From Flavobacteriales bacterium (GTDB lineage: Bacteria; Bacteroidota; Bacteroidia; Flavobacteriales_C; GCA-002722245), in assembly GCA_002722245.1 (NCBI GenBank), contig PBLA01000002.1:1-45350 (forward strand): a stretch of DNA of 45,350 bases. Reading direction: 5' to 3'. Positions 1-45,350 of this stretch are shown one piece after another. The position numbers were made by a program, and so were the translations under genes. The notes below the pieces were generated by a model, which saw nothing but the letters and a program-made list of their open reading frames with translations, had not been told where the DNA came from and did no database searches. The number at the start of each line of letters is the position of its first letter. The first letter of the stretch is position 1.

Positions 1-118
1 TATGGGTAGAGAATGTCAGATTGATGTATATGTGTGGAAAGTATACTACTCCGTAGAGCATCCAGATGGTAACCCAAGAAAAGAGCAAAAGACAGGAAGG
101 GTTTCGTTGATAAGGTAA
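1..118 (+). CDS. C-terminal end of a T9SS type B (gliding-associated) sorting-domain protein, partial
   Basis: Only the last 38 codons or so are present; the reading frame is open to the left edge and stops at TAA 116-118. The visible sequence contains DVYVWKVYY and ends GRVSLIR. This matches the end of the type B C-terminal sorting domain of the type IX secretion system, where a 'VYVWK' strand is followed by a final strand ending in LIR or LVR. The parent protein was therefore probably a large secreted or surface-attached protein exported by T9SS. Its N-terminal domains lie outside the window, so its function cannot be stated. A hairpin terminator follows at 142-175. The ATG at position 2 is in frame but is not a plausible start, since it would remove the rest of the domain. 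Confidence 0.75.
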   Translation, partial: MGRECQIDVYVWKVYYSVEHPDGNPRKEQKTGRVSLIR

Positions 119-141
119 CCAAAGTTGTTAATAATATAGAT

Positions 142-175
142 AAGCCGTGTTCCAATAGGACATGGCTTTTTTATT
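142..175 (+). terminator. Rho-independent terminator after the T9SS protein gene
   Basis: Arms AAGCCGTG (142-149) and CATGGCTT (161-168) pair with one G-T wobble around an 11-nt loop and run into a T tract at 167-172. It lies 23 nt after the stop codon of the left-edge gene, as expected for its terminator. The rest of 119-279 shows no gene. Confidence 0.7.
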
Positions 176-279
176 TCCAGGTTAATCAATCCTTTTTATT
201 AACCTACTAAATACGACACTGCTATTAAAAAAGAGAAACTACAACTGGGAATAAAAAGGCAAGTAAAGGTGGAATCTAC

Positions 280-1089
280 CTATTTAAGTATTTTATCACA
301 ATGTGGACATTTTTGTTGTGATTTGGATCCAGTCTTTTTTTTCTTGCGTTCCTCGATTTCGGCAACGAAGGCCGAGGAGAGCAATCCAGTAGGAATTGCT
401 ACAATACCAATACCAATTAAAGCCATAGCTCCACTAATCACCTTTCCTAGAGATGTGATAGGATAAATGTCACCATAGCCTACTGTAGTAAGCGTGGCTA
501 CTGCCCACCAAAGTGCTTCTCCCATATCTGCGAATGCTTCGGGTTGAGCTTTGTTTTCTACCACATACATGACATTAGCGGAGAAGAGAAGAACGATAAG
601 TGTGATGAATAAAGTAGATATTAATTCAGTTTTTATTCGTCCAACGGCCTTCCCCAAGGTCATTACGGACTCGGAATAGCGTAAAAGTTTGAAAATTCTC
701 ATTAAACGAAATAATCTTAATACCCTTAAAAAGATCAAATTCGTTTCCATAAACATGGGTAGATAAAACGGTAAAATAGAGAGTAAATCAATAATTCCTA
801 AAAACGAAAAGATGAATAGAAGGGGAGCTAAACGTTTCTTATCGGGATATAAATAGGTACTTGTAATTAATCGGACAATGTATTCAATGGTAAAGAAAAT
901 AACTACAAAGCTCTCTATAGCATAAATAGTACCTGATAGTGCCTCTTTAAATTCTTTAAAGCTTTCAAGTATAATAAGTAAAATGGAGATGATTATCAGT
1001 GTGGAACTAAAAACATTATAAGTTTTACTCAGTCTATTTGTTTCAATGTTACCATCAATGAGATTGTGTAGTCGTTTTAAAAAAGGCAT
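280..1089 (-). CDS. Voltage-gated-type potassium channel (six-TM ion transporter family)
   Basis: A 269-aa inner-membrane cation channel. Residues 25-45, 55-80, 88-112 and 120-137 look like S1 to S4. S4 carries regularly spaced arginines (LRVLRLFRLMRIFKLLR, 121-137) and is followed by S5 (155-175), a pore loop with the K+ selectivity filter TTVGYGD (201-207), and S6 (213-240). The protein ends with a short basic tail and CPHC (261-264), which may bind zinc. It is the last gene of the minus-strand polyamine-type operon and starts 9 nt after the FAD oxidoreductase gene. Cyclic-nucleotide-binding and RCK domains are absent, so any ligand control would be through the membrane part or partners. 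Identity as a K+ channel is firm; its physiological role here is inference. Polyamines block some eukaryotic K+ channels, which makes the linkage suggestive. Confidence 0.88.
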   Translation of the reverse strand: MPFLKRLHNLIDGNIETNRLSKTYNVFSSTLIIISILLIILESFKEFKEALSGTIYAIESFVVIFFTIEYIVRLITSTYLYPDKKRLAPLLFIFSFLGIIDLLSILPFYLPMFMETNLIFLRVLRLFRLMRIFKLLRYSESVMTLGKAVGRIKTELISTLFITLIVLLFSANVMYVVENKAQPEAFADMGEALWWAVATLTTVGYGDIYPITSLGKVISGAMALIGIGIVAIPTGLLSSAFVAEIEERKKKKTGSKSQQKCPHCDKILK

Positions 1090-1098
1090 GATATATCG

Positions 1099-2607
1099 TT
1101 ATTGATTGATCAAATTTGCAGCAAAAATTCCAGAGTCCAATGCCTCAAGCATAAGAGGAAGTCTTCCATTATCTGTTCCAGCAAAGAAAAAATTTTCGTT
1201 TTTGGTTTGTTCGTTTCTGTCATTAAATAAATAACCTTTAGTAGGGATAGGCATCGCGTGGCCCATTACTTTAATATGAGCGGATTGGATATACTCTTGA
1301 GTAGAAACATTGAAAAATTGATTCAAATAGTTTATACCCTCTTCAACAATGGCTTTGGGGTTCGCCATTATTTTTGGCATTTCCTTTCTTTCCGATGGAT
1401 TAAAGCACATATACATGGTTAGCACTTTATGATTATTATTCTGTGTTTCTGCATTTACAAACCCCATTAGTTTTTGATTTACGCGAAGCATATCGTTTTG
1501 CCATTTATGTTCTCCTGGAATACTTTTTTTAAGTTCAAAATTAATAGCTACCCATGGTGAGTACTGGGTGTTTGAAAACAAAGGATAATATTGAGGATAG
1601 ATGAATTTAAGTGCGTTTTTTTGTCCTCCGTAGATAATATTTTTAGAGGTAATTGTTTCTACTTTTTCTGTTTTTGTATTAAAAATTTTAGTGGCGTAAA
1701 AACGGCCGTTTTTCTCAATATTAAAAACAATGGATGAAGCCTTTAGTCGATTTCCATTAATATTACTCATTAGCTTTTTTATGAAGTAATAGTTCCCTTC
1801 GGGAGGAGAGAACAGCTCCGGTTTATTTTTGCCATAATAATCTCTACAGGCATAATAGTGTATTCCTGCAAGTGCAGATACATTCGAGCAATTAGACCCA
1901 TAGTCATCAATCATTTGATAATCGATTCCTGTGATAAGACTTGGATCATGAACCAAATACTTATCAATGAACTGAAAAAACGAGATGTCATTTAAAGCTC
2001 TGAATCTCTCATGAATTAAACGCGTTGGCATTTTCATTTCGCCAACATAAGGTTGTAATAAGTCAATAAAATCTTTCTTGTTTATTCCCGATTTAATTGG
2101 AGCATCTTGGAACCCTTTTTTCGTATAGCAGATCTCTTGATTCTCTTCGGGGATTATGAATTGTCGATCCTTAAATGTGAATTGATTCAGTGTATTGTCA
2201 TAAGCGATAACGTCCATCTTCTCTAGTAACTCTAGAGCCTCATGTCCATAATTTTGCGGATAGGATAAATCGTAATGAGCACCTTGAGAGAATAAGTTGC
2301 CTCCCACTTTAGTTGCCCCAGAGGTTCCGCCGAAATCATCATCCATTTCGCATAAAATGAAGTCTCCACTGTTTAATGAATTGGCTGCTGAAAGTCCGGC
2401 AATTCCTCCGCCAACAATCAACGTTTCAGTATGGACGCTAGTTGAGGAAGGAATGGAAATAGCATGCATAATTTTATGTCCTGTATTCATATTACTTCGA
2501 ACATGAATAGGAAAATGAATTTCTACCTTCTTTTGCTCAATGCTCCAACAACTGGTTAAACCAACTCCACCAATAGCCGATAATTTAAGGAAATGCCTTC
2601 TATCCAT
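1099..2607 (-). CDS. Exported FAD-dependent amine-oxidase-like oxidoreductase (Tat/lipobox)
   Basis: 502 aa. The N-terminus has a twin-arginine pattern (DRRHFLK, 2-8), a hydrophobic stretch and a lipobox-like LTSC (Cys20). This suggests a folded flavoprotein exported by Tat and anchored as a lipoprotein facing the periplasm. A Rossmann FAD-binding motif VGGGIAGLSAA (65-75) follows. The C-terminal FFFAGTDNG...EALDSGIFAANLI segment is the second FAD contact typical of the NAD(P)-binding/amine-oxidase (protoporphyrinogen oxidase-like) superfamily. The start overlaps the upstream membrane-protein gene by 8 nt, so the two are translationally coupled. Because the operon also holds SpeD and a spermidine-synthase-like gene, oxidation of a polyamine or aminopropyl product is a reasonable hypothesis; the sequence does not prove the substrate. 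Phytoene-desaturase-like activity is an alternative. Confidence 0.75.
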   Translation of the reverse strand: MDRRHFLKLSAIGGVGLTSCWSIEQKKVEIHFPIHVRSNMNTGHKIMHAISIPSSTSVHTETLIVGGGIAGLSAANSLNSGDFILCEMDDDFGGTSGATKVGGNLFSQGAHYDLSYPQNYGHEALELLEKMDVIAYDNTLNQFTFKDRQFIIPEENQEICYTKKGFQDAPIKSGINKKDFIDLLQPYVGEMKMPTRLIHERFRALNDISFFQFIDKYLVHDPSLITGIDYQMIDDYGSNCSNVSALAGIHYYACRDYYGKNKPELFSPPEGNYYFIKKLMSNINGNRLKASSIVFNIEKNGRFYATKIFNTKTEKVETITSKNIIYGGQKNALKFIYPQYYPLFSNTQYSPWVAINFELKKSIPGEHKWQNDMLRVNQKLMGFVNAETQNNNHKVLTMYMCFNPSERKEMPKIMANPKAIVEEGINYLNQFFNVSTQEYIQSAHIKVMGHAMPIPTKGYLFNDRNEQTKNENFFFAGTDNGRLPLMLEALDSGIFAANLINQ

Positions 2608-3688
2608 TTTCTATTATCTTTTTAAGGTTCGGGTTTGAATTGTTGAATTTCCATATGATTCCATCAAGCACATAGTGAGTAGCTTGAGGAAGGGTAAGTA
2701 AGGCAGTTGCCAAGGCAATCAGAGTTGGGGAATGTTCAATATTTATCCAGTACGGCGAGACTATTTCGAATATTTCATGACGTTCTAGGTTAACCAGCAT
2801 ATCCCAAAAATACTCTTCAAAAAAACCAATGAAGAAAACCAACACAATTACGCTAAAGGAGTTCATCAAAGCTTCTGTAAATTGTAACTTTTTTCCTTTT
2901 TCTATTTCTTCTTCACCAATTTTGTATTTAATGATTAGTACTAGATATGGGACTCCATGAGCAACAACATTGGTTACTGAAAAGATATAATCAGAATTAA
3001 AATGCACGATTCCAATATACCAGTTTAAGCTGGTTGACAGAACCCACAGCACCTTCCCCCATGCAAACCCATTTTGTTTTGCTATTTTAATTTCCGAACC
3101 AATCCATATGAGCAATAAGATAAAATAAGCGATGTTCAGGTAAGAGAAGATTTGAATACTATCAATTAATTCAAACATTGGTAAGAAATCATGATCAATG
3201 AACCAATTAAATGATCTCTCTTTATCGAAATGCCAAAATATAATTGGGTAAACCATTCCTGTATAAATCGTCCATTTATCGAGTCTTTTTTTGAGTGTGG
3301 AACGCTTCTCTTTCTTTTTAAAAGCATACAAAGCCATGAATCCGTATTGTTGCTTGATAAAATGAAAAACAGCAATGTATGCTAATACCGACCAAAAGAA
3401 TTGTGCTGAAATCAGTGCAGTACCAAAAAGGATTGGAGCGAGTATTAAAGGAATATATCGAATCGACTTTTTGTGATTTAATCGATCGTTTTTGTTGAGA
3501 TAAGTCCTAAAAATTGTACTCCAAACATGGCAAACGTCAATTCCTAAAATAAAAACAAACCAAGCCCAGTTAGGCAAGCTTTTATTCTCTAAATCACCTG
3601 TAAACGCCCATACCCAAACAAGCCATACAGGTAAGAATAAGAATAGTAGATCCGTTCTTTTTGAGAATAGCCATACATTCTTATTCAT
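2600..3688 (-). CDS. Polytopic membrane protein with intramembrane histidines, unknown function
   Basis: 362 aa with roughly eight to ten hydrophobic segments (about 12-30, 40-55, 80-115, 140-155, 180-200, 210-250, 275-295, 320-340). I do not recognise a named family. Notable are histidines in or next to membrane segments: DVCHVWSTIF (about 51-60), AVFHFIKQQYGF (about 107-118), VVAHGVPYL (about 242-250) and PQATHYVLDGIIWKF near the C-terminus. Together with an Asp and Arg they could form a metal or haem site, as in integral-membrane oxygenases or desaturases, but that is inference. It overlaps the spermidine-synthase-like gene upstream and the FAD oxidoreductase gene downstream by 8 nt each, so all three are almost certainly made together. 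It may supply a membrane step between aminopropyl transfer and oxidation. Confidence 0.7.
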   Translation of the reverse strand: MNKNVWLFSKRTDLLFLFLPVWLVWVWAFTGDLENKSLPNWAWFVFILGIDVCHVWSTIFRTYLNKNDRLNHKKSIRYIPLILAPILFGTALISAQFFWSVLAYIAVFHFIKQQYGFMALYAFKKKEKRSTLKKRLDKWTIYTGMVYPIIFWHFDKERSFNWFIDHDFLPMFELIDSIQIFSYLNIAYFILLLIWIGSEIKIAKQNGFAWGKVLWVLSTSLNWYIGIVHFNSDYIFSVTNVVAHGVPYLVLIIKYKIGEEEIEKGKKLQFTEALMNSFSVIVLVFFIGFFEEYFWDMLVNLERHEIFEIVSPYWINIEHSPTLIALATALLTLPQATHYVLDGIIWKFNNSNPNLKKIIENG

Positions 3689-5234
3689 AGAAACTTTGAT
3701 TAAATTCAGTTCCTTTTAAATAGTATTTGAAAAGCACTGGGTTATGAATAGAATTAATTTCAAGGCTAGTGGTATCCCCTACTGGCTTTCCAAATTTGGT
3801 CATCATATCAAGTGCATCTGTAGTAAGCCATTTGGTGTTGTTGATGGGAAGTTTTTTAATGGATGAAAGTGTTGATTTCATTTGATCATTCGAGTAAATT
3901 TTCGATCCAATAATCCATCCCCATTCACCAAAAGATTGCACATGATTATGAATAGGTAGTGTATTAAAACCAGCTGATTGCATTGTTTTGTTAATGCAGT
4001 AAAAGGCTTTTGCTTGGAAGTATGGACTCGTAGCTTGAGTAATAATAATTCCATCCATTTTAAGGCGCTTTCTACAAAACGAATACATCTCTTTCGTGTA
4101 TAATCTAGAAAGCTCGATAGAACGTGGGTCAGGGAAATCAATAATGATTAAATCGTAGTATTGCGAGTCGTTTTCTAACGCAATAAAGGCATCCTGATTT
4201 AGAACAGTTACTTTTTTATTATGATAGGAGTTATTGTTTAATTCTTTAAAAACCGGATTGTTTGCTCCAAAATTAGTCATGTCGGGATCAAGATCAATAA
4301 TCTTAATGGACTCAACTTCAGGATACTTTAATACTTCTCTGATTCCGCATCCGTCTCCTCCGCCAAGAATAAGAATATTCTTTTTACTAGAATTCAAAAG
4401 CATAGGCGCATGCACTAATGGTTCGTGATAGAGCCATTCATCCATGGTATTAAGTTGCATACTATTATTTAGGTAAAGTATATGATGATTATAAGATGCT
4501 GTTAACGTGATTTTTTGATACTTAGTTTGTTGGGAGTAAACGACTTTATCGATATATCTACTTTGTTCCCCAAATAGAATGATTGGTTTAGCATAATATA
4601 TTCCGAAGACAATAACCATAAACAAACCTATGATGGCACTGAGTAAAACCTTTTTAAGCGTTTTATTTAAGCGTCTTGAGAACTTGAAAAATAAGAGAGA
4701 TGCAACAATTAAGTTCACCATTCCAAGGACAAAAGGGGTATACGTTAATCCTAAGTATGGTAGGCCTATAAAGGCGAAGAAAAGTCCACCAATTAAACTA
4801 CCATAATAGTCTTTTTCCATTACACTGGAAATATTAGCTTTTAAATCGTGATATCTCCCATTAATTCGTGTAACAAGAGGTATTTCCAGTCCGATTAAAA
4901 GCCCAACCAGAACAGCTAAAATGTAAATAAAAATTTCAATGTAATCGGTTACTCCCATTAAGGAATAAACCAACAGCGCGCACATTGAAGTTAGAAATGA
5001 TAATAAAAGTTCAGCGCCAATGAAATATTCAATCACATAGTTGTTTACGAGTTTACTTAATCTACTTCCCAACCCCATAGAGAAGAGCATTATAGACAAA
5101 ATTATAGTCCACTGAAAAACAGAATTCCCAAGGAAATAAGTAGCTAGGGTAGCAAGTACATATTCTGAAACGATTCCTGCTATTCCTGTAGCGAATAGCG
5201 AACTCATTAATATTTTCGATTCGGAAACTTTCAT
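3681..5234 (-). CDS. speE: Membrane-fused spermidine-synthase-like aminopropyltransferase
   Basis: 517 aa. Residues 8-215 form about seven TM helices. Residues about 230-480 are a spermidine-synthase fold: YHEPLVHAP (269-277) corresponds to the substrate-side YHE..xH motif, LGGGDG (290-295) is the decarboxylated-SAM binding loop, IIDLDP (312-317) the acidic ribose contact, and DFPDPRS (366-372) replaces the usual D-S/T-x-D-P active-site motif. Decarboxylated SAM would come from the SpeD encoded two genes upstream. TM-fused SpeE homologues are known as a separate long form. The acceptor is uncertain: it may be putrescine or spermidine, or a membrane-associated amine. It starts 3 nt after the preceding gene and its end overlaps the next gene by 8 nt. 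The fold assignment is confident; the substrate is not. Confidence 0.82.
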   Translation of the reverse strand: MKVSESKILMSSLFATGIAGIVSEYVLATLATYFLGNSVFQWTIILSIMLFSMGLGSRLSKLVNNYVIEYFIGAELLLSFLTSMCALLVYSLMGVTDYIEIFIYILAVLVGLLIGLEIPLVTRINGRYHDLKANISSVMEKDYYGSLIGGLFFAFIGLPYLGLTYTPFVLGMVNLIVASLLFFKFSRRLNKTLKKVLLSAIIGLFMVIVFGIYYAKPIILFGEQSRYIDKVVYSQQTKYQKITLTASYNHHILYLNNSMQLNTMDEWLYHEPLVHAPMLLNSSKKNILILGGGDGCGIREVLKYPEVESIKIIDLDPDMTNFGANNPVFKELNNNSYHNKKVTVLNQDAFIALENDSQYYDLIIIDFPDPRSIELSRLYTKEMYSFCRKRLKMDGIIITQATSPYFQAKAFYCINKTMQSAGFNTLPIHNHVQSFGEWGWIIGSKIYSNDQMKSTLSSIKKLPINNTKWLTTDALDMMTKFGKPVGDTTSLEINSIHNPVLFKYYLKGTEFNQSFYE

Positions 5235-5237
5235 GAA

Positions 5238-6041
5238 TTATTTACCAAAATAGATGGTATTATCGTCATCAAAATAAGATGATGGAGCATTTTCTAAATC
5301 GGCATATCCAACTCGGAAAACACTAAGAATAATTAATATAATTATAAGTGGGCCTAGAACTTTCCCAATTAACTTAAACTTCTTTTTTGATTTGTCCGAT
5401 TTTAAATCGGGAAGATATGGTGTAAGTTCCCAATCCAATAATGTCCAAGCTAAATAACCTCCTCCAATTACCATAATTATGACTCCGATAAACAACAAAA
5501 AGTTGGTTCCAAAGTACTTTCTGCTGAGTTCGTATTGAATAGGTTTATTTTGTAAAGGTTTCTTGTTGTGTTTGGGAAAAAACTGGTAGTAGTAAGTACC
5601 GGGCTTTTCTATTTCAACAACATATTCCATGTCTTCTTCATGATAAGTATCTCTCCAAACGTCTACTTCGTGGTAAACATCCTTAGTACAACCACCCACG
5701 TAGTTTTTATTTTCGTCTAAAAGCATAAGATCTAAAGCGCACCATTTTGTAGAGGTTCCTCTTAAATCATACTCAATTTCCATGGAATGAAGTTGAGAAG
5801 AGCTTATTTCGAAAGGTCCAATAATTCCACCACTATTAGGTAATGATCCATGTTCAATTTCTGAAGAAAATACACTAATCAGTATTCTAAAAACAATTAA
5901 TAAAACACCTAAACTTAGAATTGCAATAGCAGTAGGGAAGTGGTTATCTCTACATTTTATGGCCTCCTGAATATGTCGCAGCCTTATTTTTTTTCTACGT
6001 TCAGCGGCTTTTCGGCTTCTCTCTTGATAATCTGTAGCCAT
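5238..6041 (-). CDS. Three-TM membrane protein of the SpeD/SpeE operon, unknown function
   Basis: 267 aa. A very basic cytoplasmic N-terminus (1-35, rich in R and K) is followed by a TM helix (about 38-60), an apparently extracytoplasmic region (about 62-175), and two more TM helices (about 177-200 and 225-248). The outer region has the look of a small beta-sandwich with aromatic and Asp/Glu residues, and ends in a TYYYQFFP segment typical of an edge strand before a membrane return. I do not recognise a family name. It lies between speD (5 nt upstream) and the spermidine-synthase-like gene (3 nt downstream), so it is probably a dedicated membrane partner of that enzyme rather than an unrelated passenger. 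Confidence 0.7.
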   Translation of the reverse strand: MATDYQERSRKAAERRKKIRLRHIQEAIKCRDNHFPTAIAILSLGVLLIVFRILISVFSSEIEHGSLPNSGGIIGPFEISSSQLHSMEIEYDLRGTSTKWCALDLMLLDENKNYVGGCTKDVYHEVDVWRDTYHEEDMEYVVEIEKPGTYYYQFFPKHNKKPLQNKPIQYELSRKYFGTNFLLFIGVIIMVIGGGYLAWTLLDWELTPYLPDLKSDKSKKKFKLIGKVLGPLIIILIILSVFRVGYADLENAPSSYFDDDNTIYFGK

Positions 6042-6046
6042 TCTAT

Positions 6047-6409
6047 TTAGATACTTTTGAGGATGACGTTTTCACCTCTTTTGATCATTTTATGTTTTAA
6101 GATTTCGCAACCAAAAGCTTGCTTTAAATAATTAAGCGCTGCCTGGAAATCCATTTTATCAGTACAGGTAAACATATCTATGGCTGCGTAGTCATGCTCT
6201 GGCCAGGAATGGATGGCAAAATGACTTTCTTGAATAACAACTACTCCAGAAACACCTTGTGGGGCGAATTTGTGAAAGATTGTTTTTACAATTGTTGCGC
6301 CAGCCAACTCGGCTGCTTTTTTCATATGTTCTTCAACATATGTTTCATTGTCAATCTTCTCTCTATCGCATTGCTCATATTCAGCAATAACATGATATCC
6401 TAAAGTCAT
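6047..6409 (-). CDS. speD: S-adenosylmethionine decarboxylase proenzyme (SpeD, short bacterial class)
   Basis: 120 aa, the usual size of the pyruvoyl-dependent prokaryotic AdoMetDC. The processing site is Glu61-Ser62 in ESHFAIHSWPEHDYAAIDMF: Ser62 should become the pyruvoyl group after self-cleavage, with His67 (HSWPEH) the processing residue and Cys82 (in FTC) the catalytic acid by family analogy. It converts SAM to decarboxylated SAM, the aminopropyl donor. It starts 1 nt after the DUF350 gene and is followed 5 nt later by a membrane protein gene and then the spermidine-synthase-like gene. Many Bacteroidota make spermidine through carboxyspermidine instead, so a SpeD dedicated to this operon suggests a specialised product. 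Confidence 0.93.
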   Translation of the reverse strand: MTLGYHVIAEYEQCDREKIDNETYVEEHMKKAAELAGATIVKTIFHKFAPQGVSGVVVIQESHFAIHSWPEHDYAAIDMFTCTDKMDFQAALNYLKQAFGCEILKHKMIKRGENVILKSI

Positions 6410-6410
6410 T

Positions 6411-7262
6411 TTAAAAGCACCAAGTAATTAATAATGCCGATGAAATATACGCCATAGCTTCAATGAGTCCAGCACCAATATTCGGCTTGCTTTGCTCTAC
6501 TAATTCAACTTTTAAATCATAGCCTGGAAGAATTACTTTATCAGTAATTAGTCGAGTAACAGGTAGAGCAATTAAGGCAATAAGTAAAAGAATTCCTGTC
6601 GTTACAAAAGTTTCCGAGAGAGAATCATATGAAAATGAAACAGCATATGACAGTACAACAGCTATTCCAACTAAAGAACCAGCATAACCTAAACCAACAG
6701 CAATGTTATCTTTTTCAATTTCAGTATGAATATTATACGGTGTAATGATGTTATATACAAATGATGAGAGAATTAGAGCTACTTGAGCAATCGCCCAATA
6801 AACAACAATCATGAGGTTTTCATCGGCACCTTTACTGGCACCTAGAATAATTAATCCAGTTGCAATATAATTCGCGGCTTCAATTATTCCTGTTCCAGAG
6901 TTCTGGTCTTCTAGGATTTCTTTGGAAACCTTGAATTTGTTGAAGATGACATATTCATTTATAATAGTAGAAATGTTCAACAAAAAAATGGCACCTAAAC
7001 CATAAATAGCAATGGCCATAAGGTCTGCTTCCAAAGAAACATGTTCTCCGAGTAATGCACTTCCAATGGCCAACAAAAGACCTACAAAGTAACCCACATA
7101 AGAGAATGAAAAGGCTAAATTGTCTTTTTCCAATAATTCGTACCTAGTATTTAATTTAGGATGGAACAGCTTGTAAACTACTCTTCCAATAAAAATCAAA
7201 ATTAAACTTGCAACAAAGTAAATTGCTGAATTTAAAAGCTCGTTAAAGTTAATGTGTTCCAT
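6411..7262 (-). CDS. Duplicated DUF350 integral membrane protein
   Basis: 283 aa made of two similar halves with about eight TM helices in total. The first half has FSFSYVGYFVGLLLAIGSAL followed by a YGLGAIFLLN segment. The second has VGLGYAGSLVGIAVVLSYAV followed by hydrophobic helices and a GLIEAMAYI-type ending; GTGIIEAANYIATGLII in the middle is the matching end of half one. This glycine-rich pattern of internal repeats is characteristic of DUF350 (the YjfL-type family). The function of DUF350 is not established. It is found in operons with DUF4178, SpeD and SpeE-like genes, as here (2 nt after the lipoprotein gene, 1 nt before speD). Confidence 0.82.
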   Translation of the reverse strand: MEHINFNELLNSAIYFVASLILIFIGRVVYKLFHPKLNTRYELLEKDNLAFSFSYVGYFVGLLLAIGSALLGEHVSLEADLMAIAIYGLGAIFLLNISTIINEYVIFNKFKVSKEILEDQNSGTGIIEAANYIATGLIILGASKGADENLMIVVYWAIAQVALILSSFVYNIITPYNIHTEIEKDNIAVGLGYAGSLVGIAVVLSYAVSFSYDSLSETFVTTGILLLIALIALPVTRLITDKVILPGYDLKVELVEQSKPNIGAGLIEAMAYISSALLITWCF

Positions 7263-7264
7263 AA

Positions 7265-7960
7265 TTATTTTCCGTAACCAAAACCGCTTCCTCTACCACT
7301 TCTACGAGAGGATGCTGTTCTTCTTGATGATGACCAATTGTTGTTTCTGGCTTTTCGTTCAAAGAAATTAGGATTCCTTTTTTTTGCATTGGCACTACTG
7401 GTTCCATAATAATTACCACTCCCTCTGAAACCAGATCCATAAAATGCTCTATTGGTTCTGTAATAATGACTGTAGTAGTTGTTGTACATAGGATAGTAAC
7501 ACGGGTAGTAACCTAGTCCAAACATACTTCTCATAAAAGCATATTGTCCATAAAAAACCCAAAATCGATCACTTCCACTTCCCTGCCAATGACCGTATCT
7601 TGAATTTCCAACGTAATTTGCATAACCGGCTGGTGCAACTACTTTAGATACTTTTCCGGTGGAGTCTTTGGTAACAATTTGCATTCCTAGGTTTCCTTCA
7701 TTTGCTTTAAAATAATTGTAATCTACAAGCAACCATTCTGTTTCGCTATTGGAAAATTCTCCTGATTTAGATTCTTTAAGTACTGAATATTTGTGATAAA
7801 AATCATCGCTTCTCACATCCATATCATCCAGAATAATGGTGTAAGCTTTTTCGTTCTTCATGCTTTTGATCATTTGATCAACAGGATTAGGAATGTAGTG
7901 GTTATTACTACCACAACTTACTAATAGAAGCATAAGAAATATTGCTAGTATATTTTTCAT
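7265..7960 (-). CDS. Lipoprotein with Gly/Ser/Arg/Tyr-rich tail, unknown function
   Basis: 231 aa from the start chosen here, whose first residues form a lipoprotein signal ending LLLVSC. A longer reading from 8002 would overlap the DUF4178 gene and push the signal peptide inwards, so I reject it. The middle part (about 20-120) is a mixed domain containing a YNYFKANEG segment. After a Tyr- and Trp-rich stretch, the last 70 residues are a low-complexity region rich in Gly, Ser, Asn and Arg, reminiscent of surface or matrix-interacting tails. No family is recognised. The gene sits 4 nt after DUF4178 and 2 nt before DUF350, so it is part of the polyamine-type operon and probably its periplasmic or outer-membrane component. 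Confidence 0.72.
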   Translation of the reverse strand: MKNILAIFLMLLLVSCGSNNHYIPNPVDQMIKSMKNEKAYTIILDDMDVRSDDFYHKYSVLKESKSGEFSNSETEWLLVDYNYFKANEGNLGMQIVTKDSTGKVSKVVAPAGYANYVGNSRYGHWQGSGSDRFWVFYGQYAFMRSMFGLGYYPCYYPMYNNYYSHYYRTNRAFYGSGFRGSGNYYGTSSANAKKRNPNFFERKARNNNWSSSRRTASSRRSGRGSGFGYGK

Positions 7961-7964
7961 GTTT

Positions 7965-8504
7965 TTATTTCTCCGGCGAAGATAAGAAATTTGAGAATTC
8001 AAATTCTTTTACGATACGTCCTTTAACAGCATCCATTTCTGTTTCACCCCATCTCATAATTCCAATGAACTCGGATTCATCTTCATTATAAAATACCCAA
8101 TTTACAAATTCAGACCATTCGTCATCGTCATCATCAACACTTTTACAATGGCCTAAAAATTCATCGGAAAGAAAATAGTTCTTGTCTTGGTAAGAGACTC
8201 TTTTAGGTGCATTATCAGTGTCTACAATAGTTTGTTTAACCAATGGACCTAATTCGAACATCTTAATCGGTTCACTTATATCGATTTTTAAAGGGGTAGA
8301 GTCGTCAATATGAATAAACATTGATTTACTCCCATTATCAACTGTATACTCAAAAGTGTACTGATTATTTCCCCAGTCATACTCTGTTCTATCTTTAACA
8401 ATCCAGGATGCCAAATCGTAATCGAGTATGGCCCCTTTCGTCAAATTAAAGAGGGTTGGATCCTCAATTGGTTTTTCTTTTTTAAAAAAATCGAACAGTC
8501 CCAT
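7965..8504 (-). CDS. DUF4178 domain protein
   Basis: 179 aa, soluble, without signal peptide or TM helix. The region from 20 to 165 fits DUF4178: a start like NLTKGAILDYDLASWIVKD, then WGNNQYTFEYTVD, then a strand-rich part with DKNYFLSD and a WVFYNEDESEFIGIMRW segment. The role of DUF4178 is unknown. The family repeatedly occurs beside DUF350 and SpeD/SpeE-like genes, and the arrangement here reproduces that. It is the second gene of the operon, 2 nt after the 58-aa membrane protein gene and 4 nt before a lipoprotein gene. A cytoplasmic regulatory or substrate-presenting role is possible but only inferred. Confidence 0.78.
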   Translation of the reverse strand: MGLFDFFKKEKPIEDPTLFNLTKGAILDYDLASWIVKDRTEYDWGNNQYTFEYTVDNGSKSMFIHIDDSTPLKIDISEPIKMFELGPLVKQTIVDTDNAPKRVSYQDKNYFLSDEFLGHCKSVDDDDDEWSEFVNWVFYNEDESEFIGIMRWGETEMDAVKGRIVKEFEFSNFLSSPEK

Positions 8505-8506
8505 GA

Positions 8507-8683
8507 TTATAATTTTCTTCCTAAGATAAAACCAAATACTGTACCTACAAGCACTGAAGCAAGTATTGTTCCGATTCCTAAAAATAATTTTAAGAGTAAG
8601 AGAATGAGAATGAACCCTCCAACTAGTTTTAGAAGCCTTGCGGGTTTCTTCTTTAGTGGTATTGCGTGGTATATTTTTGTCAT
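8507..8683 (-). CDS. 58-aa single-pass membrane protein, first gene of the operon
   Basis: This short gene encodes 58 residues starting MTKIYHAIPLKKKPARLLKL. A basic N-terminus is followed by a long hydrophobic stretch (about 21-54, one or two TM helices, rich in Leu, Gly and Val) and the end GRKL. It stops 2 nt before the DUF4178 start and a plausible promoter lies 35-65 nt upstream, so it is very likely translated. No family is recognised. Small proteins of this type often regulate or scaffold membrane complexes; here the obvious partners are the many membrane proteins of the same operon. Confidence 0.65.
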   Translation of the reverse strand: MTKIYHAIPLKKKPARLLKLVGGFILILLLLKLFLGIGTILASVLVGTVFGFILGRKL

Positions 8684-8717
8684 TTTATTAAAAATTAAAA
8701 GAAGTGTTTTTTTAATA

Positions 8718-8748
8718 CAACACTAAAATGCTAATAAAAATAATCAAA
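8718..8748 (-). promoter_or_regulatory. Candidate Bacteroidota-type promoter of the ten-gene operon
   Basis: Read on the minus strand: TTTG (8748-8745), 19 nt, then TAGTGTTG (8725-8718), one mismatch from TAnnTTTG. The first start codon lies 34 nt downstream of the -7 box. A dyad AGTGTT-N10-AACACT (8703-8724) overlaps the -7 element and the expected start site. Confidence 0.4.
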
Positions 8749-8765
8749 TGCAAAAATTATTTGCA
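8749..8765. repeat. Dyad TGCAAA-N5-TTTGCA just upstream of the -33 box
   Basis: Perfect 6-bp arms (8749-8754 and 8760-8765) with a 5-nt spacer, directly next to the candidate -33 element of the polyamine-type operon. Position and symmetry suit a regulator site. AT-rich composition makes chance dyads common, so this is tentative. Confidence 0.35.
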
Positions 8766-8846
8766 ATAAAACCAAAAAAGTTGGCTTAACAGCTTATTAT
8801 TCAATAAAAGGGTTATTTCTGAAATATATTTTAATGCGCTTAGTAT

Positions 8847-9446
8847 TTACAGGAGTGAAAAGGCATAAAACATTTCCCTACATATTTGTGCACTGCGCTC
8901 AATGTATTTTTCTAATTCTTTTTCCGTGCCGTCGGCTATTTTTGGGTCATCGTATCGGATCGGAATACGCACACTCGCTGAGGGAATGAAGGGACAATTT
9001 TGATCCGCATGATCACATGTCATGATAGCGGCAATATTCTTTTGGGGATTAAATTCATGATCAAATGTTTTTGAAAAACAAATGATTGGATGTTGATTCT
9101 CATTGTAGCTTACAGCATAAACTGGATTATTATTATTGGATAATGGTATAATGTGTAACCCGTGGTATTCAAGTGCTTGAATCGCTGAAGGGTAAAATGC
9201 GGTAGCCTCTGTCCCTCCAGAATAACAATGGACGCCAAAAAAACCAAAATGTTGAGCCGCAACTTGTGCCCAAACCTGTGATAAGTGACTTCTTCTGGAG
9301 TTGTGTGTGCATATGAAAATGAGATCTGCAAACCCTCCTTGTTTTTGTATAAATTGTGTTAAGCAAGCGAGTTCCTTTTTTCTCGATTTAGTAATAAGAT
9401 GAAATTCATTTAAGGCCGTTGATATGGTGGATTGAAGATTCTGCAT
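8847..9446 (-). CDS. Arsenate-reductase-like low-molecular-weight phosphatase
   Basis: 199 aa from the chosen start. The P-loop CTHNSRRS (46-53) is the C-x5-R(S) signature of LMW protein-tyrosine phosphatases and thioredoxin-coupled arsenate reductases. The segment TCDHADQNCP carries Cys144 and Cys151 spaced exactly like the redox cysteines of Staphylococcus-type ArsC (with Cys46 as nucleophile). This favours arsenate reduction or a related redox phosphatase role over a plain tyrosine phosphatase. The N-terminal 38 residues are an extension. A longer reading frame begins at 9503, but a promoter-like element lies inside that extra stretch, so I use the internal ATG. There are no other arsenic genes nearby, so the substrate is uncertain. 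Confidence 0.75.
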   Translation of the reverse strand: MQNLQSTISTALNEFHLITKSRKKELACLTQFIQKQGGFADLIFICTHNSRRSHLSQVWAQVAAQHFGFFGVHCYSGGTEATAFYPSAIQALEYHGLHIIPLSNNNNPVYAVSYNENQHPIICFSKTFDHEFNPQKNIAAIMTCDHADQNCPFIPSASVRIPIRYDDPKIADGTEKELEKYIERSAQICREMFYAFSLL

Positions 9447-9461
9447 TGTTATTACTTTGTA

Positions 9462-9492
9462 CAATTTTACAATCCAAATTTGAATCTTCAAA
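9462..9492 (-). promoter_or_regulatory. Candidate promoter of the ArsC-like gene
   Basis: Minus strand: TTTG (9492-9489), 19-nt spacer, TAAAATTG (9469-9462), one mismatch to TAnnTTTG. The start codon at 9446 lies 15 nt downstream, which supports that start over the longer frame from 9503. Confidence 0.4.
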
Positions 9493-9592
9493 GACTTAAC
9501 CAAAACTTAATAGATCTTCCGTCGTTTATTCCTAAAAAGTGTTAAAAATTAAACTTTTTACTACATATTCATGTTCTTTACGTTGAAGTAGT

Positions 9593-10246
9593 ATGAAAAC
9601 GTATTTCGTTTGTATAATCATGGTCCTAAGTCTTCAGGGATTCTCTCAAAATACGGTGTTGGGGAATTGGTTGGTATATATTGGAAATAAAGAAATCAAT
9701 TCTCGTCTTAACGTCCATCATGAAATTCAATATCGAAATTATAATCTTCTTGGAGATAAAGAACAGTTTCTAGCCCGAACTGGAGTGGGTTACAATCTTT
9801 CAGAAAATAATAATAATCTCCTGTTAGGATACGCTTATATTCAAAGCAATAATTACCAAGGAGAACATCAAAGAATTCGTTCGGAGGAGCATCGAATTTA
9901 TCAACAGTTTATTACAAAACAAGTATTTGGAAGGTCATATTGGTGGCATCGATATCGTTTTGAGCAACGATTTGCCGACGATTTTAAAATGCGATTACGC
10001 TATTTTTTAAACGTAAGGGTGCCATTAAACAGCACGAAGTTAGATCCTGGAACATTTTTTCTTTCAGGATACAATGAACTATTTATGAATGTTAAAAAAG
10101 ATACCGCTTTTGATAGAAATCGATTGTATGGTGGTATGGGGTATCAAGTAAATTCTTTTATCAAACTGGAATTGGGCTACATGAATCAGTTTTTGGCATC
10201 AACAAATAGAGATCAATTAAATGTCTTTATGTTTGCTAAATTCTAA
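9593..10246 (+). CDS. DUF2490 outer-membrane beta-barrel-like protein
   Basis: 217 aa with a signal peptide (about 1-19, ending GFSQ). The mature part alternates short amphipathic strands: GNWLVYIGNKEIN, HEIQYRNYNL, ARTGVGYNL, LLLGYAYIQS, then a RIYQQF segment, WWHRYRFEQRF, MRLRYFLNVRVPL, and a C-terminal strand ending in Phe. The motif order (HEIQYRNY, ARTGVGY, RFEQRF, RLRYFL) matches DUF2490 proteins, which are predicted outer-membrane barrels of unknown role. The gene stands alone, with glutathione peroxidase 106 nt downstream on the same strand. Confidence 0.8.
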   Translation: MKTYFVCIIMVLSLQGFSQNTVLGNWLVYIGNKEINSRLNVHHEIQYRNYNLLGDKEQFLARTGVGYNLSENNNNLLLGYAYIQSNNYQGEHQRIRSEEHRIYQQFITKQVFGRSYWWHRYRFEQRFADDFKMRLRYFLNVRVPLNSTKLDPGTFFLSGYNELFMNVKKDTAFDRNRLYGGMGYQVNSFIKLELGYMNQFLASTNRDQLNVFMFAKF

Positions 10247-10352
10247 GAGAAAATATTCTACTATTAGAGTCCTCCAATTTGCCCATAGTTTATTTGTATC
10301 ATAATCTCAAGAACGGCATTCTCTCTTTTTTTATTTTACCACAAAAAAAGGT

Positions 10353-10868
10353 ATGAAAATTATTTTAGTTGCTTTGTTAAGCCTGCTCGTTTCTGGTGTA
10401 TCTGTTCAAGAAATACAACTTCAAACACTTTCTGGAGAAACATTATCTCTCTCAAAATTCAAAGGAAAAAAGATATTAATTGTAAATACAGCTTCTTATT
10501 GTGGATATACAGGCCAGTATGCAGAATTACAGAAGTTGTATGAACGTTTTAAAGATAAATTAGAAATAGTGGGTATGCCATGCAACCAGTTTATGATGCA
10601 AGAGCCTGGTAGTAATGAAAAAATTGCTGCTTTTTGTAAGAAAAATTATGGTGTTTCGTTTACTATGCTTGTGAAGGCAGATGTGAAAGGAAAAAATCAA
10701 CATCCTCTTTACAAATGGTTAACATCTAAAAGCGAGAATGGTGTTTTGGACGCAACAGTTAGTTGGAACTTTAACAAATTTCTATTGGATGAAGAAGGGA
10801 AAATGATAGCCCATTTTGAAAGTGGAGTAAAACCTCTGTCGGATGAAATTGTAAGTAAAATTAAGTGA
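10353..10868 (+). CDS. Glutathione-peroxidase-family thiol peroxidase, exported
   Basis: 171 aa. An N-terminal hydrophobic signal (1-18) suggests periplasmic location. The catalytic tetrad of the family is visible: Cys50 in NTASYCGYT (a cysteine, not selenocysteine), Gln83 in PCNQFMMQEPGS, Trp138 and Asn139 in WNFNKFL. Cys95 (AAFCKKN) is at the position that acts as resolving cysteine in thioredoxin-dependent members. The enzyme should reduce hydrogen peroxide or organic hydroperoxides, most likely with thioredoxin-type electron donors. Two methionines replace the usual glycines in the QFGGQ segment, a small oddity. Single gene. Confidence 0.9.
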   Translation: MKIILVALLSLLVSGVSVQEIQLQTLSGETLSLSKFKGKKILIVNTASYCGYTGQYAELQKLYERFKDKLEIVGMPCNQFMMQEPGSNEKIAAFCKKNYGVSFTMLVKADVKGKNQHPLYKWLTSKSENGVLDATVSWNFNKFLLDEEGKMIAHFESGVKPLSDEIVSKIK

Positions 10869-11459
10869 CTAAAAGTCTTTTCTAAATACAATTGTATCGT
10901 TAAGCATTAAAATAGGACCGGATACTCCCAATATCTGACCATGAATTCTGGTAACATTAAAATGCTTTATCATGCCTTAATAGATAAAGTTTAGTTTTTC
11001 TTCTGATTTTTTGTAGATGTACTTTCCTTGTAACACTATCTTTTCAATTCTTTTTGACGAATAATCAATTGTAGAATCAGTCTTTAAATAATGATACTCT
11101 GGAGCTGATGAATCTAAGATAAACGAGATGTTAAAGGAAAGCACTTAACCTTAAAGTCAAAGGCTTTTCTACCATGGGGAATGAGTTTGGAAAAACTTAA
11201 TAAAAAACATTCTAATATCCATAACTTGGTATAGTTTAACCGTATAATCTTCGTTAAAAATCATCCAATAACTTGGCAAATTGTCTTAATATCAGATAGT
11301 GTCTTCTCCCACCATAAAAGATGAATCAGGAGGAGTTATCCTAGGGTACATTAGCATCTCACTTCCATCCCAGGAATATTCCAATAATATTTCCTCTTTG
11401 GGTTTAGCACAGGAAATAATAATGAGTCCTAAAAGTAGTATGGCAAAGTTCGTTTTCAT
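10869..11459 (-). pseudogene. Decayed lipoprotein gene with stops and frameshifts
   Basis: The 5' end reads as a clean lipoprotein signal (MKTNFAILLLGLIIISC) followed by AKPKEEILLEYSWDGSEM, then stops at 11292-11294. The same frame continues after two stops as DNLPSYWMIFNEDYTVKLYQ. Protein-like sequence shifts frame near 11175 (SFSKLIPHGRKAFDFKVKCF) and returns as ISFILDSSAPEYHYLKTD and onward to LNFIY (stop 10977-10979). A last in-frame piece ends LNDTIVFRKDF. This pattern of coherent protein segments broken by stops and frame changes indicates a dead gene of about 190 residues. No family is recognised. A short functional 55-aa lipoprotein is the alternative. Confidence 0.55.
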
Positions 11460-11492
11460 GGCAGATAAACGCAAGAATTTTTAAAGGTTACT

Positions 11493-14400
11493 TTACTTAT
11501 TTAAGTCCCAAATTGGATAGGCACTGTTACTATTATGGTAAATGTAACCAAACTTACCTTCATGAGTTGATATTCGAAGAATATGGCTTGATACAAAGTC
11601 TATTTTGTCGTAAACCGCAGGAACACCTCTTTCCACTTCACCGTTCGGTCCTCTTGAATCCTTATGGGTCCTACTATATCCAGTAAAAGCAATTGGAGAG
11701 ACTGTAAGAACACTTTTACCATTGTTTTTTAATACTTTAATTCGAGCATAAGATTGGCTTAATAACCACTCTTTATTTGCATTTAACAACCCTGTTTTTT
11801 TGTCCTTTCTTACAACAAACTTTCCATCCTTATAAATCGTTATATGATCATAAATTGGCTCCACAATAATTCTGCCATTGGTATCAATTACACCTCGTTT
11901 CGAGTAGCGTTCAATTATAGCATAAGCACCTTGAAATGAGTCTGGAATATAATACTCTTCAGGAATGTTCAAATCTTCACCTCGGTAGTTAATATAACTG
12001 GTTTCTTTACCATTATCTAGGGTACATTCAATAACTCCTTTTAAGTCTCGATGGCTTGCCTTTTTAAGGATTTTAATAGGTTTAAAATCAGAGTTTACAA
12101 GCGTAGGGAATCCCTTGTAAGTAATTACTGCAAAACCGTTTTGATCGTTAAACCCTTTATTAATATAGTTTCGTCGTGATACTCTTTTTTTCTTTTTTAA
12201 AGAGTACATTTTCTTTTTGTTGTTAAAAGAATAAGAAACAATACTATCGACAATTGTATAGATTATATTGATTTTTGGAGTCTTAATAATCTTCCCAGTT
12301 TTAAGGGAAATAAGTTTAGATAATCCCTTCTTTTTAAATACAGCAAATTCATTATTAATGGCTCTCTTAATTCTAGATTTAGACTTGTAAATTGCCTCGC
12401 CTTTTGTATTAATTACATAAAAGAATTTATCATCCTTTACTACAGCTACTCCAAAGTCATTGAAGTCTTTAATTATCTCAAAATTCATTCTGGTAAGTGT
12501 ATCCCCGTTGGGCTTTAAGTAACCAGCACCTCTTTCCCCATAAGCGAGGAATAGCTCGAATTTAGAAAATTTAACCTTCCAATATTCTTTGTCGGACATA
12601 CGTTCTCCCTTCTTATTATAAATAGCCAAAGAAGAGTTTGTTCCACCTGCAAAACACCCCATTGAATTGAACTTAGTTACCTTTTTAAAGAAAGCATTTT
12701 CGTTGACTAATTTTTCGTCCAAATCCATTAATTGATAAAAATCTGTTTCTCGAATTAGAACTGTGTCATTCTGGATATCCTTAATGTCTTTGTAGTATTT
12801 GTCTAGCGTTCTGATTTTGGAAACACTGTCTATAAATGTGTACGCATAATTCTGACGCTGATAGATAAATCCACCTCTTGTAGAATCATAAAAATGTTCA
12901 AGCTCTGGCACTAAATTTTTAACCGAATAGTATTTTCTAGAAAGAGCATCATCACGATCATCTCTATCTTTAAAATCTACCTTCCTTACAACCCTGTATT
13001 CACCATCAGGCATTTTAACTGAGAAGTAATTATCAGGCATGTCCATATACTCAGGGAAAGGTTTTTCACCAAAGTAATTTATACCAGATTTAGTGTTGAT
13101 TTTAAAGCCAAATCTTGGGTTTTCAAATGCTATTCCTAGCTCATCATCTGCCAATAATTTTTGCGTAGCATAATCCTTGGGTACAAGGTTTTTAAATCCG
13201 TTATAATTAGTGTAGAATTTTTCCAAAGTAATAGATGGATTCTTAGTAGTTAATTTGAGTTTACCTTCGTGCAAATAGTGAACAAAATTTGATTTACTTG
13301 TAGAATTAATGAACGGGTATTCATGATTTGTGGGGTCGGTTAAGAATTTAAATTTCCCGTTAGGTAATAAGATGTTTGAGTGGTTTACGTAAAGACCTGA
13401 CCGATCTTCTTTTGGAGTAAAGAATTTAAAATCAAAAGTAACAGAATATAAGTTACTACCTCCCCAATTTCCTAATTGGCCAAGTGGCTCCAAAGATTCG
13501 AACTTAGCGTTGGCAATAGAATACTCCATTACAGAATCAGTATGGCGAATAACATACCCATTTTTCGAAGAGCTAACATCATAAAAAAGTTTTTTCCCAA
13601 GTAGCTTTTTGCTGTAATTATGTTTAGCACTCCAAGCACCATCCATTTGCGAAAAGTAAACTGTAGAAATAGGCATTGGAGCTACTTTACCAGTAATACT
13701 TTTAAATTCGGGCATACTAGGTTGATGCATAAACCTTAAAGTTTGCTTCCTTTGATAACCAAACTTACCTTCAATAAATCCGGCACTGTCAACGTACATC
13801 ATAAAGATGGAATCTTTAGTGTAGCATTTAATTACGTCTCTAAATGAAGTATAAGCGATTATTTTTTTGGTGAATATTGGTTCGTTTTTAGTGAATAAAG
13901 CAATTGTAGTGTCTTTGGATAGAAAACCAGTCAAGTTCCAACCAAACCTTCCCATCATTCTATATTTTGCATCACTTAATTTCTTCCCTTTTATACTATA
14001 AGCACCGAATAGTGGAGGCCTTTGCTTTTTGGTTATTGAATCGTATTGTGCTTTTACGGTTAACATGAAATTTCTTCTAAAATGAATGTCTTCATAATCC
14101 CCAGGAACTATGATTTTCCCGTTTAAATCATACATAGTTTTTCTTCCGGAGTCGGCAGCTAGCAAAAGCATTTCAGGCGCATAAACTTTAATTGGTCTGA
14201 TTAAAGAATGTTGAAGGGGAATAATCTCTTCATTTTTAAGATTGACAACTCCATATTCAAATTCTTTTTGAACTAGGAATAAACTGTCGCTATATAGCAT
14301 TGTTACCTCGTGGTATTTATTGGGGATTATTTGATTTCCAATAGAGTCAATCATTCCAACTCCATTTTCGTTTAATACAGTAAATGATTTCCTACTTTGA

Positions 14401-15395
14401 GGATAGTAGTTCATAAACCTGCTACCGAATAAATTTTCTCCTGTTTGAAAGTCGTAAAGAAGCCAATGAGTGCTGTCCTGCTGAACCTTGTAATAACCAT
14501 GCTCATTAAATAATAGCATTTGGGAGTTTGTGTATGGAATTCTAGATAAGTCAGTACGATAGTACGACCAGTTATTACCTCTTTTTACTCTTAATACAGA
14601 ATCGTTTTTTAGAGCAATCATATCATAGTTCCCAGGAAGAAATTGCTTGTTGTTTAGGCACAAAACTCTGTATGATTGATTCCTATTTCCAACAAGTATG
14701 AAGTCGTTACTTAACTTTCTAATGAAGTCATACTGAATAGGAATTAACTGTTCACAGCTATCGTTATATAGGCCTACGTTTCCGTTTTTCCAGATTTTGA
14801 AATACTCTTTATATCCTTTAATTGAGTCAGCCTTTATTGCTGTTTTCTTTTCTAGTGAATGAAATAGTTCGAAAGAGTTATTCGACTTTAAAATATAGTT
14901 TCTGTTGTCATAAATGATAGAATCGTAATCATAGTTTAGATACTCTTTGAAGTTTACGTTTATCGTATTTCCATTTACTGGTTCATACTTTAAAACCCCA
15001 TATTTTCGACCCTTTCCAATAATAACCTCCATAGGGCGATATGGTAGCGAAGCTTCTTCAAAGGAGTCTGTAGCGCAAATTCTTCCTAATATATTTATAT
15101 ATTGCCATTCACCTGTTTTATGCCTAATTGGTAGAATAACTTTATTGGGATCGTGCTTATATTTTCTAATTCCAGCTGTATCAGGAGGGATAGAGTTTAT
15201 TCTGCGCGATTGGGGACCTCCAGGAACAAATGGCAAGTCATCCGGAACAGAGTTAAATAGGAACTGCGCTAAATCCGACGCTGCGGTAGTATCAGTGTTT
15301 GTTGTATCTGACGTACTTGTTATGTCCGATTGCGCATATGAAGCAATCCTCCACCCCCAAATTAGGGTTAGGAATATTATTACTTTTTTACTCAA
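11493..15395 (-). CDS. Giant WG-repeat protein, exported
   Basis: 1300 aa with a signal peptide (about 1-21, ending SYAQ), then a Ser/Thr/Asp-rich linker. The body is a chain of WG-repeat-like units of about 20-40 residues, each with a G-x-(V/Y/L)-(D/N) turn followed by a strand such as IIPNKYHEV, EEIIPLQHS, IIVPGDYEDI, IIVEPIYDHI. The clearest copies are at about 160-450 and about 1170-1280; the central part is degenerate. WG-repeat proteins are beta-rich and of unknown biochemical role, perhaps surface binding. No T9SS C-terminal sorting domain is seen, so it may stay in the periplasm. Its start is 2 nt from the stop of the upstream lipoprotein gene, so the two form an operon. Confidence 0.78.
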   Translation of the reverse strand: MSKKVIIFLTLIWGWRIASYAQSDITSTSDTTNTDTTAASDLAQFLFNSVPDDLPFVPGGPQSRRINSIPPDTAGIRKYKHDPNKVILPIRHKTGEWQYINILGRICATDSFEEASLPYRPMEVIIGKGRKYGVLKYEPVNGNTINVNFKEYLNYDYDSIIYDNRNYILKSNNSFELFHSLEKKTAIKADSIKGYKEYFKIWKNGNVGLYNDSCEQLIPIQYDFIRKLSNDFILVGNRNQSYRVLCLNNKQFLPGNYDMIALKNDSVLRVKRGNNWSYYRTDLSRIPYTNSQMLLFNEHGYYKVQQDSTHWLLYDFQTGENLFGSRFMNYYPQSRKSFTVLNENGVGMIDSIGNQIIPNKYHEVTMLYSDSLFLVQKEFEYGVVNLKNEEIIPLQHSLIRPIKVYAPEMLLLAADSGRKTMYDLNGKIIVPGDYEDIHFRRNFMLTVKAQYDSITKKQRPPLFGAYSIKGKKLSDAKYRMMGRFGWNLTGFLSKDTTIALFTKNEPIFTKKIIAYTSFRDVIKCYTKDSIFMMYVDSAGFIEGKFGYQRKQTLRFMHQPSMPEFKSITGKVAPMPISTVYFSQMDGAWSAKHNYSKKLLGKKLFYDVSSSKNGYVIRHTDSVMEYSIANAKFESLEPLGQLGNWGGSNLYSVTFDFKFFTPKEDRSGLYVNHSNILLPNGKFKFLTDPTNHEYPFINSTSKSNFVHYLHEGKLKLTTKNPSITLEKFYTNYNGFKNLVPKDYATQKLLADDELGIAFENPRFGFKINTKSGINYFGEKPFPEYMDMPDNYFSVKMPDGEYRVVRKVDFKDRDDRDDALSRKYYSVKNLVPELEHFYDSTRGGFIYQRQNYAYTFIDSVSKIRTLDKYYKDIKDIQNDTVLIRETDFYQLMDLDEKLVNENAFFKKVTKFNSMGCFAGGTNSSLAIYNKKGERMSDKEYWKVKFSKFELFLAYGERGAGYLKPNGDTLTRMNFEIIKDFNDFGVAVVKDDKFFYVINTKGEAIYKSKSRIKRAINNEFAVFKKKGLSKLISLKTGKIIKTPKINIIYTIVDSIVSYSFNNKKKMYSLKKKKRVSRRNYINKGFNDQNGFAVITYKGFPTLVNSDFKPIKILKKASHRDLKGVIECTLDNGKETSYINYRGEDLNIPEEYYIPDSFQGAYAIIERYSKRGVIDTNGRIIVEPIYDHITIYKDGKFVVRKDKKTGLLNANKEWLLSQSYARIKVLKNNGKSVLTVSPIAFTGYSRTHKDSRGPNGEVERGVPAVYDKIDFVSSHILRISTHEGKFGYIYHNSNSAYPIWDLNK

Positions 15396-15397
15396 TC

Positions 15398-16948
15398 CTA
15401 TAACTCTTTAATGATTTTATCTAAATCTTTAGCCGATTCAATTTTAGCTGTAATTAGCTCTGATTCTAGAATTTTCGCAATACCTTCTCGATTATTCATA
15501 AACTTGAGTTGTTCAAAGTAAGAGTTGTTTAATACCGAAACTCTTTTATCTGGATAAAGAGCAATTAGCTTATTGTCCTCTGATGAAACAAACTTTAAAG
15601 TTGATTCATAATTCAAGTGATTTTTATTTACAACTACAGTCCCTTCTTTAGAAACCAAGAAAATACTTGCTCTTTTAAACTCAGCACCAGGGAATGGTGC
15701 ATTAATTTTTGCGAATAGATTAATAACGTCTGTTTCTCTTCCATATCTATCACAATTATAAATGCCAAATGATGGAACCTGCAACGATCTTACAGCTTGT
15801 TGGGAAGAAGCATTTATTGCGGATGAAGCCATAACAGCAGGTCTATTTTGATAAGCCAGTTGTAACTGTTCTTGTTTCTTCTTATCGTCCATAAACTTTA
15901 GTAAGTCCTTCTTGTAAGCTGCTAATTTCTTTTGGAATTGGGTATTTGCAAATTCGAAATGCTTCCCTTTATAAACTGGCTTCATTAACATGGCAAGAGT
16001 TTGCTTTCTACTTTTGATAATTACCTTAAATATTCCTTTTTTTTCATCTACTGGAATAATAGCTGTTGGCTCCCAAGTTTTATTTTGAACTACATTTAAA
16101 GGGTTGTTTACAGAATCACCAACGTACTGCCACATTACACCTGTAAGGTGAGAAAATATTGGGTATTTAACGTAGTCATATTGCAAATCCCAAATTTCTT
16201 GATCTTTTGTAGCTTCTTGCGGAGCCGTTAAATCTAGTTTTGGTTTTTTCTCTAAAGTGATTTTTTCAACTTCATCTGAAGATATATAAGTAGATTGTGA
16301 AATATTGCTTTCTAAATCTTCTAATTCAATCGCATCAAGGTTTACCTTTGGAGTGGATAAATACTCCCAGTTAGCATTTTCTTCATTTAAACAGTAAAAA
16401 TTATAATCTCCATCAGTTTGATCCGATTTATATTCAATCGTTAAAGGTTTATCTGGTGCTATTTCAATTGGCTCTCCATTTTTATAGCCCCTAATGTCAA
16501 ACATACCAGCGGTTTGAAAATCATAAGTTGTACCAGCTGAATCATATTCCATTGTGATCCCACTTAACATAATTTCAGCTACAGATCGAATCTCACGATA
16601 ATCAATATTTACTTCACCTTCAACAGGTTTTCCATTTTTATAGACAAAGCTTCTGGCTGGAATTTTGATTTGTGTTTCTTTTTCTCCAAAAGTTAAAACG
16701 GTGTCTTTGGAAGCATCAACTTTAAACGAACTAAACGGGACATCTAAATCTTCATAAACAGGATTTACTGCAACTTTTTTTGGAAGTGAAATTGTTTCAA
16801 ATTCAGTATTGGATGAATCCAATCCTTTTTTTGAGTTTGAAAAATCAATTTTAGAGTTATTGTTACAACTTGCAAGAACAATTGGTAGTCCTAACATTAG
16901 CGCCTTGATGTTTTTCATATTAATTATCGAATTAAAAGTTTTCTTCAT
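15398..16948 (-). CDS. Large lipoprotein paired with the WG-repeat protein
   Basis: 516 aa from ATG 16948; a second start at 16918 would give an equally good and shorter lipoprotein signal. The signal ends LPIVLASC. A beta-sandwich-like domain (about 55-180) has QIKIPARSFV, GEVNIDYREI and QTAGMFDIRGYKNGEPI, a pattern common in Bacteroidota surface lipoproteins and loosely like ZU5 domains. The middle (about 240-330) includes WEPTAIIPVDEKKGIFKVII. A helical, Lys/Gln-rich segment follows (about 345-375), and then a second strand-rich domain with IYNCDRYGRETDV. The function is unknown. It is upstream of the WG-repeat gene by 2 nt, so both products probably act together in the envelope. Confidence 0.7.
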   Translation of the reverse strand: MKKTFNSIINMKNIKALMLGLPIVLASCNNNSKIDFSNSKKGLDSSNTEFETISLPKKVAVNPVYEDLDVPFSSFKVDASKDTVLTFGEKETQIKIPARSFVYKNGKPVEGEVNIDYREIRSVAEIMLSGITMEYDSAGTTYDFQTAGMFDIRGYKNGEPIEIAPDKPLTIEYKSDQTDGDYNFYCLNEENANWEYLSTPKVNLDAIELEDLESNISQSTYISSDEVEKITLEKKPKLDLTAPQEATKDQEIWDLQYDYVKYPIFSHLTGVMWQYVGDSVNNPLNVVQNKTWEPTAIIPVDEKKGIFKVIIKSRKQTLAMLMKPVYKGKHFEFANTQFQKKLAAYKKDLLKFMDDKKKQEQLQLAYQNRPAVMASSAINASSQQAVRSLQVPSFGIYNCDRYGRETDVINLFAKINAPFPGAEFKRASIFLVSKEGTVVVNKNHLNYESTLKFVSSEDNKLIALYPDKRVSVLNNSYFEQLKFMNNREGIAKILESELITAKIESAKDLDKIIKEL

Positions 16949-17379
16949 TTTCGTATTATGTAATGTGGAAATTAAAAAAGGTAACATAAAAATATAATTT
17001 TCATTCTTTAAGAGTTAGTGTATAATATTTAAAAAAGTAACCCAACTAATTGCTGATAATTTTCAGACACAACGAAAAAATTTGGGTAAGAGTATTAATT
17101 TTAATTATTCCGTTTCTAATAAAACATTAAATGGCATAATGAAATTTAATGGGTATAAGTATTTACAAATTTGAAATTAGTGAGCAAAAAATCAAGGTGC
17201 ATATTGGGTTTGATGATAATATGAAATCTAAGTTTTAAATGATTCTAGATAAGGGCTTGAACGAGATAATTCTTTATAGTCACATTTAAAATCAGATTAT
17301 AAACTTGAAAGTAAAGCTTGTATAGCGATACAAATATCGATTTAGCACCCAAAAATTTAAAGGCGTACCTTTACGGAGT
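16949..17379. other. Gene-free stretch between the lipoprotein gene and the helicase gene
   Basis: No convincing gene. A perfect dyad TTGTAT-AGCG-ATACAA sits at 17318-17333, 47 nt before the helicase start. A box TACCTTTA lies close to the start codon, one mismatch from TAnnTTTG. A short open stretch at 17149-17238 (29 codons) has no recognisable features and is probably noise or a remnant. Confidence 0.4.
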
Positions 17380-18645
17380 ATGACATTCGATTCATTAGGA
17401 TTAAATCCTGCTATTTTAAAAGCTATTTCTGCAAAGGGATACAATGAGCCATCGCCTATTCAGGGAAAGGCTATTCCAGAAATTTTAGGAGGTAAAGATG
17501 TGTTAGCATCAGCTCAAACAGGAACTGGAAAAACTGCTGGTTTCACGCTGCCTATGCTTCATATTTTGGCCAAACATCAACCTGAAAGGAGAAGGAAAAT
17601 CAGAGCTTTAATTCTTACTCCCACAAGAGAATTAGCTGCTCAGATATACGAAAACGTGAAAGAATATGGTAAATTTTTAACTATTGAAACCGCAGTTATT
17701 TTTGGAGGGGTAAATCAAAATCCTCAGGTCAGAAGATTAAGACAAGGAGTTGATATTTTAATTGCTACTCCAGGAAGATTATTAGATTTAAAAGCTCAAA
17801 ATGTACTTTCACTAAATTCGGTTGAATTTTTTGTATTGGATGAGGCTGATAGAATGTTGGATATGGGTTTTATTCATGATATTAAAAGGGTTGTAAAATT
17901 TATTCCAAAAGATCGTCAAACGTTACTTTTCTCTGCAACATTTTCTAAAGAGATTAGAGCATTAGCAAAAGCATTTTTGGTTCAGCCAATTCAAGTTGAG
18001 GCGGCACCTGAAAACACTGCTGCAGAAACAGTGACTCATATAATTCATCCTGTAAATCGAACGGACAAAGCGAAACTTATTGTTACCTTAATTAAGGAGG
18101 AGAATTGGGAGCAGGTATTAGTTTTTACAAGAACGAAGCACAAAGCCAACAGAATTGCCGATAAATTAAAAAAGTCAGGAATAGCTGCTGCTGCTATACA
18201 TGGTGACAAAAGCCAAGGAGCAAGAACGAAAGCATTAGCAGGGTTCAAAAATGGTGCAATTAGAATATTAGTGGCTACAGATATTGCTGCCAGAGGGTTA
18301 GATATTCCATTATTGCCGATTGTGATCAATTTTGAATTACCAAATATTCCAGAAGATTATGTCCATAGAATTGGGAGAACGGGTAGAGCTGGTGCAAGTG
18401 GTAAGGCGATTTCGTTGGTGTCTCATGATGAAGAGGAATACCTTAAAAGTATTGAGAAGGTTTTGGGGGTTAAGTTAACACGAAAGTCCATTCGTGGATT
18501 TGAACAAAGCACGTTAGAGGAGGTGCAAAAAATTGAGGCTGCATTACAAGAGAAGCATGGTAATTCTAGAAGACCGAAAAGGTCCAAAGGAAATAATTAC
18601 AAAAAACAATTCGGAAGAAAAGGTAAAACATCGTTTAAAAAATAA
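17380..18645 (+). CDS. rhlE: DEAD-box RNA helicase, RhlE type
   Basis: 421 aa. Helicase motifs in order: phenylalanine plus Q motif ([10 protein letters not shown], 25-33), motif I AQTGTGKT (45-52), Ia PTRELAAQ, Ib TPGRLLDL, motif II DEAD (154-157), motif III SAT, motif [10 protein letters not shown], motif [13 protein letters not shown], motif [12 protein letters not shown] (329-338). The tail after residue 390 is Lys/Arg-rich and low in complexity, typical of RhlE for RNA binding. It unwinds RNA duplexes with ATP, in ribosome assembly, RNA decay or cold adaptation. Stand-alone gene with a promoter-like region and a short dyad upstream. Confidence 0.92.
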
Positions 18646-18727
18646 TTGTGTAGATATTATTTTAATTACATCACTTTACTAAATCACAGGAATTTAGGAA
18701 TTGTGCTACAGGTAAACCAATTGATTA

Positions 18728-19867
18728 ATGAAACGAGCGTGGAAGATAATTAAAAAGTGCCTTAAATGGTCCTTTTACTTTTTAATAGTAACTACAGGAT
18801 TAATTGTCATTTTTATCAACTCCAGCCCTGAATTTGGTGGAGACCCATCAAAGGAAGATCAGGCACGATATTCTAAAACAGGACACTATGAAAACGGTGA
18901 ATTCAAGAATATTCATGTAACGAAAATGGATTACACCTTAGAGCAAATTCTTGAAGTGACTTCGGATTATTTTAGTGATGATATTCAAAATATACCTAAA
19001 AGACCACTAAAAATAATGTCGCTGGATTCTTTACAATTGGAGCAGTCAAAACATCAAAACTCTATTGTTTGGTTTGGTCATTCAGCATTTTTAGTTCAAT
19101 TAGATGGAAAAAATATTTTATTTGACCCAATGTTTGGAGATGTGCCATCTCCAGTTGATTTCATGGCTCAACCTCGATTTTTCAAAGAACTACCACTATC
19201 AATTGAGCAATTACCTGTAATTGATTTTGTATTTATTTCTCATGATCATTATGATCATTTGGACTATGAATCCATTAATCGATTAAAGGATAAAACAACT
19301 CATTTTATATTACCCATAGGAGTTGGTGCACATTTTGAAGAATGGGAGGTTGAAGCCACAAAAATTCATGAATATAACTGGTGGGATGAAGATGAAATAG
19401 ACGGATTACACTTTGCCTTTACTCCCTCACGACATTTCTCAGGAAGAGGGATCTTTAATCAAAATTCCACCCTTTGGGGATCTTGGGTGATTCGTGGAAA
19501 AGGGAAAAAAATATTTTTTAGTGGAGATGGAGGCTATGATGATCATTTCCGCCAAATTGGACAGAAGTTTGGTCCGTTCGATTTAGCATTGATGGAGTGC
19601 GGGCAGTATAATAAATATTGGAAAAACATTCATATGTTACCCGAAGAATCAGCAAGAGCCATTCAAGATGTAAATGCCGATATTGGAATTCCAATCCATT
19701 GGGGCGCGTTTTCATTATCGACTCACGATTGGTTTGAGCCCCCTGTTCGAATTAAACACGCTGGAGATTCACTTGGTGTGAAGATAATTACTCCTCAAAT
19801 AGGAGAACCCGTTAATTTGGACTCGGTAACAGTTGGATATAAAAACTGGTGGACTCCTTTTAAATAG
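18728..19867 (+). CDS. Membrane-anchored metallo-beta-lactamase-fold hydrolase (NAPE-PLD/UlaG-like)
   Basis: 379 aa. A basic start and one TM helix (about 13-31) anchor the protein, with the catalytic part probably outside the cytoplasm. The metal site is seen as HDHYDHLD (172-179) with further ligands in SRHFSGRG, FSGDGGYDDHF and PIHWGAF. VWFGHSAFLVQLDGKNILFD (114-133) is the first strand pair typical of the NAPE-PLD-like and L-ascorbate-lactonase-like branch. The residues before 110 include an EFGGDPS segment common to these phospholipase-D-like members. The substrate may be an N-acyl phospholipid or a lactone; sequence alone does not decide. It lies 82 nt after the helicase gene. Confidence 0.85.
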   Translation: MKRAWKIIKKCLKWSFYFLIVTTGLIVIFINSSPEFGGDPSKEDQARYSKTGHYENGEFKNIHVTKMDYTLEQILEVTSDYFSDDIQNIPKRPLKIMSLDSLQLEQSKHQNSIVWFGHSAFLVQLDGKNILFDPMFGDVPSPVDFMAQPRFFKELPLSIEQLPVIDFVFISHDHYDHLDYESINRLKDKTTHFILPIGVGAHFEEWEVEATKIHEYNWWDEDEIDGLHFAFTPSRHFSGRGIFNQNSTLWGSWVIRGKGKKIFFSGDGGYDDHFRQIGQKFGPFDLALMECGQYNKYWKNIHMLPEESARAIQDVNADIGIPIHWGAFSLSTHDWFEPPVRIKHAGDSLGVKIITPQIGEPVNLDSVTVGYKNWWTPFK

Positions 19868-19900
19868 AAAACCAAACTACCGATTAAAATTTGAACTGAT

Positions 19901-21484
19901 TTACTTTTGGACAAATTGAACTTTTTGTCCAAGAAGTGCATTACCTGATTTTATTTGTACAAAATAAACGCCCTCGTTAAGGTTATATGAGTCAAAATTA
20001 AATCTCACTCCTGCTTTATCAGAACTAATAAAGCTTTTCATTTCTACAATTCTTCCCCGCATGTCTATCAAGTAAGCTTGACCCGCCCCATGAAAAACTG
20101 CGCTTACTTCAATTTTATTTTCAATATTTTGAAAAGCGACGAAACTAGTAGGTTTATCTTTTTCATCTTGTGAAAAATATCGAATGTTGGAATACGCGTA
20201 ATCGCCATTGTAATCAATCTGTTTCAATCGATAGTACTGGACTCCTTTTTCTACATTGTTGTCAATAAATGAGTAATTTATCTTTCTACTTGTATTTCCT
20301 GCCCCTTGAACAAGGCCAATTGTGTTCCAGTGCGTTCCATCATAGGAGACTTCAATTTCAAAGTGGCTATTATTAATTTCAGAAGCTGTTGTCCACGTTA
20401 AAAGCGCACCTTCTTCGTGGGGTGAGGTAGCAAAATAAATAAGTTCTACGGGAAGGGGACTTAAACTGGTAGTTGGTCTGCACGTCGCTGCCCAATAAGC
20501 AGTGGCAACGGTAGGCTTGAAAAATTGTGATTGATCATTATCATCACAGGTTCCACAATAACTAATCATTTGAAGAGGGTCGTTGATACCTGGTGGATTA
20601 AGATATTCACCTGTATAAGATCCTATGCCATCAAAAATTTCATTACACCCTTCATAAACAACTTGACCTTTGTAAGTTGGATTCGTCGCTGTAGCGGTGT
20701 AGACCTTAATTGCCCCGTTAAGGGTAACTGTTGCTCCATTACATATTTTAAACATTCCATATAAGGAGATAGTACTTGAAATAGTTACATCTTGGGTAAT
20801 ACACACGGTATCTTGAATATTAACAGTTTGAAAAGGGGCTGTTGACCATTCTGCTGCAGTAGGATCTTCCCACTGGCTATCAGTCATGTCACAGGCCAAA
20901 TTACAATCAGATACACATTCTGAAGTGGCTCTTGTGGTAAAGCTGGCTTCCGTACCATAAGTTGTTCCTATCGCATTTGTTGCATAAGTTCGAATGTAGT
21001 AATCAGTTTCTGGAGTTAAGTTTTCCATTAAACCTTCAAATTCATCACCTGTACCAGTTCCGGCGTCAACTAATACATCTGCATTTGACAAATCTGGACC
21101 AGAGGAAGTACCAAATACAAAACCTCTTTCCAAAATAGCAGAGCCTCCATCACTTGTAATTGTTCCTACTCCAAATGATGTGGTACAATAATTGGCTCTC
21201 ACTTCGGTTGCAGCAACAACTGGTTCTGATATCGAGCTTGAGGCACAGGGGTCTGCACTTAAAGTCCATCCTAAATAACCAAAACTGCCACTAGGCTCAT
21301 ATTGATACGATCCAGAAGAAATAGCTTCCCAATCCTTTCCGTCATTTGAGACAATATCTCCTGCGGAGTAGCTGGCCCAACTTAATGCATCCCATGCTGG
21401 ATTGGTACATTGGGCATTAAGCAGATGTGAATATACTGTGGTTAGAAAAACCGCTAAAGCAAAAAGATTCTTTTTTAAATTCAT
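19901..21484 (-). CDS. T9SS-secreted protein with carbohydrate-binding-like and fibronectin-III-like domains
   Basis: 527 aa with signal peptide 1-24. Residues 25-80 (CTNPAW...YSAGDIVSNDGKDWEA...GWTLSADPC) resemble a chitin-binding type 5/12 module: Trp- and Tyr-rich with Cys at both ends. Residues about 88-190 form a fibronectin-III-like domain with the phrase TPETDYYIRTYATNAIGTTY. Residues 195-335 are Cys-containing and rich in Thr and Asp, of unknown fold. The LPVELIYF...LTWTTASEINNSHFEIE segment (about 343-440) is the FN3-like module that typically precedes the type A sorting domain; about 450-527 is that sorting domain (RGRIVEMK, NEGVYFVQI). It should be exported by T9SS, and binding to chitin or glycans is an inference. 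No catalytic domain is seen. Confidence 0.8.
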   Translation of the reverse strand: MNLKKNLFALAVFLTTVYSHLLNAQCTNPAWDALSWASYSAGDIVSNDGKDWEAISSGSYQYEPSGSFGYLGWTLSADPCASSSISEPVVAATEVRANYCTTSFGVGTITSDGGSAILERGFVFGTSSGPDLSNADVLVDAGTGTGDEFEGLMENLTPETDYYIRTYATNAIGTTYGTEASFTTRATSECVSDCNLACDMTDSQWEDPTAAEWSTAPFQTVNIQDTVCITQDVTISSTISLYGMFKICNGATVTLNGAIKVYTATATNPTYKGQVVYEGCNEIFDGIGSYTGEYLNPPGINDPLQMISYCGTCDDNDQSQFFKPTVATAYWAATCRPTTSLSPLPVELIYFATSPHEEGALLTWTTASEINNSHFEIEVSYDGTHWNTIGLVQGAGNTSRKINYSFIDNNVEKGVQYYRLKQIDYNGDYAYSNIRYFSQDEKDKPTSFVAFQNIENKIEVSAVFHGAGQAYLIDMRGRIVEMKSFISSDKAGVRFNFDSYNLNEGVYFVQIKSGNALLGQKVQFVQK

Positions 21485-21671
21485 ATTTTCCTCTTAAACA
21501 CTCAGGCAGAAAAAACATTTCAATAAGTCAAACGACCGAAATTTTAATCCATCAGATGCGCATGCAAAAGTAGACTTTAAAAGGATACAGCGCAATAAAA
21601 TAGAGGTAAAAATACGACAACAACCTGTTTAATAGGTAATATAGAACAGTATTCGTTTGTAAAAGAAAGGA

Positions 21672-22298
21672 TTATTCTAAGAACTTAACAACATATTTTA
21701 CTGTTGGCGAATTGTCCACAGTATCTATTTTTCCCGTGATTTTATTTTCATAGAAAGATTGAGGCGTTTCAGGAATATCATAATCCAATGAAAATATGGT
21801 TAAAGAATTATTTCTTAGATCAACTTCATTCCAAATAAGTTTGAGATCAGTGTTGGTTACGGAATTACCGTATTTACCTGAGAGGTATTCTCTCATTTCT
21901 GAATAAATAGAGTCAACAAGCAATATATCTTCATTTTTTGTTAATCCACCTGGAATGATTTCGGTTTCTACTTTGTCAATAATGTTATTTTCGTCAAAAT
22001 AATAATCAATTTGAGCCCAATAGTTAATATCCAAGTCTGGAGAAAAACTGGTGTAAAAACTGGTATTGGAAACAAAATTAGAATCTACCTCATTTATCGC
22101 ACTTAAAGGCATGCCCACTTGAACTCCTCGAATATGGCTTTTATTATTTTGGATGAGTGCTTGAAGGTGAGGACTGCATTCTTTAAGTGTAATAACTTTT
22201 GGTTTTTCTGGACAAGGTATTTCCTCGCATTTTGGTTTGTTGCAAGAGGATAATAAAACTCCTGAAAGAAAAAGACTTAACAATAATTTATTCAGCAT
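21672..22298 (-). CDS. Lipoprotein of unknown function
   Basis: 208 aa from ATG 22298; the signal MLNKLLLSLFLSGVLLSSC ends in a clear lipobox, so the longer frame from 22319 is not used. The mature part begins NKPKCEEIPCPEKPK, with a run of Cys and Pro, followed by a helix-loop region (HLQALIQNNKSHIRGVQVGM) that looks like an SmpA/OmlA-type 'G(V)xVGMP' start, then strands with DIDYYF-like patterns (INYWAQIDYYFDENNIID) and a YLSGKYGN segment. It may have a BamE-like alpha/beta fold; this is a weak structural guess. No neighbours are co-transcribed. A long inverted repeat lies upstream at 22393-22459. Confidence 0.65.
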   Translation of the reverse strand: MLNKLLLSLFLSGVLLSSCNKPKCEEIPCPEKPKVITLKECSPHLQALIQNNKSHIRGVQVGMPLSAINEVDSNFVSNTSFYTSFSPDLDINYWAQIDYYFDENNIIDKVETEIIPGGLTKNEDILLVDSIYSEMREYLSGKYGNSVTNTDLKLIWNEVDLRNNSLTIFSLDYDIPETPQSFYENKITGKIDTVDNSPTVKYVVKFLE

Positions 22299-22392
22299 AG
22301 CACTCACATATAACAACAACCTTTTATGGCTGTTTCACGAAAAAGTTTCAATAAAGATTATAAAAGCATTTCAAGCAACGATGGTTTTTCTT

Positions 22393-22459
22393 TGTTTTTT
22401 GCGAAAAATGCAAATTATTCATTGTAGAAGGGGTTAATTTGCATTTTTTGCAAAAAACA
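22393..22459. repeat. 25-bp near-perfect inverted repeat with 17-nt loop
   Basis: Left arm 22393-22417 and right arm 22435-22459 are reverse complements with a single mismatch. Each arm includes the core TTTGC...ATGCAAATTA or its complement. No T-rich run follows in either direction at the base, so it is not a standard terminator. It lies in the divergent gap between the 21672-22298 lipoprotein and the DinB-like gene. It could be a regulator-binding palindrome, a structured RNA, or a small mobile-element remnant. Confidence 0.7.
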
Positions 22460-22644
22460 TCGCGTGTTTGTGTGAAAATCAATTATTGCACTCCATTTAA
22501 TGCCTTTAGATTCGTGTTGTCAAGTAAGTGGGGATTAAACAAAAAGGCAAAGGGAAAAAGACATGAAGCAATTTGAAAATAGAAGGGTCAAGGATTAAAA
22601 AAATTACACTTCATGTATAAATGCTCCCTTTTTACAACCTTGGC

Positions 22645-22659
22645 CACCATTTTATGGTG
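22645..22659 (+). repeat. Short hairpin CACCAT-TTT-ATGGTG in the leader of the DinB-like gene
   Basis: Perfect 6-bp arms with a 3-nt loop, 11 nt before the terminator-like hairpin at 22671-22710. Together they look like the two stems of an attenuator leader. Alternatively this is the 3' end of a small RNA. Confidence 0.4.
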
Positions 22660-22670
22660 TCTATTGTTTG

Positions 22671-22710
22671 CCCCCTTTGGTCGATCAAATTGATCAATCA
22701 AGGGGGTTTT
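22671..22710 (+). terminator. Terminator-like hairpin 32 nt upstream of the DinB-like gene
   Basis: CCCCCTT (22671-22677) pairs with AAGGGGG (22700-22706), the stem continuing inwards through GATCA/TGATC pairs to an AAT loop and followed by TTTT (22707-22710). There is no plus-strand gene before it, so it would end either a leader transcript of the downstream gene (attenuation) or an unannotated small RNA within 22460-22670. Confidence 0.6.
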
Positions 22711-22742
22711 CACTTCTTGAAATAAACATTAAAAAGGGAAAA

Positions 22743-23348
22743 ATGGAAAAACCACAATTCGAACAAACAAGGCGCGTTTTGATTGATGCGGCTAAAAAAC
22801 TATCAATTAAACTCAATAAAACCATATGTGCATCTAAACCAAACGAATTTTTACAAAGTCATAACCACATAAAAGTAAAAGAAGTAGCTGCGCACATTTA
22901 CCTCACCAATCAGTATATGATCAAGAAGGTAGAGAAGGTGATTGGTTTATTGAATGAAGGGCTTTTAAACCAGGACTCTGAATACTTAGAATCAGATTTA
23001 ACCATTGTAGAAACGATACTGAATGTAAGTGTGTTTAAAATACAATCCTTACCCGAATTTCAAATGTCATTAAATTACTCCATGGAGGAACTGGAATTAA
23101 AAATGGCCAGTCAAATTGTCAAATTTACTCGCTTGATCAAGGAAATTCCCTCCGCTTATGCGAATAATTATATGGATTATATGAAAGTGATCGCTGGGAT
23201 TAAATTAGATGCATATCAGTTGGTTTATTTCGCAATTAAACATACCGATCATCATTTAACACAAATCAATAGAACGGTGTCTATTCATGAAATGATCCAA
23301 CCCAAGGAAAGAGTATTCAAAGTAAATTCTTTCTATACATATACCTAA
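22743..23348 (+). CDS. DinB-like four-helix-bundle protein
   Basis: 201 aa from ATG 22743, which follows an A/G-rich stretch; an in-frame earlier start at 22668 would lie within the terminator-like hairpin and is rejected. The pattern NHIKVKEVAAHIYLTNQYM (41-59, His51) resembles the DinB 'W(S)xxEvxxHL' helix. YFAIKHTDHHLTQINR (162-177, His167, His170 and His171) matches the C-terminal HxxHHxxQ motif that completes the three-His metal site. DinB-superfamily proteins include thiol transferases and proteins of unknown function. The typical Trp before the first helix is absent and the sequence is divergent, so this is a moderate call. A strong terminator ends the gene. Confidence 0.55.
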   Translation: MEKPQFEQTRRVLIDAAKKLSIKLNKTICASKPNEFLQSHNHIKVKEVAAHIYLTNQYMIKKVEKVIGLLNEGLLNQDSEYLESDLTIVETILNVSVFKIQSLPEFQMSLNYSMEELELKMASQIVKFTRLIKEIPSAYANNYMDYMKVIAGIKLDAYQLVYFAIKHTDHHLTQINRTVSIHEMIQPKERVFKVNSFYTYT

Positions 23349-23391
23349 CAAAAATTTTACACCCCATTTTCTGCACCCCGCAGGACAGCCT

Positions 23392-23425
23392 ACCACCAAT
23401 ACCCCCTATTGGTGGTTTTTATTTT
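23392..23425 (+). terminator. Rho-independent terminator of the DinB-like gene
   Basis: Perfect 10-bp stem ACCACCAATA (23392-23401) / TATTGGTGGT (23407-23416), loop CCCCC, followed by TTTTT. It lies 44 nt after the stop codon. Confidence 0.9.
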
Positions 23426-23541
23426 GGCTGTAAAGATGTCATCATTAGGAGTTACAAGTTTAGTATGACGTTTTCTTTTTTTAAAAAAATACTGTTTTTG
23501 AGCTAAAAAAATTGACGAAATTAGAATAAAAAAAACATAAA

Positions 23542-23569
23542 TTTGTAATCCAATATCACGTTAATTTTG
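23542..23569 (+). promoter_or_regulatory. Candidate promoter of the XRE regulator gene
   Basis: TTTG (23542-23545), 16-nt spacer (slightly short), TAATTTTG (23562-23569, full match to TAnnTTTG). It is 70 nt before the start codon. Confidence 0.45.
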
Positions 23570-23638
23570 TGTGAAAAATAAAAAAACCTAACCTGTATAA
23601 CACCACCAATTACCGACCTAACTACTAAAAAAAAAACA

Positions 23639-23866
23639 ATGGAATTGCAATTAGAAAAGCTTGATCTTGCCACCAAAATAGGTGAAAACATCAAAAAACT
23701 GAGAAAGGGTAAGGGAATGAACCAGTCTCAGCTTGCCAGAGCTTGTGGCATGGACAGACAACACATGGAAAAAATTGAGAATGCGAAAGTTAGTGCGAAT
23801 GTTTACACCCTTTACATTATTTCTCAAGCGCTTAATGTGAAGATGTCTGAGTTGGTAAATGTTTAA
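23639..23866 (+). CDS. XRE-family (Cro/CI) helix-turn-helix regulator
   Basis: 75 aa consisting of almost nothing but a Cro/CI HTH domain: IGENIKKLRKGKGMNQSQLARACGMDRQHMEKIENAKVSANVYTLYIISQAL, with the second and third helices at about 30-38 (SQLARACGM) and 41-51 (RQHMEKIENAK). It should bind DNA as a dimer. No ligand-binding or partner domain is present. Such small solitary regulators occur in Bacteroidota as chromosomal genes and as antitoxin-like or element-linked regulators; no toxin gene is next to this one. It has its own promoter and terminator, so it is a single-gene unit. Confidence 0.85.
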   Translation: MELQLEKLDLATKIGENIKKLRKGKGMNQSQLARACGMDRQHMEKIENAKVSANVYTLYIISQALNVKMSELVNV

Positions 23867-23887
23867 TAAAGAGATTAAAATTTTTAC

Positions 23888-23918
23888 AAGCCCTTCTATA
23901 ATGGAGGGCTTTTTTTTG
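23888..23918 (+). terminator. Rho-independent terminator of the XRE gene
   Basis: AAGCCCT (23888-23894) / AGGGCTT (23905-23911) with a 10-nt loop, followed by a run of T to 23917. It is 22 nt after the stop. Confidence 0.9.
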
Positions 23919-24043
23919 ACCGATCTATTGATTTAGTCGAACATAAGGTCGTATATTTTTGATAAAAAAGGGGAAAATAATTCAGCCTGAAAGGGAACAA
24001 TTTCCTTTGAAAATGAAAAGTTTGTTAAACAATGCATGTATAA

Positions 24044-27000
24044 TTATTCTTCGTTAGGACCTTGTAGACGATCTCTAATCTCTCTTAAACGTTCTATTTT
24101 TCCTGGTCTTCTTAAGGTTATACAAGTTTTTGTATAGTAATGATGCATCTCGAGGAATTTAACTTGAATAGGATCCCAGGCACTCATAGAGTGGATTATT
24201 TTCATATCAATTAATTCTTGAGCCAAAGAGTTACTGATTCTGTCAAATTCCTCTTTTTCTCTTCCCAAATAGTCTAGGTCAGCATCACAAAGAACTTCTT
24301 CTAAATGATTTTGTGGATTTTGAGGAATTTTTGTGGCTAAAATCATTCCTTCTATTCTTTGAACTTGTGTTTCGGTAAAACCATATCGGGGCAACTCTCT
24401 TTTGGCTAATTTGGCACCTTCTGACTCATTGTCTTGGTATTTATTTAAAAATCCGCTATCGTGAAATAAAGCTGCAGCTTTTACCAACATTACGTCTTCT
24501 TCACTGAGTCCTTCAGCCCTTCCAATTCTTTCTGCCGCTTCCATTACATCTAAAGTGTGATGAGGACCATGGTATTTTAATTTTGATACGAATTCATCTT
24601 TTTCCAATTTGTCAATAAAGTAATCTTTTACATTAATGAAATTTTGTTGGGTGTATACATTGAAATTCAATAATTCGAAAAATTTTCTATTGGGTGTTTC
24701 ACCAATTTCATCCTTACATAAATCTGATTTTATTCGATTGACGTAGTACATGTCAATGGCTCCTTTGTTTTTAACGGGTAGTTTACCTCTGTATTCACAA
24801 TCGAAATAAGGTTTAATGAATTCATATGTAGCTCCAGAAATATTGATACGCCCTTCCTCGGCACTCGTTTCCATTCGGGCTGCTGTGTTTACAGTATCTC
24901 CCCAAACATCGTAAAGGAATTTCTTTTTTCCCACAACTCCTGCAATTAATCCTCCAGTATGTAAACCAATTCTTAAATGCCATTGAGGCCTTCCCGTTCC
25001 TTCTCGCACATCGCGTTTTTGACGCATATATTTTTGGAATTGAAAAGCAGCTAGCACACAGTCCACCGGATTTGTTTTATTCCGAATTGGGATTCCTCCA
25101 ACACACATATAAGCATCTCCAGAGGTTTTAATTTTCTCGATATTTAATTTGCCTACAATATCATCAAACTGTGCGAAAGAATCATCTAATTCTGAAACAA
25201 GTTCTTTTGGACCATAGTTCTCTGTGATTTTGGTGAAATTTTTAAAGTCGGCAAACATTACCGTCGCCATCTTATAGCTTCTTGGTGTTGACTTTCCGGT
25301 TGAAACCAGTTCCCGAGCAGTTTCTCTAGGGAGGACATTAAGCAAGACTTCCTCCTCTTTGTTTTTTTCTTCTTCAAGTACTTTATTTTGGTCCTCTAGT
25401 TTTCTTTTTTGTTTTTCAACTTCACGTGTTCTGATCCTAACTTTTTCTTCCAATATTTCTCGCTGGAATTTAGAACGATTGATTCTTGAATAAACTAAAT
25501 AAAGGCTCAATCCTCCAACTACTAAAATCATCAAGGCAATGAACCACCATGTAAGATAAAAAGGCGGCTTTATTGTGATTTTTATTTTTTGTTCACTGTA
25601 ATTCCATACCCCATCACTATTGGCTACGTTAACTCTGAACACATAATCCCCATAGTTGAGATTGCTAAACTTAAATGTACGTTTACCTTTGGAGTAACTC
25701 CAGTCTTGTTGCCATCCCTCAAGTTGAGTTTTAAAGAGGTTTTCTGTTGGTGATGAATAATGAAGACCATCCACTTTTATGATAAAATTGTTTCTAAAGT
25801 GAGGAATACTTACTTCATCATCACCATTGATTTTAGTTAGATATTTTGACTCTTTTGTCAATATGTCTTTTCCTTTGTAATAGATCGAAGAAATGTATAC
25901 TTTGGGTGCAATTTTGTTTTTATTTTCTTTTTTGGGATTGATAATATTATAACCATTAATTCCTCCCATATAAATTTGACCCTCTTGATTAACGTATTTT
26001 GCACCCGAATTAAATTCTAAACTTTGAATACCGTCTTCAGTATTGAAATTTTCGAAAGTTTCTTTTCCTAAATCAAGTCGAGATAATCCCCCATTTGTGC
26101 TTAACCAAAGGGTATTCATGTGGGGAACGATACCGTAAATCGTATTATTTGGAAGTCCATCTTTTGTAGAATAATGCTGGGTAGTGGAGTTTGAGGGATC
26201 AAACTGAATAAGGCCCCCTCCGTAAAGACCAATCCATACATGATGCTCGCTTGCCGCAATCGACAAACCAAGTAAGTGTTCAACTTCGGGCAAAGGAATC
26301 CGGGTAAAAGTACTTTGGGTCGGAATAGTTAACTTAGAAAGAGCATATAAGCCTGTGGGGTATGCCGTGAAAAAAACCTGATTATTAAAAACAGTGAAGT
26401 CACGGACATTTTTTATTTGCCATCTATTTTCCAGCTCAAGGCTATCGTTGTAGACGGATAAAAAGTTTAAACTTCCAATGAGTAGTTTACCCTCGAAGGA
26501 AAAAAATTTAAAGATGATATCTTGCTTTTCCTTCACAGAAACATCAATTTTAGTAGAGTCCAAAACAAAACATGAATCTTTGTAATTTAGGGCAAAAACA
26601 CCTTTCCCTGTTCCAATAAGAATTTTTTTCTCGAATTCTGTGATGTCTAAAACAGGACCTTCAACATTTACCCATTCATATTTTTTTGTGCCTTTGTAAT
26701 GTATTTGAATGCCATTATCATATCCCGAAAATAGAATGGAATCATTTTCAAAAAATGACCAGCAATTATTCCGAGACTGAGAGGAATACAAAGAGGGTTT
26801 GAATTTTAGGAATTGGTTTTTTGATGGATCAATTTTATTAATCCCTTTGTCCGTACCTAGCCAAATAACTCCGAAACAGTCCTCAAAAATACATCTGATA
26901 TTGGTGCTTAATAGGTTGTGTTTTTTTTGATCCCCAAGATTCCATGGGATTGGGTTTTTTTCATAGAGGTCATAAATTAATACGCCATTACTTTTAGTAG

Positions 27001-27772
27001 CCACCCATAAATTACCACTTATAAGTGCACAGTCATTAATCCCTTCTGCAATAGAAAAAGTAGATGTTTTTTGAAGGCGTTCATCATATTGAATTAGTTT
27101 TTCGGGAAAAGCGATATTCACACTTATTTCATCTCGAAATACATTTAAAATGGGTTGATCAAATTGTAGAATAGTTTCATATGAATTTTTGTCATTTAAG
27201 CGATAAATAGACGAATCAGAAACCAGAAATAGCTGGTCTTTAAAGAGAAAGCTTTTTGTTACTGAATGAGCAAATTTTAAAGGTGTTACTGTTGCTTCTT
27301 GGTTTGTTAACTTTATTCCATATAATCCATTTGTGCATGAGAGAACTAGAGAGTCTTTAGTAATAATTGATGAAGAGGTGATTTTACCGATGGATTTATT
27401 GTTTAATCCGATTGGGTAATTATTGAATGTTTTAGCAACGGGATCAAATATTGAAATACCTAAAGCACTCGTAAAACATAATGAATCTTTACCCCAATCA
27501 TTGATTTCAATGATGTAATTGCTCAAAATACTTGATGAGTCAAATGGATTTGAAAAAAAGTTTTCAAAATCATACCCATCGAAACGAGTCACCCCATCTT
27601 GAGTGGCTATCCATAAAAAACCTTTCTGATCTTGATGAACCTGTTCAACAAAGCTTTGAGGTAAACCATCATCAATGGTATATTTATTCGACTTCAATAA
27701 ATCAAAATTGATCGCTTTACTGGATGTCGCGTTCACAAAAACTAAAAGAAAAAAGGCATAACGATACAGCAT
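24044..27772 (-). CDS. Propeller-Y_Y_Y receptor fused to adenylate cyclase and HD phosphohydrolase
   Basis: 1242 aa. A signal peptide (1-20) is followed by a two-component-regulator-type beta-propeller (about 25-640; repeats such as GLPQSFVEQVHQDQKGFLWI, FGVIWLGTDKGINKID, NTLWLSTNGGLSRLD), a Y_Y_Y domain (about 657-738), one TM helix (about 741-763), a coiled coil (about 770-815), and a class III cyclase domain (about 835-1010). Metal residues Asp842 and Asp886, adenine-selecting Lys882 and Asp955, and transition-state Asn962 and Arg966 are all present, so it should make cAMP. The C-terminus is an HD domain: His1068, His1071/1072, His1104-Asp1105 and acidic CDADLDYLG (1162-1170). A histidine kinase is the usual output of this sensor type; here the outputs are a synthesising and possibly a degrading enzyme. 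Single gene, no signalling neighbours. Confidence 0.88.
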   Translation of the reverse strand: MLYRYAFFLLVFVNATSSKAINFDLLKSNKYTIDDGLPQSFVEQVHQDQKGFLWIATQDGVTRFDGYDFENFFSNPFDSSSILSNYIIEINDWGKDSLCFTSALGISIFDPVAKTFNNYPIGLNNKSIGKITSSSIITKDSLVLSCTNGLYGIKLTNQEATVTPLKFAHSVTKSFLFKDQLFLVSDSSIYRLNDKNSYETILQFDQPILNVFRDEISVNIAFPEKLIQYDERLQKTSTFSIAEGINDCALISGNLWVATKSNGVLIYDLYEKNPIPWNLGDQKKHNLLSTNIRCIFEDCFGVIWLGTDKGINKIDPSKNQFLKFKPSLYSSQSRNNCWSFFENDSILFSGYDNGIQIHYKGTKKYEWVNVEGPVLDITEFEKKILIGTGKGVFALNYKDSCFVLDSTKIDVSVKEKQDIIFKFFSFEGKLLIGSLNFLSVYNDSLELENRWQIKNVRDFTVFNNQVFFTAYPTGLYALSKLTIPTQSTFTRIPLPEVEHLLGLSIAASEHHVWIGLYGGGLIQFDPSNSTTQHYSTKDGLPNNTIYGIVPHMNTLWLSTNGGLSRLDLGKETFENFNTEDGIQSLEFNSGAKYVNQEGQIYMGGINGYNIINPKKENKNKIAPKVYISSIYYKGKDILTKESKYLTKINGDDEVSIPHFRNNFIIKVDGLHYSSPTENLFKTQLEGWQQDWSYSKGKRTFKFSNLNYGDYVFRVNVANSDGVWNYSEQKIKITIKPPFYLTWWFIALMILVVGGLSLYLVYSRINRSKFQREILEEKVRIRTREVEKQKRKLEDQNKVLEEEKNKEEEVLLNVLPRETARELVSTGKSTPRSYKMATVMFADFKNFTKITENYGPKELVSELDDSFAQFDDIVGKLNIEKIKTSGDAYMCVGGIPIRNKTNPVDCVLAAFQFQKYMRQKRDVREGTGRPQWHLRIGLHTGGLIAGVVGKKKFLYDVWGDTVNTAARMETSAEEGRINISGATYEFIKPYFDCEYRGKLPVKNKGAIDMYYVNRIKSDLCKDEIGETPNRKFFELLNFNVYTQQNFINVKDYFIDKLEKDEFVSKLKYHGPHHTLDVMEAAERIGRAEGLSEEDVMLVKAAALFHDSGFLNKYQDNESEGAKLAKRELPRYGFTETQVQRIEGMILATKIPQNPQNHLEEVLCDADLDYLGREKEEFDRISNSLAQELIDMKIIHSMSAWDPIQVKFLEMHHYYTKTCITLRRPGKIERLREIRDRLQGPNEE

Positions 27773-27932
27773 TATTGCTAAGATAATTGATAATAATTAG
27801 TGCCGGATACTTATCAATTTATATTTCTGGGAAATCCATTTCTACTAGCGTTTGTGATCCGATCGAATTTGCATGTACAGCCGCTCTTATAACGATGCTT
27901 TATTACATGATTTAGTAATTCAAATATTTTCA

Positions 27933-27963
27933 TTGTATGAATACCTATTTTTAGGTAATTTTG
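27933..27963 (+). promoter_or_regulatory. Promoter of the SUF operon
   Basis: TTG (27933-27935), 20-nt spacer, TAATTTTG (27956-27963, full match to TAnnTTTG). The start codon of the first gene is 39 nt after the -7 box. Confidence 0.6.
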
Positions 27964-27971
27964 TAGTATAG

Positions 27972-27988
27972 TTTAGAATTAGTCTAAA
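27972..27988 (+). promoter_or_regulatory. Candidate operator dyad of the SUF operon
   Basis: Perfect inverted repeat TTTAGA-N5-TCTAAA, starting 8 nt after the -7 box, so it covers or adjoins the expected transcription start. This is a classic repressor position. An Rrf2-type (IscR/SufR-like) iron-sulfur sensor would be the natural candidate, but none is encoded in this window. Confidence 0.5.
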
Positions 27989-28002
27989 TAAAAATAAACA
28001 GA

Positions 28003-28329
28003 ATGATCAAAGTTTCAGACAGTGCAAGAGATCAGGTAGCAAAACTTAAAAAGTTGGAAGAAATGCCCGCAAACAGCTTCATTAGAGTAGGCGTTAAAAG
28101 TGGTGGGTGTTCAGGATTGTCCTATGATTTGACATTTGATACAACGCTTCAAGAAAATGACCAAGAATTTGAGGACAATGATGTGAAGGTGGTTGTGGAA
28201 AAAAAGAGTTTGCTTTATTTGGCAGGTACAACATTGGAATACGAAGGAGGATTAAACGGAAAAGGATTTAGTTTTAATAATCCAAATGCATCACGGACTT
28301 GTGGTTGTGGCGAAAGTTTTGCCGTGTAA
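28003..28329 (+). CDS. sufA: A-type iron-sulfur carrier protein (HesB/IscA/SufA family)
   Basis: 108 aa, the usual length. The three conserved cysteines are Cys36 (SGGCSGLSYDL), Cys100 and Cys102 (RTCGCGESF), which bind the iron-sulfur cluster or iron passed to client apoproteins. It is the first gene of the SUF operon, with promoter and dyad directly upstream, and 89 nt before sufB. ErpA/IscA naming is equally possible on sequence; the context favours SufA. Confidence 0.9.
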   Translation: MIKVSDSARDQVAKLKKLEEMPANSFIRVGVKSGGCSGLSYDLTFDTTLQENDQEFEDNDVKVVVEKKSLLYLAGTTLEYEGGLNGKGFSFNNPNASRTCGCGESFAV

Positions 28330-28418
28330 ATAGTTTCAAATGTTTTTACTAAACAAATGAATGATGGTACCCACAAAAAATATGATTAGCGTCCCAGTAG
28401 TAACTTAATTAACGTTAA

Positions 28419-29861
28419 ATGAAAGAAGAAGATAAAATAATTGAAGAGGCAACCTCCGGAGAATATAAATACGGATTTGTTTCAGATATTGAATCTGAAA
28501 AGTCCCAAAAAGGACTAACAGAGGATACGATTCGATTTATCTCAGAAAAGAAGAATGAGCCATCATGGCTACTAGACTGGCGATTAAAAGCCTTTAAAGT
28601 TTGGGAGCAGATGGAAGAACCTGATTGGGCTCATATATCTTACCCTAAACCTGATTTTCAAGATATCATATATTACGCTGCTCCTAAGCCGAAAAAGAAG
28701 TATGAAAGTTTAGACGAGGTTGATCCTGAAATTCTTAAAACATTTGAGAGATTAGGTGTGCCAATTGAAGAACAAAAAGCATTGGCGGGTGTGGCAGTAG
28801 ATGTAGTAATGGATTCAGTTTCTGTAGCCACTACATTTAAGGATAAGTTGAGCGAATTAGGCATTATATTTTGTTCTTTTTCTGAAGCTGTTCAAGAACA
28901 TCCAGAGCTCGTTCAAAAATATATAGGTTCTGTGGTTCCGCAAAGAGACAACTTTTATTCTGCGCTAAATTCAGCTGTTTTTTCAGATGGTTCTTTTTGC
29001 TATATACCTAAAGGAGTTCGATGTCCAATGGAATTGTCTACTTACTTTAGGATTAATGAGGCTAATACAGGTCAATTTGAACGTACGTTGATTATTGCAG
29101 ATGAAGGGTCTTATGTTTCTTATCTGGAGGGATGTACAGCGCCACAAAGAGATGAAAACCAACTTCACGCTGCGGTTGTTGAAATTATTGCTCTTGATCG
29201 TGCTGAGGTTAAATATTCTACTGTTCAAAATTGGTATCCTGGTGATAAAAAAGGAAGAGGAGGGATTTACAACTTTGTTACTAAAAGAGGGATTTGCCAT
29301 CATCACTCCAAAATTTCTTGGACTCAGGTTGAAACAGGATCTGCAGTTACTTGGAAATATCCGTCTTGTATTTTAAAAGGAGATCACTCGGTGGGAGAAT
29401 TTTTCTCTGTGGCAGTGACCAACAATATGCAACAGGCAGATACAGGAACAAAAATGATCCATCTCGGAAAAAATACCAAAAGCACGATTGTTTCTAAAGG
29501 AATTTCAGCAGGGAAATCTCAAAACTCATATAGAGGGCTAGTAAAAGTGGCCAAAGGAGCCCAAGGTGCAAGGAACTTTAGTCAATGTGATTCTTTATTA
29601 ATTGGTGCAAAATGCGGTGCACATACTTTTCCATACATTGAGTGTCAAAATAAATCTGCCAAAGTTGAGCATGAGGCTACGACATCAAAAATTGGAGAAG
29701 ACCAGTTATTCTACTGTAATCAGCGTGGAATAAAGACCGATAAAGCAATTGGATTAATTGTTAATGGTTTTTGTAAAAACGTGATGGATAATTTACCAAT
29801 GGAATTCGCTATTGAGGCAAAGAAGTTATTAGAAATTAGTTTAGAGGGATCAGTGGGGTAA
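28419..29861 (+). CDS. sufB: Fe-S cluster assembly scaffold SufB
   Basis: 480 aa, full length. Diagnostic segments are the N-terminal helical part with [14 protein letters not shown] (47-60), the beta-helix core with [25 protein letters not shown], and the C-terminal [20 protein letters not shown], whose Cys409 corresponds to the cysteine that receives sulfur or ligates the nascent cluster. It forms the SufBC2D complex with the next two gene products. It starts 89 nt after sufA and is followed 17 nt later by sufC. Confidence 0.96.
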
Positions 29862-29878
29862 AAATCGAAATTAGAGTT

Positions 29879-30640
29879 ATGTTAAAAATAAAAGGATTAA
29901 AAGCCGAAATTGAAGGCAAAGAAATTTTAAAAGGATTAAATCTGGAAGTTAACCCAGGAGAAGTACATGCGATTATGGGGCCTAATGGATCCGGGAAATC
30001 TACATTAGCGTCTGTATTGGCAGGGAGAGAAGAGTATGAAGTGACCGCAGGGTCAGTTCATTTTGAAGGAAAAGACTTATTGGAATTGGCTCCTGAGGAG
30101 CGAGCAGGAGAAGGTGTTTTCTTGGCTTTCCAATATCCGGTTGAAATACCAGGAGTATCAAACATCAATTTTATTAAAACAGCGGTAAACGAGGTCCGAG
30201 AATACAGAGGCTTACCAAATTTAGAAACCAAGGAATTCATGACGCTTCTTAAAGAAAAGCAGCAACTTGTTGAACTTTCAGGTAAGTTAGCCAATCGATC
30301 GGTGAACGAAGGTTTTTCTGGGGGAGAGAAAAAGCGAAATGAAATTTTTCAAATGGCGATGCTTGATCCTAAACTCGGGGTTTTGGATGAAACAGATTCT
30401 GGATTAGATATTGATGCATTAAGAATTGTTTCCCATGGTGTAAATGAGTTAAAGTCAAAAGACAATGCTTTTGTTGTTGTTACGCATTACCAAAGACTCT
30501 TAGATTATATTGTTCCTGATTATGTGCACGTTTTGCTTGATGGAAAAATCGTGAAGACGGGTTCAAAAGAATTGGCGTTGGAATTAGAGGAAAAGGGGTA
30601 TGATTGGATCATTAAAGAATTGGAGGAGGAAAAACTATAA
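29879..30640 (+). CDS. sufC: Fe-S cluster assembly ATPase SufC
   Basis: 253 aa ABC-type ATPase. Walker A GPNGSGKST (34-42), Q-loop in LAFQYPVEIPGV, signature SGGEKKR (147-153), Walker B ending in LDETDSGLDID (Asp170, Glu171) and switch His in VVTHYQRLL. The LDETDSGLDIDALR string is characteristic of SufC rather than transporter ATPases. ATP hydrolysis drives rearrangement of SufB and SufD during cluster building. It lies 17 nt after sufB; 75 nt separate it from sufD and include a small hairpin. Confidence 0.96.
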   Translation: MLKIKGLKAEIEGKEILKGLNLEVNPGEVHAIMGPNGSGKSTLASVLAGREEYEVTAGSVHFEGKDLLELAPEERAGEGVFLAFQYPVEIPGVSNINFIKTAVNEVREYRGLPNLETKEFMTLLKEKQQLVELSGKLANRSVNEGFSGGEKKRNEIFQMAMLDPKLGVLDETDSGLDIDALRIVSHGVNELKSKDNAFVVVTHYQRLLDYIVPDYVHVLLDGKIVKTGSKELALELEEKGYDWIIKELEEEKL

Positions 30641-30652
30641 ATGGTTGAAAAT

Positions 30653-30669
30653 TGCGCTTGAAATGCGCA
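30653..30669 (+). repeat. Small GC-rich hairpin between sufC and sufD
   Basis: TGCGC-N7-GCGCA with no T run after it, so it is unlikely to stop transcription. It may affect mRNA stability or the ratio of SufC to SufD. Confidence 0.35.
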
Positions 30670-30715
30670 TTAATCAATTCGTATAGTTGGTTGTACAATA
30701 AATATTAGGCATAAG

Positions 30716-32041
30716 ATGGCTACATTGACAGTAACAGATAAAGATCGGTTTTTAATTAATCAGGAAGGGCAGGACTTCAGCCATGAGGCGAAAACGTTCA
30801 TTAAAATAAGAGAGTTAGCACTAAAGAACCTTAAAGGACTCGATTTTCCATCGAACAAGCTCGAGGATTGGAAATATACTAACCTAAAAGAACTTGGTAA
30901 ATTAGAGTTTCGTCCTCAATCTGCAGCTAATATTCATGCTGATAAAATAAATGAGTTTAAAATCAAGAATCTTGACGCCTATTTTTTGGTTTTTGTGAAT
31001 GGTTTTTTTGAGCCTAGTTTTTCTGATGTCATTGAGGATAAAGAAAGTGATTTTTTAGTGACGAATTTGAATACCGCAAAAAAAGAGTTTATAAAACTTG
31101 TTGAGCCACACTTAGGGACCCAGACAAGAGCAAAGGATCAATTTTTTGTAAATGTGAATTCAGCGTTTTCTCAGGATGGGGCTTTTATTTACGTGAAATC
31201 TAAAGCCAAATTAGATAAGCCTGTTCAAATTATACATTTGGTGGATGGAGATTTGGTTGCTGCATATCCAAGAAATTTAATTGTAGTTGAAAAGTTTGCT
31301 CAAGCGAAGGTTGTATTAACGTATGATACAATTGAAACCCATTCTGCTTTATGTAATTCGATTAATGAAGTAGTGGTAGAGGAAGGGGCTCTGGTTCAGT
31401 TGGATAAAATTCAAAATGAGAATACCAATACCTACCATATAAGCGCTGATTTTGCACATCAAGCGAAAGATTCCACCTTTACAATTAATACTTTACCAGC
31501 AAATGGTAAAGTCATTCGAAACAATTTGAACATTTTACTGAATGGCTCAAATTCAACGGCTAATTTGTTTGGAGCGATCTGTTTGAACGGTAATATTCAT
31601 GTGGATAATCAAACGTTTGTTGATCATGCAAAACCACATTGCGAATCTAATGAGCTCTATAAAACAGTGGTTAATGATCAAGCCACTGCTATTTTTAATG
31701 GTAAGATTTATGTAAATAAAATTGCCCAAAAAACAAATGCTTTTCAGAGCAATGCAAATATTCTTTTGAGCGAAGAGGCGAAGGCAAATGCAAAACCTCA
31801 ACTAGAAATATACGCAGATGATGTGAAATGTAGTCATGGTTGTACAATAGGTCAATTCGATGATGAAGCGCTCTTTTATTTGAGGGCAAGAGGAATAAAA
31901 GAATCAACCGCTCAGAAAGTTTTATTGGACGCATTTATTGGAGAGGTCTTAGATCACATTAGCAATGAGGCAGTTCGAGCATATGCCAACCAATTGATTG
32001 CAAAGAATTTCAAATCTCAATTTGCTGCATTGAAAAATTGA
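30716..32041 (+). CDS. sufD: Fe-S cluster assembly protein SufD
   Basis: 441 aa. The N-terminal helical region has the family signature FPSNKLEDWKYTNLKEL (43-59). A beta-helix core follows, and the C-terminus contains YADDVKCSHGCTIGQFDDEA and FYLRARGI, the segment that in SufD holds the conserved His used with SufB Cys for cluster formation. It pairs with SufB over SufC. Its stop TGA overlaps the sufS start ATG by one base (32041), indicating translational coupling. Confidence 0.95.
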   Translation: MATLTVTDKDRFLINQEGQDFSHEAKTFIKIRELALKNLKGLDFPSNKLEDWKYTNLKELGKLEFRPQSAANIHADKINEFKIKNLDAYFLVFVNGFFEPSFSDVIEDKESDFLVTNLNTAKKEFIKLVEPHLGTQTRAKDQFFVNVNSAFSQDGAFIYVKSKAKLDKPVQIIHLVDGDLVAAYPRNLIVVEKFAQAKVVLTYDTIETHSALCNSINEVVVEEGALVQLDKIQNENTNTYHISADFAHQAKDSTFTINTLPANGKVIRNNLNILLNGSNSTANLFGAICLNGNIHVDNQTFVDHAKPHCESNELYKTVVNDQATAIFNGKIYVNKIAQKTNAFQSNANILLSEEAKANAKPQLEIYADDVKCSHGCTIGQFDDEALFYLRARGIKESTAQKVLLDAFIGEVLDHISNEAVRAYANQLIAKNFKSQFAALKN

Positions 32042-33267
32042 TGAGTACAATATTAGACATAGAAAAAATAAGATCTCAATTTCCCACACTTCATAAGACT
32101 GTGAACGGAAAACCTCTTATTTATTTTGATAATGGTGCAACATCTCAAACTCCACAATGTGTTATTGATCGACTTAAAACGTATTATGAGGATGAGAATT
32201 CAAATATCCATCGGGGAGTTCATACATTAAGTCAAGAAGCAACTGCCGCTTATGAGGATTCAAGGCGGAAACTTCAAGAATACCTTAATGCTTCAAGAGA
32301 GGAAGAAGTACTTTTTACAAAAGGAACTACTGATGCTATCAATCTTGTTGCAAATGGTTTTTCGAGATCGATTTTAAAATCAGGAGATGAAATTTTGATT
32401 TCGAGCATGGAACACCATTCCAATATTGTTCCTTGGCAAATGGCCTGTGACTATACTGGAGCGATTTTAAGAGTTATTCCAATTAATGATGAAGGGGAAA
32501 TTTTGTTTGAGGAATATCAAAAACTACTCTCAACAAAAACAAAGTTAGTGGCTATTACACATGTTTCGAATACCTTGGGTACAATTAATCCAATTAAAGA
32601 AATGATTCATGCGGCTCATCAAATAAATATTCCAGTTTTAATTGACGGCGCTCAAAGTATTCCGCACATGAAAGTAGATGTTCAAGAGCTGGATTGTGAA
32701 TTTTATGCATTCAGTGGACATAAAATGTTTGGTCCTACTGGTATTGGTGTTTTGTATGGTAAGTATGAATGGTTAGAGCAACTTCCTCCCTATCAAGGTG
32801 GAGGAGATATGATAAAAAATGTTTCGTTTGAACGAACAACGTATAATGATTTACCACATAAGTTTGAGGCAGGAACACCAAATATTGCAGGAGGAATTGG
32901 GCTTGGAGCTGCTGTAGATTATTTGAATACTTTGGATTGGAAGAACATCCAAATTCATGAAAACCTGCTTTTGGATTATGCTACAGAACACATCAATAAT
33001 ATTGATGGTATTCAAATTATAGGGCAGGCCCAACGAAAAGCAGGAGTTCTTAGTTTTGTTCATCAAAAAGCCCACCATTATGATTTGGGAACACTTCTTG
33101 ATCAACTTGGTGTTGCAGTTAGAACAGGCCATCACTGTACAGAACCTCTAATGCATAGATTTAATGTAACAGGGACAACAAGAGCTTCATTTGCTCTTTA
33201 TAATACGAAAGAAGAAATCGATATATTTATTGACGCTTTAAAGCGCGCACTTAAGATGCTATTGTAG
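32041..33267 (+). CDS. sufS: Cysteine desulfurase SufS
   Basis: 408 aa, group II desulfurase. The PLP lysine is Lys228 in FSGHKMFGPTGIG, the stacking histidine is in SMEHHSNIVPW (His125), and the catalytic persulfide cysteine is Cys366 in RTGHHCTEPL. It takes sulfur from cysteine and passes it to SufE. The start is the ATG that overlaps the sufD stop; a TTG one codon earlier is possible but unlikely. sufE begins 4 nt after the stop. Confidence 0.96.
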   Translation: MSTILDIEKIRSQFPTLHKTVNGKPLIYFDNGATSQTPQCVIDRLKTYYEDENSNIHRGVHTLSQEATAAYEDSRRKLQEYLNASREEEVLFTKGTTDAINLVANGFSRSILKSGDEILISSMEHHSNIVPWQMACDYTGAILRVIPINDEGEILFEEYQKLLSTKTKLVAITHVSNTLGTINPIKEMIHAAHQINIPVLIDGAQSIPHMKVDVQELDCEFYAFSGHKMFGPTGIGVLYGKYEWLEQLPPYQGGGDMIKNVSFERTTYNDLPHKFEAGTPNIAGGIGLGAAVDYLNTLDWKNIQIHENLLLDYATEHINNIDGIQIIGQAQRKAGVLSFVHQKAHHYDLGTLLDQLGVAVRTGHHCTEPLMHRFNVTGTTRASFALYNTKEEIDIFIDALKRALKMLL

Positions 33268-33271
33268 AATC

Positions 33272-33688
33272 ATGGGAAACAGGAATGTAGAAGAAGAGCT
33301 TATAGAAGATTTTGATCTTTTTGATGATTGGGCGGATAAATATGAATATTTGATTTCGTTAGGTAAGGATTTGCCTAGTATGAATGAGGAAAAAAAAATA
33401 GAGGATAATATTGTAAAGGGCTGTCAAAGCCAGGTTTGGTTAACTGCAGAAGCGAAAGATGGAAATGTTTTTTTTGAGGCAGATAGTGATGCGATAATTA
33501 CGAAAGGAATCATTGCTTTGTTGGTAAAGGTATTCAATGGGCAGCCTGCAGGAGATATTGTAAACAATAATTTGTCTTTTATTGATCAAATTGGACTGAA
33601 GGATCATTTATCTCCGAATAGAAGTAACGGGTTGGTTGCAATGATAAAAAAAATGAAAGCATACGCTTTAGTATTAAATAAAGCTTAG
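33272..33688 (+). CDS. sufE: Sulfur-acceptor protein SufE
   Basis: 138 aa, typical length. The acceptor cysteine is Cys51 in NIVKGCQSQVWL, the SufE signature, and LGKDLPSM precedes it. It receives persulfide sulfur from SufS Cys366 and hands it to SufB. Four nt after sufS, seven nt before the DUF59 gene. Confidence 0.95.
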   Translation: MGNRNVEEELIEDFDLFDDWADKYEYLISLGKDLPSMNEEKKIEDNIVKGCQSQVWLTAEAKDGNVFFEADSDAIITKGIIALLVKVFNGQPAGDIVNNNLSFIDQIGLKDHLSPNRSNGLVAMIKKMKAYALVLNKA

Positions 33689-33695
33689 TGTATAC

Positions 33696-34016
33696 ATGGC
33701 GGATTTGAATAAGAAAGAATTAGAAGAACATATTGTTTTGGTGATAAAAACAATATATGACCCAGAAATCCCTGTGGATATATATGAACTGGGATTGATT
33801 TATGACATCAAAATTGATGATGATGGTGTGGTTAATATAGATATGACATTAACCTCTCCAAACTGTCCTGCAGCAGAGACATTGCCTGCAGAGGTTGAGC
33901 AAAAAGTAGGAGGAATGGAGTTGGTTAAGTTTTGCAAGGTGAATATTGTATTTGAACCCACATGGGATCGTCATATGATGAGTGAGGAGGCTCAAATTGA
34001 ATTGGGAATGATTTAG
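33696..34016 (+). CDS. SufT-like DUF59 (MIP18-family) protein
   Basis: 106 aa. YDPEIPVDIYELGLIYDI (17-34) and TSPNCPAAETLPAEV (about 54-68) are the hallmarks of the DUF59/MIP18 family; the cysteine in SPNC is the one thought to act in iron-sulfur cluster maturation. As SUF-operon members these are called SufT-like and help mature Fe-S proteins. It lies 7 nt after sufE and 10 nt before the DUF2480 gene, so it is co-transcribed. Confidence 0.9.
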   Translation: MADLNKKELEEHIVLVIKTIYDPEIPVDIYELGLIYDIKIDDDGVVNIDMTLTSPNCPAAETLPAEVEQKVGGMELVKFCKVNIVFEPTWDRHMMSEEAQIELGMI

Positions 34017-34026
34017 TAAAAATAAG

Positions 34027-34521
34027 GTGATCGAAAACAAAGTTGAAAAAAGTGGGTTAATAACGATAGATCTTGTGGATTTAATTCCATCAGGTCAACA
34101 ATATGTTATTGATTTAAAAGATTTTATGTTCGAGGGATTAATTCTTAGAGAGAAAGATTTTAGGGAACAGCTTAAAAAGAAGGATTGGTCAGTGTATAAA
34201 GAAGGATTTGTTGCAGTAACAAATTCATCAGAGGGTATTGTTCCGTTATGGGCATATATGCTCATTTCATCTGCATTGCAGCCTTTTGCAGCATTAGTCA
34301 TCCGAGGAAATAAAGCGCACTTAAAAGGGGCGTTACTAAGGAGGTCAATTGAATCTCTCCCGTTAAAAGAATATCAAGATAAACGCATTATTATAAAGGG
34401 GTGTGGAAAAGAAATAATTCCTGAGAGTGCTTACATAACCATCACTCAAATTCTCCAACCTGTTGTGAAAAGCCTAATGTTTGGAGAAGCTTGCTCCACA
34501 GTACCTGTATTCAAAAAATAA
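34027..34521 (+). CDS. DUF2480 family protein at the end of the SUF operon
   Basis: 164 aa with a GTG start 10 nt after the preceding stop; no ATG gives a better fit. Features are an N-terminal GLITIDLVDLIPSGQQYVID, a basic middle (FREQLKKKDW), a FVAVTNSSEGIVPLWAYML segment typical of DUF2480, and C-terminal KGCGKEIIPESAYI. No TM helix or signal peptide is visible. The family is largely restricted to Bacteroidota and its role is unknown, but its linkage with SUF genes suggests a part in Fe-S metabolism. The cysteines in KGCGK and GEACS could matter. Confidence 0.82.
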   Translation: MIENKVEKSGLITIDLVDLIPSGQQYVIDLKDFMFEGLILREKDFREQLKKKDWSVYKEGFVAVTNSSEGIVPLWAYMLISSALQPFAALVIRGNKAHLKGALLRRSIESLPLKEYQDKRIIIKGCGKEIIPESAYITITQILQPVVKSLMFGEACSTVPVFKK

Positions 34522-34616
34522 TTATTGAGTACAGAAAACCTCTTTTTACACTAGACTTATTATGTTAATAAAAAGTGAAATTTAACTTTTTACAAGTGAA
34601 TTTTACAATTAAGTCT

Positions 34617-34624
34617 TACTTTTG
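34617..34624 (+). promoter_or_regulatory. -7 element of the universal stress protein gene
   Basis: TACTTTTG, a full match to TAnnTTTG, 33 nt before the start codon. No good TTTG box is found at the right distance upstream, so the promoter may need an activator. Confidence 0.4.
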
Positions 34625-34656
34625 AAATAACAACTATAATTAGAATACCAAGTATT

Positions 34657-35505
34657 ATGAAAGATGTGTATAAAATTTTAGTACCGACTGATTTCACTTC
34701 TGTTGCTGAAACAGCGTTAAATCATGCGATTAAGATTGCAGGTATTATGGAAGGTGAAATTGTATTATTGCATGTAGTGGATAGAGATTCCAAAATAGAT
34801 GAAGCGAGAGATCAGGTTGATCCAATTGCAGAAAAAGTGAGTAAAGAATACAATATTCCAACAGTTGGAAAGGTAGTTTCGGGAAATATTTTTGATGATA
34901 TTGATAAGGTTGCAGATTATGAAGGCGCACGATTAATTATTATGGGAACGCATGGTCGAAGAGGGCTGCAGCATGTTACAGGTTCTCACGCAATGAAGGT
35001 AGTGACAAGTTCTACCATACCTTTTATTGTTGTGCAAGACAGAGTACTTCCAGAACAATATAAAAACATTGTTTTCCCAATTGATTTTAAAGCAGAAACA
35101 AAACAGAAAATTTCATTAACTGCGAGTATGGCTCAAAAATTTGGAGCGAAAGTACACATCTTCGCGGATGCAGATGATGATAAATTTGATGCACAGAAGA
35201 TTAGTAACAATGTGGCATATACGAAGAAATTTTTCAGTAAAGCGGGAATAGATTACGTGGTTGAAAAAGCCGATCCAAAAGGAGGTGATTTTGTTAAACA
35301 GATCATACGATATTCCGCAAGTATTAATGCGGATTTCATTACCGTTTTGAATTTAAATTATCGTTCAATAAATGCATTTTTGAAACAATCAGAAGAGGAG
35401 TTGATTACCAACGAGGCACAAATTCCTGTGTTAATGGTAAATCCATCGAATGATTTCATTAGAAAATCACCATTGTTTGGACAATATCAAACACTGTCGA
35501 TATAA
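34657..35505 (+). CDS. Tandem universal stress protein (UspA family)
   Basis: 282 aa, two Usp-like domains of about 140 residues. The first (1-145) has the start YKILVPTDFTSVAETALNHA and the nucleotide-binding motif GTHGRRGLQHVTGSHA (G-x2-G-x9-G-S), so it probably binds ATP. The second (146-282) begins YKNIVFPIDFKAETKQK but lacks that glycine motif, so it is likely a non-binding partner domain. Usp proteins act in stress survival; the partners are unknown. It stands alone, with its own promoter element and terminator. Confidence 0.88.
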   Translation: MKDVYKILVPTDFTSVAETALNHAIKIAGIMEGEIVLLHVVDRDSKIDEARDQVDPIAEKVSKEYNIPTVGKVVSGNIFDDIDKVADYEGARLIIMGTHGRRGLQHVTGSHAMKVVTSSTIPFIVVQDRVLPEQYKNIVFPIDFKAETKQKISLTASMAQKFGAKVHIFADADDDKFDAQKISNNVAYTKKFFSKAGIDYVVEKADPKGGDFVKQIIRYSASINADFITVLNLNYRSINAFLKQSEEELITNEAQIPVLMVNPSNDFIRKSPLFGQYQTLSI

Positions 35506-35521
35506 AGAATTGAATTAACTC

Positions 35522-35553
35522 AAAAAAAGGCTATCATATGGTAGCCTTTTTTT
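35522..35553 (+). terminator. Rho-independent terminator of the Usp gene
   Basis: AAAAAAAGGCTA (35522-35533) / TAGCCTTTTTTT (35542-35553), a perfect 12-bp stem with an 8-nt loop. With A and T runs on both sides it could act in both directions. Confidence 0.9.
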
Positions 35554-35581
35554 ATTTTTGCTTGTGCATAAAATCATACCG

Positions 35582-36412
35582 ATGAATAATTTACTAGTCT
35601 TATTAGCTTTAGGGTTTTTAATGGTTTCCTGTAGATCAAATACCGATGAAAATATATCACAAGAAGATATTGATAAGGCACTACTAAAGGCTAATTACAA
35701 CCCTATAATTTTAGAGAGAGGAGGGATTAAACTGATTGAGTTTATTGATTACCCCAAGTTCTCTGATATTAAAACGACGATTGCGTCTCAAAATCAAACG
35801 TTTAAAATGGGAATGAACAATATTGAGTTCAATAACACTTATTTCAACTTAGGCGAAAAGACTGCAGAGGAAACAGTGCATGGAGCGCGTTTGAATGAAG
35901 GAGGACAATACTTAGGAGTTGTAAGTCCGAAAGGGACACTCAAAAAGGTGATCAATAATCAGTTTGAAACTGATGTAAAAAAAGGAGAAAATATTTTTTT
36001 ATGTTATTTATCGCGATCGTATGATTTAAGCCTAAAAAATCCAAATGCTTCTTTTTTATTTAAAATTAATGCCGATCCAAGTGGTTGTTTTTCTGAAACG
36101 AACCTGTCCGATACGGTCATTGCACTCTTACAACCTAGAGGAGTTTTTACGGTAGAAAACAAAAAAAATATTTTACTTGATTTTTACCTTAAAAATGTGC
36201 AAATAGGGGAAGGACATCTTTTGTTAACAATTGATAATGTGGAATTCAAATTAAATAAATGGGCTCCATTTTGGATAAGTGGATTAGAGGTAGGAGAACA
36301 CAAAATATCTATTGACTTAAAAGACAAGAATGGTAAAACGGTAAAAGGTATAATGCCTAAACAACAAACCTCGATATTTAAATTGAAGGAAGTTGATTTT
36401 TTTGTTGAATAG
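35582..36412 (+). CDS. Lipoprotein of unknown function
   Basis: 276 aa from ATG 35582; the signal MNNLLVLLALGFLMVSC ends in a lipobox, whereas the earlier frame start at 35558 adds an unlikely extension. The mature protein is strand-rich, with LIEFIDYPKFSDIKTTI, KPNASFLFKINADP-like segments and GVFTVENKKNILLDFYLKN, and a C-terminal VGEHKISIDLKDKNG that reads like an immunoglobulin-like domain (about 190-270). No family is recognised. No partner genes are coupled; ricT starts 95 nt downstream. Confidence 0.7.
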   Translation: MNNLLVLLALGFLMVSCRSNTDENISQEDIDKALLKANYNPIILERGGIKLIEFIDYPKFSDIKTTIASQNQTFKMGMNNIEFNNTYFNLGEKTAEETVHGARLNEGGQYLGVVSPKGTLKKVINNQFETDVKKGENIFLCYLSRSYDLSLKNPNASFLFKINADPSGCFSETNLSDTVIALLQPRGVFTVENKKNILLDFYLKNVQIGEGHLLLTIDNVEFKLNKWAPFWISGLEVGEHKISIDLKDKNGKTVKGIMPKQQTSIFKLKEVDFFVE

Positions 36413-36490
36413 AAGTTCTTTTTGCTATAATACCCTTAGAAGTGCCAAATTTCAATCGCTTTTGCGTATTTTTAAAATTGGTGATTTAAC

Positions 36491-36505
36491 CTTTTCAATG
36501 AAAAG
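36491..36505 (+). repeat. Hairpin CTTTTC-AAT-GAAAAG just before the ricT start
   Basis: Perfect 6-bp arms ending 2 nt before the ATG at 36508. It covers the ribosome-binding area and contains an out-of-frame ATG (36498) opening a 9-codon frame that overlaps the ricT start. This might tune translation, but a chance dyad is possible. Confidence 0.35.
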
Positions 36506-36507
36506 AC

Positions 36508-37854
36508 ATGGGATGCTCAGGATGTAGTACGGGAAGAGGTAGCAATAATTTACCAGGAGGATGTAAGAATAACGGTGGCTGCGATAGCGGAGGGTGTAAT
36601 AAACTAAACGTTTTCGATTGGCTTTCAAATATGGATAACCCAAGTATGGCTAATCAGCCAAGTTTGGTTGAAGTTCGTTTTAAAAATGGTCGAAAAGGGT
36701 ATTTTGAAAACGTTGAAAAGCTTAATTTATCCATTGGAGATGTTGTGGCAGTTGAATCCTCCCCTGGTCATGATATTGGTACGATCTCTTTAATTGGTGA
36801 ACTTGTTCGAATACAAGTCGCTAAAAAGTCTGTTAAACCAGACGAAATTTTGAAAATTTATAGAAAGGCTCGTCAAAATGATATTGACAAATGGCAAGAT
36901 GCCATGCGTTTAGAAAAGCCTACAATGACTCAGGCTAGAAAATATGCCATTGAGTTAGGATTGAATATGAAGATTTGTGATGTTGAGTACCAAGGAGATA
37001 AAACCAAGGCAACCTTTTATTACACCGCAGAACACCGTGTTGATTTTAGAGAGCTCATAAAAATATATGCTTCCAGTTTCAAGATTCGCATTGAAATGCG
37101 TCAAATCGGTGCGCGTCAGGAGGCATCAAAATTAGGCGGAGTAGGTTCGTGTGGTCGAGAGTTATGTTGCAGCTCATGGCTAACAGATTTTAGATCGGTT
37201 ACCACTAGCGCAGCAAGATATCAACAACTTTCTTTGAACCCTCAAAAACTTGCAGGTCAATGTGGAAAGTTAAAGTGCTGTTTAAATTTTGAATTGGATA
37301 GTTATTTAGATGCGGTTAAAGATTTTCCTGATTCTTCCGTTAATTTGAAAACAAAGGAGGAAGAATATTTCCATTTTAAAACAGATATTTTCAAAGGAAT
37401 TTTTTGGTATATCTGTAAGCAAGATAGAATGAAAATGGTTGCTGTACCAGTTAAACGAGTAAAGCAACTACACGCGTTTAATAAAAAAGGGGAATTTCCT
37501 GAGGAATTAATTGAGGTTATAGAGGAAGCACCTGAAGATCAGGAAATGGATTATTTAAATGTAGTTGGCCAAGATGATTTAACGCGTTTTGATAAACTTA
37601 ACAAACGTAAAAAGAAACGTCCAAATCAAAGAAAAAACAATCATTCGAATCAAAAGAAAGCCCAAACTCGCGAGGGAGGAAAATTTCAGGGGAAAGGAGG
37701 AAAAAACACACAGCATTTAAAAGGGGACAAACCCAATCAAAACAGGAAACAAGTTCAAGGCGGAAAGCCAAATAGTAAGCGGAAGAATAATCGTCAACCC
37801 GATAAGGGAAGACAACCAAAACAATCCGATTCACCTGCAAATAAAGAGTCCTAA
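36508..37854 (+). CDS. ricT: RicT-like PSP1-domain protein with Cys-rich N-terminus
   Basis: 448 aa. The N-terminus is a cysteine/glycine-rich tail (CSGCSTG, GGCKNNGGCDSGGC; 3-30) followed by NVFDWLSNM. The PSP1 domain (about 45-270) holds VEVRFKNGRKGYFEN, YYTAEHRVDFREL and the signature RELCCSSWL...GKLKCCLNFE with its cysteine pairs. The last 80 residues are low-complexity Lys/Asn/Gln/Gly. In Bacillus, RicT (YaaT) works with RicA and RicF in an iron-sulfur-bearing complex that guides RNase Y; partners are not visible here. The stop and the gldH start share one base (TAATG), so they are translationally coupled. Confidence 0.87.
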   Translation: MGCSGCSTGRGSNNLPGGCKNNGGCDSGGCNKLNVFDWLSNMDNPSMANQPSLVEVRFKNGRKGYFENVEKLNLSIGDVVAVESSPGHDIGTISLIGELVRIQVAKKSVKPDEILKIYRKARQNDIDKWQDAMRLEKPTMTQARKYAIELGLNMKICDVEYQGDKTKATFYYTAEHRVDFRELIKIYASSFKIRIEMRQIGARQEASKLGGVGSCGRELCCSSWLTDFRSVTTSAARYQQLSLNPQKLAGQCGKLKCCLNFELDSYLDAVKDFPDSSVNLKTKEEEYFHFKTDIFKGIFWYICKQDRMKMVAVPVKRVKQLHAFNKKGEFPEELIEVIEEAPEDQEMDYLNVVGQDDLTRFDKLNKRKKKRPNQRKNNHSNQKKAQTREGGKFQGKGGKNTQHLKGDKPNQNRKQVQGGKPNSKRKNNRQPDKGRQPKQSDSPANKES

Positions 37855-38366
37855 TGAGACCCATTATCTTCATAATAGTTGTTGTGTTACTCACAAGTTG
37901 TGATACTCGCTTTATTTATGGAGAAGATTATGATGTGGATGAATTGGGCTGGCATCAAGACTCAGTGTATGTTTTCGAAACAGATTCCCTCACTAAATTA
38001 CCTCCGCTTATAACGATTGGGTTTAATATTCGAAATACAACAGATTATCTTTATCGAAACATGTATTTGTTTGTTGAGATTCAAATTCCAGGCCGAGAAA
38101 AACCAATTAAAGATACGTTGGATCATATATTGATGACGCCCGATGGGTATTGGGTGGAAGGGGTTCAAGGAGCAAGTATTAAAGAGTCCATGGCCTATCT
38201 AAAAGACAAGGATGTTGAATTAAAAGAATCGATCGCTTATTATCCATATGCAATACAAAATCCAGAGCGAGGAGTATATAGAATAAAAGTCCAACAAGGA
38301 ATGCGAGATGAGGTGTTAAAAGATGTAGTATCTATTGGTGCTCGTATTGAAAAACTTGATCCATAA
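37854..38366 (+). CDS. gldH: Gliding motility lipoprotein GldH
   Basis: 170 aa. The signal MRPIIFIIVVVLLTSC ends in a lipobox (Cys16). The mature protein matches GldH: an early DELGWHQDSVYVFETDS segment (aromatic-rich strand), TIGFNIRNTTDYLYRNMYLFVEI and the closing GVYRIKVQQGMRDEVLKDV. GldH is needed for gliding in Flavobacterium and is associated with the T9SS/gliding apparatus in the envelope. The ricT-gldH-PBP1A order is the usual one in Flavobacteriia. Start and stop overlap both neighbours by one base. Confidence 0.88.
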   Translation: MRPIIFIIVVVLLTSCDTRFIYGEDYDVDELGWHQDSVYVFETDSLTKLPPLITIGFNIRNTTDYLYRNMYLFVEIQIPGREKPIKDTLDHILMTPDGYWVEGVQGASIKESMAYLKDKDVELKESIAYYPYAIQNPERGVYRIKVQQGMRDEVLKDVVSIGARIEKLDP

Positions 38367-41017
38367 TGACTGAAGAAGTTCAACAAGAGGTTAAGGCACA
38401 AAATATAAAGAAGACTTCCTATAAATGGTATGTTTTGTTGTTTTGGTTATTCTTTTTTGGAGGAATAGGAAGTGTTTACTATTTATTCAATGGGATTGCG
38501 AACAACGAATTACTTGGTAAGCTCCCTTCGTTTCAGCAACTTGAAAATCCGAGTACATCATTAGCAACACGATTAATGTCCTCAGATGGAAAACTTTTAG
38601 GAACACTATTTCAGCGTGAAAATAGGGCCTTAGCGAAATATAAAGAGCTTTCGCCATTTCTTGAAGATGCGTTGGTAAGTACAGAGGATGAACGATATTA
38701 TGACCATAGTGGAATCGATGGAAAATCATTAGCACGGGCAGTTTTAAAAGGTGGGAGTTCTGGTGGGGGAAGCACAATTTCACAACAATTGGCTAAAATG
38801 CTTTTTACCGAACAAGTGGTAAAAAATAAATGGGAAAGAGCATTTCAAAAACTAAAAGAGTGGGTTGTAGCGGTACAATTAGAAAGGCAATATACAAAGG
38901 AGGAAATTATCACAATGTATTTCAATACCCTTGATTTTGTAAATCATGCAGCAGGAATTAAGTCCGCATCTCAAGTATATTTTGGTACCACTCCAAGTGA
39001 ATTAAAAATAGAAGAAGCGGCCATGTTTGTTGGAATGGCTAAAAATCCCTCACTGTTTAATCCATTGAGAAGACCAGACACCACATTACACCGAAGAAAC
39101 GTGGTGTTCTTTCAGATGATGAAAAACAACAAAATCACCTCCCATGAATTTGATAGTTTAAAAAATCTCCCTTTAGGAATAAAGTTTAACCTAGCCTCAC
39201 ATCATTCTGGAACAGCAACCTATTTTCGACAAGAGGTAAGAAAAAAGCTAAAAAAAATCTTTAAGAATCTAAAGCGTCCAGATGGCTCATCCTATAATGT
39301 ATATGAAGATGGTTTAAAAGTATATACAAGTATCAATTATGATATGCAACAATATGCTGAAGCAGCGGTAAAAAGACATTTGGGAAAAGAGCTGCAGCCT
39401 GCTTTTTTTAAGCATTGGAAGTCAAAAACTAAAGGATTGAGAAAATTCGCGCCTTTTTACTTTGAAGATTACACAGATCAAGAAAAGGAGATTGCGGTAG
39501 AAAAACTCATTAATAATGGAATACGAACATCTGGCAGGTATCGAAAGGCGCTCGATGGAAAACCGGCTTTGAGAAAGGTAACCTATGCTTACAATAGAGC
39601 AAATTACAAGAATCAGCGATGGAAAAATAAAGTAAAGCACTTTGATAACAGACGTTATCTTGTTCAACAAGAGTTAAATCGTTTGAATAGAGACACCACC
39701 AATGCTTGGCCAATACTTAAACAAAAAGATCGAGTAAGAGATGAAATAGAGGCCTTTCAAGACAGCATTGCCCACTATAAAAGTAAGATTAAAAACTTTA
39801 GAGATGAACTGAATAAAAAACATGTAGAGTATTTAAAACTTTGGGGTCCATTTGATCGCAAAATGATGACACATTTTGATCGCAAAATTCCAATGAAAAT
39901 TTTCACATGGGAGGGTGAAAAAGATACTATAATGAGTCCTCGAGATTCAGTAATTCATCATAAATGGTATTTACGATCAGGATTACTTTCCATTGATCCA
40001 CATACAGGTTTTATAAGAGCATGGGTTGGAGGAATAAATTATAAGTACTTTCAATATGATCACGTAAGAGCAACAAGACAAGTGGGTTCAACCTTTAAAC
40101 CATTTGTATACGCTACGGCCATTGAAAACGGTGTTAATCCTTGCGAAGAATACCTTAATGAGGAAGTTACCTTTCCGGCTGGACTTTATGGATTAGAAGA
40201 ACCATGGAAACCTAAAAATGCTGATGAAGATTCTTATTTACAGGGTCAGCCGTTGACGTTGAAAATGGCTCTTGCAAATTCAATTAACTCCATTACCGCT
40301 CGAATTATGAAAAGTTTTGGCCCCGAGGCAGTTATTAATGTTGCTCGAAGATGTGGAATTACAACTCCTATTGAGCCTGTTCCATCAATATGTTTAGGAA
40401 CTCCTGATGTTTCTTTGTACGATATGGTATCGGCATATTGCGTATTTGCCAATAAAGGAATTCGGATTGAACCTCAATTTATTACACGAATAGAGGACAA
40501 AAACGGGGTGATTATCTGGCGACCAACACCAGTAAGAAAAGAGGCTATGACAGAGGAAAATGCCTATAAGATGATTGAGTTATTAAGTGGTGTTGCTGCT
40601 TATGGACCCAAAGTAGCGGGTAAGTCTACTTACGGAACAGGGATTCGTTTAAGATCACCGTATAGACCCTATGCTAATATTCCATATTCTGTGAAAATCT
40701 CTGGTAAAACAGGAACGACCCAAATGCAAAGTGATGGATGGTTTATGGGAATTACACCGGATTTAGTCACTGGAGTATGGACGGGTTGTGAAGATCGAGC
40801 AGCTCATTTCCTTTCATTGAGACTTGGTATGGGAACAAATATGGCATTACCCATTTGGGGATATTACATGAATGATATTTATAAAAATCCGAAAATTAAG
40901 ATTTCAAAAGGTAAATTCGATGTTCCAGAATCTCTGATCAATGAAGAATTTGATTGCATGAAGAGGAAGGAAAATGCAATTGAGACAACAGAATCTGTTG
41001 ATTTTGATGAGTTTTAG
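38366..41017 (+). CDS. mrcA: Bifunctional penicillin-binding protein 1A (glycosyltransferase/transpeptidase)
   Basis: 883 aa. A cytoplasmic tail and TM helix (about 23-47) precede the GT51 glycosyltransferase domain (about 75-250; catalytic Glu107 in EDERYYDHSG and GGSTISQQLAKML). A long charged, coiled-coil-like insertion follows (about 330-540), and then the transpeptidase domain with STFK (575-578), SIN in NSINSITAR and KTGT (781-784). It polymerises and cross-links peptidoglycan in the periplasm. The insertion between the two enzymes is typical of Bacteroidota PBP1A. The start overlaps the gldH stop by one base, and a strong terminator follows 15 nt after its stop. Confidence 0.93.
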   Translation: MTEEVQQEVKAQNIKKTSYKWYVLLFWLFFFGGIGSVYYLFNGIANNELLGKLPSFQQLENPSTSLATRLMSSDGKLLGTLFQRENRALAKYKELSPFLEDALVSTEDERYYDHSGIDGKSLARAVLKGGSSGGGSTISQQLAKMLFTEQVVKNKWERAFQKLKEWVVAVQLERQYTKEEIITMYFNTLDFVNHAAGIKSASQVYFGTTPSELKIEEAAMFVGMAKNPSLFNPLRRPDTTLHRRNVVFFQMMKNNKITSHEFDSLKNLPLGIKFNLASHHSGTATYFRQEVRKKLKKIFKNLKRPDGSSYNVYEDGLKVYTSINYDMQQYAEAAVKRHLGKELQPAFFKHWKSKTKGLRKFAPFYFEDYTDQEKEIAVEKLINNGIRTSGRYRKALDGKPALRKVTYAYNRANYKNQRWKNKVKHFDNRRYLVQQELNRLNRDTTNAWPILKQKDRVRDEIEAFQDSIAHYKSKIKNFRDELNKKHVEYLKLWGPFDRKMMTHFDRKIPMKIFTWEGEKDTIMSPRDSVIHHKWYLRSGLLSIDPHTGFIRAWVGGINYKYFQYDHVRATRQVGSTFKPFVYATAIENGVNPCEEYLNEEVTFPAGLYGLEEPWKPKNADEDSYLQGQPLTLKMALANSINSITARIMKSFGPEAVINVARRCGITTPIEPVPSICLGTPDVSLYDMVSAYCVFANKGIRIEPQFITRIEDKNGVIIWRPTPVRKEAMTEENAYKMIELLSGVAAYGPKVAGKSTYGTGIRLRSPYRPYANIPYSVKISGKTGTTQMQSDGWFMGITPDLVTGVWTGCEDRAAHFLSLRLGMGTNMALPIWGYYMNDIYKNPKIKISKGKFDVPESLINEEFDCMKRKENAIETTESVDFDEF

Positions 41018-41032
41018 GGCTCATTTAATCTT

Positions 41033-41062
41033 TTTTTAAGAGGAGAAGGCTCCTTTTAAAAA
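41033..41062 (+). terminator. Terminator of the ricT-gldH-PBP1A operon
   Basis: 13-bp stem (41033-41045 / 41050-41062, one G-T wobble), tetraloop AAGG, A/T runs on both sides; the T run on the 5' side means it may work in both directions. Confidence 0.8.
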
Positions 41063-41204
41063 TGACATTTCAAAAGGATTAATTTTCATAAGTCTCTTTA
41101 ATTCTGTAACTTAAGAAGGAAGTACGTTGTTCTATTAATTAGAAAAACAACTCGCTTGTACCTTAACTAATCAAAATTAATTACACTGCCTAACTACAAA
41201 AATC

Positions 41205-42518
41205 ATGACGAATCTTTTTTTGAATCTTAAGCTATTGGTTATTTGTGTAATATCCAGTCTTGGAGTATTTGCTCAATTACCTGAACGTGTCCTTGTTGGC
41301 TATTGGCATAATTGGGACGAGGGTTCAAGTTTACCTTTTTTAGAATTAAACGAAATTGATGAACGCTATAATGTTATTTGTTTGTCCTTTGCTGTTGCCT
41401 CTGGTGGTGATCCTGCAGATATGCAATTTAACATTTATTCAGGGAGTAGCTACAACGATACAGAGTTAAAACTTGATATTGCGGATAAAAGAGCTGAGGG
41501 GAAAGTAGTCTTAATGAGTGTTGGAGGAGCTACAGGATCGTTTCGATTAACAAATGAAACAAAGAAAAATGGATTTGTAGCCGATATGAAATCGTTAATC
41601 CAATAATATGGTTTAGATGGAATAGATATTGATTTGGAGCAAAAATCGAATGTTTGCATGTATAGTGGGACAATTCAAAATCCTACGGATATTCATGTCA
41701 CCCTTATGATTAGTGCCCTAGAGGAATTACTTACTTGGTATCAAACCACCTATGGAGAAAAGATGATTTTAACAATGGCACCCGAAACTGCTTATGTACA
41801 AGGGGGATTATCTTCCTATCAAGTCAATAATATTTGTGGGGGATCCTATTTACCTATTATTGAAGCGTTGGCAGAAGATATTGATTTGCTAATGGTACAA
41901 TTGTATAATTCAGGAGAAATGTTTGATCTCGATTTAACGATTCATAATCAAGGGACGCAGGGTTTTATTACTTCTCAAACTGAAGCAGTTATTAAAGGAT
42001 TTACAGCTGCTGAAGGTTTAGGGACATTTAGCGGATTATCTGCCAATCAAATTGCTGTTGCATTACCTGCTTGCCCATCGGCAGGAAGCGGTTATATTTC
42101 ACCTACACTTTTGAAACCAGCGTTGAATTATTTATTAGGTAGTGGAAGTAAAGTAGGAGCCTATACACTAAAAACCAGTGGTGGATACCCCAATTTAAGG
42201 GGGGTGATGACTTGGAGTATTAATAATGATGCGTTGGCAAATTGCGGTTCAGTATATGAATATGCTCAGGTATACCAAGACGTTTTTGAACCATTAGTAA
42301 CCAACCAGCAACTAATAAATTCTTCCGCGATTAAAGCCTATCCGAATCCCGCCTCTACTTTTGTCGTTTTTGAAGGCGCCCAAGAAGGTGTGATAACGGA
42401 TGTCAGCGGAAAAGAGGTACTTACTTTTCAAACTGAAAATGTGTATGTTGGAGATTTAATTCCAGGAATTTATTTCGTGAAATTTGAGAATACTGTGATA
42501 AGAATGCTAAAAAAATAG
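41205..42518 (+). pseudogene. GH18 chitinase-like T9SS protein interrupted by an in-frame stop
   Basis: One continuous reading frame of 438 codons broken by a single TAA at 41604-41606. Before it are a signal peptide (1-23, ending GVFAQ), then VLVGYWHNWDEG and KVVLMSVGGATG, the GH18 start and second strand. Directly after the stop comes YGLDGIDIDLEQ, the catalytic D-x-x-D-x-D-x-E motif, followed by MVQLYNSGE, VMTWSINNDALA and a type A T9SS sorting domain (AYPNPASTFV to the end). Both halves are otherwise intact and in frame, so the gene is either recently inactivated, or the stop is a sequencing error or suppressed. A separate start at 41634 would lack the catalytic motif and cannot be a working enzyme. 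Confidence 0.82.
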
Positions 42519-42525
42519 CATTTTT
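42503..42525 (+). terminator. Terminator overlapping the end of the chitinase-like gene
   Basis: AATGCTA (42503-42509) / TAGCATT (42516-42522) with loop AAAAAA and a following T run; the stop codon TAG lies inside the right arm. It is the only terminator-like structure after the gene and also faces the minus-strand gene at 42540. Confidence 0.55.
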
Positions 42526-42539
42526 ATGGATGTTTAGCC

Positions 42540-42749
42540 TTAAAAATCTTCCGTACAGTAAAATTTAGATCGATGCGCGATAGATGAATCTTTATAGGCC
42601 TGGTATAAGGCATCGGTCTCATCTTTACTTCCGCAAACATCGTCCGAATGAAGAACATCATCTCGATCCGTATATTCACATTTCATGCATCGCTGACAAG
42701 AGCTTAAAATACATACAGACATTATTGCAACAAAAAGTATAGCTTTCAT
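42540..42749 (-). CDS. Small Cys-rich lipoprotein
   Basis: 69 aa. A signal peptide ends ILSSC with Cys18 as the lipid site. The short mature part has QRCMKCEYTD (Cys21, Cys24), DVCGSKD (Cys39) and FYCTEDF (Cys65), suggesting two disulfides or a metal site in the periplasm. No family name is recognised. Such small CxxC lipoproteins are common but uncharacterised in Flavobacteriales. Single gene, convergent with the broken chitinase gene. Confidence 0.7.
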   Translation of the reverse strand: MKAILFVAIMSVCILSSCQRCMKCEYTDRDDVLHSDDVCGSKDETDALYQAYKDSSIAHRSKFYCTEDF

Positions 42750-42891
42750 AGAAATTCACTTAGAATTCTAAATTATCAATAAAACCCCAAAATTCCTCAC
42801 TATAAACTTAATTTCAAGTACGGATTACACGTTGAGATCATTTAATCTCCGATATCCAATCAGATAAAATAAGCTGTTGGCTAATTTTCGT

Positions 42892-42914
42892 TATTTTTGC
42901 GCTCCATTGGAGCG
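42892..42914 (+). promoter_or_regulatory. -7 element and leader dyad of ileS
   Basis: TATTTTTG (42892-42899) is a full match to TAnnTTTG. Immediately after it lies a perfect 7-bp dyad, CGCTCCA-T-TGGAGCG (42900-42914). It could be an operator over the start site or a short leader structure. No -33 box at a normal distance was found. Confidence 0.45.
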
Positions 42915-42936
42915 TCAATGCGATTACAAGCAAATT

Positions 42937-45350
42937 ATGAGTAAAAAGTATACAGAATACAAAGGATTAAATCTTCCAAAAATTGGACAAGAAATTGGTA
43001 CATTTTGGCAGGAGAATTCAATATTTGAAAAGTCGATTTCAACAAGAGAAGCGAGTAAACCATTTGTATTTTTTGAAGGTCCACCTTCAGCGAACGGAAT
43101 GCCCGGAATCCATCATGCTATGGCTCGATCCATTAAAGATATTTTCTGTCGCTACAAAACGCTAAAAGGGTATCGTGTGAATCGAAAAGCAGGTTGGGAT
43201 ACTCACGGCTTACCCGTTGAATTAGGCGTTGAGAAAGAAATGGGAATTACCAAAGAAGATATCGGTGTAAAAATCTCAATTGACGAATACAATCAAGCGT
43301 GTCGTGAATCGGTAATGCGTTATACGGATAAGTGGAATGAGCTTACCGAAAAAATGGGGTATTGGGTAGACTTAGAAGATCCATACATTACCTATGAGAA
43401 TAAATACATGGAAACAGTTTGGTGGCTTTTGAAACAAATACACCAAAAGGATTTGATGTATAAAGGGTATACGATACAACCCTACTCTCCTGCTGCAGGT
43501 ACAGGATTATCCTCTCACGAGGTGAACTTACCTGGATGTTATAAAGATGTAAAAGACACTACAATCGTTGCCCAATTTAAAGTCTTGAGTAGTGAATTCA
43601 ATCAAAAATGGGGGATTAGTGGAGATGTGCACTTTTTAGCTTGGACAACAACTCCCTGGACACTTCCTTCAAACACAGCTTTATGCGTTGGTCCTAAAAT
43701 TGAATATTCTTTAGTCAAATCATTCAATCAATATACTGGAGAACCCATCCAGGTTATCATAGGATCACCTTTAATTGGTAAGCAGTTTTCAGGAAAATAC
43801 TTCGCTGTATCCAAAGAGGAAGAAGTAGTTTATAAGGAAGGAGATAAAAAGATTCCTTATTGCATAGTAAAAACGTTTACAGGTACTGATTTAGTTGGAA
43901 TTAAATATGAGCAACTGATACAAAACTGTTTGCCCTATTACGATGCTGAGAAAGCGTTTCAAGTTATTCAGGGGGACTTTGTTACCACAGAGGACGGAAC
44001 AGGTATTGTTCATATTGCACCTACTTTTGGTGCAGACGATGCCGCTGTAGCGAAAGAAGCGGGTGTGCCACCAATGCTGATCCTTGATAGCAATCAAAAC
44101 CCCGTTCCATTGGTAGATTTGACCGGGCGTTTTGTTGAACAAATGGGTGGAGATCTTGGAGGGATGTTTGTGAAAAATGAGTATTATAATGAGGCAGAAC
44201 GACCTGAAAAAGGAGTAGATGTTTTAATCGCGATCGATTTAAAAACCAATAATAAAGCGTTTAAGGTAGAAAAATACGAGCACACTTATCCACATTGTTG
44301 GAGAACGGATAAGCCTGTATTGTACTATCCGTTGGACAGTTGGTTCATTCGAGCAACCCGTGTAAAAGCAAGAATGTCCGAATTGAATAAAACAATTAAT
44401 TGGAAACCTGAATCTACGGGAACAGGTCGTTTTGGGAATTGGTTGGAAAATGCCAATGACTGGAATTTATCGCGTTCACGGTATTGGGGAATTCCAATTC
44501 CCATTTGGAGTAATGAAGATGGGGAAATAAAAGTAATTGGTTCAGCAGAAGAATTAAAAGAAGAATGTCAAAAAGCGGTTGAGGCCGGTTTAATGAACAT
44601 CAATCCCTTAGCTGATTTTGTAGTGGGTGACATGAGTAACGAGAACTACAATACATTTGACTTACATAAGAACTATGTTGATGCAATAACCTTGGTTTCT
44701 GACTCAGGAAAAGCACTAACAAGAGAGCCTGACCTCATTGATGTTTGGTTCGATTCTGGCGCTATGCCTTATGCACAATGGCATTATCCATTTGAAAACA
44801 AGGAACTTATTGATAACAATAAAGCCTTCCCAGCTGATTTTATTGCAGAAGGAGTTGACCAAACTCGAGGATGGTTTTATACTTTGCATGCTATTGCAAC
44901 AATGTGTTTCGATTCTGTTGCGTATAAAAATGTTGTATCCAATGGACTTGTACTGGATAAGGAGGGTCAAAAAATGAGTAAGCGTTTAGGGAATGCAATT
45001 GACCCTTTTGAAACACTTTCTAAATATGGTCCCGATGCCACGCGATGGTACATGATGAGTAATTCTCAACCTTGGGATAATCTGAAGTTTGACATAGACG
45101 GTATTGCTGAGGTACAGCGTAAATTTTTTGGCACGATGTACAATACCTATCAGTTTTTTGGATTGTATGCAAATCTTGATGGATTTGATTATTCACAAGA
45201 AGAAATTGAATTAGGAAAACGACCTGAAATCGATCGATGGATTCTTTCAAAATTAAACAGTTTGATAAAAGTGGTTGATGAGGCATATGCCGATTACGAA
45301 CCAACGAAAGCTTGTAGAGCAATCCAAGACTTTGTATCTGAGCAACTTTC
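42937..45350 (+). CDS. ileS: Isoleucyl-tRNA synthetase, 5' part (runs off the window)
   Basis: ATG at 42937 and about 804 codons to the window edge with no stop. Class I synthetase signatures are visible: GIHHAM (HIGH-type, His59-His60), then RKAGWDTHGLPVELGVEKE, the editing domain (about 200-400, with WTTTPWTLPSNTAL), the zinc-free linker to WFIRAT, and KMSKR (679-683). The GIHHAM variant and the GPPSANGMPG lead-in are typical of Bacteroidota and of the eukaryote-like type 2 IleRS branch, which often tolerates mupirocin. The enzyme charges tRNA-Ile. It is preceded by a -7 box and a small leader dyad. Confidence 0.95.
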   Translation, partial: MSKKYTEYKGLNLPKIGQEIGTFWQENSIFEKSISTREASKPFVFFEGPPSANGMPGIHHAMARSIKDIFCRYKTLKGYRVNRKAGWDTHGLPVELGVEKEMGITKEDIGVKISIDEYNQACRESVMRYTDKWNELTEKMGYWVDLEDPYITYENKYMETVWWLLKQIHQKDLMYKGYTIQPYSPAAGTGLSSHEVNLPGCYKDVKDTTIVAQFKVLSSEFNQKWGISGDVHFLAWTTTPWTLPSNTALCVGPKIEYSLVKSFNQYTGEPIQVIIGSPLIGKQFSGKYFAVSKEEEVVYKEGDKKIPYCIVKTFTGTDLVGIKYEQLIQNCLPYYDAEKAFQVIQGDFVTTEDGTGIVHIAPTFGADDAAVAKEAGVPPMLILDSNQNPVPLVDLTGRFVEQMGGDLGGMFVKNEYYNEAERPEKGVDVLIAIDLKTNNKAFKVEKYEHTYPHCWRTDKPVLYYPLDSWFIRATRVKARMSELNKTINWKPESTGTGRFGNWLENANDWNLSRSRYWGIPIPIWSNEDGEIKVIGSAEELKEECQKAVEAGLMNINPLADFVVGDMSNENYNTFDLHKNYVDAITLVSDSGKALTREPDLIDVWFDSGAMPYAQWHYPFENKELIDNNKAFPADFIAEGVDQTRGWFYTLHAIATMCFDSVAYKNVVSNGLVLDKEGQKMSKRLGNAIDPFETLSKYGPDATRWYMMSNSQPWDNLKFDIDGIAEVQRKFFGTMYNTYQFFGLYANLDGFDYSQEEIELGKRPEIDRWILSKLNSLIKVVDEAYADYEPTKACRAIQDFVSEQL

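Follow-up and report, generated by a model that had tools for sequence, protein, structure and literature searches.

Ten genes on the minus strand (8683-280) of a Flavobacteriales contig combine the enzymes of aminopropyl transfer with a series of membrane and exported proteins, which raises the question of which amine accepts the aminopropyl group and what the neighbouring proteins do. In the window, which is the whole stretch of 45,350 nucleotides that was analysed, an ORF check located all ten genes (g1 to g10). The spacing from g1 to g10 was 2, 4, 2, 1, 5, 3, -8, -8 and 9 nt, with the lipoprotein gene g3 counted from its ATG at 7960, and the gaps of 1-9 nt and overlaps of 8 nt given in the original prediction were found again. 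The start of the window (position 1) is the end of the contig, so the view of the operon stops 3' of g10 and sequence downstream of g10 is out of view. These genes form a genuine operon and belong to a bacterial system that is widespread and little understood. Their grouping is more than chance because the same families co-occur in dozens of genomes, and carriers include laboratory strains such as Dyadobacter fermentans (L146) and Crocinitomix catalasitica ATCC 23190 (L087). The core of this system has already been described, and comprises SpeD, a TM-fused aminopropyltransferase, DUF350, DUF4178 and a lipoprotein (Ravi 2024; Li 2019).

Profile scores agreed with the families first assigned to these genes, namely DUF4178, a duplicated DUF350, SpeD, a TM-fused SpeE, an FAD protein and a K+ channel, and none of the four genes set aside as unrecognised (g1, g3, g6 and g8) belongs to a Pfam family. 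The first gene, g1 (8507-8683), encodes a 58-aa single-TM protein that was seen only in the window, with no relatives in the loci examined. It is followed by g2 (7965-8504), a DUF4178 protein of 179 aa that is predicted to be cytoplasmic (PF13785, 45.8 bits, cut-off 25, E 8.6e-12), and by the lipoprotein g3 (7265-7960, 231 aa, lipobox LLVSC). The membrane protein g4 (6411-7262, 283 aa) carries two DUF350 units (E 1.7e-52). The Pfam scores of ATLF for g2, EAGR_box for g3 and Chordopox_A20R for g6 were below cut-off and were taken as chance.

The enzymes of the SpeD family convert SAM to decarboxylated SAM (dcSAM), and the ordinary SpeE that uses it is soluble. The window genome has one SpeD (g5) and one SpeE (g7), both inside the operon. 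The SpeD protein (6047-6409, 120 aa) is an S-adenosylmethionine decarboxylase of class 1b, scoring 137.6 bits against NCBIfam SAM_DCase_Bsu (TIGR03330, cut-off 75.65), and its ESH processing site is present (sequence VIQESHFAIHSWPE). In g7 (3681-5234, 517 aa), a 7-TM domain is joined to an aminopropyltransferase with the spermidine synthase fold, as indicated by NCBIfam NF002956, polyamine aminopropyltransferase (531 bits, cut-off 472, residues 5-509), and by Foldseek comparison with solved SpeE structures (prob 1.00, TMt about 0.7-0.8). The dcSAM-site motifs DE..YHE and GGGDG, the acidic ribose residue and the D..DP catalytic motif are kept, and Q240, D265, E266, Y269, H270, G291, D316, D366, D369 and P370 were invariant in 68 sequences. 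The TM-fused enzyme is reportedly no substitute for spermidine synthase, yielding neither spermidine nor complementation, and its acceptor is said to have been left open.

The side of the membrane on which g7 acts was approached through its charge pattern. The mean K+R per loop was 2.2/0.2/2.4/0.6/3.5/0.9/3.8, with 1.3 on the C side, a pattern that favours N-in and seven TMs. Because seven segments are predicted and the charges indicate N-in, the catalytic domain probably faces outside the cytoplasm. In the AF2 model (DSSP), however, TM5 and TM6 are one continuous helix (135-184), and if they are counted as a single helix, the number of segments would fall to six and the catalytic domain would lie in the cytoplasm. 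The TM domain also contains invariant acidic residues within the membrane; we know of no precedent for dcSAM export.

A candidate acceptor emerged from the C-termini of the neighbouring proteins. The tail of g3 is Arg/Ser/Gly-rich and ends in ...GSGFGYGK-COOH (terminal Lys codon 7268-7270), and a terminal Lys was present in 15/15 homologues of this lipoprotein family. Among comparison proteins, 4/15 DUF4178 proteins ended in Lys, and SpeE, FAD and DUF350 proteins had no Lys bias. In the commoner version of the operon, here called type B, which has its own DUF4178 protein and a small TM "tail" protein, the small ORF ended in -HK or -GK in 41/43 automatic picks, and in the remaining two the adjacent frame ends in FYHK. 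Altogether, a scan that took no account of the final two residues found a tail protein or lipoprotein with a C-terminal Lys (-HK/-GK) in 84 of the 109 TM-SpeE loci, and reading frames by hand raised this to about 100. In related systems whose enzyme is a GSPS-type ATP-grasp ligase, of the peptide-spermidine ligase kind, the same scan found no Lys-ended tail in 17 loci with a candidate and -GG in 13 of 19 picks (Fisher 2e-13 for the Lys tail in TM-SpeE versus GSPS loci). The pattern spans Bacteroidota, Pseudomonadota, Gemmatimonadota and other groups. It has exceptions: two loci (L070 and L071) combine TM-SpeE with a neighbouring GSPS and a -GG tail but lack a Lys tail, and the tail scan detected no tail in three more (L122, L233 and L236). 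In the window operon itself, a profile search gave no match to the ATP-grasp domain GSP_synth (PF03738) of GSPS.

This terminal-Lys pattern and its match to enzyme type are new here. A tail ending that tracks the enzyme, Lys with SpeE and Gly with the ATP-grasp ligase, is as expected of a substrate, and suggests that the system may attach a polyamine-like piece to the terminal Lys instead of making free polyamines or modifying lipids. The original prediction was partly supported. Its outline of a membrane-centred aminopropyl-transfer system holds; a free amine or lipid as the product is not supported, and the comparative evidence points instead to the C-terminal Lys of a membrane-anchored protein. 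A literature search for a link between C-terminal lysine and aminopropyl groups, or for Rv2599-Rv2601, returned nothing relevant.

The window operon contains a second candidate acceptor, g6 (5238-6041, 267 aa), with the predicted order N-in, TM1, external beta domain, TM2, cytoplasmic Lys-rich loop, TM3 and external tail, ending in ...NTIYFGK-COOH (terminal Lys codon 5241-5243). An hhalign comparison aligned residues 22-176 with the C-terminal part of the type-B DUF4178 protein (prob 97.8, E 8.6e-13), and TM3 and the tail resemble the small type-B tail protein. By these alignments, g6 is a detached half of the type-B DUF4178 protein, seemingly fused to the tail protein, and this origin by domain shuffling is reported here for the first time. 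Stand-alone g6 homologues were present in seven other loci (L072, L077, L078, L087, L153, L223 and L224).

The genes downstream of g7 were examined for their linkage. In 296 Bacteroidota genomes, the FAD homologues of g9 adjoined TM-SpeE in 11/11 cases and the close relatives of g8 did so in 9/9, including the window; moreover, the module with both genes recurs in phyla beyond Bacteroidota. Thus g9 and g8 are not local extras of the window operon, which is a new observation. The linkage expected of all ten families holds for the FAD oxidase and g8 far beyond close relatives. It is partly refuted for g1, seen in the window alone, and for the K+ channel g10 (280-1089, 269 aa, voltage-gated type), which accompanies the minority of related loci. 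The exported g9 (1099-2607, 502 aa) belongs to the flavin amine oxidase superfamily (Pfam Amino_oxidase PF01593, 25.5 bits, cut-off 19.8), and its Tat-like N-terminus, MDRRHFLKLS..., is followed by a lipobox-like LTSC. The polytopic membrane protein g8 (2600-3688, 362 aa) represents an unnamed family with invariant H54, H109, H244, H338, D51, D233, E291, E292 and D342 and an AF2 model of pLDDT 94.4. A scan of 68 g8 relatives gave no consistent Pfam match, no PDB sequence matched, and a fold search of the PDB gave no clear match, its best hits (Z 6.6, rhodopsins and UbiA-like proteins) lying within background. The four invariant His prompt the idea of a candidate likeness to Blh/Brp-type membrane oxygenases. 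Relatives of g8 also occur without any operon partner, for example in Poribacteria, where the neighbourhoods gave no functional hint.

These features could be brought together in a membrane-bound protein modification, a reading in which we place middling confidence, whereby g7 would aminopropylate the C-terminal Lys of an anchored protein and g9 would act on the product. SpeD would supply dcSAM, and g7 would transfer its aminopropyl group to an acceptor other than putrescine, namely the side-chain amine of the terminal Lys of g3 (...FGYGK) and/or g6 (...IYFGK). The Lys side chain presents an amine on a four-carbon chain, as putrescine does, and the end of a protein chain can enter the narrow acceptor pocket. 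For these reasons Lys is proposed; its choice as acceptor draws on conservation and correlation. The product would be Ne-(3-aminopropyl)lysine, a hypusine-like residue. The TM domain of g7 may carry the cationic dcSAM over the membrane, the exported g9 might oxidise or reverse the modification outside with the assistance of the intramembrane His/acid-rich g8, and DUF350, DUF4178 and the K+ channel may tie the modification to envelope or ion status. The fuller version, with extracytoplasmic Lys aminopropylation, dcSAM delivered through the enzyme's own membrane domain, oxidation by the exported FAD protein and a widespread hypusine-like residue in the envelope, is offered only tentatively.

Other explanations were weighed against this reading. 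That g7 aminopropylates a membrane lipid head group, such as phosphatidylethanolamine, or another small amine while the Lys tails serve otherwise would suit a membrane-anchored enzyme with its dcSAM residues kept, and the reported failure to replace spermidine synthase leaves room for such an acceptor; yet it leaves unexplained the Lys end on two unrelated families in TM-SpeE loci and the -GG that goes with GSPS, and we consider it unlikely. We are similarly doubtful that -HK/-GK is a binding, sorting or metal motif read by a partner (DUF350, the beta domain or g8) while g7 acts elsewhere. The commonest ending is indeed -HK (47 picks), whose His could bind metal, and g8 offers its four invariant His, but Lys stays fixed while the residue before it can be H, G, I or V, and the ending corresponds to the enzyme, SpeE or ligase, as that of a substrate would.

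Ordinary spermidine-type polyamine synthesis with unrelated neighbours appears very improbable. The NCBIfam name of g7 and the proximity of SpeD would fit it; the usual SpeE, however, is soluble, the TM-fused enzyme reportedly gives no spermidine and no complementation, and the neighbours are kept across phyla with no polyamine genes among them.

Fusions of MFS and SpdSyn are reportedly clustered with AdoMetDC and DUF350, with an acceptor other than putrescine. The window operon shares the enzyme pair and DUF350 with those clusters (Li 2019), and both readings take the acceptor not to be putrescine; here, in addition, an acceptor is proposed and further partners are defined. The second group of Ravi et al. 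(2024, PMC11237479) consists of TM-SpdSyn/DUF350/DUF4178/lipoprotein operons with CesT-PspA. It has in common with the window operon the g7-type SpdSyn-7TM fusion, an 8TM DUF350, DUF4178 and a lipoprotein, g3 standing at the position expected for the Ctha_1186-type lipoprotein in a comparison by position only. The window operon lacks the CesT/Tir-PspA dyad of that group, and PspA is encoded on a different contig of the genome; beyond the group, it has SpeD, the TM-beta-TM protein, g8, the FAD protein and the K+ channel. In the nearest relative (L072), CesT-PspA lies directly upstream, and the dyad occurs in further loci too. The link to PspA-type envelope stress named in the original prediction is documented (PMC11237479). 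The terminal lysine is unreported in that paper, as the word "lysine" is absent from its main text.

A parallel layout is seen in E. coli yjfIJKLMC, which encodes DUF2170 (CesT-like), a PspA-like protein, DUF2491, DUF350, the DUF1190 protein YjfM and YjfC. In both systems, a basic Gly/Ser-rich anchored tail protein stands beside a polyamine-type enzyme; in E. coli, YjfM ends in -GG and adjoins an ATP-grasp amide ligase, whereas the window operon has an aminopropyltransferase and a -K tail. YjfC is described as a peptide-spermidine ligase (Pederick 2023, as cited in PMC12568646). The hypusine/deoxyhypusine of eIF5A is a polyamine-derived aminoalkyl group on a Lys side chain, as is proposed for the window, where a conserved candidate acceptor lysine was found. 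The proposal, which is drawn from sequence, differs in that the aminopropyl group would come from dcSAM, the Lys would be C-terminal, the protein would belong to the envelope and the enzymes are unrelated.

In conclusion, the TM-fused aminopropyltransferase is present in very many bacteria, and the terminal Lys makes the acceptor question from Li 2019 testable. If the proposal is true, envelope proteins would carry a kind of post-translational modification that is new, and two gene families, those of the FAD protein and of the unnamed g8, would gain a pathway. Moreover, the SpeE-type and ligase-type (YjfC) systems would then be two routes by which a polyamine-like group is placed onto the C-terminal end of a protein.

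The ten genes g1 to g10 occupy 8683-280 on the minus strand of the window. Successive gaps measure 2, 4, 2, 1, 5 and 3 nt, followed by overlaps of 8 nt at two junctions and a last gap of 9 nt, which bore out the tight spacing (1-9 nt or 8-nt overlaps) of the original prediction. Pfam and NCBIfam searches identified g2 as DUF4178, g4 as a duplicated DUF350, g5 as class 1b SpeD, g7 as a TM-fused aminopropyltransferase (TM-SpeE), g9 as a member of the FAD amine-oxidase superfamily whose N-terminus looks Tat-like and g10 as a K+ channel, and returned no Pfam family for g1, the lipoprotein g3, the 267-aa g6 or the 362-aa polytopic g8. The window starts at the contig end, and the gene set is seen only up to g10. 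The only SpeD and only SpeE of the genome are both inside this operon, and a PspA is on a different contig. On the same strand, 163 nt upstream of g1, the gene at 8847-9503 encodes a 218-aa protein whose translation resembles a low-molecular-weight phosphatase/arsenate-reductase relative. Elsewhere, judging by translations only, 28003-34016 carries apparently ordinary SUF iron-sulphur cluster assembly genes, and 24044-27772 encodes a 1242-aa protein in which repeats resembling two-component sensors appear to be joined to an adenylate-cyclase-type domain and, at the C-terminus, an HD-like domain.

Li and co-workers reportedly found in 2019 that the TM fusion does not stand in for spermidine synthase, its acceptor probably being other than putrescine. 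Ravi et al. 2024 (PMC11237479) described operons that combine a spermidine-synthase domain fused to 7TM with DUF350, DUF4178, a lipoprotein and often CesT-PspA, and related operons in which a K+ channel, a GSPS-type ligase, an AdoMet decarboxylase or a polyamine oxidase occurs. Thus, the operon core was already known. The loci examined here fall into two architectures. Type A loci comprise DUF4178, a lipoprotein, 8TM DUF350 and TM-SpeE, with or without SpeD, CesT-PspA and a K+ channel; type B loci comprise SpeD, a zinc-ribbon/DUF4178-TM-beta-TM protein, a small TM protein, 2TM DUF350, TM-SpeE, FAD and g8. The window operon is a hybrid with a type A front and a type B rear. In the type B DUF4178 protein, a beta domain is flanked by two TMs (e.g. 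...DNSWANVNVALINEETND...YYHGYSDGESWTEGS...GKYHLL...), and a profile built from nine g6 homologues matched g6 residues 22-176 to the C-terminal part of that protein, with an hhalign probability of 97.8 and an E value of 8.6e-13. The g6 TMs span 39-55, 181-197 and 228-244; the last of these and the tail after it, which ends in IYFGK, resemble, by eye, the separate small type B protein. DUF4178 protein, TM and tail are fused in a single protein in L061 and some proteobacterial loci. On these grounds, the type B DUF4178 protein seems to be divided here between g2 and g6, with the tail joined to g6.

Lysine was the last residue in 15/15 g3-family lipoproteins, and the other operon families had no comparable bias. 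Of 43 automatic picks of the small type B TM protein, 41 ended in -HK or -GK; in the two exceptions, FYHK ended another frame. In L110 (4775-6758), the DUF4178-tail-DUF350 unit is duplicated in tandem and YYHK ends both tails. The test was then extended to 21 TM-SpeE loci from proteobacteria and to six loci from plasmids. A scan ignoring the last two residues picked a Lys-ending tail-like ORF in 84/109 TM-SpeE loci, its remaining picks being mostly C-termini of DUF4178 proteins; reading the remaining frames by hand, a count that was not blind, raised this to about 100/109. Scan and hand reading found no Lys tail in L086 and L222, where contigs are cut, or in L122, L233 and L236, and L070 and L071 had a GSPS (ATP-grasp peptide-spermidine ligase type) and a -GG tail instead.

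By comparison, a Lys-ending tail occurred in 0/17 GSPS-type loci with a candidate (Fisher 1.9e-13 against TM-SpeE loci with a candidate, a p value that overstates the evidence as same-genus loci are non-independent); the loci compared come from several phyla. The ligase partner proteins (L239-L257 and L152, Pseudomonadota) mostly ended in -GG (13/19 picks), as does E. coli YjfM, which is encoded beside YjfC, an enzyme with published peptide-spermidine ligase activity (Pederick 2023, as cited in PMC12568646). This prevalence of -GG suggests that the C-terminal glycine is the acceptor of the GSPS-type ligase. In L070 and L071, the ligase and -GG tail protein accompany a divergent TM-SpeE without a Lys tail, and the two enzymes might act in succession on one shared C-terminus.

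An aminopropyltransferase requires an amine and a ligase requires a carboxylate, which fits Lys tails beside TM-SpeE and -GG beside the ligase; the side chain of lysine is, like putrescine, a butylamine. The predicted membrane-centred aminopropyl transfer was supported in part, with the match of terminal lysine to enzyme type favouring a protein as the likely acceptor. The g7 product retains the residues for dcSAM (decarboxylated SAM) and for catalysis and a spermidine-synthase fold (AF2 pLDDT 93.4; Foldseek). Its loop charge counts fit an N-in, seven-TM arrangement with the catalytic domain outside, which would place this domain on the same side as the lipoprotein and as the FAD protein exported by Tat, whose homologues have an RRxF-type start in 60/79 and R-K variants in most others; however, DSSP gave TM5-TM6 as one helix (135-184), against this arrangement. 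The invariant acidic residues E24, E75 and E117 of the g7 TM part could serve a cationic substrate. At a guess, g9 would act after transfer, by oxidation to an aldehyde or removal of the group.

Linkage of the oxidase, channel and unrecognised genes, which the original prediction required outside close relatives, held for g8 and the FAD protein and failed in part: g1 had no relative elsewhere in the loci examined, and the K+ channel was linked in only a minority of loci. Across 296 genomes from this phylum, eight besides the window genome had a close g8 relative, in every case adjoining TM-SpeE, as did the FAD homologues in 11/11 genomes including the window genome; nine further genomes had weak g8 matches alone. 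A wider scan found more than 500 g8 relatives in many phyla. In 81 inspected loci (the window and 80 others, many interrupted by contig ends), TM-SpeE was near g8 in 63 and an FAD homologue in 69, figures that describe partners of g8, not of TM-SpeE, the scan being seeded with g8. The FAD and g8 families are thus two extra families firmly linked to the system, and g8 is not restricted to it, because some relatives stand alone, e.g. in Poribacteria. The poribacterial relatives L074, L076, L081 and L082 share 41-46% identity with the window g8, and no operon partner was found within the stretch examined. L079, L084 and L085 each carry two SpeE-like genes, the shorter (403 aa in L079 and L084) adjoining g8 and FAD and the full TM-SpeE sitting in a convergent DUF350/DUF4178/PspA operon. 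The confident predicted g8 model had no clear match in a PDB fold search, and its invariant His/Asp/Glu set suggests, as a guess, an intramembrane metal site. The proposed physiological coupling of the system to envelope stress draws only on its neighbouring PspA, CesT and K+ channel genes.

In conclusion, the system in the window belongs, as a hybrid, to an already known class, and its new testable content is the likely protein acceptor and the two linked families.
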